DNA of 64,000 nt from an uncultured Bacteroidales bacterium (GTDB lineage: Bacteria > Bacteroidota > Bacteroidia > Bacteroidales > Muribaculaceae): the NCBI GenBank assembly GCA_902774055.1, contig CACYGX010000007.1:1-64000 (forward strand), written 5' to 3'. Shown here piece after piece: positions 1-64,000 of the stretch. Made by a program: the position numbers and the translations under genes. The stretch's first letter is position 1; the number at the start of each line of letters is the position of its first letter. The notes under the pieces were generated by a model, which was given only the letters and a program-made list of their open reading frames with translations, had not been told where the DNA came from and did no database searches.

Positions 1-1
1 G

Positions 2-169
2 CTGATCCTGGAGAAAACCAAGCTGGAGCAGCACTGCATCTACCTCGACCCGAGGATATCGTTCAACGAGATTGACCGATACTTCTTCAGCGGATGTGCC
101 TGCGCCTACTTCCAGATTGCCGTAGATGTCTATACCGACCTGAGATACAATGCCGATGAATGGGAATAA
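2..169 (+). CDS. Partial phage-like protein (C-terminal 55 residues)
   Basis: An open frame enters from the left edge and stops at TAA 167-169. The visible tail includes YLDPRISFNEIDRYFFSGC and ends in a DLRYNADEWE stretch. It overlaps the next gene by 20 bp in another frame, a packing typical of phage structural operons. I recall similar tails in Bacteroidales prophage-like clusters but cannot name the protein. The N-terminus lies outside the window. The prophage reading is an inference from the overlap and the two following genes. Confidence 0.6.
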   Translation: MILEKTKLEQHCIYLDPRISFNEIDRYFFSGCACAYFQIAVDVYTDLRYNADEWE

Positions 170-572
170 GCCTACCGAACAACAGGCCCTGCAGGAGCGC
201 CAGAAGTTCGTCACCGCCTTCAACGACACCATGCTCAAGATTTGGCAGGAGCAGATCACGCTGCTTGGCGTCATCGATACAGGGGCGCTGCTCGCTTCAC
301 CCAAGTCACTTCCGCTGCGTGCCGATGGCCGTTTCTTCGAGGTCGGATTGTCCCAGTCCTTCCTCGAATACGGCTTGTGGCAGGACTACGGCACGGGCCG
401 CGAGACGCCCCGTGGCAACAGTGGCGATCTTGGCAGAGCCAAGAAACGCCAGCGCCGCCGCTGGTTCTCCCGCAAGTATTACGCCTCAGTCATGCGACTG
501 AAAGAATTCTACGAGGAGAATATCGGTCGGGAATTCTGTGGAATACTAACTAATACTTTATATCAAAATTGA
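150..572 (+). CDS. Prophage structural-type protein (HK97 gp10/neck-like)
   Basis: This 140-residue soluble protein has no signal peptide. A helical N-terminus (about 10-40) is followed by a segment with SFLEYGLWQDYGTGRE (about 70-86), a basic stretch KKRQRRRWFSRKYY (about 98-111) and a helical tail ending in GILTNTL. This layout resembles head-tail joining or tail-completion proteins in Bacteroidales Mu-like and HK97-like prophages, but the assignment is by resemblance only. The start ATG at 150 lies inside the preceding gene; ATG 156 is equally possible. No intact capsid, terminase or integrase is visible, so this is probably a prophage remnant or the edge of a prophage extending left of the window. 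Confidence 0.55.
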   Translation: MPMNGNKPTEQQALQERQKFVTAFNDTMLKIWQEQITLLGVIDTGALLASPKSLPLRADGRFFEVGLSQSFLEYGLWQDYGTGRETPRGNSGDLGRAKKRQRRRWFSRKYYASVMRLKEFYEENIGREFCGILTNTLYQN

Positions 573-583
573 AATCGTTAATT

Positions 584-1375
584 CTAAAAATCAAAAACCT
601 CAATTCTTGTAAAGTTACTGAATACTGGATGATTTCGATATTCCCGTCTCGTACCAGGAGGAACAAATAAAGTAGCATTTTTATAAACATTCTTTGTAAA
701 GAAACCACCACCCCTCATGGTAATGCTGCCTATTGGATCAAGAGATTTAATATAAATACTTTTTATTTCGTCACATCCGTCAAATGCATAAAGTGAAATC
801 TCAAAAGTATCAGGCAATATTATTGATTCTAATTTTCTACAACATTCAAAAGCTCCTCTTCCGATATGTAAGACATTAGATAAGTCAATCTCAACTAAAC
901 TGTTACAGTCAGCGAATGTGCCTTTTTCTATTTCAATAAGTCCTTCGGGAAGATTAATCTTTCGCAGACTATTGCATCCACAAAAAGCAAACTGTTCAAT
1001 AAATCTACATGATGAAGGAAGATTTATTGATTGCAGAGACGTACACTCATTAAAAGCAGCGTTTTCTATCACTTCTAATTCACTCTTGATTATTACCTCC
1101 TCTAGACTAGCACATTTATCAAAAGTATATTCTTTTATTTCTTTAACTCCAGGAGGAATAATCAAGTACTTTAATTTTTGGCAATCTCTAAAAGCATGTT
1201 CTCCAATACAAATGACTGTTTCTGGGATGTCAATACTTTCAACATTAATGCATCCTAAAAAGGCGATATTAGCAATTTCGGTTACCCCATATGGTATATC
1301 GATATAAGACATCTCTTTGTCTGATACTCCAATTACGGTTTTACCGTTATTATCATACAATAAATAGTCAGTCAT
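584..1375 (-). CDS. BspA-type leucine-rich repeat protein (LRR_5)
   Basis: This 263-residue protein consists of about eight LRR_5/BspA-type repeats of roughly 23 residues with the pattern I..xAFxxCxxLxxIxLPxxLxxI, from about residue 25 to 215. It ends in a cap containing ATLFVPPGTRREYRNH, common at the end of this repeat class. LRR_5 proteins mediate protein binding, often at the cell surface. No signal peptide is visible (it begins MTDYLLYDNNGKT), so it is probably cytoplasmic or exported by another route. The gene is clearly more AT-rich than its neighbours and lies antisense between two phage-type genes, which suggests later acquisition. It may be phage cargo. Confidence 0.8.
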   Translation of the reverse strand: MTDYLLYDNNGKTVIGVSDKEMSYIDIPYGVTEIANIAFLGCINVESIDIPETVICIGEHAFRDCQKLKYLIIPPGVKEIKEYTFDKCASLEEVIIKSELEVIENAAFNECTSLQSINLPSSCRFIEQFAFCGCNSLRKINLPEGLIEIEKGTFADCNSLVEIDLSNVLHIGRGAFECCRKLESIILPDTFEISLYAFDGCDEIKSIYIKSLDPIGSITMRGGGFFTKNVYKNATLFVPPGTRREYRNHPVFSNFTRIEVFDF

Positions 1376-1409
1376 ATTCTTTAAAGCTTAATCATATCTA
1401 TCACGTCTG

Positions 1410-1417
1410 CAAAGATA
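1410..1417 (-). promoter_or_regulatory. Probable -7 box for the LRR gene
   Basis: On the minus strand the sequence reads TATCTTTG, an exact match to the Bacteroidetes -7 consensus TAnnTTTG, about 35 bp before the LRR start. I found no clear TTTG -33 box at the usual distance, so this is a half-match. Confidence 0.45.
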
Positions 1418-1469
1418 CATTCTTTTCATTAAAAAGCATGTCTTTTATAATGTGACATTGTCATTCTAC

Positions 1470-1496
1470 TTTTGCTGAAAACTGAAATCAGCAAAA
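1470..1496. other. Hairpin directly before the phage pseudogene
   Basis: TTTTGCTGA (1470-1478) and TCAGCAAAA (1488-1496) form a perfect 9-bp stem with a 9-nt loop, ending 3 bp before the ATG at 1500. The A/T-rich flanks resemble a small bidirectional terminator. It could also occlude translation of the following frame. Confidence 0.4.
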
Positions 1497-1499
1497 ATT

Positions 1500-1874
1500 A
1501 TGATTGACATCCAACAACTCACCTCATTGATCTCCGCATTCCGCGTAGAGACCGAGAAAGAAAGCATCTCGCCCGAGACCGTCGGCTCCATCCTCCAGGC
1601 CATCGCCGACCTGCTGGCCACCGCCACCAGCGAGACCGAGTACAACAAACGAAAGGCAGTACCGTTTCCTCTACGACATCCAGCAGCGCAACGTCGATGA
1701 CCACAGCAACGTCATCCATGCGCTTATGACCCTCCGCTTATCTGACGGCGGCACCTTTTCACTGACCCTGCCCATCGGTCCAACAACGAGGACCCAGGCA
1801 GGTGTGCTCACCACTTCGACATGATTTATGAATCAATCAAGGCGGCTGGACGTTGTGGTGTCCAGCCGCCTTGA
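1500..1874 (+). pseudogene. Frameshifted phage structural protein
   Basis: The first frame runs from ATG 1500 with MIDIQQLTSLISAFRVETEK and matches the start of tail-region proteins I associate with Bacteroidales prophages. It degenerates after about residue 50 (TSETEYNK). From about 1648 the +1 frame continues plausibly with RQYRFLYDIQQRNVDDHSN and SDGGTFSLTLPIG up to a stop near 1822. A further shift gives FDMIYESIKAAG and ends at 1874. Two frame changes in one short gene, together with phage-type wording (TRTQAGVLTTS), argue for decay. A sequencing error would explain one shift less easily than both. Confidence 0.5.
1837..1874 (+). terminator. Strong hairpin ending the phage remnant
   Basis: TCAAGGCGGCTGGAC (1837-1851) pairs perfectly with GTCCAGCCGCCTTGA (1860-1874): a 15-bp stem with an 8-nt loop. 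Only a weak T-rich stretch follows, so it is a probable but not classical intrinsic terminator. It overlaps the last codons of the decayed phage gene. Confidence 0.55.
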
Positions 1875-2027
1875 CGGTTATTTGATAAACTTGGCTGCGC
1901 CTCATCAATTGATACAAGCATCATTGCATTCGGCTTGCACAAGTTTTGACGGGGGCTCGCAAAAAGCCCTTGATAATCTTTAATCACTCACCTCTAATCT
2001 CTAATCAGAGGCGAATGCCTCTTCTCA

Positions 2028-4451
2028 TTACTTCTTGTAGGCGTTGATGATGTTGTCGATGCTGTCATCGATGCGCATGCGATAGAAGGAGCGCCATACG
2101 AAGAAGATAGCAACGAGAACGAAGATGATACCTACACAGGGAGCATACTCGCGGAAGTTCTCGCTGATTGCCATCTCCATAGCCAGCAGACCAAACAGGG
2201 TGGTGAATTTGATGATGGGGTTCAACGAAACCGACGAGGTGTCCTTGAAGGGGTCACCAACGGTGTCACCGACAACCGATGCGTCGTGCAGGTCGGTACC
2301 CTTGAGGTCAAGGTCAACCTCGACAACCTTCTTACTGTTATCCCAGCTACCACCGGCGTTGGCCATGAATACGGCCTGGAACAGACCGAACAGGGCAATC
2401 GATATGAGGTAAGAAACGAACAACGAAACGGCGTTATTGCCACCCACGCTACCCGGCGAAGCCAAGCAAGCAAAACCAAGGGCGAAGAAGAAGATGGCCA
2501 AGAAGATATTGAACATACCCTTCTGGGCATACTGGGTACAAATCTTAACGACCTCGACAGACGACTTGGTGTCGGCCTTCTTGGGTGCGTTGGGATCGAG
2601 CTTGATGTGGTCCTTGATAAAGGCAACGGCACGGTTGGCACCGACGGTAACGGCCTGGGTCGAAGCACCGGTGAACCAGTAGATAACGCAACCACCCAGC
2701 AGGAAGCCGATGATGGTGTAGGGATTCAACAGGTTCAGCAGGCTGGCGGGATCCACGCCGAGGGTCTTCTGGATCACGAGGATGATAGAGAAGATCATCG
2801 TGGTAGCACCAACGACAGCGGTACCGATGAGCACGGGCTTGGCAGTAGCCTTGAAGGTATTGCCTGCACCGTCATTCTCCTCGAGGTAGTGCTTGGACTT
2901 CTCCCAGTCGGGCTTGAAGCCGAAGTCACGCTCGATCTGCTCGTCCTTGTCGGGAACCTCCTCGATAAGGGAGAGTTCATAGACGCTCTGAGCGTTGTCG
3001 GTCACGGGACCATAGCTGTCAACGGCGATGGTCACAGGGCCCATACCGAGCATACCGAAGGCCACCAGACCAAAGGCGAAGATGGCGGGATAGGACATCA
3101 AGGTCTCGGGGATGTCGATAGAGAAGGCATAGCCGACAAACATCAACAGCACGAATGCCAGACCGGTCCAGAAGCCCGAGAAGTTACCAGCCACAAAACC
3201 GCTGAGGATGTTCAGCGAGGCACCGCCATGGTGCGAAGCCTTAACGACCTCAAGGACGTGACCGCTCTTGGGCGATGTAAAGATCTTGGTGATCTCGGGG
3301 ATGAGGGCTGCGCCCAGGGTACCCATCGAGATGATGCTTGCAAGCTGCCACCACAGGTTGGGATTGCCATCGACATTACCGAGCTGCATGTAGGATACAA
3401 TATAGGTCACGGCGATACTCAGCACGCTGGCGAACCAAACGAGCGAGGTCAACGGTTTCTCGAAGTCGAGGCTGTCCTTGCCGGCGTATTTAGCCTTGCA
3501 GAATGCCTTGTTGATCCAATAGGCTACCACCGAGGTGATGACCATCAAGATACGCATCGAGAAGATCCACACGAGCAGGTTCTTCTGCATCTCGGGATCA
3601 TTGACAGCGAGCAGGATGAACGATACCAGAGCAACACCAGTAACGCCATAGGTCTCAAAACCGTCGGCCGTGGGACCAACGCTGTCACCAGCGTTGTCAC
3701 CAGTACAGTCGGCAATCACACCAGGGTTGCGGGGGTCATCCTCACCGATCTTGAAGACCACCTTCATCAGGTCACTACCGATGTCGGCAATCTTGGTGAA
3801 GATACCACCGGCGATACGCAGGGCACTAGCGCCAAGGCTCTCACCGATAGCAAAGCCAATCAGGCAGACACCTGCCAGGTCACAGGGCACATACAGCAAG
3901 ATAACCAGCATGATAATCAGCTCGACGCACACCAGCATCACACCGATGCTCATACCCGCATTCAAGGGGATATTGAGCAGGCGCAACGGGTCACGACGAA
4001 GCGAAGCGAAGGCCATGCGGGCGTTAGCATAGGTATTCATGCGGATACCGTAAGCCGCTACGGCATAGGAACCGAGCATACCGATAATGGTTGACAACAG
4101 AATGATGCAAACCTCCCACACCTTCATGTGGCTCAGGCCGCCAAAGTAGAAGGCCACTACCACGCCAATGAAGAGGAACAAGATGGCCAGGAAACGTCCC
4201 TGCTGCTTGAGGTAGGTCGAACAGGTCTTGTAAATCACCTCACCAATCTCGCGCATGGCATCATGCACGGGCAGATTCTTGGTCTTGATGAAATGATAGA
4301 CACCGAACAACATACCCAAGATGCACACGACGAAGCCCCAGTGCAAGAAACTGAAATCATGCAACGACTCTGGCATCACCAGATCGGCTTCACTGGCACG
4401 CAGCCCCAGCGATGAGGCCAATGCCAGCAACAAAATAAAGGATTTCTTCAT
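2028..4451 (-). CDS. hppA: Membrane-bound pyrophosphatase, ion-pumping
   Basis: This 807-residue integral membrane protein has about 16 hydrophobic segments. It hydrolyses cytoplasmic pyrophosphate and uses the energy to pump H+ or Na+ across the inner membrane. The signature region is present but divergent: DIGSDLMKVVFKIGEDDPRN (223-242) replaces the usual DVGADLVGKVE, followed by GDNAGD (251-256). At the site that decides potassium dependence the motif is GNTFKATAK, with Lys534. In canonical enzymes a lysine here gives K+ independence. Divergence plus this lysine fits the described group of distant Na+-regulated H+ pumps, though ion specificity cannot be read with certainty. It begins with a signal-like hydrophobic segment (MKKSFILLLALASSL), giving an N-terminus longer than many homologues. 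Monocistronic. Confidence 0.93.
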   Translation of the reverse strand: MKKSFILLLALASSLGLRASEADLVMPESLHDFSFLHWGFVVCILGMLFGVYHFIKTKNLPVHDAMREIGEVIYKTCSTYLKQQGRFLAILFLFIGVVVAFYFGGLSHMKVWEVCIILLSTIIGMLGSYAVAAYGIRMNTYANARMAFASLRRDPLRLLNIPLNAGMSIGVMLVCVELIIMLVILLYVPCDLAGVCLIGFAIGESLGASALRIAGGIFTKIADIGSDLMKVVFKIGEDDPRNPGVIADCTGDNAGDSVGPTADGFETYGVTGVALVSFILLAVNDPEMQKNLLVWIFSMRILMVITSVVAYWINKAFCKAKYAGKDSLDFEKPLTSLVWFASVLSIAVTYIVSYMQLGNVDGNPNLWWQLASIISMGTLGAALIPEITKIFTSPKSGHVLEVVKASHHGGASLNILSGFVAGNFSGFWTGLAFVLLMFVGYAFSIDIPETLMSYPAIFAFGLVAFGMLGMGPVTIAVDSYGPVTDNAQSVYELSLIEEVPDKDEQIERDFGFKPDWEKSKHYLEENDGAGNTFKATAKPVLIGTAVVGATTMIFSIILVIQKTLGVDPASLLNLLNPYTIIGFLLGGCVIYWFTGASTQAVTVGANRAVAFIKDHIKLDPNAPKKADTKSSVEVVKICTQYAQKGMFNIFLAIFFFALGFACLASPGSVGGNNAVSLFVSYLISIALFGLFQAVFMANAGGSWDNSKKVVEVDLDLKGTDLHDASVVGDTVGDPFKDTSSVSLNPIIKFTTLFGLLAMEMAISENFREYAPCVGIIFVLVAIFFVWRSFYRMRIDDSIDNIINAYKK

Positions 4452-4543
4452 AGATTCACTCTAATTTTTGTGTTGTTTATGTTGAGTTTTATTCTATCGG
4501 GTTTTCATGTTGACTCCAGCGGCTATGCCTCTGAAATCGGGCA

Positions 4544-4551
4544 CAAAGATA
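4544..4551 (-). promoter_or_regulatory. Probable -7 box for hppA
   Basis: TATCTTTG on the minus strand matches TAnnTTTG. It lies about 92 bp before the hppA start, implying a leader of roughly 85 nt. No convincing -33 TTTG was found. Confidence 0.4.
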
Positions 4552-4748
4552 CTACCATTTTTCTAAGTAGATGCCATTTTATTGAGAAATTAACACCTAA
4601 CCAGCCAAAAAAAGATTTTTCAAGTCGCCAAAAGGGGAAAATTGCTGGCAAAAGCATCGCATTTTCTCGTTTTTAGGTGACAAAATGCCCGTTCTTTTGC
4701 TGAAATAATGGCAAATTCCCAGATTACAATTCGTAACTTAATTCGGGA

Positions 4749-5414
4749 TTATTCAAATACATAATTAAGGAAATCGTGCAATGGCTTGAGAGGTTGTAAG
4801 TCGTTGGCCACGCGTTCCACCCAATCTTCACAGTCAAAGTAGTTTTCATCCACCCGTTTGACAAGCAGGAACTCTTTCATCTTGAGATACTTGGCCAGGG
4901 GGTGATCCTTCGGGTAATCCTTGGGAACATTCTTGAGCGATTGCGACATCCACTCATATCGGGAAACAATGTCGGGATGATTGACAATGTTGAGAAACTC
5001 TTCGGATTCAGCATCGATGAGGCTCCGCAATTGGTCCAGGATGGTTTTCTCGGGCCACCAGATGCCGCCGCACAGCATCATCTCCTCGACCCCGATGTGG
5101 ACATAATAGCCCGACTGCACGGTGTGCCTGCCGCCCTTGCCAATGACACCCGAGAAATAGGTCTTGTAGGGGCTCTTGTCATGAGAGAAGCGGATGTCAC
5201 GGTAGATGCGGTAAACACAGTCCTTGACGGCGAGACCCCGAACGTCAGGGAAATAATCGGCAATGAGACCGATAAGACGCTCCATGTCCTGTTCCCACGC
5301 CCCACGCAGGGCGTCATAGCAATCCTTGTGGGCCTTGAACCAGGCACGGTCATTGTTGATGGCGAGTTGGCGCAGAAAAGCCAAAACTTCGGCTATATTG
5401 CTTGCTGATTTCAT
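4749..5414 (-). CDS. DUF2461 (TIGR02453) family protein
   Basis: This 221-residue soluble protein has the normal length for the family. Recognisable blocks are the N-terminal NNDRAWFKAHKDCYD (about 19-33), the central YRIYRDIRFSHDKSPYKTY (about 68-86) and the following GYYVHIG beta strand. The family is widespread in Bacteroidetes and Proteobacteria and has no firmly established function. It is transcribed divergently from the TetR gene, and its -7 box sits next to the palindrome that covers the TetR promoter, so the two units could share regulation. The start ATG has a TAATTTTG box about 34 bp upstream. Confidence 0.9.
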   Translation of the reverse strand: MKSASNIAEVLAFLRQLAINNDRAWFKAHKDCYDALRGAWEQDMERLIGLIADYFPDVRGLAVKDCVYRIYRDIRFSHDKSPYKTYFSGVIGKGGRHTVQSGYYVHIGVEEMMLCGGIWWPEKTILDQLRSLIDAESEEFLNIVNHPDIVSRYEWMSQSLKNVPKDYPKDHPLAKYLKMKEFLLVKRVDENYFDCEDWVERVANDLQPLKPLHDFLNYVFE

Positions 5415-5447
5415 GATTACTTCAGGTCTTTATATTATAATATTGTG

Positions 5448-5455
5448 CAAAATTA
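5448..5455 (-). promoter_or_regulatory. Probable promoter of the DUF2461 gene
   Basis: TAATTTTG on the minus strand matches the -7 consensus. Twenty bases further upstream the minus strand reads CTTG (5479-5476), a one-off version of TTTG that touches the left arm of the palindrome at 5478-5507. Confidence 0.45.
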
Positions 5456-5477
5456 GAAAAAAAGGGCAATAAAACCA

Positions 5478-5507
5478 AGAAAACTTTTGGAGTTTTAAAA
5501 GTTTTCT
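5478..5507. promoter_or_regulatory. Palindromic putative operator of the efflux operon
   Basis: AGAAAACTTTT (5478-5488) and AAAAGTTTTCT (5497-5507) form a perfect 11-bp inverted repeat with an 8-bp spacer. The palindrome lies between and across the -33 and -7 elements of the promoter reading into the TetR gene. TetR regulators commonly bind such palindromes in their own promoters, so this is the obvious candidate autoregulatory operator. The binding itself is an inference. Confidence 0.65.
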
Positions 5508-5516
5508 ATAATTTTG
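5486..5516 (+). promoter_or_regulatory. Promoter of the TetR-RND efflux operon
   Basis: TTTG (5486-5489), a 19-bp spacer and TAATTTTG (5509-5516) give an exact Bacteroidetes promoter. The TetR ATG is 37 bp downstream. No other good promoter was seen in the four small gaps before the end of the pump gene, so the five genes are probably one transcript. Confidence 0.75.
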
Positions 5517-5553
5517 CAGCCGAAAATACAAAGAGAATTACTAAGCATCAATC

Positions 5554-6168
5554 ATGGACACAAGAGAACGTATTGTGACGGAATGCAGCCAGATGCTGAT
5601 GAGCGTGGGTCCCACATCGATGACGATGGACGACGTAGCACGCGCATGCGGCATCTCAAAGCGCACCCTCTATGAGATATTCCCTGACAAGCGCACGCTG
5701 ATTGGTGAGTGCATTCACCGAGAACATGAAGCCAAGAACGCCCAGATGAGAGAGATCTTCAGCACCTCCTCGAACTGCTTTGAGGCCATGTTCAGGGTTT
5801 ACCAGCGTGCCCGCAAGATGTATGAAGCGACTTCGGTAGCCTTCATCAACGATATCAAGCGCCTGTATCCCGACATCTTCGAGAAGCACATCGAGAACGA
5901 GAAGAACGTGATTACCAGCATTGCATCGGTGTTGCGTCAAGCACAGGACGAAGGGTTGGTTATCAAGCGCATTAACCCCGAGATCATAGCCTACCTGTTC
6001 ACTCAGTCGATGCGCACCCTGCATGAGATTTCCAACGGCTCAAAATACGGCTTCAAGGAGGAGGACGTGTTTGACCACGTGTTCATCAGCTTCCTGAGGG
6101 GCTCAGCCACCATCAAGGGCATTGAGATGATAGAGTATCTCGAGAATCAACAACAGCAAAATCAATAA
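5554..6168 (+). CDS. TetR/AcrR family transcriptional regulator
   Basis: This 204-residue protein has an N-terminal helix-turn-helix at about 22-46 (MTMDDVARACGISKRTLYEI, then FPDKRTL), the standard TetR DNA-binding domain. An all-helical ligand-binding and dimerisation domain follows from about 55 to 190. As the first gene of an RND efflux operon, 14 bp before the TolC gene, it most likely represses the pump until an inducer binds. The palindrome over its promoter supports autoregulation. The inducer cannot be predicted. The C-terminus is glutamine-rich (NQQQQNQ). Confidence 0.93.
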   Translation: MDTRERIVTECSQMLMSVGPTSMTMDDVARACGISKRTLYEIFPDKRTLIGECIHREHEAKNAQMREIFSTSSNCFEAMFRVYQRARKMYEATSVAFINDIKRLYPDIFEKHIENEKNVITSIASVLRQAQDEGLVIKRINPEIIAYLFTQSMRTLHEISNGSKYGFKEEDVFDHVFISFLRGSATIKGIEMIEYLENQQQQNQ

Positions 6169-6182
6169 AACAACACATAACA

Positions 6183-7520
6183 ATGTTCAACATCAAGAAA
6201 TCTTATTACTTATTGTTATTGTTCATCGGCGGTGCCCTGAGCGCTAACGCCCAGTTGTCACTGTCACTGGATGAGTGCATCCGCATCGCCTTGAACGACA
6301 ATCCCACCATCAAGATCAAGGAGATGGAAATCACCCGTGTGGACTACACCCACAAGGAGGCTTGGGGAAAATTGCTGCCCACCATTAACGTGGCTGGCCA
6401 GTACACCCGCAACCTGGCGTTACAGACGATGTACATGGACACCGAGGCGGGCACCATGGCCATCAAGATGGGTAGTGACAACACCCACAATGGCGGCTTC
6501 CAGGCACAGATACCCCTGATTGTGCCCCAACTGTGGAAATCCCTCCACCTGACCGAAAACCAGATTCTGCAGAATGTGGAAGCGGCCCGCGCCAACAAGT
6601 TGTCACTGGTCAACCAAGTGGAGAAGACCTATTATGCCTTGTTGCTCGCCCAGGACAGCAAGCGCGTCATTGAGGAGAACCACGCCACGGCCCAGTTGAA
6701 TGCCGACATCTTCCAGAAGAAATATGAACTTGGTGCAGCGTCAGAGTTTGACGTGCTGCGCGCCAATGTCGCCGTGACCAACCTGGAACCGTCCATCGTC
6801 GATGCCGAAAATTCCATCGCGGCCCTGATGCTCCAACTCAAGGTGCTCATGGGCATGGACGTGAACACTGTCATCGCCCCGAGCCAGCAGTTGAGCGACT
6901 TCAGGGGAGAGATGTATGCCCGCGCGTTGAATAACTCCCTGGGCAGCGACACGACCTTGGCCAACAACACGTCGCTCAAGGCGATGGATCTGCAGACCGA
7001 TTATCTGAAGAAAGCCCTCGATGTGCAGAAGATGGCCTGGTACCCCACCCTGACCGGTAGCGCCAACCTCATGTGGCACTCGATGAACAACGGCAGCCCC
7101 TTCAGGGGACTGCGCTGGAGCCGCGCCTCTAGCGTGGGCTTGTCTATCGCCTTCCCCCTCTTCCAGGGCGGCCAGCGCTACTACAAGCAGAAACAGGCCG
7201 AAATCGCTGTCGAGGAGATGAAGTGGCAGCGCGAGAACCTGGAGCGCAACCTGCACATGCAAGTTGCCACCCAAAACAACGTCATCGTCAAGAACCTCAA
7301 GCAGATCGAGAGCAACGAGGCCGGCGTCACCATGGCAGAAAAGGCCAATGACATCATGCAGAAGAGTTTCAAGATCGGTGCCGCAACGTTCATCCAGCTG
7401 CGAGACACCGAGGACGCCCTGATGGCGGCCCGTCTGGCCTATTATCAGGCAATCTACAATTACCTTGTTGCCGAGAGCGACTTGGAATTTGTACTGGGCA
7501 ACACCCATTATGTGAGATAA
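6183..7520 (+). CDS. TolC family outer-membrane efflux channel
   Basis: This 445-residue protein has a signal peptide (hydrophobic 8-20, cleavage near SANA/Q). It carries the two-fold repeated OEP architecture: LSLDECIRIALNDNPTIKIK near the N-terminus, long periplasmic helices at about 115-215 and 325-420, and beta segments between them. It would trimerise in the outer membrane and form the exit duct for the pump encoded downstream. It follows the regulator by 14 bp and precedes the adaptor by 50 bp. The length is typical. Confidence 0.94.
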   Translation: MFNIKKSYYLLLLFIGGALSANAQLSLSLDECIRIALNDNPTIKIKEMEITRVDYTHKEAWGKLLPTINVAGQYTRNLALQTMYMDTEAGTMAIKMGSDNTHNGGFQAQIPLIVPQLWKSLHLTENQILQNVEAARANKLSLVNQVEKTYYALLLAQDSKRVIEENHATAQLNADIFQKKYELGAASEFDVLRANVAVTNLEPSIVDAENSIAALMLQLKVLMGMDVNTVIAPSQQLSDFRGEMYARALNNSLGSDTTLANNTSLKAMDLQTDYLKKALDVQKMAWYPTLTGSANLMWHSMNNGSPFRGLRWSRASSVGLSIAFPLFQGGQRYYKQKQAEIAVEEMKWQRENLERNLHMQVATQNNVIVKNLKQIESNEAGVTMAEKANDIMQKSFKIGAATFIQLRDTEDALMAARLAYYQAIYNYLVAESDLEFVLGNTHYVR

Positions 7521-7570
7521 GCCCCCATAGTATCTAGAATAAAAACAAACAACAAAATATCATCAAACAA

Positions 7571-8584
7571 ATGAAGACAAGAAGATTTTTACCGATTGTA
7601 ATGCTCGTGCTGGCACTGGCATCATGCTCCAGTAAGGACGACAAAAAGGTAACCCAAGTGAAGGAAGAACTGCCCATCGTCGAGGTCGTGCCCGTGGGCG
7701 AGGAAGCCGTGAAGCAGACCAGCGAATACACGGGTACTGTCGAGGCGTTCAAGACCAACAACATCTCGTCGAACAGCGGCTCACGCATCAAGCGCATCCT
7801 GGTTGATGTGGGTTCGCGCGTGTCTCGTGGCCAGCGACTGGTCATCCTTGACGACGTAAACATTGCCCAACAGCAGATTGCCCTCGCCAACCTCAAGCGC
7901 GAACTCGATCGCGCCCGTGAACTGGTGAAAATCGGTGGCGGCACCCAACAGACCGTTGACCAGTTGCAAGCACAGTATGACGCCAATGCACGCGCCATCC
8001 GCACCATGCAAGAGAACACCGTGCTCACCTCGCCCGTGAGCGGCGTGGTGACCGCCAAGAACTATGATGCTGGTGACCTGCCTGCAGGGCTGCCCATCCT
8101 GACGATTGAGCAGCAGCAACCCCTCAAGGTCATTGTCAACGTCAACGAGAGCGAGTATCCCAAAGTAAGGCGCGGCATGCCCGTCTCGGTGACATTCGAC
8201 ACCTATGGTGACGAGGTCTTCCAGGGTCAGGTTTACCTGATTCACCCCACCGTTGACGCCACGAGCCGCACCTTCCAGGTCGAGGTGGCCATCACCAACC
8301 GCAACGACAAGGTGCGCACCGGCATGTTTGCCCGTGTGAACTTCAACTACGGCACCACCCACAGCGTTGTCGTTCCCGACCGCGCGGTACAGAAGCAAGT
8401 GGGTTCTGGCGTACGCTATGTCTGGGTTTATCAAGGTGGAGAAGTTGAGTTGCGTGAAGTGGAACTGGGCCAGCGCCTGGAAGACCGATATGAGGTCAAG
8501 GGCGGCCTGGCTGCAGGCACCCAAGTGGTTATCGCTGGCGCTTCACGACTGCAAGACGGCGCTAAAGTTCAACTCAAGAAGTAA
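7571..8584 (+). CDS. RND efflux periplasmic adaptor (MFP), lipoprotein
   Basis: This 337-residue adaptor has a lipoprotein signal (hydrophobic 7-18, lipobox around Cys19 in ALASCSS). The order of modules is a barrel-sandwich/lipoyl half (NISSNSGSRIKRILVDVGS, about 60-78), a short helical hairpin (about 90-150), the second lipoyl half (TVLTSPVSGVVTAKNYDAG), and beta-barrel and membrane-proximal domains to the end. It bridges the inner-membrane pump and the TolC channel. The short hairpin is typical of Bacteroidetes HAE-type systems. The next gene begins 11 bp later. Confidence 0.94.
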   Translation: MKTRRFLPIVMLVLALASCSSKDDKKVTQVKEELPIVEVVPVGEEAVKQTSEYTGTVEAFKTNNISSNSGSRIKRILVDVGSRVSRGQRLVILDDVNIAQQQIALANLKRELDRARELVKIGGGTQQTVDQLQAQYDANARAIRTMQENTVLTSPVSGVVTAKNYDAGDLPAGLPILTIEQQQPLKVIVNVNESEYPKVRRGMPVSVTFDTYGDEVFQGQVYLIHPTVDATSRTFQVEVAITNRNDKVRTGMFARVNFNYGTTHSVVVPDRAVQKQVGSGVRYVWVYQGGEVELREVELGQRLEDRYEVKGGLAAGTQVVIAGASRLQDGAKVQLKK

Positions 8585-8595
8585 AATTCAGTTTT

Positions 8596-11500
8596 ATGAG
8601 TTTATATTCCAGTTCAGTAAAACGACCAGTGACCACAATCCTGATATTTGTGGCACTGATTGTGCTGGGTCTGTTCTCGTTGAGAAGTCTTCCCATCGAC
8701 CTGTTTCCTGACGTAGAAACCAACACCATCATGGTGATGACGAGCTATGCGGGAACCAGTGCCTCCGATATCGAGCAGAACGTGACCCGCCCCCTCGAGA
8801 ATGCCCTTAACTCGGTGGAGCACCTCAAGCACATCACCTCGAACAGCCGCGAGAACATCTCGATTGTGACATTGGAGTTCGAGTATGGCTATAACATCGA
8901 GACATTGACCAACGACGTGCGCGACAAACTCGACATGGTGTCGAGCATGTTGCCCGACGATGCCAATACGCCCATCATCTTCAAGTTCAGCAGCGACATG
9001 ATTCCTATCGTGTTGCTCTCGGTACAAGCAACTCAGAGTATGCCGGGCCTGTACAAGATCCTCGACGAGAACGTTGCCAACCCGCTGGCACGTGTCGATG
9101 GTGTCGGCTCAGTATCGATTGCCGGTGCTCCCAAGCGCGAGATCCACGTCTATCTGGACCCCCTGCGCATGGAAGCCTATAATCTGAGTGTCGAGACCAT
9201 TGCAGCCCTCATCGGAGCCGAGAACCGCAACATCCCTGGTGGTACGTTTGACATCGGTAACGAGACCTACCCCCTGCGTGTACAGGGTGAGTTCAGCGAC
9301 CCGCAACAGATGGGCAATATGGTCGTGGGCATGTCGCCCATGGGTGGCGTCGTCCACCTGAGCGATGTGGCCCGCATCGACGACTCGCTGGAGGAACGTG
9401 CCCAGGAGAGCTTCAATAATGGCCATAAGGGTGCGATGATTATCGTCCAGAAGCAGTCAGGTGCCAACTCGGTGCAGATTTCGGAGAAGATTGCCAAGGA
9501 ACTGCCCAAAATCCAGAAGAACCTGCCCAGCGACATCAAGTTGGGCTACATCGTCGATACGAGCGACAACATCCGCAACACCATCGGCTCGCTGGTCGAG
9601 ACCGTGCTTTTCGCCCTGTTGTTTGTGGGTATTGTGGTGTTTGTGTTCCTGGGGCGCTGGCGCGCTACCGTCATCGTGTTGGTGACCATCCCCATTTCGC
9701 TGATTGCATCGTTCATCTACCTGTATGCGACTGGCAATTCGCTGAACATCGTGTCACTATCGGCCTTGTCTATCGCCATCGGTATGGTGGTCGATGACGC
9801 CATTGTGGTGCTCGAGAACGTCACGACTCACATCGAGCGTGGTTCAGCGCCCATGCAGGCCGCTGTCAACGGCACCAACGAGGTCGCCTTGTCGGTTATG
9901 GCCTCGACGTTGACACTGATTGCCGTGTTCTTCCCGCTGACGCTGGTCAAGGGTATGACAGGTGTGCTGTTCAAGCAGCTGGGTTGGATGGTAACCATCA
10001 TGATGGTGCTGTCACTGATTTGCGCCTTGATGCTGACGCCCATGCTGTGTAGCCGCCTGCTGCGTCTCAACGTGGGTGACACCAAGATTTTCCAAAAGGT
10101 CTATGGTCCCATCCTCAAGGTGCTCAACAAGATTGACGACTTCTATGCCAAGGTGCTCGACAAGTGTGTGGCCCACCGCTGGATCACCACTGCAACAGCC
10201 CTGGGTGTCTTCATCGCCTCGATGTTCCTGATGAAGTTTGTCGGCACCGAGTTCTTCCCCACCAACGATAATGGCCGCTTGGGCGTCTCGCTGGAGTTGC
10301 CCATCGGTTCCCGCGTTGATCTGGCCAAGGACGTGAGCCAACGCATCTTCAAGGAGTGGACCCAAAAGTATCCCGAGATCCAATCCTTCAACTACACTGT
10401 GGGCCAAGCCAGCAGCGACAACACTTTTGCCTCGATGCAGAGCAATGGTAGCCACATCATCTCGATGAACATCATGCTCAATAAGTCCAATGAGCGCAAA
10501 CGCGGCATCACCGAGATTGCCGGCATGATGCGTGAAGACCTCAAGAACAACTACCCCGAACTCAAGAGAGCCATGGTAAACGTGGGTGGTGGCCGTGGTG
10601 GTGGCATGAGCGGACAGAACACGATCGACTTCGAGATCTACGGCTATGACTTCACCAAGACCGATAGCGTGGCCCAGCGCCTGAAACGCATTCTTGAGAA
10701 GATTCCTGGAGCTGCCGATATCAACATCAGCCGCAGCGACTATCAGCCCGAGTACCATGTGGACTTTGACCGCGAGAAACTGGCATTGTACGGTTTGAAC
10801 CTGAGTACTGCCGCTACCGCCCTGCGCAACCGCATCAACGGTACGACAGCCAGCTACTTCCGCGAGGACGGTATGGAGTATGACATCAAAGTGATGTATG
10901 ACCCCGAACACCGCCGCAGCATCAGCGACATTGAGAACATCATGCTCTATAACACAATGGGTACGGGTGTCCGCCTCAAGGAGGTGGGAACCGTTACCGA
11001 GCAGTTCTATCCGCCCACCATCGAGCGTAAGGACCGTGAGCGCATCATCACCGTCTCGACTGTCGTTCAAGACCGCGCCATGAGTGAGATCATTGCTGAG
11101 GCTCAACCCCTCATCGACAAGATGGACAAGCCTGCCGACGTGATGATCCAGCTGAGCGGTAGCTACGAGGACCAGCAAGACTCGTTCGGTGACTTGATCG
11201 TGTTGGGCTTGCTCATCATCTTGCTCGTTTACATCGTGATGGCCAGCCAGTTCGAGTCCTTTACCTATCCCGGTATCATCATGACCTCGATCATGTTTGC
11301 CTTCTCGGGTATCGTACTCATCTTGTTGCTGACGCGCACCAACCTTAACATCATGTCAATGATTGGTGGTATCATGCTGATTGGTATTGTGGTGAAAAAC
11401 GGTATTGTGCTCATCGACTACATCAACCTGAACCGTGAGCGCGGCATGAGCATTCGCCGTGCCGTAATCAATGGCGGTCACTCACGTCTGCGTCCTGTGC

Positions 11501-11718
11501 TCATGACCTCGATGACGACCATCCTGGGTATGGTGCCCATGGCAGTTGGCACTGGTGTGGGTAGTGAGATGTGGCGCCCCATGGGTATCGCCGTGATTGG
11601 CGGTCTGACCATGTCCACGTTGATGACCCTGCTGTTCGTGCCCACGATGTACACCATCTTTGCCTTGACCGGCATCCGCCGCACCCGCAAGAAACTTCAC
11701 GACAAAAACAAGAAATAA
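8596..11718 (+). CDS. RND efflux pump, inner-membrane transporter (AcrB/HAE-like)
   Basis: This 1040-residue protein has the duplicated RND layout: TM1 at about 10-30, a large periplasmic loop, TM2-6, a second cluster beginning near residue 520 (TTATALGVFIAS), a second loop and the final TM block. The proton-relay motif IAIGMVVDDAIVVLENV in TM4 keeps both aspartates. Substrates are exported from the periplasm or inner leaflet, driven by protons. The Gly-rich stretch GGGRGGGMSG in the second loop is unusual-looking. Substrate range is unknown; multidrug, bile acid and dye export are all plausible for a gut species. Confidence 0.95.
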   Translation: MSLYSSSVKRPVTTILIFVALIVLGLFSLRSLPIDLFPDVETNTIMVMTSYAGTSASDIEQNVTRPLENALNSVEHLKHITSNSRENISIVTLEFEYGYNIETLTNDVRDKLDMVSSMLPDDANTPIIFKFSSDMIPIVLLSVQATQSMPGLYKILDENVANPLARVDGVGSVSIAGAPKREIHVYLDPLRMEAYNLSVETIAALIGAENRNIPGGTFDIGNETYPLRVQGEFSDPQQMGNMVVGMSPMGGVVHLSDVARIDDSLEERAQESFNNGHKGAMIIVQKQSGANSVQISEKIAKELPKIQKNLPSDIKLGYIVDTSDNIRNTIGSLVETVLFALLFVGIVVFVFLGRWRATVIVLVTIPISLIASFIYLYATGNSLNIVSLSALSIAIGMVVDDAIVVLENVTTHIERGSAPMQAAVNGTNEVALSVMASTLTLIAVFFPLTLVKGMTGVLFKQLGWMVTIMMVLSLICALMLTPMLCSRLLRLNVGDTKIFQKVYGPILKVLNKIDDFYAKVLDKCVAHRWITTATALGVFIASMFLMKFVGTEFFPTNDNGRLGVSLELPIGSRVDLAKDVSQRIFKEWTQKYPEIQSFNYTVGQASSDNTFASMQSNGSHIISMNIMLNKSNERKRGITEIAGMMREDLKNNYPELKRAMVNVGGGRGGGMSGQNTIDFEIYGYDFTKTDSVAQRLKRILEKIPGAADINISRSDYQPEYHVDFDREKLALYGLNLSTAATALRNRINGTTASYFREDGMEYDIKVMYDPEHRRSISDIENIMLYNTMGTGVRLKEVGTVTEQFYPPTIERKDRERIITVSTVVQDRAMSEIIAEAQPLIDKMDKPADVMIQLSGSYEDQQDSFGDLIVLGLLIILLVYIVMASQFESFTYPGIIMTSIMFAFSGIVLILLLTRTNLNIMSMIGGIMLIGIVVKNGIVLIDYINLNRERGMSIRRAVINGGHSRLRPVLMTSMTTILGMVPMAVGTGVGSEMWRPMGIAVIGGLTMSTLMTLLFVPTMYTIFALTGIRRTRKKLHDKNKK

Positions 11719-11739
11719 TACTAAAACAGGAATATTATA

Positions 11740-12033
11740 ATGAAAGCGATTTTTATAGCCTTTGACGAGGCCTACTATGACCGCATTGTCGAGATGCTGC
11801 AACTGCTCAACTGTCGTGGCTTTACCGGCTGGCGCGAGGTGCAGGGACGTGGCAGCAAGACGGGTGAACCCCACTATGCCACCCATGCCTGGCCATCGAT
11901 CGCCTCGGCCATCCTGACCGTGGTGGATGACCGCCGCGTGGACGTTGTCCTTGACGAGTTACACCAGATGGACCTGGCGACTCCCAAACTGGGTTTGCGC
12001 GCCTTTGTCCTGCCCGTGGAACGGACTATCTAG
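11740..12033 (+). CDS. PG0541-family transporter-associated protein (P-II-like)
   Basis: This 97-residue protein starts MKAIFIAFDEAYYDRIVEML and contains GFTGWREVQGRGSKTGEPHY. It matches the small family named after Porphyromonas gingivalis PG0541 that follows RND pump genes in many Bacteroidetes. The predicted beta-alpha-beta ferredoxin-like fold resembles GlnB/P-II signalling proteins, suggesting a cytoplasmic ligand-sensing trimer that could act on the pump. That role is inferred from position and fold. It begins 21 bp after the pump gene and closes the operon. Confidence 0.85.
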   Translation: MKAIFIAFDEAYYDRIVEMLQLLNCRGFTGWREVQGRGSKTGEPHYATHAWPSIASAILTVVDDRRVDVVLDELHQMDLATPKLGLRAFVLPVERTI

Positions 12034-12067
12034 TCGTCAACGAGGACAAGATTGAATAAAAAACGGC

Positions 12068-12228
12068 AATGATATAGCTGTTGGCCCGTGGCCCTGCGGG
12101 GGCTAATGCAAATTTCACGAATTTATCAAATGATTGCGAATAGTTTAATATCTTTCGTGTAATTGGTCTTATTAGCGAAATTAGCATTAAAAATCCTTTC
12201 AAGGTCAACTTCTATATTGTTTCCAAAA
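12068..12228 (+). repeat. Dispersed intergenic element, copy A (161 bp)
   Basis: The stretch from AATGATATAGCTGTTGG to TTGTTTCCAAAA recurs inverted at 50287-50446 with roughly 90% identity by hand alignment. It contains a GC-rich core (GGCCCTGCGGGGGC) that can fold and an AT-rich half. This copy ends 6 bp before the -7 box of the porin gene. No coding capacity is seen. Origin unknown; a REP/MITE-like or recombination-site-like element is possible. Confidence 0.75.
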
Positions 12229-12234
12229 AAACAC

Positions 12235-12242
12235 TATCTTTG
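12235..12242 (+). promoter_or_regulatory. -7 box of the porin gene, near-leaderless
   Basis: TATCTTTG matches TAnnTTTG and ends 9 bp before the ATG at 12252. Transcription from it would give a nearly leaderless mRNA. The in-frame TTG at 12240 overlaps this box and is therefore not used as the start here. Confidence 0.55.
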
Positions 12243-12251
12243 TCGGCTGAA

Positions 12252-14252
12252 ATGAAGAAAATACTGGTCATATTGCTCCTGATGTTGATGGTGACAACTG
12301 CCGCTGTCGCTCAAGGACTATCGCAAGAACGAGCCAAGCCCACTAAGGCGAAGAAACAGCGGGTGGAGCCGTCATTTGCGTGGAGCGTGAGCGAGCCGCT
12401 GGGTCTGCACTATCCCTCGACCATCGACACGATTCACCTCGATTACCACCGCACGATGGTACCGTCGATGGTGAGCGACGCTTGGGCGACAACGGGCAAC
12501 TATGGCGCTCCGGGACAAGACCAGATTTTCTTTAACCGCCCGTTGACAGGGGAATTCTTCTTTGAAGACGCCATCGGGGCCTGGATGCACAACACCAGCA
12601 CGATGCGCTACTACAACACGCGCATCCCCATGACGCTATTGAGCCACTCGACGGGTGGTGACAAGCAAAGCAACCTGGACCGCACGCAGTTCGAGTTTTC
12701 GGGCAACGTGGACCGCAAGACCCAAGCGGGTGGTGCCTTTGACTACATCTATTCCAAGGGCTCCTATGACGTGCAGGCCGACAAGGACTTCACGTGGCGC
12801 CTGTTTGGCTCGCACATGGGCGACCGCTATGAGATGCAGGCGTTCTTCAACCACTACAACTACACCACCAAGGAGAGTGGCGGCATCTCTGATGACCGCT
12901 ACATCACCGACCCCGCCGAGGTGCAGGGCGGTGTGACTCGAGTGGACAACAAGAGCATCCCCACCCTGCTGAGCAATGCACACAGTCACCTGGAGGGCAG
13001 CCAGTTGTACTTGAACCAGCGCTACAAGGTGGGTTTCTACCGCTATCGCCGCGACAGTGTCACCGACACCATCATCGACCGCACCTACGTGCCCGTCACG
13101 AGTTTCATCTGGACGCTCGACTTCAAGCACGCCAAGCACCAGTTCCTGAACAGCGACGGTTATGAGGACTCCACCTTCTTTGACCACACCTATCTGCATC
13201 TGGGCGGCACCGATGAGTCAACCCGCTACTGGCGCCTGCGCAACACTGTGGGCTTGTCGATGCTCGAGGGATTCAACAAATACGCCAAGTTCGGCTTTGC
13301 CGTCTATGGCACCCACGAGGTGAGGCGTTATACCCAGGCCATCGACACGGTCACGGGCACAACCTTGCCTAGCGGCCTGGAAGCCCTGCCGGTCAGCGTT
13401 CCACACAGCAAGACGCAGAACCTGCTGTGGCTGGGCGGCCAGTTGACCAAGCAGCAAGGCTCGCTGCTGCGCTACAACGCGACGGCACAGTTCGGCGTGT
13501 TGGGAGATGCAGCGGGCGAGATCGATATCACAGGTGATGTGACCACACGCTTCAAGATGCTGGGCGACTCGGTGAGCATCACGGGCTACGGCTACTTCAA
13601 GAACCTGTCGGTCCCCTATCTGCTCCAGAACTACATCTCGAACCACTACGCCTGGCACAACAGTTTCTCCAAGACCAAACGGGTGCGCATTGGCGGCGAG
13701 CTGGATATCCCCTTCACGTGGACCAATGCCAATGTGGGCTATGAGACGCTCAACGACTACATTTACTGGAATCAAGATGGGTTGCCCGCCCAGCACACCG
13801 GAGCCATCCATGTGTTGAGCGCCCGCATCAGGCAAGGTCTGCACTTCAAGGCCTTCAATTGGGAAAACAGCTTGACGCTGCAGACGAGCAGCAACGAGCA
13901 GGTGTTGCCATTGCCCAAATTCGCCATCTACAGCAACCTGTACGCCACCTTCACCATTGCCCGAGTGCTGCACGTGCAGCTGGGCGTGGACGGGAACTAC
14001 TACACCAAGTATTATGCCCCGGCCTATGACCCCGCGACAATGACATTCCACAGCCAGCACGCGCAGGAATGCGGCAACTTCGCCATTATGAACCTGTATG
14101 GCAACTTCAAGATGAAGCAGGCGCGCTTTTTCATCACCTGGACCCACTTCAACCAGAAAATCACGAACGGCAGCGCCTACTTCGCCACACCGCACTACCC
14201 GCTGAACCCAGCACGCCTGCAAATCGGCGTCTCGGTCAACTTCGTCAACTAA
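12252..14252 (+). CDS. Putative porin (Bacteroidetes family)
   Basis: About 666 residues. A signal peptide (MKKILVILLLMLMVTTAAVAQ) is followed by a basic linker and then a long series of amphipathic, Tyr/Trp/His-rich strands, ending in a terminal strand LQIGVSVNFVN as in outer-membrane beta-barrels. It corresponds to the putative porin family found in Bacteroidetes, with unknown solutes. ATG 12252 is chosen over an in-frame TTG 12 bp upstream because the TTG lies inside the -7 box and the signal peptide begins at the ATG. The last 58 bp are duplicated downstream. Confidence 0.85.
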   Translation: MKKILVILLLMLMVTTAAVAQGLSQERAKPTKAKKQRVEPSFAWSVSEPLGLHYPSTIDTIHLDYHRTMVPSMVSDAWATTGNYGAPGQDQIFFNRPLTGEFFFEDAIGAWMHNTSTMRYYNTRIPMTLLSHSTGGDKQSNLDRTQFEFSGNVDRKTQAGGAFDYIYSKGSYDVQADKDFTWRLFGSHMGDRYEMQAFFNHYNYTTKESGGISDDRYITDPAEVQGGVTRVDNKSIPTLLSNAHSHLEGSQLYLNQRYKVGFYRYRRDSVTDTIIDRTYVPVTSFIWTLDFKHAKHQFLNSDGYEDSTFFDHTYLHLGGTDESTRYWRLRNTVGLSMLEGFNKYAKFGFAVYGTHEVRRYTQAIDTVTGTTLPSGLEALPVSVPHSKTQNLLWLGGQLTKQQGSLLRYNATAQFGVLGDAAGEIDITGDVTTRFKMLGDSVSITGYGYFKNLSVPYLLQNYISNHYAWHNSFSKTKRVRIGGELDIPFTWTNANVGYETLNDYIYWNQDGLPAQHTGAIHVLSARIRQGLHFKAFNWENSLTLQTSSNEQVLPLPKFAIYSNLYATFTIARVLHVQLGVDGNYYTKYYAPAYDPATMTFHSQHAQECGNFAIMNLYGNFKMKQARFFITWTHFNQKITNGSAYFATPHYPLNPARLQIGVSVNFVN

Positions 14253-14263
14253 AAAATGTGCTT

Positions 14264-14306
14264 AAACGAGCGGAATCTATGATTTTTCACCACATTCCGC
14301 TCGTTT
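14264..14306 (+). terminator. Hairpin after the porin gene
   Basis: AAACGAGCGGAAT (14264-14276) pairs perfectly with ATTCCGCTCGTTT (14294-14306), followed shortly by a T-rich tract. It lies 12 bp after the stop codon. The 17-nt loop is long for an intrinsic terminator. Confidence 0.6.
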
Positions 14307-14348
14307 GAAGACATATTTTTGCCATTTTTGGTAAGTTTCTTGATGAGG

Positions 14349-14406
14349 CTACCCGCTGAACCCGGCACGCCTGCAAATCGGCGTCTCGGTCAACTTCGTC
14401 AACTAA
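14349..14406 (+). repeat. Duplicated 3' end of the porin gene
   Basis: These 58 bp repeat 14195-14252, the last codons and stop of the porin gene, with one mismatch (A to G). The copy is in the same orientation, 96 bp after the stop, with the terminator hairpin between the copies. It looks like a scar of a tandem duplication or of loss of a second porin copy. Confidence 0.9.
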
Positions 14407-14492
14407 CTGGAAACAACTGATACATCTGAGACATCCACAATGAGATTTAGGGGCCTTACAATTTAAAACAGGCTCTGATATTGGGGAAAAAT

Positions 14493-14523
14493 TTTGTGGT
14501 GTTTGGGTTTTTATGTAATTTTG
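14493..14523 (+). promoter_or_regulatory. Promoter of the aminotransferase gene
   Basis: TTTG (14493-14496), a 19-bp spacer and TAATTTTG (14516-14523) form an exact Bacteroidetes promoter, with an AT-rich leader of about 55 nt before the ATG at 14584. Confidence 0.75.
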
Positions 14524-14583
14524 TCGCCATAGAAAAAAAACATTTTCATAATATCATTAACAATCAATTTTAAAAACTGTTTT

Positions 14584-15780
14584 ATGCCTAAGATTTCAGA
14601 ACGCAGCGTGAAGATGCCGGCATCGCCCATCAGGAAGCTGGCTCCGTTTGCAGCAGCAGCTAAGAAACGCGGTATCAAAGTGTATCACCTGAACATCGGT
14701 CAGCCCGACCTGCCCACTCCCGAGGAAGGCCTCGAGGCCCTCAAACACGTGGACCGCAAGGTGCTCGAATACAGCCCCTCACAAGGTTATCCCAGCTATG
14801 TGGAGAAACTGGTGGGTTACTATAACCGTTATGATATCAAGCTGGACGTGGACGACATCATCGTCACCTGTGGCGGCAGTGAGGCCGTACAGATGGCCTT
14901 CATGGTGTGCTTGAACCCTGGTGACGAGGTCATCATCCCCGAGCCCGCCTACGCTAACTACATGGGCTTTGCCTGTGAGACCGGCGCTGTAGTACGCAGC
15001 ATCACCACCCACATCGAGGATGGTTTTGCCCTGCCTCCCGTCGAGGAGTTTGAGAAAGTCATCAACGAGCGCACCCGCGCCATCATGATTTGCAACCCCA
15101 ACAACCCGACCGGTACCCTCTACAGCCGCGAGGAGCTGATGCGCCTGCGCGACCTGGTCAAGAAGTACGACCTGTTCCTGTTTGCCGACGAGGTTTACCG
15201 CGAGTTTATCTATAGCGATGCTCCCTACACCAGTGCTATGCACCTCGAGGGCATCGAGAACAACGTCATCATGATCGACAGCGTGTCCAAGCGTTACAGC
15301 GAGTGCGGTATCCGCATCGGTGCCTTCATCACCCGCAACAAGGAAGTGCGCGCCGCTGCCATGAAGTTGGCCCAGGCTCGTTTGAGTCCTCCCCTGATTG
15401 GCCAGATTGTTGCCGAGGCTTCGCTCGATGCTCCTCAGGCCTATCATCAGGGCGTTTATGACGAGTACATCGCCCGCCGCAACTGCTTGGTTGAGGGTCT
15501 GAACAAGATTCCCGGTGTCTTCTGCCCGATGCCCATGGGTGCCTTCTACACCGTCTCCCGTCTGCCGGTGAAGGACATCGACGATTTCTGCCGCTGGTGC
15601 CTTGAGGAATTCAACTACGAGGGTGAGACCGTGATGGTGGCTCCCGCCAGCGGTTTCTATGCTACCCCCGGTCTGGGCAAGAACGAGGTACGCATGGCCT
15701 ACGTCTTGAAGATCGAAGACCTGAAGCGTGCTCTGGTAGTGCTGGAGAAAGCCCTCGAAGCTTATCCTGGCAGAATCTAA
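14584..15780 (+). CDS. PLP-dependent aminotransferase (aspartate aminotransferase-like, class I/II)
   Basis: This 398-residue fold-type I aminotransferase transfers an amino group between an amino acid and a 2-oxo acid using pyridoxal phosphate. Visible marks are NIGQPDLPTP (37-46), NPNNPTG (171-177), ADEVYREF with PLP-contacting Asp202 and Tyr205, and SVSKRYSECG with the Schiff-base Lys236. The SKRYSxCG variant is typical of a Bacteroidetes subgroup usually labelled aspartate aminotransferase. Substrate is not provable from sequence. It has its own promoter and a terminator-like hairpin downstream, so it is monocistronic. Confidence 0.92.
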   Translation: MPKISERSVKMPASPIRKLAPFAAAAKKRGIKVYHLNIGQPDLPTPEEGLEALKHVDRKVLEYSPSQGYPSYVEKLVGYYNRYDIKLDVDDIIVTCGGSEAVQMAFMVCLNPGDEVIIPEPAYANYMGFACETGAVVRSITTHIEDGFALPPVEEFEKVINERTRAIMICNPNNPTGTLYSREELMRLRDLVKKYDLFLFADEVYREFIYSDAPYTSAMHLEGIENNVIMIDSVSKRYSECGIRIGAFITRNKEVRAAAMKLAQARLSPPLIGQIVAEASLDAPQAYHQGVYDEYIARRNCLVEGLNKIPGVFCPMPMGAFYTVSRLPVKDIDDFCRWCLEEFNYEGETVMVAPASGFYATPGLGKNEVRMAYVLKIEDLKRALVVLEKALEAYPGRI

Positions 15781-15835
15781 AGACAACTTTCAAAGGGGTT
15801 AAAAGCAATAACCCTATTAACAACAGAATATGGTG

Positions 15836-15862
15836 CCGCCAGCCTCGATGTGGGGCTGGCGG
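15836..15862 (+). terminator. Hairpin after the aminotransferase gene
   Basis: CCGCCAGCC (15836-15844) and GGCTGGCGG (15854-15862) form a 9-bp GC-rich stem with a 9-nt loop, about 55 bp after the stop codon. No long T-tract follows. Confidence 0.55.
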
Positions 15863-15931
15863 TATTGTGTAAATCAGTAGAAAGTTGACCGTTTCCTCCC
15901 GTTGGTCGGGCAAGATGGGCGGCAACTTGGA

Positions 15932-15976
15932 AATGACCAAAAGCAGCGTTTTTTTTTAGCGCTGCATTTGGTCATT
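15932..15976. other. 17-bp inverted repeat overlapping a promoter
   Basis: AATGACCAAAAGCAGCG (15932-15948) and CGCTGCATTTGGTCATT (15960-15976) pair with a single mismatch around an 11-nt T-rich loop. The right arm contains the TTTG -33 box (15967-15970) of the next gene. It may be an operator or a transcription terminator placed upstream of the promoter. Confidence 0.6.
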
Positions 15977-15999
15977 CTGCTCGGTTTTCACTATCTTTG
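15967..15999 (+). promoter_or_regulatory. Promoter of the solute-binding protein gene
   Basis: TTTG (15967-15970), a 21-bp spacer and TATCTTTG (15992-15999) match the Bacteroidetes consensus. The ATG at 16018 is 18 bp beyond. An in-frame TTG (15997) lies inside the -7 box and is rejected as a start. Confidence 0.7.
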
Positions 16000-16017
16000 C
16001 ATTCCAAGAAAAACGAG

Positions 16018-16866
16018 ATGGCAATGATGAGACAACAACATCCCGCCAAGCGGGGACAAATGATGCTTTACCTGGTGTTACTGGCTGTGGTTGTGGCTTG
16101 TATGGTGGCACTGAGCCTGTGTGACCGTCCTAAGGACTCACCGAGCGAGCGCCCTAGCGGAGGTGACACCCTAGACATTGCCATTGAGTATTCTCCCGTG
16201 ACCTATTATACCTATGATGACACCCTGGGAGGCTATAACTACGACCTGTTACGACTGATGTCGGACAGCACCGGTTGCCCCATGAAGTTCCATCCCGTGG
16301 TGACGCTCGAGAAGGCCCTTGCCGGCCTTGACGACGGACGCTATGACGTGGTGGTGGCCCAGTTCCCGATGACAGCGGGCGACACGGCACGGTTTGCCTT
16401 CACCCAACCCATCTACATCGACCAGCAGGTGCTCGTGCAGCGCCGTGGCAGCAATGCCATCCACTCCCAACTGGATCTGGCAGGTGACACCGTGTGGGTC
16501 GTCAAGGGCTCCCCGATGATTGAACGCATCGCCAGTTTGAGCCGCGAGATAGGTGACACCATCTACGTCCATGTGGACGAGCTCTACGGCCCCGAGCAGC
16601 TGATGATGATGGTATCGGCTGGCGAAATCCGCTATGCCGTCGTCAACCGTTCCATCGCCCGAGCCATGGCCCCACGGCTGGGCAATCTGGACCGTTCGGT
16701 CGCCATCAGCCTGTCACAGTTCCAGTCATGGATGGTAGCCAAAAATCGCCAGAGCCTGTGCGACAGTCTGAACCTGTGGCACAACCAGTTGAAGCGTGAC
16801 ACGGCAGTTTACCTGGGCCTGCAACGACGCTATTTTGGTGGCACCTTCCCCACGTTGGCACGATAA
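16018..16866 (+). CDS. Membrane-anchored solute-binding protein (SBP_bac_3/MltF N-domain-like)
   Basis: This protein has about 282 residues. A basic N-terminus is followed by one hydrophobic segment (about 15-33, MLYLVLLAVVVACMVAL) that anchors or exports it. A type-3 periplasmic-binding fold follows: LDIAIEYSPVTYYTYDDTLG, then YNYDLLRLMS, YDVVVAQFPMTAGD and FTQPIYIDQQVLVQRRGS. It resembles the N-terminal binding module of the lytic transglycosylase MltF but lacks the transglycosylase domain. A ligand-sensing role at the inner membrane is likely; the ligand is unknown. No ABC transporter genes are adjacent. Confidence 0.75.
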   Translation: MAMMRQQHPAKRGQMMLYLVLLAVVVACMVALSLCDRPKDSPSERPSGGDTLDIAIEYSPVTYYTYDDTLGGYNYDLLRLMSDSTGCPMKFHPVVTLEKALAGLDDGRYDVVVAQFPMTAGDTARFAFTQPIYIDQQVLVQRRGSNAIHSQLDLAGDTVWVVKGSPMIERIASLSREIGDTIYVHVDELYGPEQLMMMVSAGEIRYAVVNRSIARAMAPRLGNLDRSVAISLSQFQSWMVAKNRQSLCDSLNLWHNQLKRDTAVYLGLQRRYFGGTFPTLAR

Positions 16867-16924
16867 TTGCAGTGTTGAGATACATTTTACCCAATTCACA
16901 CAAACAAATTAACCCCACTCAGCT

Positions 16925-18616
16925 ATGCTTACCAGGAAGAAAAAGAAAGAATCAGCCACAGCCAACTTTGAGAAATTCCTCAAGGCGACCAATTGTACCT
17001 ACACCACAACAGAGGAAAAACCGAACCGAACCTACGACTTTGAGTTTCAGGCGGCACGCTTTGTCGCTTCTATCCGTCCCCAGGACGACTGTCTGGAAAT
17101 CACCTATCCCTGTATGGCCCGCGCCACGATGAGCCAGCTAGAGCTAGTGCGCTCCAAGTGCAATGAACGCAACAACAGCAACATCCTGTTTAAGTTCAGC
17201 TACTCGATTGACCACGAGCAGAATCAGATCAATGTGCACATGTCATTCTATAACAACCGGGTCGATACCGAGGAACTCACCAATGAGCTCAAGGCCGCCT
17301 TCCACTTCCAGCGGGAGTGGCAACGCGACTTTGACGAAGCCGTCTCCATTGCCAAGGACAACGACTCGCAGGACCTGGAGAGCGAGCTCTACAAGTATGA
17401 GCGCGAGATGTTCATGCTGCGTCGCCTGGAGTTGAGGCATCAGCTTGGCGGTAACACAGCCATCATCGACTCCGACACGGGTAAGTTGCCCCTGTGGCAA
17501 CTGTTGGAGACCGTCTCTCCCCTGCCCCAAGCCCTGCTGATGTTCATGACGGTGAACACCGTGAGCGGCCAGCAGCGGCTCGACAACACCGACGACATCC
17601 GCAACTTCGACCTGCGCCATGCTCTGGTCGAGGGCGACGGCGAACAGGCAAGATTAATACGCGATTATGCCGTGCTTGACCTGCACTACAAGCAGGGCCA
17701 TGACGAGAAGCCCCGCATGACCACCATCACCCTCACCGCCGAGGGCGAGGACACCAACAGCATCTACACCCGTGTGACCGTCACCCATGTGCCCCGCAAC
17801 GCCAGCCGCATGAGTTCGATGAGCAACGAGGGCCGCCAGCCCCACAACATCAGCCTGCTCATCGCCCTTGACCGCAGTAGCGACAAGCAGCGTGAGCAAG
17901 AGTTCAACTACATGTGGACCGATGCCATGATCAAGGCCAAAAATGGCGAAAAGGATAGCCTGAACGAGGATCAGGAAATGTTGTGCCAGGTCTATATCGC
18001 TGATGTGGCCTATAATCTCTACTGGGGCCAGCAGTTGTTCAACGCCGGCCGCTACTATGAGGCGATCCTGCACCTGGAGAACGTGTACAACAGTTTCCGC
18101 GAGAACTTCTTTGAAATGAAGGGCGAGCACAGGCGTGTATTCATGGAAGTGGTCTATAAACTGGGCTTCTGCTACAATGATTTGGGCTTGCCCAAGCAGG
18201 CATTTTACTACCTTGACCTCGTGGCCAGTGATGGCAACATCAGGCACACCATGGAGCTGGTTAACGCGATGGCCAACAGCAAGGACATGCGCTTGTTCTC
18301 TTATACCGAGGGGGTGATGGATGAGGTGAAGAAAAACTTCAGCGAGGCCGACGAACTGCCTGAAAACATCAAGGACTTCATCAACTTCTTGAGGCGCCGT
18401 CGTGGCTATGCCTATATCGACTTCAACGACCTTGACAAGGCAGAGAAAATCTTCACCCACATGCTCAAGGAGGAAGACAATGCCGATTATGCCATCAACG
18501 AGTTGGCCTATATCAAGAAACTGCGCCAGCAACGCGGCGATGATATGCCCGCTGACACAGGGGAGTCACCCGAAGGCAGTGATGGCTTCACTCTCCCCGA
18601 TGAACTGCCATTTTAA
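16925..18616 (+). CDS. Conserved hypothetical protein with TPR-like C-terminal half
   Basis: This 563-residue cytoplasmic-type protein begins MLTRKKKKE and has no signal peptide. The first 130 residues form an alpha/beta domain (DFEFQAARFVASIRPQDDCL). A charged helical region follows at about 150-190. The C-terminal half (about 345-545) is helical with TPR-like units such as YNLYWGQQLFNAGRYYEAIL, KLGFCYNDLGLPKQAFYYLD and YIDFNDLDKAEKIFTHML. A scaffold or chaperone-like role is possible but I do not recognise the family. It starts 58 bp after the solute-binding gene and may be co-transcribed. Confidence 0.7.
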   Translation: MLTRKKKKESATANFEKFLKATNCTYTTTEEKPNRTYDFEFQAARFVASIRPQDDCLEITYPCMARATMSQLELVRSKCNERNNSNILFKFSYSIDHEQNQINVHMSFYNNRVDTEELTNELKAAFHFQREWQRDFDEAVSIAKDNDSQDLESELYKYEREMFMLRRLELRHQLGGNTAIIDSDTGKLPLWQLLETVSPLPQALLMFMTVNTVSGQQRLDNTDDIRNFDLRHALVEGDGEQARLIRDYAVLDLHYKQGHDEKPRMTTITLTAEGEDTNSIYTRVTVTHVPRNASRMSSMSNEGRQPHNISLLIALDRSSDKQREQEFNYMWTDAMIKAKNGEKDSLNEDQEMLCQVYIADVAYNLYWGQQLFNAGRYYEAILHLENVYNSFRENFFEMKGEHRRVFMEVVYKLGFCYNDLGLPKQAFYYLDLVASDGNIRHTMELVNAMANSKDMRLFSYTEGVMDEVKKNFSEADELPENIKDFINFLRRRRGYAYIDFNDLDKAEKIFTHMLKEEDNADYAINELAYIKKLRQQRGDDMPADTGESPEGSDGFTLPDELPF

Positions 18617-18628
18617 CCAGGGCAATTG

Positions 18629-19543
18629 TTAAGCCTTGGTATGGAGGGCTGTGCCGAAATAACGTGGAATCGGCGTCTCGAAATAGAGGGGTTCACCCGT
18701 GACAGGGTGGTGAAACGCTAAGCGAAAGGCGTGCAGACACATACGGCTGCCAGGATCGTCCTGGTGGCCGTATTTTCCATCACCCACAACGGGGTGGCCG
18801 ATGTCGGCCATGTGGACACGGATCTGGTTCTTGCGGCCAGTGAGCAGGTGCAGGAAGAGCAACGCGCGGCTATCGGCCTGTTCAACGAGTTCCCACTCGG
18901 TTGCGGCCCACTTGCCACCATCATCAACAGGACTGCTGACCACCACCATGCGCTCGGTATCGTGGAGCCAACTCTCAACACGACCTTGCGGCTCCTCCAT
19001 GACACCCTCGACCACAGCGACATAACGGCGGTCGATGATGGTGCTGTGCCAGTCGGCCGTCATCTGCTGCTGCACATCAACGCTCTTGGCATACACCATG
19101 AGGCCCGAGGTGCGGGTATCCAGACGGTGGACCACATGGGCCGTGCAACGCTGGCGCGTCTCGGCAAAATGACGGTCTAGCAGGGTTTTCATATTCAGGC
19201 TGCCAGCCCCTACAGGCATGGACAACACACCCTGCTGCTTGTCAACGACAACCACCCACCAGTCCTCATAAACGATGCGGTAATAGGGATTATTGGTCGA
19301 CGAAGGGCGTGCATGGCGACGAATCTGCACCACACAACCCTCATCAAGCGGATAATCGACATGGGATTGCACCTGTCCGTCAACGGTGACACCGCCATGA
19401 ACCAGGATGGATTTAGCCTTGTTGCGGCTGATGCCGTCCAGCGTTTGCATAACGAAGTCGAGCAACTTGCAGGGTTGTTTCACCTCGCGTGTGACAGCCT
19501 TGTCATCGTTGCGGGGAACCCGGTGGTCGTGAGGTCGTGACAT
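18629..19543 (-). CDS. RluA-family RNA pseudouridine synthase
   Basis: 304 residues. An N-terminal S4 RNA-binding segment (about 25-80, SRNKAKSILVHGGVTVDGQ) is followed by the synthase domain with the catalytic motif HRLDTRTSG (Asp142) and the later LLTGRKNQIRVHMADIGHPV. It isomerises uridine to pseudouridine in rRNA or tRNA; the target position is not predictable. It lies 23 bp after dnaJ on the same strand and is probably the last gene of a grpE-dnaJ transcript. It is convergent with the preceding plus-strand gene. Confidence 0.9.
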   Translation of the reverse strand: MSRPHDHRVPRNDDKAVTREVKQPCKLLDFVMQTLDGISRNKAKSILVHGGVTVDGQVQSHVDYPLDEGCVVQIRRHARPSSTNNPYYRIVYEDWWVVVVDKQQGVLSMPVGAGSLNMKTLLDRHFAETRQRCTAHVVHRLDTRTSGLMVYAKSVDVQQQMTADWHSTIIDRRYVAVVEGVMEEPQGRVESWLHDTERMVVVSSPVDDGGKWAATEWELVEQADSRALLFLHLLTGRKNQIRVHMADIGHPVVGDGKYGHQDDPGSRMCLHAFRLAFHHPVTGEPLYFETPIPRYFGTALHTKA

Positions 19544-19566
19544 TTCAATATAAAGGGTTAAAATGT

Positions 19567-20742
19567 TTAGTCAAAAATGTGTCGCAGACGAGAGAAGATG
19601 CGGCTCTTGTCGCTATCGCTGGGCTTGATATGGTCGCCAGCATTCTGCAGCATGAGCATGGCCTCCTTCTCCTTGTCGTTAAGTTTCTCGGGCATATAGA
19701 CCATGACATTGATGAGCAGGTCTCCCGTCCCGTAGCGCTCGGGCGAGGGCAGTCCCTTGCCGCGCAGGCGCAGGATGCTACCAGGCTGAGTACCAGGCTT
19801 GATGGTCACACGCGCCTTGCCATCGACGGTAGGCACATCGACTTTTCCGCCCAGCACAGCGGTGGGAATATCTAGCATCAAATTGTAGATGAGGTCGTTG
19901 CCGTCGCGTGTGAGTTGTGCATCACGCACTTCCTCGATGACAACGAGCAAGTCACCAGGCACGCCGCCACCGGGGGCATCGTTGCCATGACGACCCATCC
20001 TCAGGGTCATGCCGTCGGCCACACCAGCAGGGATGCTGATGCTCACCACTTCCTCCTTGCGCACGAGGCCCTTGCCGCTGCAGTGGGGGCAGGTCTCCTT
20101 GATGCGCTTGCCACTACCGCCACAACTGTGGCAGACAGTCTGGGACTGCATGGTGCCGAACATCGTGCGCTGCATGCGCACCTCAACACCGCTGCCGTGG
20201 CAGGTGGGGCAGGTCTCAAGGGCCGTGCCGTCCTTGGCGCCAGTACCATGGCAATGTTCACAAGACTTCATGCGAGGGATGCGCAATTTCTTCTCGGCGC
20301 CCTTAGCAATCTCACTAAGGTTCATCTTGACACGGACGCGCAGGTCAGTACCGCGGTTCACACGTTGCGACTGCCCGCCGCCACCGCCGCCAAAGAAATC
20401 GCCAAAGCCTCCGAAACCACCGAAACCGCCAAACAGGTCGCCGAACTGACGCAGGATGTCCTCCATCGACATGCCGCCGCCATAGCCGCCACCGCCCATC
20501 TGCTCACCAGCAAAACCAAACTGGTCATAGCGGGCGCGCTTGTCGGGGTCACTGAGGACGTTATAGGCCTCGGCAGCCTCTTTGAACTTCTCCTCAGCAG
20601 CCTTTTTCTCGGCATCGCTCTTGCCTTGCTGTTTATCGGGGTGATACTGGATGGCCAACTTGCGGTAAGCCTTCTTCAGGTCATCGGCTGTAGCATTTTT
20701 TTCTACACCCAGTACCTCATAGTAATCTCTTTTCTGAGCCAT
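19567..20742 (-). CDS. dnaJ: Chaperone DnaJ (Hsp40)
   Basis: 391 residues. A J domain (about 5-68, with HPDK) that stimulates DnaK ATPase is followed by a long Gly/Phe-rich region with repeated GGFGGFGG units (about 75-125). Four CxxCxGxG zinc-finger repeats (about 147-215: [32 protein letters not shown]) and the C-terminal substrate-binding domains complete it. This is a complete class A DnaJ. It follows grpE by 25 bp. No CIRCE operator was noticed upstream of grpE. Confidence 0.98.
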
Positions 20743-20767
20743 AGTTCTCTAGTTTTAATATTTCACA

Positions 20768-21349
20768 TCAACTGCCAACGACCACCTTGGCATAGCGCAA
20801 GACTTTGTCGTTGATCTTGTAGCCCTTGATAGCAGTATCAATGACCTTGCCCTTCATCGAGGGGTCAGGGGCGGGGAACATCGTCACGGCTTCATGAACA
20901 TCGGTATCGAAATCCATGCCCGTCGAGTCAATAGCCTTAACATGCTGGGACTCAAGATACTTGATGAATTTATTATAGATCAGATCCACGCCCTCCTTGA
21001 GGCTTTCGAGGTCACCACCCTTGTTGATGGCATCCATCGCGCGCTCCAGGTCGTCGATCACGGGCAAGAGGTCACGCATGGCACTCTCGGCGCCGTTCTT
21101 GATGAGTTCAGCCTTCTCGTTGAGGGTGCGTTTGCGGTAATTATCAAATTCGGCCAGTTTAAAGGCATATTCCTTCTTCTGGTGCTCTAACTGCTCTTTA
21201 AGGTCTGCAATGATCTGTTCTGGGTCCTCTTTTACAGTTTTCTCGTTATTGGTAGCCTGCTGCTCTATATTCTGGGCCTGCTGGTCCTGAATTTCTTCTT
21301 GAGCGGCCTTAGCCTCTTCATTCTGATTCTTTTTGTTTTTCTTTGACAT
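20768..21349 (-). CDS. grpE: Nucleotide exchange factor GrpE
   Basis: 193 residues. A long charged, Gln/Glu-rich coiled-coil N-terminus (about 1-75) leads to the core with LAEFDNYRKRT (about 84-94), then helices and the C-terminal beta domain ending NDKVLRYAKVVVG. It releases ADP from DnaK as a homodimer. First gene of grpE-dnaJ; dnaK is not in the window. The 77-bp gap to the upstream ispE suggests an independent or heat-responsive promoter, though I could not identify one. Confidence 0.97.
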   Translation of the reverse strand: MSKKNKKNQNEEAKAAQEEIQDQQAQNIEQQATNNEKTVKEDPEQIIADLKEQLEHQKKEYAFKLAEFDNYRKRTLNEKAELIKNGAESAMRDLLPVIDDLERAMDAINKGGDLESLKEGVDLIYNKFIKYLESQHVKAIDSTGMDFDTDVHEAVTMFPAPDPSMKGKVIDTAIKGYKINDKVLRYAKVVVGS

Positions 21350-21426
21350 ATCGTAGTTGTGTTAAAATCGTATTACTAGTGGAAACCTTGCAAAAACCAC
21401 TCCAATGCTACTGCATCAAGGTCGTG

Positions 21427-22245
21427 TTAAAGGCTGAGGACAAAGGTGGCGCAATCGGTAAAAATGTCAGCCGCCTGTCCTGCCAGTTTGTCATTATCAA
21501 AGATACCAAACACCGTCGATCCCGAGCCCGACATGGCAGCATACTGCGCGCCCACGTCCATCAGTTGAGCCTTGATGAGCCAGAGTTGGGGTAATGCAGC
21601 AAACACACTTGCCTCAAAGTCGTTGACCAGCAGCCCATCCCAAGCCGCTACTGGCAGGTGAACCGTCCGCTCCAGACTGGTTGCCGGCGCATGGGGAACC
21701 ACACGACTATAGGCCGTGCGGGTATCCACACCCACGGGTGGCTTGACCAGCAGCAAGGTTTTGCCGTTAAGTGTTACGTCAATGGGCGACAACACGTCGC
21801 CAATTCCCGTAGCCATCATGGGACGATTATAGATGAAAAAGGCGCAGTCAGCACCCAGCCTTGCCGCCATTGTCGCCAACTCGCTATCAGGCTGCTGCAG
21901 GTCAAACATCTTGTTGAGCATCAACAACACGTGGGCGGCATCGCTCGAACCGCCGCCCAAGCCAGCACCATCAGGAATGTGTTTATAGAGATGCATCGCC
22001 ACTGGCGGCAGGTCAAACCGCTCCTGCATCATGAGGTAGGCCCTCATGACCAGGTTTTTCTCTACAGGGCAATCCACAGCATTGCCGTAGCAGGCCAGCG
22101 ACGGTTCGCCAGTCGTTGGGACAATTTCCAGGATATCGGTGAGGGGGACAGGATAAAACACGGTCTCGATATTGTGGTAGCCGTCGGGGCGACGCTCCAC
22201 AATGTTCAAGCCCAAGTTGATTTTGGCGTTAGGAAATGAAATCAT
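21427..22245 (-). CDS. ispE: 4-diphosphocytidyl-2-C-methyl-D-erythritol kinase
   Basis: 272 residues, GHMP kinase family. It phosphorylates the 2-hydroxyl of CDP-methylerythritol in the MEP isoprenoid pathway. The substrate-side motif is AKINLGLNI (7-15) and the ATP-binding glycine-rich loop is PDGAGLGGGSSD (91-102); a C-terminal motif AMSGSGSTVFGIF is also intact. It starts 9 bp after cls, indicating translational coupling or a shared transcript with that lipid gene. Confidence 0.96.
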   Translation of the reverse strand: MISFPNAKINLGLNIVERRPDGYHNIETVFYPVPLTDILEIVPTTGEPSLACYGNAVDCPVEKNLVMRAYLMMQERFDLPPVAMHLYKHIPDGAGLGGGSSDAAHVLLMLNKMFDLQQPDSELATMAARLGADCAFFIYNRPMMATGIGDVLSPIDVTLNGKTLLLVKPPVGVDTRTAYSRVVPHAPATSLERTVHLPVAAWDGLLVNDFEASVFAALPQLWLIKAQLMDVGAQYAAMSGSGSTVFGIFDNDKLAGQAADIFTDCATFVLSL

Positions 22246-22254
22246 TGTAACAGG

Positions 22255-23703
22255 TTAAAGGATGGGGCTGATGAGACGGACAACAGATTCCAGAGCCTTC
22301 TGCATGAGTGGCCTTTGTTTCCACTTGCCCATGCTCACGCGTGTGCAATGCTTCAGGTCGGCCTCAAAGATGTCCTTCATCTTGCGGTTAAACTCCTTGC
22401 TATATACCAGCGCGTTGAACTCAAAATTGTGTTCAAAGCTACGGAAGTCGAAATTGGTCGAGCCCGTGGTGACAAACTCATCATCGACGATGACCACCTT
22501 GGCATGCATCATGGTGGGCTCATAGAAATAGATCTTGATACCCGACTGCAGGCACTCCTTGATATAGGAACCTGTTGCCAGCCGCAACATGACCGAGTCG
22601 GGGCGACGGGGTATGATCAGGCGCACATCAATGCCCGCCAGCGCCACCGTCTGCATCGCTTTGAGCAACGAGTCGCTGGGCAAGAAATAGGGCGATTGGA
22701 TGTACAACGTGTGCTTGGCAAGCGTGATAGCCTTGAGGAAGACGAACGAAATGTTGTTCCAGCGGCTGGTGGGTCCACTGGCCATCATCTGCACCAAGTG
22801 GTCGGGATTTCCCGTGGGCACGGTAAAGTGCTTGGGCGGTGCTGTCAGCAACTCTCGTGTAGTGAAATACCAGTCGATGGCAAACGAATATTGCATGGCA
22901 GCCACCGACTCGCCCTCGATGCGCAAGTGGGTGTCGCGCCATGCTGCCTCGGTATTTGTCCCGCAGACGTAACGGTCGGCAATGTTCATGCCTCCCACAT
23001 AACCAACCGTGCCGTCGATGACGACAATCTTGCGGTGGTTACGCCAATTGACACGAAGGAAGAACTGGGTGAAGGTCAATTCCAAGAAGGGGTGTACATC
23101 GATGCCTGCAGCACGCATATCCTTCAACACGCGCGGCTTGAAGTAGAATGACCCAACGTAGTCATAGAGCACCCTCACACGCACGCCCTCGCGGGCCTTG
23201 CGCTTCAACAGTTCGATGAGGCGTCGCCCAGTCGCATCGTTCTCGATGATAAAGTACTGGACATGAATGTATTCGCGCGCCTGTTCGATGTCGTGCAGGA
23301 GCGACTCAAACTTTTCCTCGCCCGTGGTAAATACACGTATATCATCGCCCTGGAACATGTGGGGCTCGGTCAACTTGTTGGCCAGCGAAATCAGTTGGCG
23401 TGAATCGTCGCTGAGATTGGCTGCAGGCTTGGCAGGCTCGGGAAAGTCGTTCATCCGCCTCAATTCTCGCAAGTGGGAACGGGAAATAAGGCTCATACCC
23501 TTGAGACTGCGCCCGAAAACCAAGTAAATCACCAAGCCCACAACGGGCAACAGAACTAGCACGAGCATCCATGCCATGGATTTAACCGGATTACGGTTCT
23601 CGCTGAGTACCACGACAATAACCGCCAACACGGTGAGCACATACAACACCATGAGGATGTTATAGACTAGATTGGCGTATGGAAACAATTCAGCAAGAAT
23701 CAT
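22255..23703 (-). CDS. cls: Cardiolipin synthase (phospholipase D family)
   Basis: 482 residues. Two N-terminal transmembrane segments (about 10-32 and 43-63) are followed by two PLD domains with HKD motifs: His223-Lys225-Asp230 in NHRKIVVID and His400-Lys402-Asp407 in MMHAKVVIVD. It condenses two phosphatidylglycerols into cardiolipin at the inner membrane. The length is normal for ClsA-type enzymes. Apparent operon with ispE. Confidence 0.95.
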   Translation of the reverse strand: MILAELFPYANLVYNILMVLYVLTVLAVIVVVLSENRNPVKSMAWMLVLVLLPVVGLVIYLVFGRSLKGMSLISRSHLRELRRMNDFPEPAKPAANLSDDSRQLISLANKLTEPHMFQGDDIRVFTTGEEKFESLLHDIEQAREYIHVQYFIIENDATGRRLIELLKRKAREGVRVRVLYDYVGSFYFKPRVLKDMRAAGIDVHPFLELTFTQFFLRVNWRNHRKIVVIDGTVGYVGGMNIADRYVCGTNTEAAWRDTHLRIEGESVAAMQYSFAIDWYFTTRELLTAPPKHFTVPTGNPDHLVQMMASGPTSRWNNISFVFLKAITLAKHTLYIQSPYFLPSDSLLKAMQTVALAGIDVRLIIPRRPDSVMLRLATGSYIKECLQSGIKIYFYEPTMMHAKVVIVDDEFVTTGSTNFDFRSFEHNFEFNALVYSKEFNRKMKDIFEADLKHCTRVSMGKWKQRPLMQKALESVVRLISPIL

Positions 23704-23827
23704 AATGGTACAGTTCTTCTCGGGTCAATCACGGAATTTCTAGACTAAAAACAATAACGGACGTGACTAGTGCACGCCCATTTCATTGATTTCAAACTGC
23801 GACAAGATGTGTCATCATGCAGTGCGA

Positions 23828-24139
23828 TCAACGCACCACCACCTTGCGCGACCACTGATTGCTGCACTTGACGATATAGAATCCCTTGGGGAAATCCACC
23901 GTAGTGCGCTGGTCGGCGCTCACGCGAACCACCTTGACTAGTTGTCCAGTAATCGAATACACGTTAAAAGTGGCGTCACTACTGCCTGCAGTGAAGACGA
24001 TACGGCCCTCGGCACCCTGCGCGGTAGGTCCCGTCTGAGCGGTATCAACGCGCTGAGGCAGGAAGTTGTCTGACACTGGGATAGCCTGTACGGCGCCCAC
24101 TGTCAACAGGATGGTTAATATGTAGAGCAAACGTCTCAT
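23828..24139 (-). CDS. Small secreted protein dominated by a T9SS sorting-domain-like fold
   Basis: 103 residues from ATG 24139; an upstream in-frame TTG is rejected because the signal peptide MRRLLYILTILLTVGAVQA starts at this ATG. After a linker, the rest reads as a type IX secretion C-terminal domain: an FNVYSITGQLVKVV strand pair, then TTVDFPKGFYIVKCSNQWSR and KVVVR at the end. Such domains are normally attached to a large cargo that they send to the cell surface. Here there is essentially no cargo. It may be the remnant of a truncated exoprotein, an adaptor, or a real mini-protein. It lies just downstream of the C10 cluster. Confidence 0.7.
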   Translation of the reverse strand: MRRLLYILTILLTVGAVQAIPVSDNFLPQRVDTAQTGPTAQGAEGRIVFTAGSSDATFNVYSITGQLVKVVRVSADQRTTVDFPKGFYIVKCSNQWSRKVVVR

Positions 24140-24260
24140 CTTGCTTTCGTTCCGTTTCAATCTGCAAAATTAATACAAAATTTTACAAACATCAAGCTTT
24201 TTCTGCGTTTTTTTCATTAGACCGCCAAAATGACGCTTGGTTTAACATGAACCACCCACC

Positions 24261-24290
24261 AAAAAAAGAGCCGGAGCAATTTTGCTCCGA
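24261..24290 (-). terminator. Intrinsic terminator of the first C10 gene
   Basis: CGGAGCAA (24272-24279) and TTGCTCCG (24282-24289) form a GC-rich stem. On the minus strand it is followed by a run of seven T (the A-run at 24261-24267), a classical intrinsic terminator about 35 bp after the stop codon. Confidence 0.8.
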
Positions 24291-24324
24291 CCCTCTCGAT
24301 ACTAACTTTTAACAGCTATGGATA

Positions 24325-26718
24325 TTACCACACGCCCTTCAACAGGTAGTCGATGAGTGTAGTGATATCATCAATGCTAACAACGCCGTCACCGTCAACA
24401 TCACCCATGGGATTCATGGTGCCCTTGAGCAAGATGTCGATGAGTTCAGTGAGGTCCTCAATGTTCACCTCACCATTGCCGTCAACGTCACCACGGATGC
24501 CCTCTCCTGCCTTGAGGAGAACCTCCTTGGTGTTACTCCACGTGCTCTGGGTGCCGTTCACATAGTAGGCCTTCACGCGATACAGGTAAGGAGTTGCGGG
24601 AACCAGACCGGTTACGGTGTAGAACTTGTCGGGGGTGATACCCTCAATCAGGCGATAGGTAGCATCGCCAGTCTCATTTCCAGCCCTCAAAGCAAAAGGC
24701 TCGGGATCGGTAATCTCACCACCATAGATCTTGATGCTCTGGATCTCGGGGTAGTAACCGGTAGTGATTCTGATTTGACCATGATCACCCACGGGGAGCA
24801 CAACCAGATAAGTTTTGAGTTCCTTTTCGAGGACGAGTTCCTCCTGGCCAAGGTCAGTCGATACAGTCAGCGTGGTTTTTGAGCCATTGGGATAAGCCTT
24901 AGCCTTGATAATGACGCTCACGATAGGAAAGCCCATCAGGTCACAGTTGGGGCTGAAGTAGCAGTTGCGGTTTGCCGATACAAAGCCACCGTCCAGGAAG
25001 AAGTAATTGCCCGTGAAGGTCCAGCCCTCAGGCAAGTAGTTCTCAGCATCCGATGCGTGGTTGGTGCTCTCCTGGGGCACGTCACTCCAGTCAGCCTCGG
25101 TGAGCAGGACTACGTCAGGCTTGGTCATCACCTCAAGGGTGTAGCTGGTAACGTTCTCGGGGGGAGTGTTGTCATTCCAGTCGGCACGGAACGAAGTAGC
25201 GGTAACGGTTGATTCATCAATGTTCTGCATAATGGGACGATGCAGCTCATAGTCCGATGAACCGTGCAGGGTAATCACGAAGTCCTCAACACCCGTGGTG
25301 CTGACAGTGATTGTAGCGGTATATTCGCCCTCGGTCAGGGGAGCGTAAGTCACGTTGATAGCCTCCTGAACCTTGTTGTCCTCGTTAGGAGTGAGAGCGC
25401 TCTTGTCAATGCTGAACACACCGTTCTCGTCATTCAGCGTCAAGGTCACGTTGCTCTCCAAGTTGCGGCCAGTGAGGGTGAATTGGCTGCTTGCAGTGTG
25501 GTTCTTGAAGCATGTCATCGACAACTCGTTATTGTCGGTCTTGAGGCGCGGAACCTTGATGGGGGGCTGGATACCGATAACCATCTGCTGGTACTGGTTA
25601 TAGCCATCAAATGCGTTCAGGGCATAGTAGTTGTTGGAAGTGCCACTCCAACCGAAGTTGATGTGATACTTGTTGGTGGTAGCGTCATAACCGTCAACAT
25701 TAAAGGCATGACCACCGCCGAACCATCCACCGCTGATGGCACAGAAGACGATGGGACGACCCTCGCTGAGTTCCTCTTGCATGATGGCAGCCCACTCGGC
25801 ATCGGTGTAAAGGGTTTGGCCTCCGCTATAGGCGCTGGTCTTCTTCACCACCTGAACGGTCTCCTCATCATAGCCTAAGAGCTTGAAGGCATCAGCAATC
25901 AGGACAACACTATCGGCATCAATACCACTACCATCGACGCCATAGGCCATGTGCTCAGCCTGACCCACATAGCGCATCAGCGTAGCGACAGCATTGGCTT
26001 GGGTTGTATTGTAACCGCTGGTGTAGCGATCAAGCATATTATCCCAGTCAAAAGTCACAGGAGGCAGAGCGGGAACATTGACATAAGTAGTACCGCCCCA
26101 TGACGAAGTACTCAATTCGCACTTGTAAGCAGGAATTTCGGGAGTCTCAAAATCAGGATACTTCCAGTAGTGGAACACCATGGCAGCCGAGGTGGCGGGG
26201 CAACCCGTCAAGCACTGGTAGCCATTGATTTTACACATATTCCAATAGGGAGCCTCTTGGTCCCACAGGGCAGTAAGCAACGGCTCAACCGATGCGGTAC
26301 GCAACGCGGGCGCCATCATCGACGGAGTCACTACCTGCATGCCTTCATGTGCCTGCAAGTACTCGATTTGCTCCTTGAAGGTCTCCAACCAACCCCTCAT
26401 GTTGCAGGGAATGGTGTTGATGTTAAGAGGAGCGTCGCCATAACCCAAGATTTCCTCTGCGCGGTCATCACCCGACACGATCACATAGCCATTTTGGGAA
26501 TTGAAGATGTAGTAAACAGCGCGGTCAAGCATCTTGGAGTTCATCTCGGTATGAGCGAGTTTCATTTCTCCAGAGATTGGCGCCATCAGTTTACCAGCAT
26601 ACAGTTTCTGCTGAACAAAATTCTGAGCTTTGGCTTGTGCTGTCCTCACATCGACAGGAGAAGCCAACAATTGAATTGCCGCAAACAAGACTGCAGCACA
26701 CAATAAGATTCTTCTCAT
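24325..26718 (-). CDS. Secreted C10 cysteine peptidase with dockerin (C10-1)
   Basis: 797 residues. Signal peptide 1-19; Spi/C10 propeptide to about 130 (AVYYIFNSQNGYVIVSGDDR); streptopain-like catalytic domain to about 385 with Cys173 (LTGCPATS) and His337 (GGGHAFNVDGYD); an Ig-like domain (about 395-490); an Fn3 domain split around an inserted beta module that begins LPEGWTFTGNYF; and a C-terminal dockerin with GDVDGNGEVNIED and GDVDGDGVVSIDD. It should be secreted as a zymogen that cleaves proteins outside the cell. The usual HVNWGW after the histidine reads HINFGW here. Its dockerin is canonical, unlike its neighbours: no Cys pair between repeats. It has its own promoter and terminator. 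Confidence 0.93.
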   Translation of the reverse strand: MRRILLCAAVLFAAIQLLASPVDVRTAQAKAQNFVQQKLYAGKLMAPISGEMKLAHTEMNSKMLDRAVYYIFNSQNGYVIVSGDDRAEEILGYGDAPLNINTIPCNMRGWLETFKEQIEYLQAHEGMQVVTPSMMAPALRTASVEPLLTALWDQEAPYWNMCKINGYQCLTGCPATSAAMVFHYWKYPDFETPEIPAYKCELSTSSWGGTTYVNVPALPPVTFDWDNMLDRYTSGYNTTQANAVATLMRYVGQAEHMAYGVDGSGIDADSVVLIADAFKLLGYDEETVQVVKKTSAYSGGQTLYTDAEWAAIMQEELSEGRPIVFCAISGGWFGGGHAFNVDGYDATTNKYHINFGWSGTSNNYYALNAFDGYNQYQQMVIGIQPPIKVPRLKTDNNELSMTCFKNHTASSQFTLTGRNLESNVTLTLNDENGVFSIDKSALTPNEDNKVQEAINVTYAPLTEGEYTATITVSTTGVEDFVITLHGSSDYELHRPIMQNIDESTVTATSFRADWNDNTPPENVTSYTLEVMTKPDVVLLTEADWSDVPQESTNHASDAENYLPEGWTFTGNYFFLDGGFVSANRNCYFSPNCDLMGFPIVSVIIKAKAYPNGSKTTLTVSTDLGQEELVLEKELKTYLVVLPVGDHGQIRITTGYYPEIQSIKIYGGEITDPEPFALRAGNETGDATYRLIEGITPDKFYTVTGLVPATPYLYRVKAYYVNGTQSTWSNTKEVLLKAGEGIRGDVDGNGEVNIEDLTELIDILLKGTMNPMGDVDGDGVVSIDDITTLIDYLLKGVW

Positions 26719-26822
26719 AAAAGTATAAAATGTTGATTATTAAATGGTTAATTCTTATGCTTCAGCTATTAAAAACGATTATATCACTCTATTACCAGTT
26801 AATATAGTGCATAAAACGTTTG

Positions 26823-26830
26823 CAAAATTA
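26823..26830 (-). promoter_or_regulatory. Promoter -7 box of C10-1
   Basis: TAATTTTG on the minus strand, about 105 bp before the start codon, with GTTG 20 bp further upstream in place of TTTG. Confidence 0.5.
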
Positions 26831-26948
26831 CACCAAAAACAATAAAAAAACAACTTTTTACCCTAAAATATCAAAAGAAATAAATCACTTTCCTGCCAAA
26901 ATGTTTTGGAGACCATAGGTTCGGCCCAATTTATACAGGAAAAGAGCA

Positions 26949-26989
26949 TGGCGGCCCTCTACCCTTTTTGGGGGTTGAAGAGTCGCCAT
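26949..26989 (-). terminator. Terminator-like hairpin after C10-2
   Basis: ATGGCG (26949-26954) and CGCCAT (26984-26989) close a compound hairpin whose inner part pairs CTCT/ACCC with GGGG/AGAG. It is located 25 bp after the stop of the 27015-29387 gene. Confidence 0.5.
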
Positions 26990-27014
26990 ACTATGGTTAT
27001 AGGGCTATGATGAA

Positions 27015-29387
27015 TCAGCTGAGGCCCAGCAAGATATCGATGAGGGCCGACACATCGCCAATGCTCACATTCTCGTCACCATCGATGTCTGCACAGACGA
27101 GGCAAATGGTGTTGTCCACACCCAGCAAGTAATCAATCAGGCTGGAAACGTCAGCGATGTTTACCGACTCATCGTGGTTGACGTCGCCCAGATCAAAGTT
27201 GTGTCCACCGTCAACGAGCGTTACAATCTGGGTCTCACTCCAGTCGCTCTCGGTGCCATCGGTGTAATGGGCCTTGACCTGATAGAAGAAAGTCTCGCCA
27301 GCGGTAAGGTCCTTCACGGTATAGGATTTGCCCGTGATTTCAGTGATCAGGCGATAGTTGGCATCGCCACTCTCGGTCGATTTGAGGGTGGCGGCAGTAG
27401 CGTCGCCAGCATAAATCTTGATGGCCCTGATCATGGGATAGTAACCAGCCTTGAACGAAATCTTGTCGCCCTCGGCACAATCAAGCACAACCTTGGTTGA
27501 CGCATAGTAGAACGGCAATTCAATGGTCTGGCTGGCCATACTCGTAGAAATGGTCAATTCTGACGGGTCACCCCACGAGCCATAACTGCGGGCAATGACC
27601 TCGACAGTCACCTTATCATAGCCCTTAAGGTTCAAGGCATCGGTGGTGATGACGCTGTTGCGATAAGGCATGATGCATCCGCCCTCGAGATTGAACTCGG
27701 TACCCGTGAACGACCAGCCCTCGGGCAGGTAGTCGGTAGCATGCGAAGCCTGGTTGGTGGGACTCATCTTGGGCAAGGTGCTGAAGTCAGCCTCCTCGAG
27801 CAGGATATAGTCAGGCTTGCTATAGACCTCAAGGGTATAGCCGTTCACGTTGTTGGCGGGCGTCTCGTCGGTCCAGTTGGCTCGGAACGAGGTGAGCGTA
27901 ATGCCTGACGGGGCAGCGGGTTGCAACACGGGCGGATAGATCTCGAGCGGTGCGTTGCCATGGAGTGTGATGGTCATGGGGGCAGCGCCGTCGCTGGTGC
28001 AAACGATGGTGGCAGCATTTGTTCCGATAACCTGAGGGGTATAGGTAACCGTGATGTCGCAACCGGCATTGGCAACATCTTTATCTACAGTAACGGCATC
28101 GAGGCTGAACACACCGTCGACATCGTTCAGCGTCAGGGTCACATCCTCAGTCAAGTTAGTGCCCTTGAGACTGATTGTGGCACTGGAGGGCTTGCCTAAA
28201 TAAGCCTGCATGTCAACCACATTGGGATAAGCCTGGAGGCGCGGATTCTGGTAATCGGCAGGCGGCTGGATGCCGATGACCATCTGTTGGCCAGTGCCGA
28301 AGGTGTTGCCGTTATAAGTAAAAGCATTCAAGGCGAAGAAGCCGTTTCCCCTGCCATTCCAGCCCCAGTTCACGTGAAAATTGCCGTCGGCATCATAACC
28401 GTCAATATTGAAGGCATGTCCCGCGCCCGTCGTGTTTTCATAGGCACAATAGACGATGGGGCGGCCTGCCGAGAGTTCAACCTGCATCAGAGTGGCCCAT
28501 TGGGCATCGCTATAATTGGCATATCCCAGGTCATCCGACTTGAACAAGAGTTGGGCGTTCTGGTCATACTCAAAAAACTTGACAGCACGCAAGATGTCAT
28601 TACCATAGGCACCACTGCCGCTGATGGTATAATCCATCTCCTCGACCTGTCCGATATAGCGCATCAAGTGGGCGACAGCGCTGGCCTGAGCGGCATTATA
28701 GCCTTCGGTGTATCTGTCAAGCATATTGGCCCAGTCAAAAACCGTGGGAGGCAGTTCGGGCAACGAGACGCCATAGGTCGGCATGGTGTAGGGCGGTACT
28801 GTGGGTGTTTGCTGCTGAGGGTATTTCCAGTAGTGGAAAACCATCGACAGCGAGGTGGCAGGACAACCCGTATAGCAAGTATCAGTGCCAAAAACGGGGC
28901 ATTCGTTCCAGTAGGGCGCATCCTGGCTCCACTGGGCCGTGAGCAACGGATTCACTGACTGATCAACCCGCTGGGGCGCCTTCAGCGAGGCATTATTCAC
29001 CTGAATGCCAGGATTGTCCTGAAGATACTCCAGCTGGTGCTTGTAGAGCGACAGCCAATACTTCATGTTGGCGGGCATAGCGTTCAAGTCAAGGGCACGA
29101 TCACCATAGGCCAAAATATCACGCGCGCGGTCGTCACCCGACACTACGACAAAGCCGTCGTTGGCGCCAAAGATGTAATAGACTGGTAGTGTGGCGTTTT
29201 TGGTATTCTTCTCGATATAGACGAGTTTGAAGTCACTGGTTGACGAGGCCATCATTCGTCCATTAGTGGCTTGACTGGACAAGAAGCGTTGAGCCTTGAG
29301 CAGCGCCGAAGCCTGATCAACATTAGCCGACCAGATTTGGGTTGCCGACAACAAGAGTACGGCAAGAAACAGATGAATTCTTTTCAT
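27015..29387 (-). CDS. Secreted C10 cysteine peptidase with CxxC-dockerin (C10-2)
   Basis: 790 residues. Signal peptide 1-20; Spi-type propeptide (YYIFGANDGFVVVSGDDRAR) to about 130; catalytic domain with Cys175 (YTGCPATS), His324 (GAGHAFNIDGYD) and a conserved HVNWGWNG; Ig-like domain about 395-485; split Fn3 with an inserted LPEGWSFTG-type module; dockerin at the end. The dockerin repeats DVNHDESVNIAD and DIDGDENVSIGD are joined by a linker containing CLVC. All catalytic marks are intact, so it is probably active. The -7 box TACCTTTG lies 43 bp upstream of the ATG. Confidence 0.93.
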   Translation of the reverse strand: MKRIHLFLAVLLLSATQIWSANVDQASALLKAQRFLSSQATNGRMMASSTSDFKLVYIEKNTKNATLPVYYIFGANDGFVVVSGDDRARDILAYGDRALDLNAMPANMKYWLSLYKHQLEYLQDNPGIQVNNASLKAPQRVDQSVNPLLTAQWSQDAPYWNECPVFGTDTCYTGCPATSLSMVFHYWKYPQQQTPTVPPYTMPTYGVSLPELPPTVFDWANMLDRYTEGYNAAQASAVAHLMRYIGQVEEMDYTISGSGAYGNDILRAVKFFEYDQNAQLLFKSDDLGYANYSDAQWATLMQVELSAGRPIVYCAYENTTGAGHAFNIDGYDADGNFHVNWGWNGRGNGFFALNAFTYNGNTFGTGQQMVIGIQPPADYQNPRLQAYPNVVDMQAYLGKPSSATISLKGTNLTEDVTLTLNDVDGVFSLDAVTVDKDVANAGCDITVTYTPQVIGTNAATIVCTSDGAAPMTITLHGNAPLEIYPPVLQPAAPSGITLTSFRANWTDETPANNVNGYTLEVYSKPDYILLEEADFSTLPKMSPTNQASHATDYLPEGWSFTGTEFNLEGGCIMPYRNSVITTDALNLKGYDKVTVEVIARSYGSWGDPSELTISTSMASQTIELPFYYASTKVVLDCAEGDKISFKAGYYPMIRAIKIYAGDATAATLKSTESGDANYRLITEITGKSYTVKDLTAGETFFYQVKAHYTDGTESDWSETQIVTLVDGGHNFDLGDVNHDESVNIADVSSLIDYLLGVDNTICLVCADIDGDENVSIGDVSALIDILLGLS

Positions 29388-29429
29388 TGGGTTTATGTTT
29401 TGTTACAAAAGGTTGTTAGTTAATGGCGG

Positions 29430-29437
29430 CAAAGGTA
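29430..29437 (-). promoter_or_regulatory. Probable -7 box of C10-2
   Basis: TACCTTTG on the minus strand matches TAnnTTTG, 43 bp before the ATG. The -33 element is unclear. Confidence 0.4.
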
Positions 29438-29477
29438 ATACATCTACCTCAATCTTTGCCCATAAGTCCCATTAAAA

Positions 29478-29517
29478 ATCGTGGGATAAGGAAAAAGCAC
29501 ATCCCTCACCCCACGAT
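29478..29517 (-). terminator. Terminator-like hairpin after C10-3
   Basis: ATCGTGGG (29478-29485) and CCCACGAT (29510-29517) form a perfect 8-bp stem with a long loop, 21 bp beyond the stop of the 29539 gene. Confidence 0.5.
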
Positions 29518-29538
29518 AATGGTTATCACTCGATTGTG

Positions 29539-31674
29539 TTAAAGGCTCAACAGCATGTCAATAAGAGCGCTGACATCGGCAATGGTCACACCGTCCTTGC
29601 CATTCACATCGGCACAGATGGTGCAGATGGGATTGTTCTCGTTATCCAGCAGATAGTCGATGAGGGCGCTCACGTCGGCAATGGTCACACCATCTTTATG
29701 GTTCACATCGCCCACCTCATAGTCATGGGGAGCAGGGCCATTGTCAACGAGGGTCACCGTCTCCATGTTGCTCCAAGCGCTTCGGGTACCATTCTCATAA
29801 TAGGCCCTGACACGATAGGTGAAGGTGCCGCCAGCGGCGAGGTTGCTCACGGTGTAGAACTTGTTGGTGATATCGGTAATCACGCGAGAAGTGGAGTCGC
29901 CCTCCTCAACAGGAAGCCTATAGACCATCTTGGCAGCATCGGCCGTAGCACTGTAGATATCGATTTGGGCAATGACAACGCGCTTGCTGCTTTCGGTGGT
30001 GGCAAAGGTCACCTTCTGATTCTCATTGGGTTCACAATTAAGGACAACAGTATAACTGTTCTCGGCGCTCACGGTAACTGTTGCCATGCTGTTACCACAT
30101 GCAATGATTACAGGCACATCGGTATCAGAGCTAAATGGCAACATGGTAACGACTACCGTCATCTTGCCTCCGCTCTGGGTCATATCGAGGGCTGGCGTCG
30201 TCAGCGAGCCGGTATAGCCATTGCCACCCAAGCGCAAACCACGGCGGTTTTCATAGAGGTGGCTAAATTCCCAGCCCTTGTTCGTGCACAGATTATCAAT
30301 TTTAGTGAGTTCACGTGATCCATTTTCCGAGCATCCGGGGAAGGTCTCGGTGAAGACTTTTTCATACACACCAGGCTCACTGCCGTCATCAGTGTTCACC
30401 TCCAGCGTGTAGCTGGTGACGTTCTCGGCAGGGGTCTCGTCGGTCCAGTCGGCACGGAACGAGGTCAGGGTGATATAGTCCTCGTTGGCGGGTAGCATCA
30501 CGGGGTCATAGGCCTCGATGGGTGCGGGAGGCTCAATGCCCATGACCATCAATTCGCCCAGGCTATAGCTGTAACCCTGATTGTTGAAGGCACGCAAGGC
30601 GAAATAGCCGTTACCCGTGCCACTCCAGCCCCAGTTGATGGAGTACAAGCCACTGCCGGCATCGTAGCCATCGACATTGAAGGCGTGGCCATAGAACGAG
30701 TTATAGGCACTGCTATAGCTGTAAGCGCAATAGACCACGGGACGACCAGCGGCGAGCTCTTCCTGGAGCATCACACTCCAGTCAGCATCGTTGATGATCA
30801 TGTCTTCGCCATGCGTGTCAAAGTTCAGTGTCGCTTTATACTCGACATGGGCATTCACATAGCCAAACAGGTGGCAAGCACGCAGGATGTCATCCTCCCA
30901 GGCCTCGCTACCCTCATTGGTGTAGTCCATCTCCTCGGCCTGGCCAATGTAGCGCATGAGCCATGCCACAGCATTCCGCTGAGTGTCATTGGCGCTAAAG
31001 TTGTACACTGGCAGCATGTTAGCCCAGTCAAAGGTGATTGAAGGCAACGGGGGAAGGATAAACTTGCGGGTACGGGTCGTGTAACCGGGGACCTCGGGCG
31101 TGGGCTGTGTGGGATACTGCCACTTGTAGAAAATCTGAGCCAGCGAGGTGGTGGCGCAACCGGTCAAGCCACGGCGGTCACCGTCCATGGGGCACTGGTT
31201 GTAGTAGGGGTAACCCTGGTCCCACTTGGCCTCGAGCATCGGCTCAATGGTCTCGGTGCGATTGGCCGTCAACTTGGGCTGTTCTACCACCAGGCCAGGA
31301 TGTGCCTGCAGGTACTCGATTTGACCCTTGTAGTTGTCCAGCCAGAACTTCATGTTCTCGGGCAGGGTATTCATATCATTCAGCGGATGGTCGCCATAGC
31401 CCAGAATCTGCTGAGCGCGGTCATCACCCGCTACAATGACAAAGCCGTTATCGGTGTTAACGACATAATAGGCGGCCTTATTGGCATTGGTCGAATTCAG
31501 TTCCTGATGCATCCATCTGACAGTAGGGGCCACAGGAGCATTGAAACCGTTTCTAGCGGCTTGACCCATGAGGAAACGCTGTGCTAACGTTTTTGCTGAC
31601 AGTGCATCAACATCAGCAGCCATTCCTTGCATCGCCACTAACAGGAGGGCGGCAAAAAGAAGTAATTTTCTCAT
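29539..31674 (-). CDS. Secreted C10 cysteine peptidase with CxxC-dockerin (C10-3)
   Basis: 711 residues, the shortest paralogue. Signal peptide 1-19; propeptide (YYVVNTDNGFVIVAGDDRAQ); catalytic domain with Cys173 (LTGCATTS), His330 (YGHAFNVDGYD) and SINWGWSG. The Ig-like domain seen in the neighbours is missing: Fn3 follows the peptidase directly. The Fn3 insert is of a third type (GWEFSHLYENRRGLRLGG, then TPALDMTQSGGKMTVVV). The dockerin has DVNHKDGVTIAD and DVNGKDGVTIAD with CTIC between them. It has its own -7 box at 31746-31753. Confidence 0.93.
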   Translation of the reverse strand: MRKLLLFAALLLVAMQGMAADVDALSAKTLAQRFLMGQAARNGFNAPVAPTVRWMHQELNSTNANKAAYYVVNTDNGFVIVAGDDRAQQILGYGDHPLNDMNTLPENMKFWLDNYKGQIEYLQAHPGLVVEQPKLTANRTETIEPMLEAKWDQGYPYYNQCPMDGDRRGLTGCATTSLAQIFYKWQYPTQPTPEVPGYTTRTRKFILPPLPSITFDWANMLPVYNFSANDTQRNAVAWLMRYIGQAEEMDYTNEGSEAWEDDILRACHLFGYVNAHVEYKATLNFDTHGEDMIINDADWSVMLQEELAAGRPVVYCAYSYSSAYNSFYGHAFNVDGYDAGSGLYSINWGWSGTGNGYFALRAFNNQGYSYSLGELMVMGIEPPAPIEAYDPVMLPANEDYITLTSFRADWTDETPAENVTSYTLEVNTDDGSEPGVYEKVFTETFPGCSENGSRELTKIDNLCTNKGWEFSHLYENRRGLRLGGNGYTGSLTTPALDMTQSGGKMTVVVTMLPFSSDTDVPVIIACGNSMATVTVSAENSYTVVLNCEPNENQKVTFATTESSKRVVIAQIDIYSATADAAKMVYRLPVEEGDSTSRVITDITNKFYTVSNLAAGGTFTYRVRAYYENGTRSAWSNMETVTLVDNGPAPHDYEVGDVNHKDGVTIADVSALIDYLLDNENNPICTICADVNGKDGVTIADVSALIDMLLSL

Positions 31675-31745
31675 AAAAAAAGTGTTATTGATATGGTTAA
31701 ATAAATTGATTGGTTAGATTCAGTCACTAGAGTTTAGAAGATGGA

Positions 31746-31753
31746 CAAAGGTA
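31746..31753 (-). promoter_or_regulatory. Probable -7 box of C10-3
   Basis: TACCTTTG on the minus strand, 72 bp before the ATG of the 29539-31674 gene. No clear -33 box. Confidence 0.4.
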
Positions 31754-31844
31754 GAGAAAAAAATACATATAACTGTCAATTATGGCAGAATACTTACTAA
31801 AAACTATCAATTTTCCAACACCAGGCCCCGACATAAAGCAAAAC

Positions 31845-31880
31845 TGTGGGGCAAGGGAGTTTGTTTTCCCCTGCCCCACA
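31845..31880 (-). terminator. Terminator hairpin after C10-4
   Basis: TGTGGGGCA (31845-31853) and TGCCCCACA (31872-31880) form a perfect 9-bp stem, with further pairing of AGGGA and TCCCC inside. Located 28 bp after the stop of the 31909 gene. Confidence 0.65.
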
Positions 31881-31908
31881 ACAGTGTTTAATTAAGGTTT
31901 AATACCTA

Positions 31909-34900
31909 TTAATTCTCCAAGAGGTAATCAATAAGGGCGCTCACGTCGGCAATGGTCACGCCATCCTTGCCATTCACATCGGCACAGATCGTGCAGCAGG
32001 GGTTGCTGCTATCCAGCAGATAGTCGATCAGGGCGCTCACATCGGCAATGGTCACACCATCTTTATGGTTAACGTCGCCAAGCTGATAGCCGTGGCCGTT
32101 CTCGAACAGGGTAACCTCCTCGATGTTGCTCCAGTCGCTCTCGGTACCATCGAGATAGATGGCCTTAACCTTGTAGAGGAAGGTACCTCCGGCAGTCAGG
32201 TTCTCAACGGTGTAGAACTTGTCGGTAATACCCTCGATCAAGCGGTAATCGGCACCGCCCGTCTCGGTGGCATTGAAGGTAACAGCGGTAGCGTCGCCAG
32301 AATAAACCTCGATCTGGGCGATATCGGGTGAGTACTGATCCTCGGGCGAGGTAATCGTGATTACATCACCAGTGCTGCCAGTTACTACCCAGCTGTGGCT
32401 GCTGCTATTACTCATGTTATACTCGACAGCTGCGGTCTGGGTGGAACCCACTACAAACCTGCCGCTACCATACTGACTATTGGCGGTGGTAAGCTTCAGG
32501 GTGAAGGTCTTGTTCTCGTAGCCTGCGGGGATGGTATACTTGATGTAGCCATCGGTGGTTGCTGACTGGTGGGTAGCGTTGCGGAAGTAGATGGCACCAT
32601 AGCCGCCATAGACGTTTTCGCCAGACCAAGGTCCGTCGATAGAGGCGATCAATTCAGGTTCGGGCTCGGGCTCTTCAACCTTGGCATTTACCTCGAGGGT
32701 ATAGCTGCTTACATTTCCGGCAGGAGTCTGGTCGGACCAGTCAGCGCGGAACTTGGTGAGGTTGATGTACTGCTCGTCGGCGGGCTGCATCACGGGAACA
32801 GCCTTGGCAAGGGTTGCTGTACCATTCAGGGCGACTGTCACATTCTCGGCATCAGCACTGCTCAAGGTTATTGTAGCGTTTTGAGTGCCAAAGGCCGTGG
32901 GGGCATAGGTAACGGTAACATCCTTACCGTTCATGGCATCGGCGGCGCTGATGGTCGTCGGGGTGATGCTGTAAACACCATTTTCATCGGTCAAAGCCAG
33001 GGTTACGTTACCCGTGAGGTTAGCACCACTCACGTTGATGGTGGCGGTAGCGGTCTCACCCGTGTTGGCGGTCATCTCAACAGCAGTTGGATTCACGCTG
33101 ATAACGGGATTGGTATTCTCAAGCAGGGTTACTTCCTTAACGTTACTCTTGGCAATGGCGTCATTAACGTAGTTGGCTACAACATAGAAGTTGAATGTAC
33201 CACCCTCGGTGAGGCCGGTAACAGTGTAACTCTTGCCCGTGATACCCGTGATGACACGGTAAGTTGCATCACCGGTCTCGGTGGCCTTGAGCTGAACGGA
33301 GGTGAGGTCGCCAGCATATACCTTCATGTACCTCAAGTCAGGCATGCCGCTAGAGGTGAGTTTCACATAGTCGTTGGTGGAACAATTCAGAACGAAGGTG
33401 TACCAATTGAACGAGCTGCCAGAAGGAACTGTCTGGGTCTTAGAGTCAACGCTGGTGGCCACGGTGATGGTGTTGTCCCCCTCGTAGGGCTGAGAGTAAA
33501 CCATCACAGTCACCTTGTCATAGCCCGTGAGGTCGTAGTTACAGCTCTGAACATAGCCGTTGGTGCTCAAGTAGCATGAATTGGTGGTGTTGTAATACTT
33601 CAGGTTGTATTGAGTCCAGCCGGTGGGCACGGTAGCTGCAGCTGTCCAGTCGGTGGTGTCGAGCAGCGCAGCTTCGGGTTGGATGGGATGAGACTCATCT
33701 TGAACATACAGGGTATAGCTCTCCACGTTCTCGGCAGGGGTCTGGTCGGTCCAGGTGGCAGTGAACGATGTCATCGTGACATTGGTGGCGTCGAGCATCA
33801 CGGGAGCATAGGTCTCCAGGGGAGCAGCCTCGGCGGTACCGTTGAGCTTGACAGTCACGGCCTCGGCATCGGTGCTGGTCAACGTAACAGTAGCCTCATG
33901 GGTGCCCACTGCAGCGGGATCATAGGTTACAGTGACAGTCACACCATTCTCGGCCTGAGTGGCACTGATGCTGGTCGTGCTCAGCGAGAAGACATAATCG
34001 CCGCTGAGGGCCAAATTCACGTTGCTGGTGAGGTTGGCACCGGTAACGGTGAAGGTGGCGGTTACAGGAGTGCCCACAGTCGTGTTCATCGTGAGTGTGG
34101 CGGGGTTAACCGTAATTCTGGGATCGGTAAGGGCTCCAGCGGGAGGCTCGATGCCGATAATCATGGCCTCGCCATAGTTGAAGACGTAGGAGCCGGCTTG
34201 ACCGGTTGCACCAGTAGAAGTGGTGAAGTTGTGCAGTGTGCAATAGCCATTGCTGTCGCCGCTCCAACCCCAGTTCACGTAGTACTGGCCATTGGCATTC
34301 ACGCCAAACACGTTGAAGGCGTGACCTGCAGGCTGATAGCTGCTGCAGTCATAAGCCAGATACTCGATGGGGCGGCCGTTATGCAATTCATTCAGCATGA
34401 ACTCGTTCCACTGGGCATCGGTGTACTGCTGCGGGCCATTGGAGTAACTCCAACCCGATTGCTGGAGTTCGGTGAGCAGGAGGTACTGGGCATCGGTGTA
34501 ACCCATGTTGAGGACACCCTGGTAAATTTCGGGGTCGTTAGCACCACTGGCGCTGCTGCTGTAATAATAATCGGGAATAGACTGACCAGCATAGCGCATC
34601 AGCCATGCCACAGCATTGGCCTGAGCGGTTGAGTAGGAAGTATTGGTCGGGCCCGTGTACTCGTCGATGATGTTAGCCCAGTCAGCTGCGCGTTCAGGCA
34701 GAGCCGCAGCAGAAGCGCCTCCAGTACCCGATATAGCTGCACATGCAGGGTACGTCTCAGGCCATTTCCACTTGTAGTAGCACATACTCAGCGAGGTTGC
34801 CGGGCAGCCAGTGACAGAGTTAGAGGGGCACTGGTTATTGTAAGGAGAGCTCTGGTCCCAGTTGGCGGTTACCAGCGGTGCAACGGGGGTGGTGGCAAAC

Positions 34901-35301
34901 TTGGGAATCTTTACCGGCACCATGGTACCAGCCTTGAGGCCGTCAATCTGATATTTGTACTTGTTGAGCAGCCACTGCATGGCGGGAGGGATGTTATTAA
35001 TGTCGAGAGCACCTTCCTCACCGTACATCAGAATTTCGGGTGCCAGGTCATCACCGGCAACCACTACATAGGATTTTGCTGAATTGAAGATGTAGTAGTC
35101 CACAGCAGAGGGCTTGGCTACTGAGGTTTCAGCCTTAGCGAGCTGGAGGCCGGAAACAGCCGATGCTTTAAGACGACCAGCGGCTACTTGTTTTTTTAGA
35201 AACGCGTTGGCTGCAGCCTGTGCCTGCGATGAGGACACATCAGCAGCCGACATTGGTAGCGCCGCAAGAACGACGGCTAAAAGAAATAAAATTTTTTTCA
35301 T
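31909..35301 (-). CDS. Large secreted C10 peptidase with duplicated Ig/Fn3 modules (C10-4)
   Basis: 1130 residues. Signal peptide 1-19; propeptide; catalytic domain with Cys166 (VTGCPATS), His327 (AGHAFNVFGVN) and YVNWGWSG. Then the Ig-like plus split-Fn3 unit occurs twice (about 390-700 and 720-1065). The first Fn3 carries the VPTGWTQYNLKYYN-type insert, the second a PWSGENVYGGYGAIYF-type insert. The dockerin ends with DVNHKDGVTIAD and DVNGKDGVTIAD around CCTIC. The internal duplication makes it the longest member, possibly extending the catalytic domain further from the surface or adding binding sites. Confidence 0.93.
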   Translation of the reverse strand: MKKILFLLAVVLAALPMSAADVSSSQAQAAANAFLKKQVAAGRLKASAVSGLQLAKAETSVAKPSAVDYYIFNSAKSYVVVAGDDLAPEILMYGEEGALDINNIPPAMQWLLNKYKYQIDGLKAGTMVPVKIPKFATTPVAPLVTANWDQSSPYNNQCPSNSVTGCPATSLSMCYYKWKWPETYPACAAISGTGGASAAALPERAADWANIIDEYTGPTNTSYSTAQANAVAWLMRYAGQSIPDYYYSSSASGANDPEIYQGVLNMGYTDAQYLLLTELQQSGWSYSNGPQQYTDAQWNEFMLNELHNGRPIEYLAYDCSSYQPAGHAFNVFGVNANGQYYVNWGWSGDSNGYCTLHNFTTSTGATGQAGSYVFNYGEAMIIGIEPPAGALTDPRITVNPATLTMNTTVGTPVTATFTVTGANLTSNVNLALSGDYVFSLSTTSISATQAENGVTVTVTYDPAAVGTHEATVTLTSTDAEAVTVKLNGTAEAAPLETYAPVMLDATNVTMTSFTATWTDQTPAENVESYTLYVQDESHPIQPEAALLDTTDWTAAATVPTGWTQYNLKYYNTTNSCYLSTNGYVQSCNYDLTGYDKVTVMVYSQPYEGDNTITVATSVDSKTQTVPSGSSFNWYTFVLNCSTNDYVKLTSSGMPDLRYMKVYAGDLTSVQLKATETGDATYRVITGITGKSYTVTGLTEGGTFNFYVVANYVNDAIAKSNVKEVTLLENTNPVISVNPTAVEMTANTGETATATINVSGANLTGNVTLALTDENGVYSITPTTISAADAMNGKDVTVTYAPTAFGTQNATITLSSADAENVTVALNGTATLAKAVPVMQPADEQYINLTKFRADWSDQTPAGNVSSYTLEVNAKVEEPEPEPELIASIDGPWSGENVYGGYGAIYFRNATHQSATTDGYIKYTIPAGYENKTFTLKLTTANSQYGSGRFVVGSTQTAAVEYNMSNSSSHSWVVTGSTGDVITITSPEDQYSPDIAQIEVYSGDATAVTFNATETGGADYRLIEGITDKFYTVENLTAGGTFLYKVKAIYLDGTESDWSNIEEVTLFENGHGYQLGDVNHKDGVTIADVSALIDYLLDSSNPCCTICADVNGKDGVTIADVSALIDYLLEN

Positions 35302-35375
35302 AATTACTGGTAATTAAATGAATTAATGGTATTTAAACTAATTACTGTTGTTTCAGATTCTACATTTAGAACGCG

Positions 35376-35407
35376 CAAAGATAATAAATCTATTATTAAT
35401 ATTCAAA
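35376..35407 (-). promoter_or_regulatory. Promoter of C10-4
   Basis: On the minus strand TTTG (35407-35404), a 20-bp spacer and TATCTTTG (35383-35376) form an exact Bacteroidetes promoter, 75 bp before the ATG. Confidence 0.7.
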
Positions 35408-35463
35408 AATATTCATCATTTTAACACCAATACGGCTTAAAAATCGACAAACAACGAAATATA

Positions 35464-35491
35464 GAGCACAAGCGCCTTGGCACCTGTGCTC
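35464..35491 (-). terminator. Terminator-like hairpin after C10-5
   Basis: GAGCACA (35464-35470) and TGTGCTC (35485-35491) form a 7-bp stem about 30 bp past the stop of the 35520 gene. Confidence 0.5.
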
Positions 35492-35519
35492 CATGATAAA
35501 ACTATTTCCCTATCGACAA

Positions 35520-37886
35520 TTAATTGCCCAAGAGGATATCAATAAGGGCGCTCACGTCGGCAATGGTCACGCCGTCAACGCCGTTGACATCGGCACAGAT
35601 GGCACACGCATTGCTCTCGACACCCAGCAGGTAATCGATCAGAGCCGAAACGTCACTAATACCAATCTCATGATTGTGGTCAACATCACCAGGCTCATAG
35701 CCGTGGCCGTTCTCAAACAATGTCACCCTCTGTGAATTGCTCCAGCGGCTCTCCACTCCGTTGATGTAGTGGGCTTTCACCCTATAGTAGAATGTACCGG
35801 CAGCAGTAAGATCCGTCACGGTGTAGAACTTATCGGTGATACCCTTAATCAGACGATAATTGGCATCGCCCTGCTCTGTCGCCGTGAGGGTATTAAGGTC
35901 GTTCACATCACCTGAATAGACCTTAATCAAGGCCATATCGGGCGAATAATTGTCATCGGTCGAAGTAATGGTAATCTTCTCGCCAGCGCTGGCAGTAACC
36001 AGCCAAGTATAGGTCTCGCCAGAATTGAACTCATGGCCAACAGCAGCCGTCTGGTTGGATCCGACAGTGAGGTTGCCACTACCATAATAGCCACTGGAAG
36101 TGGTTATCTGCATGGAGAAGACTTCATTTTCGTAGCCTTCGGGAATGGTAAAGGAGATATAGCCTCCGTAGTTACCGAAATAATAGGCGCCATTACCTAC
36201 CATGACATCTTCACCGCTCCAGGGATCAGTAAGTGTTACGCTCGAGTAACTGCCTGTATAGACGGTACCGTCAAGACTACCAAGCAATTCAATGGCAGGT
36301 CGATTGGAGACCTCAAGCGTGTAGCTCTCAACATTGCCGGCAGGTGTTTCATCGGTCCAGTCGGCACGGAACTGGGTCAGGTTGATGTAAGATTCATTGG
36401 CAGGCAACATGTGGGGAAGATAGGTCTCGAGCAAGGCCTCGCCATTGATGGTAACGGTCTTGTCCTCGGCACCAGGGCAGCTCAGGGTGATGGTTGCCGT
36501 GTGAATGCCGGCTTCCAGGGGTGAGTAAGTCACGGTGATAACCTTGCCAGCCTCCTGCTCGTTGACGGCGACGCTATTGGCGTCGATCGAGAAGCAACCG
36601 TTCTCGTCGTTGAGCGTCAACGTGATAGCGCTGGTGAGTTCCTGACCCTTCACAGTAAAGGTGGTAGTAGCACTCTTGTTGATATAGGCATTGATGTCTA
36701 ATCTAGAAGGACTCACCTTGATGGCAGGACCCTGGACGGGCGGCTGGATGCCCATAATCATCTGCTGCTCGATGTTGAAGGTGTAACCACTCGAGGAGAA
36801 GGCATTGAGGACAAAGTCGCCATTGCCATCACCACTCCAGCCCCAATTCACATGATAAGTGTTGTCGACTGGATTGTAACCGTCAACATTGAAGGCATGA
36901 CCACTCCAGCCATACCATGAATCGTAGTCATAGGCGCAATAAACGACAGGACGACCCTCATACATCTCGGCTTGGAGCAGTGCTGCCCACTCCTCATCGT
37001 TGTAGTACTCCTCGACAACGTTGCCATCATCGTCGGTGACTGTCTTAAACAGCAACTGGGCATCCTTGTCATACCCGAAGAATTTGACGGCGCGCAGGAT
37101 GTCAGCACCATAAGCGCCACTGCCGCTAGGCGTGTAATCCATATGCTCCTCCTGGCCCACATAGCGCATCAGCCAAGCTACAGCATCGGCCTCGGCCGTG
37201 TTATATCCGCTAATGTACTTGTCGCGCATGTTATCCCAGTCGAAGGTGATCGACGGGAGGGCGGGTATCTCTAAATTATAACTGTTATTGGTGTAGCCCT
37301 CGACGGGGGGAGTCGGGTCGGTCGGATACTTCCAGTGATAGAATACCATCGACAGCGACGTGGCGGGGCATCCCGTCAAGCAATACGAACCGTTGTAAAC
37401 GGGACAATGGTTGTAGTAGGGGGCATCCTGGTCCCACTCGGCAGTGAGCATGGGCCCGACTTTGCCCGCTCTTAGGCTATTATTGAAGGTGGGCTTATCT
37501 ACGACCATCCCGGGATGTGCCTGCAGATACTCGATCTGGTTCTTGTAGGTGCTCAGCCAGAACTTCATGTTATCTGGCATGCGCTTCATGTCAAGAGGCC
37601 TATTGCCATGACCAAGAATCAGGTATGCACGGTCATCACCCGAGACGATCACAAACCCCTTATCGGAGTTGAAAATGTAGTACACAGCCCTGTTGGCCTG
37701 AGTGGAATTCACCTCAGTGTGTAATAACTTGACATCCGGGGCGGCTTGGCCTGCAAGACGTTGACCGGTAGCATTAGAATGCAAATAACGTACGGCGGTA
37801 GCTCTGGCAGCAGTCACATTGACATCTGCTGCCGTGGCCTGCATCACTGCCAAGAGCAATGTGGCAATAAATAATAATTTTTTCAT
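35520..37886 (-). CDS. Secreted C10 cysteine peptidase with CxxC-dockerin (C10-5)
   Basis: 788 residues. Signal peptide 1-19; propeptide (YYIFNSDKGFVIVSGDDRAY); catalytic domain with Cys173 (LTGCPATS), His330 (SGHAFNVDGYN) and YHVNWGWSG; Ig-like domain; split Fn3 with a PWSGEDVMVGNGAYYF-type insert that is close to those of the 31909 (second unit) and 38134 proteins; dockerin with DVDHNHEIGISD and DVNGVDGVTIAD around CAIC. The -7 box TAACTTTG lies 88 bp before the start. Catalytic marks are intact. Confidence 0.93.
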   Translation of the reverse strand: MKKLLFIATLLLAVMQATAADVNVTAARATAVRYLHSNATGQRLAGQAAPDVKLLHTEVNSTQANRAVYYIFNSDKGFVIVSGDDRAYLILGHGNRPLDMKRMPDNMKFWLSTYKNQIEYLQAHPGMVVDKPTFNNSLRAGKVGPMLTAEWDQDAPYYNHCPVYNGSYCLTGCPATSLSMVFYHWKYPTDPTPPVEGYTNNSYNLEIPALPSITFDWDNMRDKYISGYNTAEADAVAWLMRYVGQEEHMDYTPSGSGAYGADILRAVKFFGYDKDAQLLFKTVTDDDGNVVEEYYNDEEWAALLQAEMYEGRPVVYCAYDYDSWYGWSGHAFNVDGYNPVDNTYHVNWGWSGDGNGDFVLNAFSSSGYTFNIEQQMIMGIQPPVQGPAIKVSPSRLDINAYINKSATTTFTVKGQELTSAITLTLNDENGCFSIDANSVAVNEQEAGKVITVTYSPLEAGIHTATITLSCPGAEDKTVTINGEALLETYLPHMLPANESYINLTQFRADWTDETPAGNVESYTLEVSNRPAIELLGSLDGTVYTGSYSSVTLTDPWSGEDVMVGNGAYYFGNYGGYISFTIPEGYENEVFSMQITTSSGYYGSGNLTVGSNQTAAVGHEFNSGETYTWLVTASAGEKITITSTDDNYSPDMALIKVYSGDVNDLNTLTATEQGDANYRLIKGITDKFYTVTDLTAAGTFYYRVKAHYINGVESRWSNSQRVTLFENGHGYEPGDVDHNHEIGISDVSALIDYLLGVESNACAICADVNGVDGVTIADVSALIDILLGN

Positions 37887-37973
37887 AAATGTTTTGGTTT
37901 ACTGGTTTTTATAGTAAGAGTAGTTCTATCACATAAAACGTTAGGTGTGAGTAATCGTCACGATTGACACCCG

Positions 37974-37981
37974 CAAAGTTA
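37974..37981 (-). promoter_or_regulatory. Probable -7 box of C10-5
   Basis: TAACTTTG on the minus strand, 88 bp before the ATG of the 35520-37886 gene; no clear -33. Confidence 0.4.
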
Positions 37982-38071
37982 CAAACAAACCTTTTTCTTA
38001 CATAATTTTTTACAACATTTTTTCAAAAATATGCCTTTTTATTACATCACGCTATTATCACCTGAGTCAAG

Positions 38072-38305
38072 AAACAAGGAGCTCGAGCAACAGCCCAAGC
38101 TCCTTAGCTTATTCAAGATTTCTCAACAAGTGATTACATGCTCAGGAGCATGTCGATAAGGGCACTGACGTCGGCAATGGTCACGCCGTCCATGCCATTC
38201 ACATCGGCACAGATGGGGCAAACTGCATTGTTCTCGCTATCCAGCAGATAGTCGATCAGGGCCGACACGTCACTGATGCCCACCTCATGGTTATGGTTCA
38301 CATCA
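38072..38305 (-). repeat. Long direct repeat: terminator plus dockerin DNA, copy 1
   Basis: About 230 bp covering the terminator, the stop codon and the dockerin codons of the 38134 gene is repeated at 39617-39850 with high identity, including the non-coding stretch CAAGATTTCTCAACAAGTGA. Conservation through non-coding DNA points to recent duplication or gene conversion, not selection on protein alone. Confidence 0.85.
38076..38105 (-). terminator. Terminator after the 38134 gene
   Basis: AAGGAGCT (38076-38083) and AGCTCCTT (38098-38105) form an 8-bp stem. The same hairpin occurs at 39621-39650 after the next gene. Confidence 0.55.
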
Positions 38306-39492
38306 CCAATATCATAACCGTGGTCAGGGCCACTTATCTTACCAATAATGATGTAGTTGTTCTCTAAACTTACTGTCACCTCATAATCGCCCGCAGTCAA
38401 AACACGGATATTTCCATAGTTGTCAAAACTCAATGGCAGGGTTTGGCCCAAATACTCATCCTTTAATACAAACTCGCCATCGCTCTCTGGACCGAAACGA
38501 TAAGGTAACAGGTAGTTCCAACCGCCCAGGTCATCAACGTCAAGCTCGGTAGAGAAGCCGAAGGTCCTGTCCTCTTCGACATGAATTGTGGCAGTGTAGA
38601 GTTCGTTCTCGGGATCATATTCCATCTTGGTGCCGATATCGGGTGCCCAATACTGGTCATCAATGTCTCCCAAGATGTGAACAAAGGGGACAAAGGGCTC
38701 TTCTTCAAGGGTGGTAAAGACATCGGGCTTGCACCAATCACTCAAGCTGCCGCCCTCGCCGATGGCCTGAACCTGCACCTCGTAATCGGTATTGATTTCA
38801 AGGCCCTCGATGGTGTAGGTCGTCTTGCTGAGGTTGTTCACATAGGTCCACTCGTTGGCCCTGAGTTTGGCGCTAGTAGCGTCTCCCGAATAAACCGCCA
38901 TCAGAGAAATGCTGGGAGAATACTGGGAATCGGGGGTCGTGATGATAATCTTCTCGCCCGAACTTGCGGTAACAACCCAATAGTATGTATCACCAGCCGA
39001 GAAATAATGGGTCACAGCCTCGGTCTGTGGCGTGGCCACAGTCAAGTTGCCGGCACCATTCGCGTTGGTGGCATAAGTGGTCACCATCAATGTGAAGGTG
39101 TCATTAGAATAGCCCTCAGGAATAGTGTAAGTGATGTTTCCGTAGGATCCATCGTTATTGTAATTGTTCCTGAAATAGATCTCTCGGTTGCCGGCACGCA
39201 CATTGGTGCCGCCCCAGGGAGCAGGCAACGTGATCGCGTCATAGGAGTTGCCAGTGTAAGAAGCAGCAGTAACCGAATGGAGCAGAACCGACTCTGCAGG
39301 CTCCTCAGCATACAACCTGTAGCGCAGGTTCCATGCGCTATTGTAATCATCGCTCCATGTGACCACACAACTGTGGGTGCCCGGTTCAACGTTCATGTCG
39401 GTGGGAGCTGGAACATCACGATTGGAATTGATGCCTGCCGAAACAGTCATTGCGGCAGCAACACTTACCAAGACAAATACAAATTTCTTCAT
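38134..39492 (-). CDS. Secreted dockerin protein without a peptidase domain
   Basis: 452 residues. Signal peptide MKKFVFVLVSVAAAMTVSAG; an Fn3 domain starting APTDMNVEPGTHSCVVTW, split by a PWGGTNVRAGNREIYF-type insert that strongly resembles the insert of the 35520 peptidase; closing Fn3 strand YEVQVQAIGEGGSLSDW. A second beta domain (about 275-390, LGDIDDQYWAPDIGTKMEYD) looks like the SusE/SusF-type starch-binding fold. The dockerin has DVNHNHEVGISD and DVNGMDGVTIAD around CPIC. There is no propeptide and no C10 catalytic domain, so it is a binding component. The substrate (protein or glycan) is unknown. Its promoter has TACATTTG at 39547-39554. Confidence 0.85.
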   Translation of the reverse strand: MKKFVFVLVSVAAAMTVSAGINSNRDVPAPTDMNVEPGTHSCVVTWSDDYNSAWNLRYRLYAEEPAESVLLHSVTAASYTGNSYDAITLPAPWGGTNVRAGNREIYFRNNYNNDGSYGNITYTIPEGYSNDTFTLMVTTYATNANGAGNLTVATPQTEAVTHYFSAGDTYYWVVTASSGEKIIITTPDSQYSPSISLMAVYSGDATSAKLRANEWTYVNNLSKTTYTIEGLEINTDYEVQVQAIGEGGSLSDWCKPDVFTTLEEEPFVPFVHILGDIDDQYWAPDIGTKMEYDPENELYTATIHVEEDRTFGFSTELDVDDLGGWNYLLPYRFGPESDGEFVLKDEYLGQTLPLSFDNYGNIRVLTAGDYEVTVSLENNYIIIGKISGPDHGYDIGDVNHNHEVGISDVSALIDYLLDSENNAVCPICADVNGMDGVTIADVSALIDMLLSM

Positions 39493-39546
39493 AAAATCAC
39501 ACTTATATAAATTGTTAATGGTTTTCGGCTCTGGTTATGTGATTTG

Positions 39547-39554
39547 CAAATGTA
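39547..39554 (-). promoter_or_regulatory. Probable promoter of the peptidase-less dockerin gene
   Basis: TACATTTG on the minus strand, with ATTG 20 bp upstream in the -33 position; 55 bp before the ATG. Confidence 0.45.
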
Positions 39555-39616
39555 CTCCTTAAAAGTCACATACGCAATAGAAACGCGATTTTATTAGTCT
39601 TCGGAACTTAGCATGA

Positions 39617-39850
39617 AAACAAGGAGCTCGAGCAACAGCCCAAGCTCCTTAGTTTATTCAAGATTTCTCAACAAGTGATTACATGCCCAAGAGCATGTCG
39701 ATGAGGGCGCTGACGTCGGCAATGGTCACGCCGTCCTTGCCATTCACATCGGCACAGATGAGGCAAACGGGATTGTTCTCGCTATCCAGCAGATAGTCGA
39801 TCAGGGCGCTCACGTCGGCAATGGTCACACCATCTTTATGGTTCACGTCA
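39617..39850 (-). repeat. Long direct repeat: terminator plus dockerin DNA, copy 2
   Basis: Second copy of the roughly 230-bp repeat described at 38072-38305. It carries the same hairpin (39621-39628 with 39643-39650) and the start of the next C10 gene's dockerin. Identity drops towards the first dockerin repeat, where this copy instead matches the 29539 and 31909 genes. Confidence 0.85.
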
Positions 39851-42099
39851 CCCACTACATAGTCATGGGGAGCAGGACCGTTTTCAAACAGGGTCACTTG
39901 TTGAACATTGCTCCATGCGCTCTCAGTACCATCTTGATAGATAGCTTTTACCTTGTAGAGGTAAGTTCCCGCATCAGTCAAGTTGCTAACAGTGTAGAAC
40001 TTGTCGGTGATTCCTGTAATCAGGCGATGAGCCGTATCACCATTTTCGATAGCACGCAGTTCAGGAGCGCTCACCTCGCCTGCATAGATCTTGATGGTCT
40101 GAATCGTGGGATAATAGGCATTGGCATAGAATTCTACGTAGTCATTATCGGCACAATCCAGGACGGCCGTATATTCCTCATAACTACCGGTAAACTCAAA
40201 ATCTTGAGAATCTACACTGGTTCTCACAGTGAGAGTAGAATTATACCAAGGCGAGTAATTCTTAGCAGTGAAGACCACAGTAACCTTGTTAATACCCGTG
40301 AGATCCAGGGTATTAGTGCGGATATAGCTAGCGCTGGTGATAGCCACACCACCCTCATCAAAGAAGATTGAATAAGGACCTACAGTCCAGCCTTCGGGCA
40401 AGTAATCCATTGCTTGACCTGATGCTGTGCTCCAATCTACATCGGCGAGCATGCCACCGGCACCCGGTTTCTCATTCACCTCGAGAGTATAGCTAGCGAC
40501 ATTCTCGGCAATGGTTTGGTCGGTCCAGTCGGCACGGAACGAGTTCAAATGGATGTAAGCACTGTCAGCAGCAAGCATCACGGGGTCATAGACTACAAGA
40601 GGTGCATTAGTGGCTACGCCCTTCAGGGTGACAACCTTGCTCTCGGCACCATCGCTGCTCAGGGTAATGGTGGCATTATGGGTACCAACGGCCTGGGGAG
40701 CATAGGTCACAGTAACAGTCTTACCCTCGGCTACCTCTTCGAGCGTAACAGTTGTGGCATCGGCCGTGAACACGCCGTTTTCATCGTTAAGGGTCACGGT
40801 GATGTTACCGGTTAAGTTAGAACCCGATACATCAAAGGTTGCAGTTGTGGTCTCGCCTGCATAGCACGACATAGTGATTTCTTGTGGTGTAGCGAAGATG
40901 CGGGGATCGGTAACCAAGCCGGGAGGCTGCACACCAGCAAAAAAGACAGGCCAGAAGTCATAAACCATCATCCAGCCATCGGTCGAGAATGCATTGAGGG
41001 CATAATAAGTATTTAATGCAGGACTCATACCGAAGTTCACATGGTACATGTCATTCTCAGCATCATAGCCGTCAACATTGAAGGCATGACCACTGATACC
41101 CGTGGAGTCACTCGACATGTCATAGGCACAATAAACCAAGGGACGACCTGCACGCAACTCAGCCTGGATGGCCTCACCCCATTGTTCATCATTGTAGTAC
41201 TCTTCTTCGGTCCAGGTTCCCTGATGGAGTTCCTCTTCGGTATCAGGGGAGTCACACTTTTTCACGAGATGAGCACCCTCGTCAAAACCGAACAGTTGGA
41301 TAGCCTGAAGAATCTCGGGATTCTCACAGCCACTCTTATCGGTGTTATAGTCGATGTGCTCGGCTTGACCCACATAGCGCATCAAGTAAGCGATAGCGTC
41401 CTCGTTCACCTGAGGCAGGCGATCCAAGTCCACCTCATAGTAGGTATCATACATATTGTCCCAGTCAAAGGTGTACTCGGGCAGCGCAGGCACATTAATT
41501 TTAGATTTCGGACACTGGAAAGCATCCATAGCGGGTGCCGTTTTGGGATATTCCCAGTACCTCATTACCTGAGCCAGCGAAGTGGCGGTACAGCCCGTCT
41601 TGCAATAGGTGGAACCCACCTTGGGACACTGCTTGTTATAAGGCTTGTCTTGAGCCCAAGCAGTTTGCAGCAAGGGATCCACCGACACGCCACGGGTGGC
41701 AAAGCGCTTCTGCACTACCATTCCGGGATGAGCCTGCAGGAATTCCATCTGCTTCTGATAGATGTTGAGGAAGTACTGCACGGCTTCGGGCAGGTCGTTG
41801 ATGCTGGACAGGGAACCGCTGCCATAGGCGAGAATTTCCTTAGCGCGGTCATCACCTGAGATGATTACATAGCCATTGTCGGTGTTGACAATGTAGAAAG
41901 CTGCCAGAGCGGCATTGCTTGAGTTCTTCACCTCATGGGTCCACTTGACAGCGGGTGCCGAGGTCATGAAGCGGCCATTGACAGCTTTGCCCATCAAGAA
42001 GCGCTGTGCACTCTGTTGAGCAGTTGCCAGGTCAACAGTGGCTGCCGTGAGTTGCATTGCAGCAAACACGATAGCAATTAATACGAGAATTTTTTTCAT
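39679..42099 (-). CDS. C10 peptidase homologue with altered active-site loop (C10-6)
   Basis: 806 residues. Signal peptide 1-19; propeptide (FYIVNTDNGYVIISGDDRAK); C10 domain with Cys170 (KTGCTATS) and His338 (SGHAFNVDGYD) present. The following strand reads YHVNFGMSP (352-360) instead of HVNWGWGG: both tryptophans of the loop are replaced. In streptopain this loop lines the active site, so activity or specificity may be changed. It continues with an Ig-like domain, a split Fn3 with an LPEGWTVGPYSIFF-type insert, and a dockerin with CLIC between DVNHKDGVTIAD and DVNGKDGVTIAD. The promoter -7 box is at 42183-42190. Confidence 0.9.
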   Translation of the reverse strand: MKKILVLIAIVFAAMQLTAATVDLATAQQSAQRFLMGKAVNGRFMTSAPAVKWTHEVKNSSNAALAAFYIVNTDNGYVIISGDDRAKEILAYGSGSLSSINDLPEAVQYFLNIYQKQMEFLQAHPGMVVQKRFATRGVSVDPLLQTAWAQDKPYNKQCPKVGSTYCKTGCTATSLAQVMRYWEYPKTAPAMDAFQCPKSKINVPALPEYTFDWDNMYDTYYEVDLDRLPQVNEDAIAYLMRYVGQAEHIDYNTDKSGCENPEILQAIQLFGFDEGAHLVKKCDSPDTEEELHQGTWTEEEYYNDEQWGEAIQAELRAGRPLVYCAYDMSSDSTGISGHAFNVDGYDAENDMYHVNFGMSPALNTYYALNAFSTDGWMMVYDFWPVFFAGVQPPGLVTDPRIFATPQEITMSCYAGETTTATFDVSGSNLTGNITVTLNDENGVFTADATTVTLEEVAEGKTVTVTYAPQAVGTHNATITLSSDGAESKVVTLKGVATNAPLVVYDPVMLAADSAYIHLNSFRADWTDQTIAENVASYTLEVNEKPGAGGMLADVDWSTASGQAMDYLPEGWTVGPYSIFFDEGGVAITSASYIRTNTLDLTGINKVTVVFTAKNYSPWYNSTLTVRTSVDSQDFEFTGSYEEYTAVLDCADNDYVEFYANAYYPTIQTIKIYAGEVSAPELRAIENGDTAHRLITGITDKFYTVSNLTDAGTYLYKVKAIYQDGTESAWSNVQQVTLFENGPAPHDYVVGDVNHKDGVTIADVSALIDYLLDSENNPVCLICADVNGKDGVTIADVSALIDMLLGM

Positions 42100-42182
42100 A
42101 ATAAAAATGTGATTATAAATGATTGAAAATAGTATTATCGGTAACTAATTTGAAAGTGCATCTAGATTAACCTTTTGTCTGG

Positions 42183-42190
42183 CAAAAGTA
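42183..42190 (-). promoter_or_regulatory. Probable promoter of C10-6
   Basis: TACTTTTG on the minus strand, with ATTG 20 bp upstream at the -33 position; 84 bp before the ATG. Confidence 0.45.
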
Positions 42191-42301
42191 TATATAATAT
42201 CTTGAATATACAATTTTTTTCTTGAAAAACCAACTGATGATGAGAAATATGCTCACAGCGGCAAGGCCGCGCAACACTGGAGCCGGAAAGGCTACATGCA
42301 C

Positions 42302-42327
42302 AAAAAAACCGCCTCTATTGGCGGTTT
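42302..42327 (-). terminator. Intrinsic terminator of the TonB-like gene
   Basis: AAACCGCC (42306-42313) and GGCGGTTT (42320-42327) form a perfect 8-bp stem with a 6-nt loop. On the minus strand it runs into a T-tract (the A-run 42302-42308). Located 35 bp after the stop. Confidence 0.85.
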
Positions 42328-42361
42328 ATATAAATAGGAAATGTGAAAATCCTAGAGATTG

Positions 42362-42802
42362 CTACAACCTGAAGTTGATGGGCAACACCACCCGCACGGG
42401 GACGGCTTGCTTACCCACCTTACCCACGCTCCACTTGGGCATCTCGCCGATGACGCGCACAGCCTCGCGGTTCAGGCTATCGTCGCCAGCACCACGAATC
42501 ACGCGAACGTCACTCACACGGCCATCGGTCCCCACGATAAAGCTGCACAACACACGGCCCTGAATGTGCTTCTTGTAAGCATGATAGGGATATTCGCGGG
42601 TCTTGTTGATGAAATTGATGAGCCCACGCTCGCCACCGGGGAACTGAGGCTGGATGTCCACGTAGTCAAAGTCATAGACCTCCATATAGGACTGCTTGGA
42701 CTGGGGATTGACGGTGGTGACATGACGGACCTGTGCTGCCAAGGGCAACACGGCTGCCAGTGTCAATAAAGTCAATAATCCAAAGCGTAATTGCTTGAGC
42801 AT
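42362..42802 (-). CDS. TonB C-terminal-domain protein
   Basis: 146 residues. N-terminal hydrophobic signal (about 7-23, ending AAVLPLAAQ), then a TonB C-terminal domain: PQFPGGERGLINFI (about 53-66), GRVLCSFIVGTDGRVSDVRV and the final strand VPVRVVLPINF. TonB links the proton-motive force to outer-membrane receptors. This short protein has a signal-peptide-like start and no proline-rich spacer, so it cannot span the periplasm in the usual way. It may be a periplasmic variant or a partner of other TonB proteins. It has its own promoter and terminator. Confidence 0.85.
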   Translation of the reverse strand: MLKQLRFGLLTLLTLAAVLPLAAQVRHVTTVNPQSKQSYMEVYDFDYVDIQPQFPGGERGLINFINKTREYPYHAYKKHIQGRVLCSFIVGTDGRVSDVRVIRGAGDDSLNREAVRVIGEMPKWSVGKVGKQAVPVRVVLPINFRL

Positions 42803-42862
42803 AGGCGATTTAGTTTTTAGTTAACATCGCAAGAGGCAGGCCGAAAACAACCTTTTGCCTCG

Positions 42863-42893
42863 CAAATATAGAGTTACGAATGCAAACCACAAA
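42863..42893 (-). promoter_or_regulatory. Promoter of the TonB-like gene
   Basis: On the minus strand TTTG (42893-42890), a 19-bp spacer and TATATTTG (42870-42863) match the consensus exactly, 61 bp before the ATG. Confidence 0.7.
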
Positions 42894-42999
42894 ATGTTTT
42901 AATTTATTTTTGTAAACAATTAGCATTGTTTCAGTCTTTTTGACTAAAACACGCATATTTCAAAAAAAATGTAAATATTTTCAATTATGGTTCAAGGGG

Positions 43000-44625
43000 T
43001 TACCAATCGGGCTGGCATTCTATCGTCATCCGCTCGCCCGTGGCGGGGTGGGTGAAGGCGATGGACTGGGCATGCAACATCAGGCGGGCAGAAGCCCTGC
43101 CATACAGGCGATCGCCCACGATGGGACAGTTAAGCCCCAGTTGATGGGAACAATGCACGCGCAACTGGTGGGTGCGGCCAGTAAGAGGCTCCAGAGCAAT
43201 GCGCGTCATGCCGTCTTTGCGTTCCAGCACATGATATCGGGTCACGGCTTGCTTGCCGTGCTCGTAGTCCACTCGTTGACGGGGCCTATCGTCCACATCG
43301 GGGCGGATGGGTAAATCTATCACGCCATTGTCCTGTGCCACAATACCGTCCAGCAGTGCGACATAGCGCTTGTTAATCGTGTGGCTTTCAAACTGTTGCT
43401 GCAAGGCCTTATGCGTCGTCTTATCTTTGGCAAAAACAACCAAACCCGATGTTTCCTGGTCCAACCGATGCACCACGATGGGACCGATGGCCTCGGGATG
43501 TGCAGCCTGATAACGGGTGAGCAGAGAGTCCTCCAGCAGTTTGCCTGGCACGGTAAGCATCCCCGAGGGCTTGTTGAGCACAGTGAGCCATTGGTCATCA
43601 TAGACTTCTTCAAGTTCATCACTTGCCATGGATAGCCCTAACCTGTTGGCCTCCACATCCAAGCCCTGAAGTATAAAGTCAAGGATGGGTTTGCACTTGC
43701 TGCGGCAAGCGGGGTAGAAATGGCCATGATGGCGCACCTCGCCCACTGGCGACGCTCCCCACCAGAATTCGGCCATGCACACAGGGCGCAAACCGTGATT
43801 GAAGGCATAGTTGAGCAAGCGCGGTGCACAGCACTCTCCAGCGCCTGCAGGCGGCAACGTGCCCAATGGCTTAAACACCTCGACCAGGTCACGACGCTCG
43901 CCACGGGCGTTGCTGACGATAAAGAGTCTGAAGATACGCTCTTGCAGAGCTTCGCTCATCGCCTTGCGGCGCGCCTTCAATTCATAGATTTGATGCTGAA
44001 ATCGGTCGATTTCATCAGATATTTCCTGCAATAAGGCTTCATGGCGTTGACGTATGCGCTTCAACTCGGCTTTTTCAAAACGGCTCTGGTTCAAGAGTTC
44101 CTCGCTTTCCTCATCGGTAAGGTTTCCCGCTAGTCGTCGCTCGTCACGTTCCCGCTTGTGAAGGGTCATCAGCGCTTTGAAATCGGCGATTTCGTCAGCC
44201 ATCTTTTGGGATGCAGCAGTTTTACGTTTTAACACCTCAGCGAGTTCAGGGCTGCGCTCCAAACGGTACACCTCGTGGTTAATGGCGGTAATCTGCGCCT
44301 CGCCACGCTTGAACTCGCCCTGCGGGTCAAGCAAGTCATAGACGGGTGGAACAAAGAAGTCGTGCCTAACGCTGCCAGCCAAATTGCCCGAGAAGGCCGC
44401 GAGATAACCCAAACGGCCCTCTTGGTCTTGCGCAACAAGCACGCCCAGCATCTTGCCAGCGCCCATTTCATCGGCCCAATCGGCTCGCGAGGCGACATAT
44501 TGCTGCACCTCCCCGACTGCCATCAGCGCCAACGGATGCGGCTCATAGCAAAACGGGCACGTGAACTGCCGCGGCAACTCCACTGCCGGCGAGACGCCCT
44601 CTAATAGATGGAATTTATCATTCAT
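43000..44625 (-). CDS. Long RluA-type pseudouridine synthase with N-terminal extension
   Basis: About 541 residues. The last 210 form the RluA catalytic domain (VVHRLDQETSGLVVFAKDKT, then PLTGRTHQLRVHCS). The first 330 are an extension with a cysteine motif (FTCPFCYEPHP), a long coiled coil (about 125-245, rich in Lys/Glu/Arg) and a WWGASPVGEVRHHGHFYPAC segment. This architecture is known in Bacteroidetes and Vibrio-type synthases; the role of the extension is unknown. Start: an ATG at 44655 is in frame, but a -7 box (TAATTTTG, 44638-44631) lies between it and ATG 44625, so the latter is preferred. It is divergent from xth. Confidence 0.85.
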   Translation of the reverse strand: MNDKFHLLEGVSPAVELPRQFTCPFCYEPHPLALMAVGEVQQYVASRADWADEMGAGKMLGVLVAQDQEGRLGYLAAFSGNLAGSVRHDFFVPPVYDLLDPQGEFKRGEAQITAINHEVYRLERSPELAEVLKRKTAASQKMADEIADFKALMTLHKRERDERRLAGNLTDEESEELLNQSRFEKAELKRIRQRHEALLQEISDEIDRFQHQIYELKARRKAMSEALQERIFRLFIVSNARGERRDLVEVFKPLGTLPPAGAGECCAPRLLNYAFNHGLRPVCMAEFWWGASPVGEVRHHGHFYPACRSKCKPILDFILQGLDVEANRLGLSMASDELEEVYDDQWLTVLNKPSGMLTVPGKLLEDSLLTRYQAAHPEAIGPIVVHRLDQETSGLVVFAKDKTTHKALQQQFESHTINKRYVALLDGIVAQDNGVIDLPIRPDVDDRPRQRVDYEHGKQAVTRYHVLERKDGMTRIALEPLTGRTHQLRVHCSHQLGLNCPIVGDRLYGRASARLMLHAQSIAFTHPATGERMTIECQPDW

Positions 44626-44630
44626 CTCGG

Positions 44631-44638
44631 CAAAATTA
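44631..44638 (-). promoter_or_regulatory. Probable -7 box deciding the start of the long RluA gene
   Basis: TAATTTTG on the minus strand ends 5 bp before the ATG at 44625. If used, the mRNA is essentially leaderless and the longer reading frame from 44655 cannot be translated from it. No clear -33 box was found. Confidence 0.35.
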
Positions 44639-44648
44639 CTGAATTCGT

Positions 44649-44679
44649 TTTGCATTTCGTGCCTATTGTACTAAATTTG
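44649..44679 (+). promoter_or_regulatory. Promoter of xth
   Basis: TTTG (44649-44652), a 19-bp spacer and TAAATTTG (44672-44679) form an exact consensus, 31 bp before the xth ATG. It is back to back with the pseudouridine synthase start. Confidence 0.7.
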
Positions 44680-44710
44680 CAAGTTAAATATCAAAAATAA
44701 CGACAAAGCT

Positions 44711-45466
44711 ATGAAATTCATCTCGTGGAACGTGAACGGCTTGAGGGCCGTGGTGGGTAAGGGATTCAGCGACATTTTCAAGGAACTGGACGCCGACTTC
44801 TTCTGCCTGCAGGAGACCAAAATGCAACAGGGACAACTGGACCTGGAATTTGAGGGATACCGCTCTTACTGGAACTCAGCCGAGAAAAAAGGCTACTCGG
44901 GCACTGCCATCTACAGCCGCCACGAGCCGTTGAGCGTGACTTATGGGTTGGGCATCGAGGAGCACGACCACGAGGGACGCGTCATCACCCTGGAGATGCC
45001 TGAGTTCTATCTGGTGACCTGCTACACGCCCAATAGCCAGGACGGGCTGCGCCGCCTGGAATACCGCATGACCTGGGAGGAGGCCTTCCGCTCCTACCTG
45101 CTGGAGTTGGACAAGAAGAAACCCGTCATCGTGTGCGGCGACCTGAATGTAGCCCACCAGGAGATAGACCTCAAGAATCCCAAGACCAACCGTAAAAATG
45201 CCGGTTTCACCGACGAAGAGCGCGAGAAGATGACCCTGTTGCTCAATGCCGGTTTCACCGACACTTGGCGCTTCTTCAATCCCGACGTGACCGACGTCTA
45301 TTCATGGTGGAGTTACCGCTTCAAGGCCCGCGAGAAGAACGCGGGATGGCGCATCGACTACTTCATCGTGAGCAATCGCCTTCAGGGCCAGCTGACCGAT
45401 GCCAAGATCCACACCGAAATCTACGGCAGCGACCATTGCCCTGTCGAAGTAGATATTAAGTTTTAA
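44711..45466 (+). CDS. xth: Exodeoxyribonuclease III / AP endonuclease
   Basis: 251 residues, the usual length for the ExoA/Xth family. Conserved motifs are [12 protein letters not shown] (3-14), [10 protein letters not shown] with the metal-binding Glu, [12 protein letters not shown] with the catalytic Asp/Asn, and [11 protein letters not shown] with the C-terminal Asp-His. It cuts the DNA backbone at abasic sites in base-excision repair. First gene of a probable xth / AI-2E transporter / miaA transcript (gaps 25 and 52 bp). Confidence 0.96.
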
Positions 45467-45491
45467 GGCTTTTTAATCCTGTTTTCAAGAT

Positions 45492-46679
45492 ATGTCACAG
45501 ACAGTACAGAAGAAATATGACTTTGACCGGGTGGTCAGGATGGTTCTGAGCCTCATCAGTGTAGCCATCGGCGTGTGGCTCATCAATTACTTGAGTCCGG
45601 TGCTCATGCCCTTTGTCGTGGGATTCATCCTCGCTTATCTCATCGAGCCGCTTGTCGAGTGGCTACAAGTCAAGGCGCATATCAAGGTCCGCGCCCTTGC
45701 GGTTGTGCTGGCCCTCTTGATCGTGATAGCGGTGATTACGGGCCTATGCTGGCTCATCATTCCTTACCTGATCGACGAATTCGGGGCGATGTCCAAGCAG
45801 CTGGCGGCCTATGCCAAATCGTCGTTGAATGTGCCCTACATCCCCGCCGAGGTCAACGACTTCATCCATCGCTACATCGACCTGCAGAAGATCAATGAAA
45901 TCTTCTCCAAACAGCAATGGATGGACATCATCAACAAGGTGCTGTCAGGGGCATGGTCGGTAGTCGGTGGCACGATGAGTGTGATTCTCAACATCGTGTC
46001 GTGGTTCATCGTCCTGCTCTACATGTTCTTTATACTGCTGGACTTCAACAAACTCTCACGAGCCTTCAAAGCCGCTATCCCTAGCAAGTACCGCCGCATG
46101 GCGCTGCGCATCACTGGTGACGTGGCCGACACGATGAGCCGTTACTTCCGTGGCCAGGCGGCAGTGTCCTTCTTTGTGGGCATCATATTTGCCATCGAGT
46201 TCTATATCATCGGGCTGCCCATGGCCATAGCCTTTGGCCTGTTTGTGGGCATACTGAACATGGTGCCTTATCTGCAACTCATCTCCATCCCCATTGCAGC
46301 CTTCCTGTGCCTGGTGGCCACGGCTGCGACTGGAGGGAGCTTCTGGGTGATGTTCGGTTGGGTAATCCTTGCCTACATCATCTGCCAGGTCATTCAAGAC
46401 ATGATACTCATCCCCACAATCATGAAGAACCAGATGGGGCTCAATCCGGCCATCATCTTCCTGTCCTTGTCATTATGGGTCTATGTGTTGGGCTTTATCG
46501 GACTCATCATCGGACTGCCGTTGACGACACTCATCATTTCCTACTACTGCGAATTTGTGCTGCATCAACCCAACCCCTTGCGCAAGTCTAACAAGAAACC
46601 TATCACCGACAATAAGACGCCACTGACGCTGACATCATCATTCATGAGCAAATACAGGAACGAGAACAAGCAGGGTTGA
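45492..46679 (+). CDS. AI-2E family transporter
   Basis: 395 residues with about seven or eight transmembrane segments: a pair at about 17-65, one at 70-95, a soluble helical stretch (about 100-155) and a further TM block to about 350. It ends in a basic cytoplasmic tail. Family landmarks include PVLMPFVVGFILAYLIEPLV (34-53) and the late GLIIGLPLTTLIISYY. The family includes TqsA-type exporters and Na+/H+ antiporters; the substrate is unknown and the name does not prove autoinducer transport. It sits between xth and miaA. Confidence 0.93.
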   Translation: MSQTVQKKYDFDRVVRMVLSLISVAIGVWLINYLSPVLMPFVVGFILAYLIEPLVEWLQVKAHIKVRALAVVLALLIVIAVITGLCWLIIPYLIDEFGAMSKQLAAYAKSSLNVPYIPAEVNDFIHRYIDLQKINEIFSKQQWMDIINKVLSGAWSVVGGTMSVILNIVSWFIVLLYMFFILLDFNKLSRAFKAAIPSKYRRMALRITGDVADTMSRYFRGQAAVSFFVGIIFAIEFYIIGLPMAIAFGLFVGILNMVPYLQLISIPIAAFLCLVATAATGGSFWVMFGWVILAYIICQVIQDMILIPTIMKNQMGLNPAIIFLSLSLWVYVLGFIGLIIGLPLTTLIISYYCEFVLHQPNPLRKSNKKPITDNKTPLTLTSSFMSKYRNENKQG

Positions 46680-46731
46680 GCTATCATCTTGAGGTTTTCA
46701 CACCCGACAACCATTGCCTAAAGCCTAAAAA

Positions 46732-47640
46732 ATGGAAAAAACGTTGATTGTCATCACCGGCCCCACGGGCGTGGGCAAGACGGCGACAGCCATCGAGCTG
46801 GCGCAACGCTTGCATTGTGACATCATCAACGCCGACTCCCGCCAAATCTACCGCGGCATCCCCATTTGCACCGCTGCCCCGACACCCGAGGAACTAGCGG
46901 CCGCACGCCACCACTTCGTGGCCATCAAGGACCTCGAGGAGAGTTATAGCGCAGCACAGTTCGAGAGCGACGTGTTGGCCTTGCTGCCCTCATTGTGGCA
47001 ACAGGGCGATTATGTGATTATGTGCGGCGGCTCTATGCTCTATGTCGACGCCGTGTGCCGCGGCATCGACCAGCTGCCAGACATCTCGCCCGAGGTGCGA
47101 ATGTCGGTCAAGACCAAGTTGCAACAAGAAGGGCTGGAAAGCCTGGTACAGGAATTGGAGCAATTAGACCCGCAGTATGCTGCGACCATCGACCACAAGA
47201 ACACTAGCCGCGTGTGCCACGGCGTGGAAATCTGCCGCCAAGCGGGAGTGCCCTACTCCACCCTGCGCACCGGCACCGCCAAGCAGCGTGACTTCAACAT
47301 CATCAAGTTGGCATTAAATATCGAGCGGGACCAATTATTCAGCCGCATTAACGCCCGCGTGGACCGCATGATCGAGGCCGGGCTGGAGCAAGAGGCCCGT
47401 GCGGTCTATCACCTGCGCCACCTCAATTCGCTCAACACCGTGGGCATGAAAGAGATGTTCGCCATCTTTGACGGCACCATGGACCGCACGACAGCCATCC
47501 AGCGCATGAAGAAAAACACCCGTGTCTATGCCAAGAAGCAACTGACCTGGTACCGCCGCGACCCCAGCATCACCTGGGTCACCCCCGACCAAGCCATCCC
47601 AACAGCCCTCTGTAAAATAGGGACGGTTCTTTTGATGTAA
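46732..47640 (+). CDS. miaA: tRNA dimethylallyltransferase MiaA
   Basis: 302 residues. P-loop GPTGVGKTATA (9-19), DSRQIYRGI (substrate motif) and a later HGVEICRQAG region are intact. It attaches dimethylallyl from DMAPP to A37 of tRNAs reading codons that start with U. It depends on isoprenoid precursors, which the MEP pathway (IspE in this window) supplies. The last residues (CKIGTVLLM) are encoded within a GGGACGGTTCTTTT repeat that recurs in the terminator, so the natural C-terminus may have been overwritten. Confidence 0.96.
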   Translation: MEKTLIVITGPTGVGKTATAIELAQRLHCDIINADSRQIYRGIPICTAAPTPEELAAARHHFVAIKDLEESYSAAQFESDVLALLPSLWQQGDYVIMCGGSMLYVDAVCRGIDQLPDISPEVRMSVKTKLQQEGLESLVQELEQLDPQYAATIDHKNTSRVCHGVEICRQAGVPYSTLRTGTAKQRDFNIIKLALNIERDQLFSRINARVDRMIEAGLEQEARAVYHLRHLNSLNTVGMKEMFAIFDGTMDRTTAIQRMKKNTRVYAKKQLTWYRRDPSITWVTPDQAIPTALCKIGTVLLM

Positions 47641-47647
47641 AATGTAA

Positions 47648-47682
47648 AAAAGGGACGGTTCTTTTTTTACACCGTCCCTTTT
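47648..47682. terminator. Bidirectional terminator between miaA and C10-7
   Basis: AAAAGGGACGGT (47648-47659) and ACCGTCCCTTTT (47671-47682) form a perfect 12-bp stem with T-tracts on both strands. It serves the convergent genes miaA and the 47699 peptidase. The sequence AGGGACGGTTCTTTT also occurs just upstream inside the end of miaA. Confidence 0.8.
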
Positions 47683-47698
47683 GTCTCTATTTGCGTTC

Positions 47699-50242
47699 CT
47701 ACTTGAGAATGATCTCGAGCAGAGCGTTAACGTCGGCGATATTTATCTCGCCATCGTTGTTTACATCGGCACCGAAACCCATAACGTTCCCATCCAGGAT
47801 CATGTTGATAACCGTATTGATGTCGGCAATATTTATCTCGCCATCACCATTCACGTCACCCAACGTGTCGATGTAGTACAGGGCGAAGTCATCGACATAG
47901 GTAGATGCACTGCCGCCAGCAACCATGGCGATGCGGAAAGTGGCAGGCTGCGAGGCTGACAGGTTAAGTAAGCACCTTGCCGTGACTTGGCTCTTCTCGG
48001 GCACTTCGACCGCGTTAGCGCCTTCGAGTGTGCTTGCCGGATGCCACGTTGCTCCACCGTCAACCGAATAATCCATCGTGTACTTGGCCGCTGATGCCGC
48101 GGGGTTAAAGAAGGTGGCCTGTACCATAAAGAAGTTCTGGTTCAATGGCAGCGTGGTATAGAACGCGCTGGGCTTCTTCATCATCACCGAGTTCGTGCCG
48201 TTGCAGCGTTGCTCGCCAGGAGCGCGCACGCCGCTCTTGGTAAAGCTCCATGTGGCGAACCGTCCCTGGACGTTCTTGTCGCTCGTGCTACTGTTGGCTG
48301 TCATCGTCTCAAAGTCCTCAACAAGTTCTTGGCAGGGAGGATAAACGAAGATGAATTTCCTTGCTTCAATAATGTCCCATGACCAATCGTCAGGAGTCAT
48401 CATCATCACGTTACCATATTCGTCCTTCAATGCCAGGTCATATTTGCCCCATTCGGCAGGTGCCTTGATCTGCATCTGATAGGTTTCGGAGGTATTGCTG
48501 TAAAGCTGCACTTCATACATCTCACTGGTAGTCACCTCTTGGTCGCCGTCCTTCAAGAATGCCAGATAGACATTTCCGACAGGTCCTTGCTGTGCCCACC
48601 ATGTGGGATAAGACAGTTTAGTATTCACATCAATGAGCTGATTGATTTTGATGTTTGATGGCATGTCATACGAATCTACGCTATACTGGTCGGACAAGAA
48701 ACTATCCGACAAATAGGCTATACCATTACGCACAACCATCTTAACGTAAAGTTCCTGACCGCCAGGCCTGAACACCTCTTGGACATCGTTAAGGTCATCT
48801 TCCAGCGCGTAGTGCAGTTTTATCTTGTACTCGCCATCTTCGAGCGAAGTAGGCAGGTCAATATCAATAGAACGGCCTGATGAAGACCAACTATTGCTCA
48901 ATGGCGAATGTTCAGTAAATCCCACATGATGGCGCTCAACATTATTGCTGTCAAAGATACCCAACGACATGGAAAGCTCGACATAATAGTGCTTAACGTC
49001 ATCATAGTCGTTATAACCCGTGGCTCTGTTGCCCTGGACTACAAAATCATCTACTTTCACCCTAACCGTTTGTCCCAACGGAGCCGAAACGGTGGCAGGA
49101 ACAAGACGGCTACGGACAAACAAGACTTCAGGCACCTCATCGGCCTGAGGAGAAGGAACGACACCAAACATGCCGTCTTGCGAGTACTTGAAATCGGAAT
49201 CTGATGCGGGAGCGAGTACCGAAACGAGGAAATAACCGTCATAAGCACCGCCCCAGCCCCAATTGACATGATAATAGCCATCGTTATCAAAGCCGTCAAA
49301 CACAAATGCGTGGCCTCCGCTGTTCGAAAATCCGCAATACAAGATGGGCCTGCGTGCACTGAGTTCATCAACCAGAAATTGGTCCCACTCCTCAGCGCTA
49401 TAAAAGTCGCGCATCAGCAAATAGCCCTTGTCGTTATAATCAAAATAGCGCTTTAACGAGGCCAAGGCAACGGCCTCTGATGCACCGCTGCTGCTGCCAT
49501 AATCCATATCTATCGAGATGCCCACATCCGACATCAGACGGGCCACAGCGTCACACGACTCGGGACTGCTACTGGAATCATAACTATCCAGCATTAAATC
49601 CCATCGATAGACCGACTGGCTGAAGTCCGCACTAAGGTTGGTCGGAGTCGTCCCGTTCACATTGCAGTTGTAGGAATGACTACCCCTGCCCACAGCGGGC
49701 CACTCGTGATAGTTCATCACCTGGGCCATCGCCGTTGCCACACAACCCGTCACCGAGCGGATGCCATCGGAATAGGAGGGGCAATAGTTATTATAGGGGG
49801 CATCTTGGTTCCACTGTGTCGTCAAGAGGGGGGCCACAGCGGCAGCACGCTGTTTTGGATGATGTGCCGGAACATTGCCATGCGACTGCAGGTACTCGAT
49901 TTGACGGCTCATCTCGTCCATCCAATACTTCATGGAGGGGGGCATATTGTCCACCGAGAATTCATCTACATCGCCATAACCCAACACCTGTGGCAAGCGA
50001 TCATCTCCCGCCACCACAACAAATCCGCCACGAGCGCCACGGTCGAAGACATAAAACCGTTCCTGCTCGGCAGTATAGGCAAGCCGTGTCGCGGACTGAC
50101 CCGACGGCGCCAACATGCGCGAAGGCCTGCCCTTAAAAAAGTTGTCAGCGACCTGACGGGCGCTAGTCTCGTCAACCTTGCCAGCCTGCAAGTTGAAAAC
50201 CGTTGCCATTGTGATGGCTAAGATGAAAAAGATTCGTTTCAT
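47699..50242 (-). CDS. Secreted C10 cysteine peptidase with canonical dockerin (C10-7)
   Basis: 847 residues from ATG 50242 (an upstream in-frame GTG is rejected because the signal peptide MKRIFFILAITMATVFNLQA starts here). Propeptide with RGGFVVVAGDDR; catalytic domain with Cys167 (VTGCVATAMAQVM), His311 (SGGHAFVFDGFD) and YHVNWGWGG, the member closest to streptopain. The rest differs from the 24-42 kb cluster: an uncharacterised beta region (about 360-640), a sandwich domain (ATWSFTKSGVRAPGEQRC to YVDDFALYYID) and a dockerin with DVNGDGEINIAD and DVNNDGEINIAD, with no Cys pair. Probably active; a separate lineage. The dispersed 160-bp element lies in its leader. Confidence 0.93.
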   Translation of the reverse strand: MKRIFFILAITMATVFNLQAGKVDETSARQVADNFFKGRPSRMLAPSGQSATRLAYTAEQERFYVFDRGARGGFVVVAGDDRLPQVLGYGDVDEFSVDNMPPSMKYWMDEMSRQIEYLQSHGNVPAHHPKQRAAAVAPLLTTQWNQDAPYNNYCPSYSDGIRSVTGCVATAMAQVMNYHEWPAVGRGSHSYNCNVNGTTPTNLSADFSQSVYRWDLMLDSYDSSSSPESCDAVARLMSDVGISIDMDYGSSSGASEAVALASLKRYFDYNDKGYLLMRDFYSAEEWDQFLVDELSARRPILYCGFSNSGGHAFVFDGFDNDGYYHVNWGWGGAYDGYFLVSVLAPASDSDFKYSQDGMFGVVPSPQADEVPEVLFVRSRLVPATVSAPLGQTVRVKVDDFVVQGNRATGYNDYDDVKHYYVELSMSLGIFDSNNVERHHVGFTEHSPLSNSWSSSGRSIDIDLPTSLEDGEYKIKLHYALEDDLNDVQEVFRPGGQELYVKMVVRNGIAYLSDSFLSDQYSVDSYDMPSNIKINQLIDVNTKLSYPTWWAQQGPVGNVYLAFLKDGDQEVTTSEMYEVQLYSNTSETYQMQIKAPAEWGKYDLALKDEYGNVMMMTPDDWSWDIIEARKFIFVYPPCQELVEDFETMTANSSTSDKNVQGRFATWSFTKSGVRAPGEQRCNGTNSVMMKKPSAFYTTLPLNQNFFMVQATFFNPAASAAKYTMDYSVDGGATWHPASTLEGANAVEVPEKSQVTARCLLNLSASQPATFRIAMVAGGSASTYVDDFALYYIDTLGDVNGDGEINIADINTVINMILDGNVMGFGADVNNDGEINIADVNALLEIILK

Positions 50243-50286
50243 AATCTGACTGTAAAGAGGGGGATAACTGTACACACTAATATCTC

Positions 50287-50446
50287 ATTTTGGAAACAAC
50301 ATAGAAGTTGACCTTGATAGTTTTTTAATGCCAATTTCGCTCATAAGACAAACTACACGATAAATGTTAAACGATTCGCAATCATTTGATAAATTCGTGA
50401 AATTTGCATTAGCCCCGCAGGGCCACGGGCCAACAGCTATATCATT
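50287..50446 (-). repeat. Dispersed intergenic element, copy B (inverted)
   Basis: Inverted copy of 12068-12228, with about 14 differences by hand alignment. Read on the minus strand it lies between a TACTTTTG box (50468-50461) and the ATG of the C10-7 gene, so if that box is the promoter the element is in the 5' leader. Confidence 0.75.
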
Positions 50447-50460
50447 TCCTCATTTTTTTG

Positions 50461-50468
50461 CAAAAGTA
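50461..50468 (-). promoter_or_regulatory. Possible promoter of C10-7
   Basis: TACTTTTG on the minus strand with CTTG 20 bp upstream. It would give a leader of about 215 nt that contains the repeat element. A promoter nearer the gene cannot be excluded. Confidence 0.35.
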
Positions 50469-50541
50469 GTGAATATCACATCAACAGGCAAGATTTCCAC
50501 CTAGTTTTCTTCCAATTAGCCTTGAACTGCCCCAAGAATGG

Positions 50542-51294
50542 TTAGTCAAGTAGTTGGGCGATGGTATCGGCGACTCGACGGGCTGTCGTGTAGTCTAGGG
50601 CGGCTTCGTTGGCCCCAGGGCGACCCATGTACAGGTTAGGATTGACGTATTGCATTCTGCTCGCTTGGGATTCGCGTCCCGAGAAATGGAACTCGTGCAA
50701 ACCTGTGGTTTCTTGCAGTTGGCGGATGTTCTGCTCGGTCACGCCACTGCCCGCCATGAGGATGATGCGGCCTGCTGCTTGACGATTCAACTTTGCAAGC
50801 AATTCTGCGCCCTGTATGGCCTTGGGCTGCTGGCCCGAAGTGAGAATGCGGTCAAAGCCCAGATCGATGATGGTCTCAAGGGCTTGTTCGGGGTTCGCTG
50901 TGCGGTCAAAGGCACGGTGACATGTCACGCTCATTCCCCGTGAGCATTCCATCAGGTAGCGGTTTTTCTCCACATCTATGGTGCCATCGGCATTCAGGCA
51001 GCCAAACACCACGCCGTCAACCCCCAGTTCGCGGCACGCAGCGATGTCGGCAGCCATACGCTCCACCTCCAGGTCACTATACAGGAAATCGCCGCCACGG
51101 GGACGGATAATCACGTGCAGGCGTGTCGTTGTCAACACACGGCGGGCCACCTTGATTTCGCCATAACTGGGCGTCGTTCCCCCCTCGGGGATGCCCGCGC
51201 ACAGTTCCACGCGGTCGGCTCCGCCCTCTTGTGCCGCAATGCAGGATTCTACCCCATTGGCACACACTTCCACCATAAACTCATTGCGTTTCAT
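50542..51294 (-). CDS. cutC: Copper homeostasis protein CutC
   Basis: 250 residues, TIM-barrel fold. Family marks are FMVEVCANGVESCIAAQEGG (6-25), RVELCAGIPEGGTTPSYG, HVIIRPRGGDFLYSDLE and ILTSGQQPKAIQG. CutC is cytoplasmic and linked to copper tolerance in E. coli, although its direct function is disputed. It starts 17 bp after the phosphodiester glycosidase gene, so it is likely co-transcribed with a secreted enzyme, an unexpected pairing. Confidence 0.95.
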   Translation of the reverse strand: MKRNEFMVEVCANGVESCIAAQEGGADRVELCAGIPEGGTTPSYGEIKVARRVLTTTRLHVIIRPRGGDFLYSDLEVERMAADIAACRELGVDGVVFGCLNADGTIDVEKNRYLMECSRGMSVTCHRAFDRTANPEQALETIIDLGFDRILTSGQQPKAIQGAELLAKLNRQAAGRIILMAGSGVTEQNIRQLQETTGLHEFHFSGRESQASRMQYVNPNLYMGRPGANEAALDYTTARRVADTIAQLLD

Positions 51295-51311
51295 ACATCT
51301 ATTTCTATCAG

Positions 51312-53675
51312 TTATTGCAGGATAAGGTCGATAACGGTATTGACATCGGCAATGTTCACCTCGCCGTCACTGTTCACATCGGCGGTTGGCGATGTAATGC
51401 CCGACAATATCATGTTGATAATGGCGTTGACATCGGCAATATTCACCTCGTAGTCGCCATTCACGTCGCACACGATTACCACGTCCTGCGGCATATTGGC
51501 ATACACGAGTTCCATGCCCGGAATCTTCAGGCTGTAGGGGGCATCCACCGTGGGCGATTCAAAACTGATGTGGTAATAGATCAGCTGCAAGGGAAAGTTC
51601 CCCAAATCGGTAACATCACAGAAGTCGCTTGCGGGCATGTCCAGGGTTACTTCGCCCTCGACCTCCCCGACAGGATAATCGACCGTATAACGGTCACCAT
51701 AGGCGTTCTCAATCGAGACTTTGACCGTTTTGAGTTGCAAGTCGCCAGGCACCATGCGCAGTCGTAGGGTGTCTGGCAGGCCCCACACCCGCACCATCTT
51801 CGACAACTTGATGTAAGGGTTGCGCGATGAGGAGCCTGTAAAATCAATCTGCATGCCGTGTTCCAGAGGGGTCACCGTGCGATTTTTGCCACCACTTTGT
51901 GTCACCTGCCATGTCGCGGGGTCGATAGAGGCATTTTCTACCGTAGTGATATGCGCCTTGGGATTCTCGACACTGACGAGTAATGAGTCGGCCAACAATG
52001 GATGAGTGGAACCCACGAAAGTTGTTCCGTCGGCCACAGCAGTGACAACACCCTGCTGGTCAACAGTGCAAATTCGCTCATCTGCCGAGGTCCACTCAAC
52101 GACCGAAGGGTCCACCTTGTCCAGCCCATAGCCGCTCACACCATTGATGTTGATGGCATAAGGATGAAACTGGTCAATAACGACGCTGTCGCTCACCAGT
52201 TGCCACTGGGCCTCCATAATCGTGACGGGTTGCGTGGCAGTAATGCCGTTATAGGTCGCATAGAGGTTGCCTGCGGCAGGAGTGGAAGCTGCATGGAAAT
52301 AACCCTGCTCGTCAAAGGTGCCGACCTGTGGATCGCATGAGAAGGTGCAACCCTGCAGGTCACGGGACTTGAGAACACCATATTGGTTATAGCCCCAAAT
52401 GTCGAATCGCGTTGTTGCCGAGATGGACAGATTGTAGCATCGCGGCTCATAACAGATGATACCGATAGCATCATCCTCGGGGGCTAGCGACACTAGCAAG
52501 CAGCCATTGCCCACAGCGCGCACCGAACCATCACTGGGATGATTCATCACCTCGTTATTCACCACCATGCACGACGAGCCACCACCGTCCAGATTTACTG
52601 CGGTGACAGCGCCCAGAGCGTCAAAGATGCCCTTCATTTCCCTGAGGGTAACACCTGTCGATGTCAGATGGCGGCCATCGACCACGACAAAGTAGAGCCT
52701 GGTGCTGTCGGCATTGAAGCCAATGGACGTGCGGGGATGCCGTTCGGCCCAGTCCTCCTTGAACTGACCATTCTGCATGATGATGTGATTGCTGCCACCG
52801 ATGAGTTGGTCGATATTGATGTCTTGAGGACCATTATTGAGCGAGAGACTGAAACTGATGGATATCTCGTCACCAGCATTCAGGCTCTCGGCATAGTTGG
52901 CATAGGTACCCTTGAGCCATAAGATGGCCTTACCGTCGGGAATCGCCATCGAGCCTTGAGCATCTACTATCGATTCGATGACGCATTGCTCGTTGCCGTT
53001 AGCCGCCCAACTGAAAGGTTCATCGGCGGGGCGCAACACGAGCATCTTGCCCGAATTGGAGCCATCATAGGTCACGGGACCATAACTGCGGGTAAACAAG
53101 ATGGACTGGTTGGCAGCGATGTTTTCATAGGCATAACGCATGCGGTTCACCAGATTGAGCGGGAATGACACGCCGCTTGCCGACACCTGGCCCGTGAAGG
53201 TCAAGCGATCGATATAAGGATGCTTGCCATCATCCAGCACCAGGCAAGCGCGGTCGTGGCTACTGAGAACCAACTCGCCACCACGCACCTGACCGCTCAG
53301 CGGCAGGCCCACCTCATTGGCGGGCGAGGTCATGTAGAAGTCGCCATTGACCGCGGCTACCACCTCATGCCCTGGACGCGTGTTGCGCGTCGCCATATTG
53401 ACGGGCGTCTCACACGCTACCGACTTCTCACCTCCCAAGCAGGTTTCCATGACAATATAGGGATTGGTCAGGTCCATCTCGGTCACGCTCACCTTGAGCG
53501 GCAGGTCTGGGATGTCATATTTGGCCGCATACACGCCCGGCCCGACAAGATGCGGAAAAATGAGCGTGTCCACGTCATATGCCTTGTCGCCGATGACCCA
53601 CTGGTCACGCGCTGAGCCCGTTGCAGGGCAACTGAGCAGAGCGATTAGCGTTAAAAGTAGTAACGACTGTCTCAT
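51312..53675 (-). CDS. Secreted phosphodiester glycosidase (NAGPA-like) with dockerin
   Basis: 787 residues from ATG 53675 (an upstream in-frame TTG is rejected; the signal MRQSLLLLTLIALLSCPATG starts here). The NAGPA-type domain (about 80-390) contains AAVNGDFYMTSP, FVVVDGRHLTSTGVTLRE and AVNLDGGGSSCMVV. This family removes N-acetylglucosamine from phosphodiesters, as in the human uncovering enzyme. Next comes a Big_2-like Ig domain (VEWTSADERICTVDQQG), a beta domain and a dockerin with DVNGDYEVNIAD and DVNSDGEVNIAD. The substrate may be a teichoic-acid- or glycan-linked phosphodiester; that is an inference. Confidence 0.85.
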   Translation of the reverse strand: MRQSLLLLTLIALLSCPATGSARDQWVIGDKAYDVDTLIFPHLVGPGVYAAKYDIPDLPLKVSVTEMDLTNPYIVMETCLGGEKSVACETPVNMATRNTRPGHEVVAAVNGDFYMTSPANEVGLPLSGQVRGGELVLSSHDRACLVLDDGKHPYIDRLTFTGQVSASGVSFPLNLVNRMRYAYENIAANQSILFTRSYGPVTYDGSNSGKMLVLRPADEPFSWAANGNEQCVIESIVDAQGSMAIPDGKAILWLKGTYANYAESLNAGDEISISFSLSLNNGPQDINIDQLIGGSNHIIMQNGQFKEDWAERHPRTSIGFNADSTRLYFVVVDGRHLTSTGVTLREMKGIFDALGAVTAVNLDGGGSSCMVVNNEVMNHPSDGSVRAVGNGCLLVSLAPEDDAIGIICYEPRCYNLSISATTRFDIWGYNQYGVLKSRDLQGCTFSCDPQVGTFDEQGYFHAASTPAAGNLYATYNGITATQPVTIMEAQWQLVSDSVVIDQFHPYAININGVSGYGLDKVDPSVVEWTSADERICTVDQQGVVTAVADGTTFVGSTHPLLADSLLVSVENPKAHITTVENASIDPATWQVTQSGGKNRTVTPLEHGMQIDFTGSSSRNPYIKLSKMVRVWGLPDTLRLRMVPGDLQLKTVKVSIENAYGDRYTVDYPVGEVEGEVTLDMPASDFCDVTDLGNFPLQLIYYHISFESPTVDAPYSLKIPGMELVYANMPQDVVIVCDVNGDYEVNIADVNAIINMILSGITSPTADVNSDGEVNIADVNTVIDLILQ

Positions 53676-53711
53676 AAGTTCACATTGCAAAGAGATTTTT
53701 TAGTTGGTTCT

Positions 53712-53766
53712 AAAAAAAGGCCGCGGAAATGCTCGAACGTGGCTCACACGCCGTGCAATCCGCGGC
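53712..53766 (-). terminator. Intrinsic terminator after the 53787 gene
   Basis: GCCGCGGA (53720-53727) and TCCGCGGC (53759-53766) form a perfect 8-bp GC-rich stem. On the minus strand it is followed by seven T (the A-run at 53712-53718). This separates the dockerin gene from the glycosidase-cutC unit. Confidence 0.75.
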
Positions 53767-53786
53767 TATAGCATGATTATTGGGAT

Positions 53787-55178
53787 TTATTGCAGAATGA
53801 TGCCTATGACAGCATTGGCATCGGCAATAGTTATCTCACCATCACCATTCACATCACCCGAGGGGTTTTGACTGCCCGTGAGGATGATGTTAATCACTGC
53901 ATTGGCATCGGCAATGGTCACCTCACCGTCACCATTCACGTCACCAGGAACGACAGGATGCTCGCCACCACCAACGTTGGTGCCAATCTTGTAAACAGCC
54001 ATGCCGTTATAGCACTTGAAGATGTAGAGGGTTACCTCCTCGTTACCCTCGCTGTCGGTGCCATACTCGACATTCATGCTCTGAACGCGCGTACCACCGT
54101 CGCTGATGGTACCCAGCGCATCGGGAACCATCCAGTAACGCTGCAAACCATTCAGTGACATACCCTCACCCAACTCACAGATATAAACCTGGCAGGCTTT
54201 AGGAATGCCCTCTTCACCACCCGTGTACTGGGCTGCGACAAACACGAGGAAGTTGCGGCCCTCGAGGGTAAACTCACAAACGCCGTTGGCGCCCACGTCC
54301 ATGGGCCAGAATGCGGGATCCACATTCTCAAAGGTCTCCAGCATTGTTCCCTCCACAGTATAGAGGATGGGAGACGAATAAAAACCATCGACATAGAATA
54401 CCTCACCGCTGTAGCGCGTCTCCTCGTCCTCGCCGAGAACCATTTTTACAACTGGAGCATAACCCCAACTTGCCACCTCGGGCGGATAGTATTCAGTAAT
54501 GGGAAGATAAGTATCAACACCATCAAAGCCAGGTTCAAAGTCACCGTCCTTGTCGGCATGCCAGCGGTAAACAAACATAGAGTTGGCACCCACGCTCATG
54601 ATGTTGCACTCGGCCTTCTCACGTGTGAGGTCACCCATGACATCGATATAGTCACAACGTGCCGGAGCAGAGTCAAGGTCCTTGTCGAGAGTTGCCACCA
54701 AAGTCAACTCACCTGTTTCGCCGTCAAGGATATAGACAGGCACTGCGGATGCTGCCTCGGTAGTAAACGGAGCGATGTACAAGTGGCCAAAGTTGTCCAC
54801 ACCCACTGTGTTGGCACTCAGCTGCGAGTTGCCATAGATTTCGCCATTGAGCGTCAAGGGCAATTCCTTGACAAATTCCCCATTAGCGGCATTGAGCTTA
54901 TAGACAACACTCTGGGTCAACGTGTCGGTGCCCAGAATCACGGTGTTGGCTTGAGAACGGGCGATGTAGATGAAGCCATCGTGCATCACCGAGGTGCGCG
55001 CATTCGTGTTGCAGTAGGGTTGATTAGACCATTCTGAAGGGGTGTGAACACGGTCCTGAATCCACAGGTTCACAATGTTGATGCCATTAACTGGCTCATA
55101 GTTCACACCATCGGTCACTGCCCATGTTGTGGCAACTGCCGATGCGGCAACGAGCAAAAAGAGTATTAATTTCTTCAT
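53787..55178 (-). CDS. Secreted beta-rich protein with dockerin, function unknown
   Basis: 463 residues. Signal peptide MKKLILFLLVAASAVATTWA. The body (about 25-395) is a series of repeated beta units such as SVVYKLNAANGEFVKELPL and VPVYILDGETGELTLVATLD, followed by a CEFTLEGRNFLVFVAAQYTG strand set; a beta-propeller is likely. The dockerin is canonical: DVNGDGEVTIAD and DVNGDGEITIAD. No catalytic motif is recognised. It lies between the CotH gene (112-bp gap) and a terminator. It may be a ligand-binding partner of the neighbouring enzymes. Confidence 0.75.
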   Translation of the reverse strand: MKKLILFLLVAASAVATTWAVTDGVNYEPVNGINIVNLWIQDRVHTPSEWSNQPYCNTNARTSVMHDGFIYIARSQANTVILGTDTLTQSVVYKLNAANGEFVKELPLTLNGEIYGNSQLSANTVGVDNFGHLYIAPFTTEAASAVPVYILDGETGELTLVATLDKDLDSAPARCDYIDVMGDLTREKAECNIMSVGANSMFVYRWHADKDGDFEPGFDGVDTYLPITEYYPPEVASWGYAPVVKMVLGEDEETRYSGEVFYVDGFYSSPILYTVEGTMLETFENVDPAFWPMDVGANGVCEFTLEGRNFLVFVAAQYTGGEEGIPKACQVYICELGEGMSLNGLQRYWMVPDALGTISDGGTRVQSMNVEYGTDSEGNEEVTLYIFKCYNGMAVYKIGTNVGGGEHPVVPGDVNGDGEVTIADANAVINIILTGSQNPSGDVNGDGEITIADANAVIGIILQ

Positions 55179-55290
55179 AATCAGTTGGTTATTAATAATA
55201 TTTTGTGAATTAATTTGATCTCAATTCTTTAAGATAGCAAAGTAACTAAAAAATATCTGACTTTCAAAATCTTTGACCAATTTAAGTTGT

Positions 55291-56700
55291 TCAATTGGGC
55301 GAGAAACCTAGAGCCTGGTCCATCCACGCGATGCGTTCGCGTATCCACTGTTTCAAGAAGGCCACCTCGTCGGTAAAGTCCTTAGAAATGTATTGGTTGG
55401 GCCACACATACTCGCCCCAGCGGGGCCAGGCCTGACTATTGCGGTCGATGGCCCTCTGGACGGTCAATTCTTGGGTCAGCGAGTCAATAATGGCCATCAC
55501 ATGACCTTCGGTCAAGGTGGTGCGGTACTGTGCCCAGCGCTCGCGCAACATCGACTGATAGGTCTCGTCGCTATTCAGGCGCGTCCACCAGAAGGGTATC
55601 AAGAACTGCTCTCCCGCCTTGTTCAACAGGTCGTTGCTCTCATACACCCAACCGTCGGTGCGCCAGCCCTCATGCAGATTGCAATTACCATAGGCCAGAT
55701 TCATATCCCATAGCACCGTCTTGAAACGCCCGTCAACACCGTCGCGGCGCTTATACAACTTGCAACTCTTGCGGTAGGCATCGATATTGTGTCCCAATTC
55801 GTTGGCCAACTGGTAATCGATGAACGACATCACATCGATGTAGCGGCTGTAGCCCGATTGAGGGTCATTGAATCCAGGAGACGCCAGGACGTCTTCCATT
55901 TTGTCGATGCGACTGTTGATATAGCGCAACTGGGCTTTATTCAGGTCGTCATAATTGGGTGACTTGTGGATATGGATAAACTTGTCGTTGATAGCATTGT
56001 TGTTGCTGTCCACGGGATGATACTTGGAGCGGTAGTGCACATCATCGTCATAGTCCACCTCGACCAGATAGTCTCCCGTGAGGGGGTCACCCGTCTTGCC
56101 TGGCTTATCCAGGTTGAGGCGGTGCTTGCCTTTAGACACGACCTCACACAGGATGTACACGCCATAGTAGATACCGTCGACGAACACCTCACAGTAGCGT
56201 CCATGGGGAGTGTATTGCATCCATGGACGTGCCAACTCAAAGGCGAGCAGGTCACGCATCATGCTCCTGTCGGAATATGGAGCAATCAGGGCCCAGTTAT
56301 AATCCTTGCCCATGCCCAGCAATTTGACGCTCTTCTTGGAGCCATACTTCATGGATCCGTCGAGGGTGTGGAAGGAGTATGGCTTCTTAGGGCTGTCGTT
56401 AAAGGTGGAATTGCCTCGATAGCGCAGGGCGACATGCCCCTGATAGTCGATGTGCTGGCCAGGATACTTCTTGGTGTCGGCATAGTTGAGCTGTCCCTTG
56501 CCGTTATCGATGATTATCATGCGGGCATCAATGCGTTGAGATTGGCTGATGGTTCGGCCACTCACGTCAATCCACACTATGGGCAGATTGGTCGCAGTGA
56601 GTTCCACCGTGATATCATCAGGAGGAAAATTGTTGGTAGGGGCGCGTTTACAGCCCGTGAGAGCCAACATCAATAACGCTATGAACAGCAGTCGTTTCAA
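55291..56700 (-). CDS. CotH kinase-family lipoprotein
   Basis: 469 residues. Lipoprotein signal MKRLLFIALLMLALTGC, so it is probably membrane-anchored outside the cytoplasm. The CotH-type domain is recognisable from RYRGNSTFNDSPKKPYSFH, KLLGMGKDYNWALIAPYSD, the region with YCEVFVDGIYYGVYILCE, and VLWDMNLAYGNC. CotH proteins are atypical secreted protein kinases in spore-forming bacteria; their role in Bacteroidetes is unknown. The start codon is TTG (56700-56698): no ATG gives a complete signal peptide. It begins 51 bp after the PKD lipoprotein gene. Confidence 0.85.
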   Translation of the reverse strand: MKRLLFIALLMLALTGCKRAPTNNFPPDDITVELTATNLPIVWIDVSGRTISQSQRIDARMIIIDNGKGQLNYADTKKYPGQHIDYQGHVALRYRGNSTFNDSPKKPYSFHTLDGSMKYGSKKSVKLLGMGKDYNWALIAPYSDRSMMRDLLAFELARPWMQYTPHGRYCEVFVDGIYYGVYILCEVVSKGKHRLNLDKPGKTGDPLTGDYLVEVDYDDDVHYRSKYHPVDSNNNAINDKFIHIHKSPNYDDLNKAQLRYINSRIDKMEDVLASPGFNDPQSGYSRYIDVMSFIDYQLANELGHNIDAYRKSCKLYKRRDGVDGRFKTVLWDMNLAYGNCNLHEGWRTDGWVYESNDLLNKAGEQFLIPFWWTRLNSDETYQSMLRERWAQYRTTLTEGHVMAIIDSLTQELTVQRAIDRNSQAWPRWGEYVWPNQYISKDFTDEVAFLKQWIRERIAWMDQALGFSPN

Positions 56701-56715
56701 CTTAATCAGTCATCA

Positions 56716-56754
56716 GTGCCCTGCGGGGCTAATGCGATCTACATGAATTCATCA
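56716..56754 (+). repeat. Fragment of the dispersed element (copy C)
   Basis: GTGCCCTGCGGGGCTAATGC followed by a diverged stretch ending GAATTCATCA matches the core of the elements at 12.1 and 50.3 kb. It fills the gap between the PKD gene and the CotH start. Confidence 0.55.
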
Positions 56755-58482
56755 GAACAGGTTGGTCAGTCGCGGGTTGATGCACAAGCCCAGGATCCTG
56801 TCCTTGTTGCCGTTGAAGTTATAGACCTTGCCATCGGCGGGGTTGAAGTAGTATAAGCCTGTGGTATAGGTCTTCTCGGTAGTGGCGGCACGGAAGCCGA
56901 AATAGACGTAGTGGGTCTGGGCATCCACGGCGAACTGGGTAGTATAAACGCCCTCGGAATCGGTCGTGTTGATGGGATCGGCCTCCATGGTGATGAAGTT
57001 GATATATTTGTCGTAGGTCACCGTGGCATTCTCGGCAGGAAGGGCATACTGGGTGAAGCCCACACCTGGCGTGGTGCCCTTGGTCATCCACACATACAAG
57101 TAATTCAAGTCCTCATCGAGGGTAAAGGCCCTGGGCTGGGTCGTCTCGAGCACGATGGGATGAGGAATGGGTGTTCCCGTACCGGTCTTGCCGATGTCGC
57201 TCGGGCGGAAACGGTAGATACCGTTACCCGAGTAGTTCTTGCCCCACCAGAACATGCCCGTCTTGTCGAGATACAGGCCCGTGTGGATCGCGCCATAGGC
57301 GATACCCTGGCCATAATAACTCAACTGGTTGTTGACCACATAATAGCCGGCCGTGCTGTTGAAGTTGGTCTGCTCGGTCTCGCCTCGTGTCGTGAGGGGA
57401 ATGGAGCGGATGCCCGTATTGCGGTCGGTATAGAAGAGATTTGTGCCATCGGTGCAACCCTGGAAGGGGTCATTAAAGGCGGGACCGCCCACATTGGTGA
57501 TCATCACGTTAGTGGTCGAGCCATCGGCGCTCATCACGGTAATCTTGCCGTCACCCAGGTTGCCGGCTTCGTCGTTGACATAGTAATACTGCTTACCACA
57601 ATCCAGGATGTAAATATTGTCCTGTTCGATGGTGGCGCTGTCGGTCACCGTCTTCTCGGTGGCAAACACGAGCGTCGTGGGCATATTGCCCGAGCTCACG
57701 CCCATGTCAAAGGGCAGGTTCTTGGTCCCTGGGGGCAACTGGGAGAGGTCCACCAACTTCACAGCCATGATATTGCCGCCCTGGGTGGCATAATAGAGCG
57801 TGGGAGCGGGTATCGATGACCCCACCTGCACGTTGACATAGCTGTCCTCCAGACGGCGGTTCTCGCCATTGATGTCAAACCACGTCTGCAGGACGATCTT
57901 CTGCGAGCCAATGTTGCCAAAGGTCAGCTTGCCAGGGTTATCAATGGTGCCGTCCTCGTGGCTATAACCTTCATAGGTCGTTATCAGGTTACCCTGAGCA
58001 TCACGGGTGCCATCGGGGAAAGTCCACACATACTTGCAAGTCAGGTTCTCGGGATTGGGCAACTCGATGTCGAGTTTCACGTTCACATCATTGATGACCA
58101 CGGGGGTCGCACTCTGCTCGGCGACGCTCAACAGCGGAGCGATGTCATAGATGAGCAACGGATAGGTGCGGCTGCCCACGCCTTCGATGGTGAGGGTCAC
58201 ATCATAAATGCCTGCCTCAACATACTTGTGTGACGGGTTCTGCTCGGTTGACGTCGTGCCGTCGCCAAAATCCCATGACACCTGACCCGACCTGGACGAG
58301 GTATTGGTAAACTCGATCGTTGAAACCACATAGAAATCGAGGCCATAGCGGTCGTCATCTACCCTATAGGTGAAGTCCACATCCTTGGTGGGGAAGTTGC
58401 CATAGTCGGGCGTCTTGTCAACACACGACACAGCCATCATCACCATCATGAAAATGAATGCTATTTTATTGAATGTCTTCAT
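56752..58482 (-). CDS. PKD-domain lipoprotein of the SusCD locus
   Basis: 576 residues. Lipoprotein signal with Cys20 (MMVMMAVSCVDKTPDYG). One PKD domain is clear (about 55-110: GQVSWDFGDGTTSTEQNPSH, then YDVTLTIEGVG). A second PKD-like segment (KYVWTFPDGTRDAQG) and a long beta region follow to the end, with propeller-like units (GTNLFYTDRNTGIRSIPL). It matches the PKD-like family lipoproteins common beside SusC/SusD genes, where they act as extra surface glycan- or protein-binding subunits. The position, after SusD and another lipoprotein, supports this. Confidence 0.8.
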   Translation of the reverse strand: MKTFNKIAFIFMMVMMAVSCVDKTPDYGNFPTKDVDFTYRVDDDRYGLDFYVVSTIEFTNTSSRSGQVSWDFGDGTTSTEQNPSHKYVEAGIYDVTLTIEGVGSRTYPLLIYDIAPLLSVAEQSATPVVINDVNVKLDIELPNPENLTCKYVWTFPDGTRDAQGNLITTYEGYSHEDGTIDNPGKLTFGNIGSQKIVLQTWFDINGENRRLEDSYVNVQVGSSIPAPTLYYATQGGNIMAVKLVDLSQLPPGTKNLPFDMGVSSGNMPTTLVFATEKTVTDSATIEQDNIYILDCGKQYYYVNDEAGNLGDGKITVMSADGSTTNVMITNVGGPAFNDPFQGCTDGTNLFYTDRNTGIRSIPLTTRGETEQTNFNSTAGYYVVNNQLSYYGQGIAYGAIHTGLYLDKTGMFWWGKNYSGNGIYRFRPSDIGKTGTGTPIPHPIVLETTQPRAFTLDEDLNYLYVWMTKGTTPGVGFTQYALPAENATVTYDKYINFITMEADPINTTDSEGVYTTQFAVDAQTHYVYFGFRAATTEKTYTTGLYYFNPADGKVYNFNGNKDRILGLCINPRLTNLF

Positions 58483-58535
58483 CTTATTTCAATTTTGAGT
58501 CGTTAACTATTAACTTTTTCACTATCAACTGTTAA

Positions 58536-59582
58536 CTAGTTAAGTGTCACTTCTTTGTTGTCGGTAGTCACGCCCACCTTGCCGTCGGTGTCATACACGC
58601 GGAACTGTGGCAGCAAGAAATAGGTGCGGTTGAAATTCACGGTGTAGGCTTTGTCTGACGTGTTGTAAATCCACGACGTGAAGGGAATCGTCTCTAGCAT
58701 GCTCTTGAAATAGGGCATGTACTGGCGGCGAACCGTGGTGATTTTGCCACCCGTGTCATCGCTGTAGCGTGAGAAGAGCCAGAAGGCGGATTTATAGACC
58801 GCCTGCACGTTGGAACCCGACGGGGCTTCGCTCTCATCGGCAATCTCATGATAGACAGCCTTGCCATCGTCGCCCACGGTGATGTAGTAGTAATGGTCCA
58901 CTTCATCGGTGGTAAACCAGGCGTTGGATTTGTCATCGGTGGTCGTGTCGGTCGGGAAATCGATGCCATACTGGGCATTCAACTGCTCAAACAATTCAAT
59001 CGGGAAGTCGTACTTGATATAGACGTTGCGCAGGTCGTTGTAGTAGGTGCTGTCCTTGGTCAAGGCATTGACCATATAGGCTTTGAACTCCTGCTCAAAT
59101 GTCGATGGATAGTAACTGTCAAACTTCTCCTGATCCCACTCCTCGGGGTTGACCCAGGACACAGGGGCCAGGGTGCGCGAGGTGGGGAAGCTGTCGGTCA
59201 AGACATACTCATAGCCGTCCCACACCGCCTTGCTGTGAGGATAGGAGGCGACCATCTGGCTCGAGCGCACGGTGTCGGTCAATGAATAATTCTTGGTATA
59301 GGCGAGCGAAGTGGTCAACTTGCTGGTTGCGGTGGCTGTCTGCTGGCGCTTGATCAGGCACCACACCTCGCTGTGGTCAATCGACTTCTCGCTGGTAGTG
59401 TAGTACTTGCCCTTGAACGAGGCATGACGGCCGGCTTTGACCACTGTCGAGCCTTGTTCCCAATCCACCGTGGGCAGCACCTGACCCAGCTGGCCGTTGT
59501 CGGCAAACGGGTCATGAATAGCACACGACGTGGTGAGCAGGGCCATCAAAGATATCAGTCCGTATATTATATGTCGTTTCAT
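58536..59582 (-). CDS. Lipoprotein of the SusCD locus, family not recognised
   Basis: 348 residues from ATG 59582 (an upstream in-frame TTG is rejected). Lipoprotein signal MKRHIIYGLISLMALLTTSC with Cys20. The protein is mostly beta with Tyr/Trp-rich segments (ASFKGKYYTTSEKSIDHSEV, TSWIYNTSDKAYTVNFNRTY) and ends in a short strand. Its place, directly after SusD, is that of SusE/F or DUF4843-type accessory lipoproteins, which bind ligand at the cell surface. I do not recognise the family. The gap to SusD holds a TTAACTA-type simple repeat. Confidence 0.65.
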   Translation of the reverse strand: MKRHIIYGLISLMALLTTSCAIHDPFADNGQLGQVLPTVDWEQGSTVVKAGRHASFKGKYYTTSEKSIDHSEVWCLIKRQQTATATSKLTTSLAYTKNYSLTDTVRSSQMVASYPHSKAVWDGYEYVLTDSFPTSRTLAPVSWVNPEEWDQEKFDSYYPSTFEQEFKAYMVNALTKDSTYYNDLRNVYIKYDFPIELFEQLNAQYGIDFPTDTTTDDKSNAWFTTDEVDHYYYITVGDDGKAVYHEIADESEAPSGSNVQAVYKSAFWLFSRYSDDTGGKITTVRRQYMPYFKSMLETIPFTSWIYNTSDKAYTVNFNRTYFLLPQFRVYDTDGKVGVTTDNKEVTLN

Positions 59583-59590
59583 AATTGTTG

Positions 59591-59625
59591 TCAACTATTA
59601 ACTATTATCTATTAACTATTAACTA
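59591..59625. repeat. Simple repeat of CTATTAACTA units
   Basis: The 40-bp gap between SusD and the next lipoprotein gene is filled by imperfect copies of CTATTAACTA. A related TTAACTATTAACT tract fills the next gap (58502-58530). No function is evident. Confidence 0.6.
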
Positions 59626-61542
59626 CTCTTGGGTCAACGAGGTGACTTCACCATAGTCGTGAGCCCAGATCATGGGTTTCTGTAACCACTTGTAGTTCTT
59701 ATAGGCTCCCAGGCGCTCGAGTTCGGCGCGGTTATACTTCTCCTCGGTCTCGGGATCGTAGTTGATGCGCTGGATCCAGGTATTCTCTTTCTGTTCCTCG
59801 GTCAAGCCGTCAATCCAGTAGGCCGCATACAGGTTGTAGGGCCTGCGCAGGGTCGGATAAACGATTTCCTGATTGTCACCGATGCCGTAGTGGTTGCGGT
59901 TGTTACTGTAGTGGTAACGGCGCATGTCGGTCCACTGCTCGGGCTGCAGGTACATCGCGATATACTTTTGCTGCATCAGGTCACTCAACGAGTATTCGCT
60001 GGGGTTGAAGAACCAGTGCTTGTTGCCACGGTCGGTCACCTTGTGCGGTGTGGGTTTGGTACTCGAGCCGTGATAATAGTCCTCATTGTCAAGGAAGGCT
60101 GCAATCTGGGCATTCCAGTACTCGGCAGGCTGGTAACCGGGCTTGCCGCCAGTGAGCGAATTGCCAGGATACTTGTTGTCGGTGCCAGCGTTGTAATTCG
60201 GGTTAGGATAGTTGCGCAGGAAGGCAGCAAGATGACGCTCGATGTTCCAGCGAGTGGCTTCCTTGGCCAGCGCACAGGCCTCATTCTTATTACCCTTCCA
60301 GTACATGGCCTCGGCCTTGATAAAGTACAGTTCCTCCATCGTGAAGATGGGGTTATAGGCATCGGCAGCACCAGCATAAGCGCCCATATACAGGTTGGGA
60401 TAATTGGCAATCTTGAACGATGTGCCCATGCCGATGTTGTTCTCCAGATAACGCATCTTGATGATTTCGCTGGTCATGGAAGCGGTAGCGGGTCCCGTGC
60501 GGGCAATCATCAGCAAGCCGCAACGCGGGTCATTGGCAAATCCGTCATGTGAACCCTCGGCGCTAAACAAGCCGCAGTTTTTCTCGTTGTCAGGCGTGCT
60601 GATGCCTAACAGATCAACCATAAAGAACTTGCTGGGGATAGCGCTGCCCAAGAGGTTGCCGCGCGACTCCCAAGAGTTGATAACGGGCTGAGCGACGCTC
60701 CAAACAGCATTTTGGGTGCCTGTGCCGCCGTCCCAGTAATAACGGGGCTCATTGCCGAACCACGGGTCACGGCTGCCCTGATAGTCAAACACGTCGCCCT
60801 TGCGCCACTGGTTGATGGCGGCATCGGCAGCATCGATGATTTTCTGGCACATGGCCGGGCTGCGGTCCACATTGGGGATGTTGCGCAACAGCAGGCGGGC
60901 CTTAATGGCATATACCAGGCCTTTCCACTTCTCCAGGTCGCCGCCATAGACGCGGTCTTCATTAACAGTGATTTCCTGATTGTCAGGGTTATTGACGATT
61001 GAGGGATCCTCATACATCTTGATGAGATCATCGCACTCCTGCAACATCCAAGCGTAGACTGATGCCTGGGTGTCATACTTGGGAGCGATGCTCTGGTAAG
61101 ACTCGCTGCGAGGGATGTCGCCAAAGGCATCGGTCGTCAACTGGGTGGACATCAACATGATCGTGCGCCCTATCAACTCATAATTGGGCGAGTTAATGGC
61201 CTTGGCGTTATTGAGCAGGTTGACGTTATTCTTGCCGATATCGTAGAAATGGCGGCGCCACATCGGGTGGCGGTTCATGGTCAGCATCTCCCACTCGCAC
61301 TTGTAGCTATAGGCACCCACCGAGCTTCTACCGCCGGTGGTGAGCATCTGGGAAAAGTAAGCATAATACTCACTGTGGTCATAGACAATCTGCTGGGCAT
61401 AAAAAATGATGACGGGCAGACCGTTCTTGGCCTCGATGTCATGGGCCCTATCGGGGTTGACGTTATCATCAAGGATATCGTTGCAACTCACCGACACCAG
61501 GCCAACCAGCATCAACAATGCGATAAATTTAATCTTTTTCAT
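59623..61542 (-). CDS. SusD/RagB-family nutrient-binding lipoprotein
   Basis: 639 residues. Lipoprotein signal MKKIKFIALLMLVGLVSVSC with Cys20 and the usual following DILDDNVNPD. The helical TPR-like scaffold includes ELIGRTIMLMSTQLTTDAFG and GLVYAIKARLLLRN, and the SusD family C-terminal part reads LMQQKYIAMYLQPEQWTDMR. It matches the SusD-like_2 subgroup. It caps the SusC barrel and captures the substrate at the surface. It starts 15 bp after SusC. The substrate (glycan or peptide) cannot be told; the nearby peptidases and the PKD/CotH proteins make a protein or glycoprotein target conceivable. Confidence 0.93.
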   Translation of the reverse strand: MKKIKFIALLMLVGLVSVSCNDILDDNVNPDRAHDIEAKNGLPVIIFYAQQIVYDHSEYYAYFSQMLTTGGRSSVGAYSYKCEWEMLTMNRHPMWRRHFYDIGKNNVNLLNNAKAINSPNYELIGRTIMLMSTQLTTDAFGDIPRSESYQSIAPKYDTQASVYAWMLQECDDLIKMYEDPSIVNNPDNQEITVNEDRVYGGDLEKWKGLVYAIKARLLLRNIPNVDRSPAMCQKIIDAADAAINQWRKGDVFDYQGSRDPWFGNEPRYYWDGGTGTQNAVWSVAQPVINSWESRGNLLGSAIPSKFFMVDLLGISTPDNEKNCGLFSAEGSHDGFANDPRCGLLMIARTGPATASMTSEIIKMRYLENNIGMGTSFKIANYPNLYMGAYAGAADAYNPIFTMEELYFIKAEAMYWKGNKNEACALAKEATRWNIERHLAAFLRNYPNPNYNAGTDNKYPGNSLTGGKPGYQPAEYWNAQIAAFLDNEDYYHGSSTKPTPHKVTDRGNKHWFFNPSEYSLSDLMQQKYIAMYLQPEQWTDMRRYHYSNNRNHYGIGDNQEIVYPTLRRPYNLYAAYWIDGLTEEQKENTWIQRINYDPETEEKYNRAELERLGAYKNYKWLQKPMIWAHDYGEVTSLTQE

Positions 61543-61557
61543 AATCAGTCGGCCTTT

Positions 61558-64000
61558 TTAGAATGTTGCTTTAAGTGTGAAATTGAAACTGCGCGTGCTG
61601 GGCACGTTGTAATTGTCAATACCGTTGCCACCGGTACCACCTGCCGTCGAAGCAAGCACTGCGGGGTCATTGCCACGGTACTTGGTCAACAGGAAGAGGT
61701 TACGCCCGGTTGCGGTGAGTGTCAAGCCCTTGATGGGCCACGTGCGCTTGAAGAAGTGGCCGAAGTCATAACTCAGCGTCACATAACTCAAGCGGATATA
61801 GGAACCGTCCTCAATAAAGTTGGACGAAACTGTCGAGTAATAGGTATTGATAAAGTAGGAGTCGAGCACGATGGGCGTGGTGTTCGGGACATAGGTCGTA
61901 GTGCCGTCGGGACCAGGCACGGCCTGCACGCCGTTGATGATGTACTCGCGGTTGCGGTACTTGTCATAGAGGCTGCTCATGCCGTTGGTGATCTGGCTGC
62001 GGCCCGTGACGTTGACCACGTCACCACCCTTGCGTCCGTCAAACAGGAACGACAGCGTGGCGTTCTTGTAACGCAGTGTGCTACCCACACCCAGCAGCCA
62101 GTCGGGCTCGCGGTTACCGATGTACAGACCCTTGGCTGAATTGATGATGGGATAGCCATTCTCGTCACACACGATGTTGCCATTGGGATCACGCACGTAG
62201 TCCTTACCCGAAATACCTGTCGAAGACTCACCCAGGCGGGCAACGGGGAAGATGTCACCATATTGGGTGCCCTGAATCTCGGTAATATCGTTAGGCAAGT
62301 ATTTCACCTTGCTGCGGTTGAACGAGAAGTTGGCAAATGCCGACCAGTTGAAGTCTTCGGTCTTGATGATGTCCTGATTCAACGAGATTTCCATACCATG
62401 GTTCTCCAGGCTACCCTCGTTGCGGGTCTGGAGGATGGTACCCGAAGCGGGCGACACACGCACACTCACAATCTGGTTATCGACCGTCGTCGAGTAGTAG
62501 GCAATGTCCAGACGGGTCCAGTTGTGGAAGAAACGCAGGTCGGCGCCAATCTCCCACGACTTGGTCATCTCGGGCTCCAGGTCGATGGCGCGCGAGGTGG
62601 TGGGATCCACGCCATAGCCGCCGTCGGGGAAGAGGGTCCACTGCTTGTAGGTATCGGTAAACAGGTAGCGTGGGCTGTCTTTACCCACCTTAGCCCAGTT
62701 ACCACGCAACTTGCCATAACTGAACCAGTCGTTGGTCAAGTGGAACAACTCGCTGAAGATAACACCTGCAGTGACCGAGGGGTAGAAATAGTTGGTCTTG
62801 GACGCCTGCTTGAAGGCCGAGGAGCCATCCATACGTCCTGTTACCGACAACTGGGCCATACCCTTGTAATCAAAACGCAACTCGCCGAAGTGGCCATACT
62901 TGTTGTACTTGGAGTGGTACAGCGTCGGGTGGTTGGCGATGAGCAAGTCACCATTAGTGAAGTCGGTGTTGTTAAAACTGTAAAATTCACCGCCCAGCTG
63001 GAAGTGCTCGTTATAAATCGAGGATTCCAAGCCCTTCACCTCCTTGAACTCGAGACCGTAGAGTGCGCTCACGGTGTAATCCTCGGCAAAAGTATGCTGA
63101 TAGGTAGCGAGGAACTGCATATTCAACAATGCTCCGCGCGAGGGCTGGAAACTGTAAGAGCCATACTTCGACTGCATGTCCGAGAGTTTGTTCTGCACAT
63201 CCTCGGCATTGGGATCCACGAGGTCTCCGTCATAGAGGCGGGGCACAGTGTAGGAATCATACATCGAGTAACTCTTGTCATAGCCCATCTTGCCGGTGAA
63301 CACGAGGTTCTTGATGGGCTCATAGCTGATTTGGCCATTGACGATAAAGCGGTTGCCCTCGGTCTGGCTCCAGTCCATATAGCGGCCAAAATAGGGCGAC
63401 ACGGCACCATTGATGCGCTCGGTGTCGAGCAGGTTCTCCCAGTGGTCATAGTAGGCCCACCAGTTGACATGCCCCTCAAGGGTGCGGTAGTCGCTCATGT
63501 TCTTGTTGATACCCCAGTTGTAGATGGTGGACATCGAGTTGCCAAAGCCGCGAGAGGTGCGGTTCATGAAGTTGGCACTCAACTGAATGGTCACCTTATT
63601 ACTGGGCTTGTAGATGCCCTTAAGCAAGAGGTTGACCTGCTTGCGGTAGTCCTTGGGAACAATACCCTGGTTGTTGGTGTAGGAAAGGGAAGCATAGGAG
63701 GAGAATTTCTCAGTGCCGCCACTCACGCTCACGTCATACTTCTGCAGGACACCTGTCTTGAGGAAATCCTTCAGGTTGTTGTAGTAGGTGTCATTCTCGC
63801 CCATGTAGGGGCCCCAGCCGCCGCTGCCCATGTTCTCTTTATACATACCCTTGGCTCCAGGAATAAAGGTGCTCTGGATCTTGGGCAGGCGGGCAGGCGT
63901 ATTCAGCTCCAGCGTTGCCGATGCGGTCACTGTAATTTCGCCGTTGCGGCCTCCGTTTTTGGTGGTAATCATGATGACACCATTGGCACCTTCCTGGCCA
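61558..64000 (-). CDS. SusC/RagA-family TonB-dependent outer-membrane transporter (3' part)
   Basis: About 810 residues are visible; the N-terminus lies to the right of the window. The visible part begins in the plug domain with the typical EGANGVIMITTKNG, then barrel strands such as VSGGTEKFSSYASLSYTNNQ and GKMGYDKSYSMYDS, and the C-terminal barrel end STRSFNFTLKATF. It imports substrates bound by the adjacent SusD using TonB energy. Five genes in series (SusC, SusD, lipoprotein, PKD, CotH) with 15-53 bp gaps form a probable operon. Confidence 0.95.
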   Translation of the reverse strand, partial: GQEGANGVIMITTKNGGRNGEITVTASATLELNTPARLPKIQSTFIPGAKGMYKENMGSGGWGPYMGENDTYYNNLKDFLKTGVLQKYDVSVSGGTEKFSSYASLSYTNNQGIVPKDYRKQVNLLLKGIYKPSNKVTIQLSANFMNRTSRGFGNSMSTIYNWGINKNMSDYRTLEGHVNWWAYYDHWENLLDTERINGAVSPYFGRYMDWSQTEGNRFIVNGQISYEPIKNLVFTGKMGYDKSYSMYDSYTVPRLYDGDLVDPNAEDVQNKLSDMQSKYGSYSFQPSRGALLNMQFLATYQHTFAEDYTVSALYGLEFKEVKGLESSIYNEHFQLGGEFYSFNNTDFTNGDLLIANHPTLYHSKYNKYGHFGELRFDYKGMAQLSVTGRMDGSSAFKQASKTNYFYPSVTAGVIFSELFHLTNDWFSYGKLRGNWAKVGKDSPRYLFTDTYKQWTLFPDGGYGVDPTTSRAIDLEPEMTKSWEIGADLRFFHNWTRLDIAYYSTTVDNQIVSVRVSPASGTILQTRNEGSLENHGMEISLNQDIIKTEDFNWSAFANFSFNRSKVKYLPNDITEIQGTQYGDIFPVARLGESSTGISGKDYVRDPNGNIVCDENGYPIINSAKGLYIGNREPDWLLGVGSTLRYKNATLSFLFDGRKGGDVVNVTGRSQITNGMSSLYDKYRNREYIINGVQAVPGPDGTTTYVPNTTPIVLDSYFINTYYSTVSSNFIEDGSYIRLSYVTLSYDFGHFFKRTWPIKGLTLTATGRNLFLLTKYRGNDPAVLASTAGGTGGNGIDNYNVPSTRSFNFTLKATF

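Follow-up and report, generated by a model that had tools for sequence, protein, structure and literature searches.

A dockerin variant with a coupled cysteine pair and histidine pair on peptidases of a Muribaculaceae genus

Dockerins are described as two-calcium modules. In a 64,000-nucleotide stretch of contig CACYGX010000007.1 (hereafter the window), which belongs to the draft genome of an uncultured Bacteroidales bacterium of the family Muribaculaceae (3.17 Mb, 94% complete), six neighboring genes end in a dockerin with two extra cysteines between its repeats. The original prediction, made from the DNA alone, held that the spacing of the cysteines suits a metal site or a disulfide and that the module may be a distinct attachment or sorting tail. 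The question raised by this locus is what the cysteine pair does in a dockerin, and we address it here by asking which residues accompany the pair, which proteins carry it, and how it compares with known modules.

A cysteine pair and a histidine pair occur together in the dockerins of one genome

Ten window genes have a two-repeat dockerin at their C-terminal end, and in six of these a C-x-x-C stands directly before calcium loop 2. As predicted, the six neighboring genes all were found on the minus strand, with the motifs CLVC (27015), CTIC (29539), CTIC (31909), CAIC (35520), CPIC (38134), and CLIC (39679), and in all six the second calcium loop (A-D-[VI]-[ND]-G) follows directly. The other four window dockerins (24325, 47699, 51312, and 53787) have no cysteine at the repeat boundary; that of 51312 has a single cysteine just before loop 1. 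A search of the whole genome for the pattern CxxC-x-D returned 14 places, 13 of which are dockerin tails, compared with 2 for the reversed pattern. These counts, together with the dockerin tail readings, rule out a chance origin of the pair.

Alignment of the CxxC tails of this genome revealed two invariant histidines in the motif H-x-[YF]-x-x-G-D-V-[ND]-H, one at position -6 (six residues before the first Asp of calcium loop 1) and one at loop position 4 (+4). The original prediction caught the cysteine pair and missed this coupled histidine pair. CxxC is present in 14 of the 148 two-repeat dockerins of the genome, and both histidines are present in all 14; among the 134 dockerins lacking CxxC, none has both histidines, one has only the histidine at -6, and three have only that at +4. 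The dockerins were collected by matching to Pfam PF00404 (150 of the 151 matches were listed), with those of the window added, and therefore were not selected for cysteine or histidine. Position +4 is occupied by glycine in 77 of the 148 dockerins, so histidine is not the default residue there. None of the four window tails without CxxC has both histidines together, 53787 having a histidine at -6 only. When a profile was built from the 14 CxxC tails, the same 14 were its top matches in the genome. We refer to tails with this residue set as C2H2 tails; the features of the window are as follows.

27015..27212, minus strand, C2H2-type dockerin tail, gene 27015 (C10 peptidase)
27093..27104, minus strand, CxxC (CLVC) before calcium loop 2, gene 27015
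27174..27203, minus strand, H-x-F-x-x-G-D-V-N-H, His -6 to His +4 of calcium loop 1, gene 27015 (coordinates worked out from the dockerin reading)
29539..29736, minus strand, C2H2-type dockerin tail, gene 29539 (C10 peptidase)
29614..29625, minus strand, CxxC (CTIC), gene 29539
29698..29727, minus strand, His -6 to His +4 of loop 1, gene 29539
31909..32103, minus strand, C2H2-type dockerin tail, gene 31909 (C10 peptidase)
31984..31995, minus strand, CxxC (CTIC), gene 31909
32065..32094, minus strand, His -6 to His +4 of loop 1, gene 31909
35520..35714, minus strand, C2H2-type dockerin tail, gene 35520 (C10 peptidase)
35595..35606, minus strand, CxxC (CAIC), gene 35520
35676..35705, minus strand, His -6 to His +4 of loop 1, gene 35520
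38134..38331, minus strand, C2H2-type dockerin tail, gene 38134 (452 aa, weak fn3 match, no catalytic domain recognized)
38209..38220, minus strand, CxxC (CPIC), gene 38134
38293..38322, minus strand, His -6 to His +4 of loop 1, gene 38134
39679..39876, minus strand, C2H2-type dockerin tail, gene 39679 (C10 peptidase)
39754..39765, minus strand, CxxC (CLIC), gene 39679
39838..39867, minus strand, His -6 to His +4 of loop 1, gene 39679
24325..24513, minus strand, plain dockerin, gene 24325 (no cysteine pair, no histidine pair; its C10 domain falls inside the C2H2 part of the C10 tree described below)

A second class of dockerin was observed among the 134 tails without CxxC. In 39 of these (e.g., L028, L068, and L071) there is one cysteine, at position 2 of calcium loop 2 (ADCN or ANCN), and a tryptophan lies within five residues after helix 3 in 37 of the 39, versus 4 of the 95 others.

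The four residues are conserved among related tails of one genus

Dockerins of relatives were collected from named public contigs (78 loci, all from uncultured Bacteroidales, Prevotellaceae, Porphyromonadaceae, Muribaculaceae, or Prevotella metagenome-assembled genomes [MAGs]) and from further genomes of the genus and family of the window. Several titles of the relatives' contigs name ruminant samples, and many carry RUG names, which we take to denote rumen genomes. The named contigs contributed 120 dockerins, 27 of them with CxxC, and both histidines are in the exact positions in 21 of the 27. Combined with the tails of the window's own genome, and after 27 partial tails were dropped, the pooled set comprised 365 distinct tails. 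The named contigs were found, and the tails of the further genomes chosen, with a profile of the C2H2 tail; the ratio of types in the pool is therefore uninformative, but the coupling of residues within each row still is informative. Dockerins have been reported in rumen Bacteroidetes, according to excerpts of PMC6071333.

CxxC is present in 112 of the pooled tails, of which 110 have His +4, 104 have His -6, and 110 have some histidine between -7 and -1 (111 once -8 is allowed). All four residues are exactly placed in 103 of the 112; of the other nine, seven differ only in a shifted upstream histidine, one (an L090 tail) lacks His +4, and one (L218) lacks both histidines. Of the eight rows without His -6, six have a histidine at -4 or -5 and L205 has one at -8, L218 being the last. 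The 253 tails without CxxC present a different picture: His +4 is found in 19, His -6 in 1, and some upstream histidine in 11, and the only row with both an upstream histidine and His +4 is L194, where the upstream histidine is at -3, in another register.

The concern attached to the original prediction, that wider homologues might lack the cysteines, was addressed by this profile search. Homologues in related genomes keep them, as the 112 distinct tails attest, so that the concern does not hold within the genus; outside the genus none with the pair was found. At E ≤ 1e-8, a cutoff that admits plain dockerins too, the C2H2-tail profile (A2) matched 44 of 297 genomes of the family: the window's own genome, 36 of the 39 other genomes listed for its genus, and 7 not of that genus with one match each. 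The best match was read in 29 of the 43 other genomes, and CxxC was present in 17, all of the window's genus. When the 30 best-match loci are ranked, the type is present in the 18 strongest (the own genome and these 17) and absent from the 12 weakest. No further genome was matched at E ≤ 1e-10 among 392 genomes drawn from the order. Within the sampled family and order, the C2H2 type is found in one genus only.

The upstream histidine changes together with the cysteine pair

A tree of 68 C10 peptidase domains, 42 with C2H2 tails and 26 with plain tails, was used to ask whether the residues change together. The C2H2/plain label requires at least 8 changes on the best tree (5 if only supported branches are counted), compared with 20.9 for shuffled labels; thus, the real label is clustered, yet it switches. 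We then compared pairs that differ in CxxC along supported, nonoverlapping paths of the tree. An upstream histidine (-8 to -1) changed in the same direction as CxxC in five of five supported pairs (P = 0.0625, which is the floor of a sign test with five pairs). The histidine at exactly -6 followed CxxC in 4.7 of 5 pairs on average, and coupling of His +4 was loose (about 2.7 of 5). A tail-only tree, whose 53 columns are too few, gave three supported pairs, with the upstream histidine changing the same way in 2.9 and His +4 in 2.4. Since the upstream histidine tracks CxxC and shifts register rather than vanishing, the firm unit is the upstream histidine plus the cysteine pair. His +4 nearly always accompanies this unit, but it may be an older feature.

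The plain tails within C2H2 groups of the C10 tree look like stages of decay. L214, a plain tail inside a C2H2 group, lacks the first cysteine and His -6 and keeps the second cysteine and His +4, and L203, which is outside the tree, has the same pattern. L197 lacks the first cysteine and both histidines. The related tails missing only the first cysteine of the pair (L197, L203, and L214) thus are missing His -6 too. L195 and L196 lack both cysteines and His -6, with His +4 kept, and all four residues are absent from L131 and window gene 24325. The coupled absence also could arise from whole-tail swaps, above all in these last two, whose tails resemble other classes.

These data bear on two alternatives. 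The first is that CxxC forms a local disulfide or a redox switch in the linker and that the histidines serve something else. It fits the structural models described below, which place CxxC at the start of a helical turn, a common redox geometry, and it fits L218, which has CxxC without either histidine. A disulfide needs no histidine, however, and the cysteine pair is not conserved independently of histidine, either in the five supported pairs or in 111 of the 112 rows. A simple CxxC disulfide therefore is disfavored, and we regard this explanation as unlikely.

The second alternative is shared descent, in which the residues travel together as a tail type, by inheritance or by swapping, without acting jointly. 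Tails of known genus all belong to a single genus, the label is clustered on both the C10 and the tail-only trees, and exchange of whole tails would mimic coupled loss. Register shifts of the upstream histidine and the three tails that lack one cysteine and His -6 are not what whole-tail swaps produce, however; in addition, several other surface positions of the C2H2 tails vary freely, and the type spans two unrelated peptidase families. Descent by itself accordingly seems to us a very improbable account.

C2H2 tails are predicted to have an ordinary dockerin fold

Structure modeling, proposed as a check along with the original prediction, yielded an ordinary dockerin fold. An AF2 model (pLDDT 90) superimposes on 3ul4_B with 0.9 Å over 60 residues, in a fold comparison using VIA-align lists that do not exclude folds other than dockerins. 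The two AF2 models both give the dockerin fold, with CxxC at a one-turn helix. Three of the six window proteins (27015, 29539, and 31909) score above the PF00404 gathering cutoff of 22.9 bits, and the other three score 20.6 to 22.2 bits (E ≤ 5.4e-4). Helix 1 starts with the DV[ST] class in 13 of 13 C2H2 rows counted from the own genome and in 109 of all 112, compared with 87 of 134 plain dockerins of the own genome. In known dockerins this helix faces cohesins, and its class is unchanged in C2H2 tails.

The 12-residue calcium loops also are well preserved in the CxxC tails. In loop 1, D1 and D12 are present in 112 of 112; in loop 2, D12 is present in 112 of 112 and position 1 is Asp in 103 and Asn in 9. 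At position 5 of both loops, where the ligand usually is acidic or Asn, the tails of 29539, 31909, and 39679 have a lysine, and these are the only 3 of the 112 rows with a lysine at this position of loop 1. Calcium binding may be altered in these three because of the lysines, which would fit a module that leans less on calcium.

Excerpts of PMC5934362 and PMC8063739 assign the two calcium loops to opposite ends, or opposite sides, of the module, which makes a single site using both His +4 and CxxC doubtful. In a rough geometry sampling of 13,028 home-made loop-helix models, all four C-beta atoms came within 9 Å in 0.5%, and His -6 was near both cysteines in 6%. These models fit the calcium loop but leave the docking ambiguous; they allow a four-ligand site and do not favor one, and they do not discriminate between a site within a single module and one that two modules share.

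C2H2 tails are associated with C10 and M6 peptidases

In five of the six window carriers, a C10 (streptopain-like) peptidase is combined with a Spi-type inhibitor domain; apart from its dockerin, 38134 shows only a weak fn3 match. The C10 domains are as follows.

28335..28931, minus strand, C10 peptidase domain, gene 27015
30601..31224, minus strand, C10 peptidase domain, gene 29539
34243..34860, minus strand, C10 peptidase domain, gene 31909
36819..37436, minus strand, C10 peptidase domain, gene 35520
41002..41658, minus strand, C10 peptidase domain, gene 39679

The 14 carriers in the own genome comprise 7 C10 and 4 M6 peptidases, plus 38134, a contig-edge fragment (on contig C16), and a 261-aa frame on contig C32 that was not scanned. 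Because the whole genome encodes 24 C10 and 9 M6 domains, at most 22 of the 134 plain dockerins can be on such peptidases, compared with 11 of the 14 C2H2 tails (Fisher P = 3e-6). In the named MAGs, 16 of the 27 C2H2 carriers have a C10 match and 4 have an M6 match; among plain carriers (66 scanned of 87 usable), 10 have C10 and at most 1 has M6 (P = 2e-7, assuming that the C10 and M6 members are different proteins). The exceptions to the peptidase link are three BspA-type LRR carriers in MAGs and 38134. For a rumen consortium, excerpts of PMC7480376 name peptidases as the commonest catalytic partners of dockerins.

C2H2 carriers are clustered in the own genome, and several may share a 3- to 11-kb stretch in other genomes. 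The C10 domains, several of them side by side, and the M6 domains lie in window positions 24325 to 50275 and on own-genome contigs C1, C5, C13, C17, and C21, with seven of the nine M6 domains on contig C5.

C2H2 tails occur in a genome rich in dockerins and cohesin-like domains

The own genome contains 14 cohesin-like stretches and 151 PF00404 matches in its 3.17 Mb, which looks like a cellulosome-like surface system. Its cohesin-bearing proteins, at C13:63894-67701 (L250), C12:66800-70129 (L016), C8:55115-57600 (L249), and C1:118485-124700 (L246), have the layout LRR, cohesin, dockerin, cohesin, and a tail that by eye resembles a T9SS sorting domain, although the TIGR04183 matches do not include this tail. 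Small cohesin-dockerin genes adjoin them on contigs C13, C8, and C1. The cohesins of the genome include those at C13:65712, C12:68261, and C8:56530.

The T9SS sorting domain (TIGR04183) is a C-terminal tail on secreted Bacteroidota proteins with a fold different from that of dockerins. NCBIfam models, TIGR04183 included, gave no match in 39679 or 38134, the two of the six window C2H2 proteins scanned, and none of the eight TIGR04183 matches in the own genome is on a C2H2 tail. With this lack of matches and an ordinary dockerin fold, a separate T9SS sorting tail is not indicated. Elsewhere, a small window gene (23828-24139, minus strand) encodes hardly anything between a start resembling a signal peptide and a sorting tail of the T9SS type (TIGR04183, 29.4 bits). 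At C3:73095-73478 (minus strand), L024 encodes a plain dockerin followed in frame by a weak TIGR04183 match (19.6 bits, below the cutoff), so that a dockerin and a sorting tail may coexist on one protein.

The four residues might instead be a patch, free of metal, that is recognized by a cohesin reserved for peptidases. The strong tie to peptidases is what such an address would produce, and the genome has the 14 cohesin-like stretches. Against this, helix 1, whose start mediates recognition in known dockerins, opens with the class found in most plain dockerins of the own genome, and an exact Cys2His2 set is, in our judgment, unusual for a plain contact patch. This possibility strikes us as no likelier than the disulfide.

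Another alternative is that the metal joins two modules, the histidine end of one and the cysteine end of the other sharing each ion, and that the peptidases clip together without cohesins. The half-sites, like the calcium loops, would be at opposite ends of the module in the dockerins described in excerpts of PMC5934362 and PMC8063739, the predicted fold is the known one, and clustering of the carriers is consistent with pairing. On the other hand, assembly without cohesins is unneeded in a genome that encodes cohesin-like domains, and the crude geometry is compatible with a site within one module. We consider such pairing rather unlikely, slightly more so than the recognition patch.

DISCUSSION

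The C2H2 dockerin is a real, conserved, and apparently undescribed variant of the dockerin. The original prediction knew of no prior description, and our searches of the dockerin literature, including the topics cysteine, zinc, disulfide, and CxxC, likewise turned up no zinc or Cys/His dockerin, nor do the excerpts of PMC5301203, PMC5934362, PMC8063739, PMC6071333, PMC6118326, PMC10266427, PMC5141474, and PMC7480376 describe one. The suggestion of a distinct attachment or sorting tail holds insofar as the variant is distinct and conserved; with an ordinary fold and helix class and cohesin-like domains in the genome, a separate sorting tail is not indicated.

Structural zinc sites usually are made up of a Cys2His2 or Cys2His set, which is what the extra residues provide, and we therefore read these residues as a third metal site. 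Of the two kinds of site originally suggested, metal is the better reading, and the coupled histidines argue against a plain CxxC disulfide. Our preferred interpretation, which is tentative but could well prove correct, is that C2H2 tails form a subtype of dockerin to which a His/Cys metal site has been added, most likely for Zn2+, and that this site is located within one module and stabilizes it. The core of this putative site would consist of the cysteines at -5 and -2 (C-5 and C-2), at the one-turn helix before calcium loop 2, and the upstream histidine on the arm before calcium loop 1, at -6 and sometimes at -4, -5, or -8; the loop 1 histidine at +4 is the likely fourth ligand. The ion would staple the N-terminal arm onto the linker that separates the repeats, and the stapled module would be held together independently of Ca2+ and would be harder to cleave. 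Resistance to cleavage would suit tails on secreted C10 and M6 peptidases, which would be exposed to their own activity and that of neighboring peptidases. Given the unchanged DV[ST] helix class and the cohesin-like domains of the genome, the tails should still dock peptidases onto cohesins. What the data show directly is that the four residues are conserved, that they are absent together, that the predicted fold is that of a dockerin, and that the tails go with peptidases; the metal and its identity, its place within one module, stabilization as the advantage, and docking to cohesins are inferred from these.

If it binds metal in this way, the C2H2 subtype would be the first dockerin with a third metal site, as far as our literature searches show. 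The subtype also suggests that many peptidases of this bacterium, which has about 150 dockerins, are handled separately from the rest of its secreted enzymes, and the tail, a 65-residue peptide, could supply a more robust docking tag. A long shot is that the tails act as homotypic, metal-zipped connectors, the histidine end of one tail and the cysteine end of the next sharing a zinc ion to give scaffold-free clusters of different peptidases, with each tail still capable of binding cohesin. Such connectors, if real, would give the cellulosome-like system of a gut Bacteroidales bacterium a second tier of assembly under metal control.

Like the type I dockerins (PF00404) of Clostridium thermocellum, such as Doc918 (3ul4_B) and Doc48S (2mte), C2H2 tails have two F-hand calcium loops with helices and are located at the C termini of secreted enzymes; they differ in adding C-5 and C-2 before loop 2 and H-6 and H+4 around loop 1. 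CxxC is absent from the linker of 4uyq, 4uyp, and 5nrm, the three solved dockerins aligned across this region. Structural zinc sites of the Cys2His2 kind combine two cysteines, as C-x-x-C, with two histidines; C2H2 tails share this residue set, but the fold and the spacing differ, and the putative site lies inside a calcium-binding module. Another parallel to the proposed site is the clasp of Ruminococcus flavefaciens RfDocScaA, which excerpts of PMC5934362 describe as an extra tie that stabilizes the N-terminal end. Whereas a Trp-Pro stack joins the two termini in RfDocScaA, the tie in C2H2 tails would be a His/Cys site directed toward the linker.
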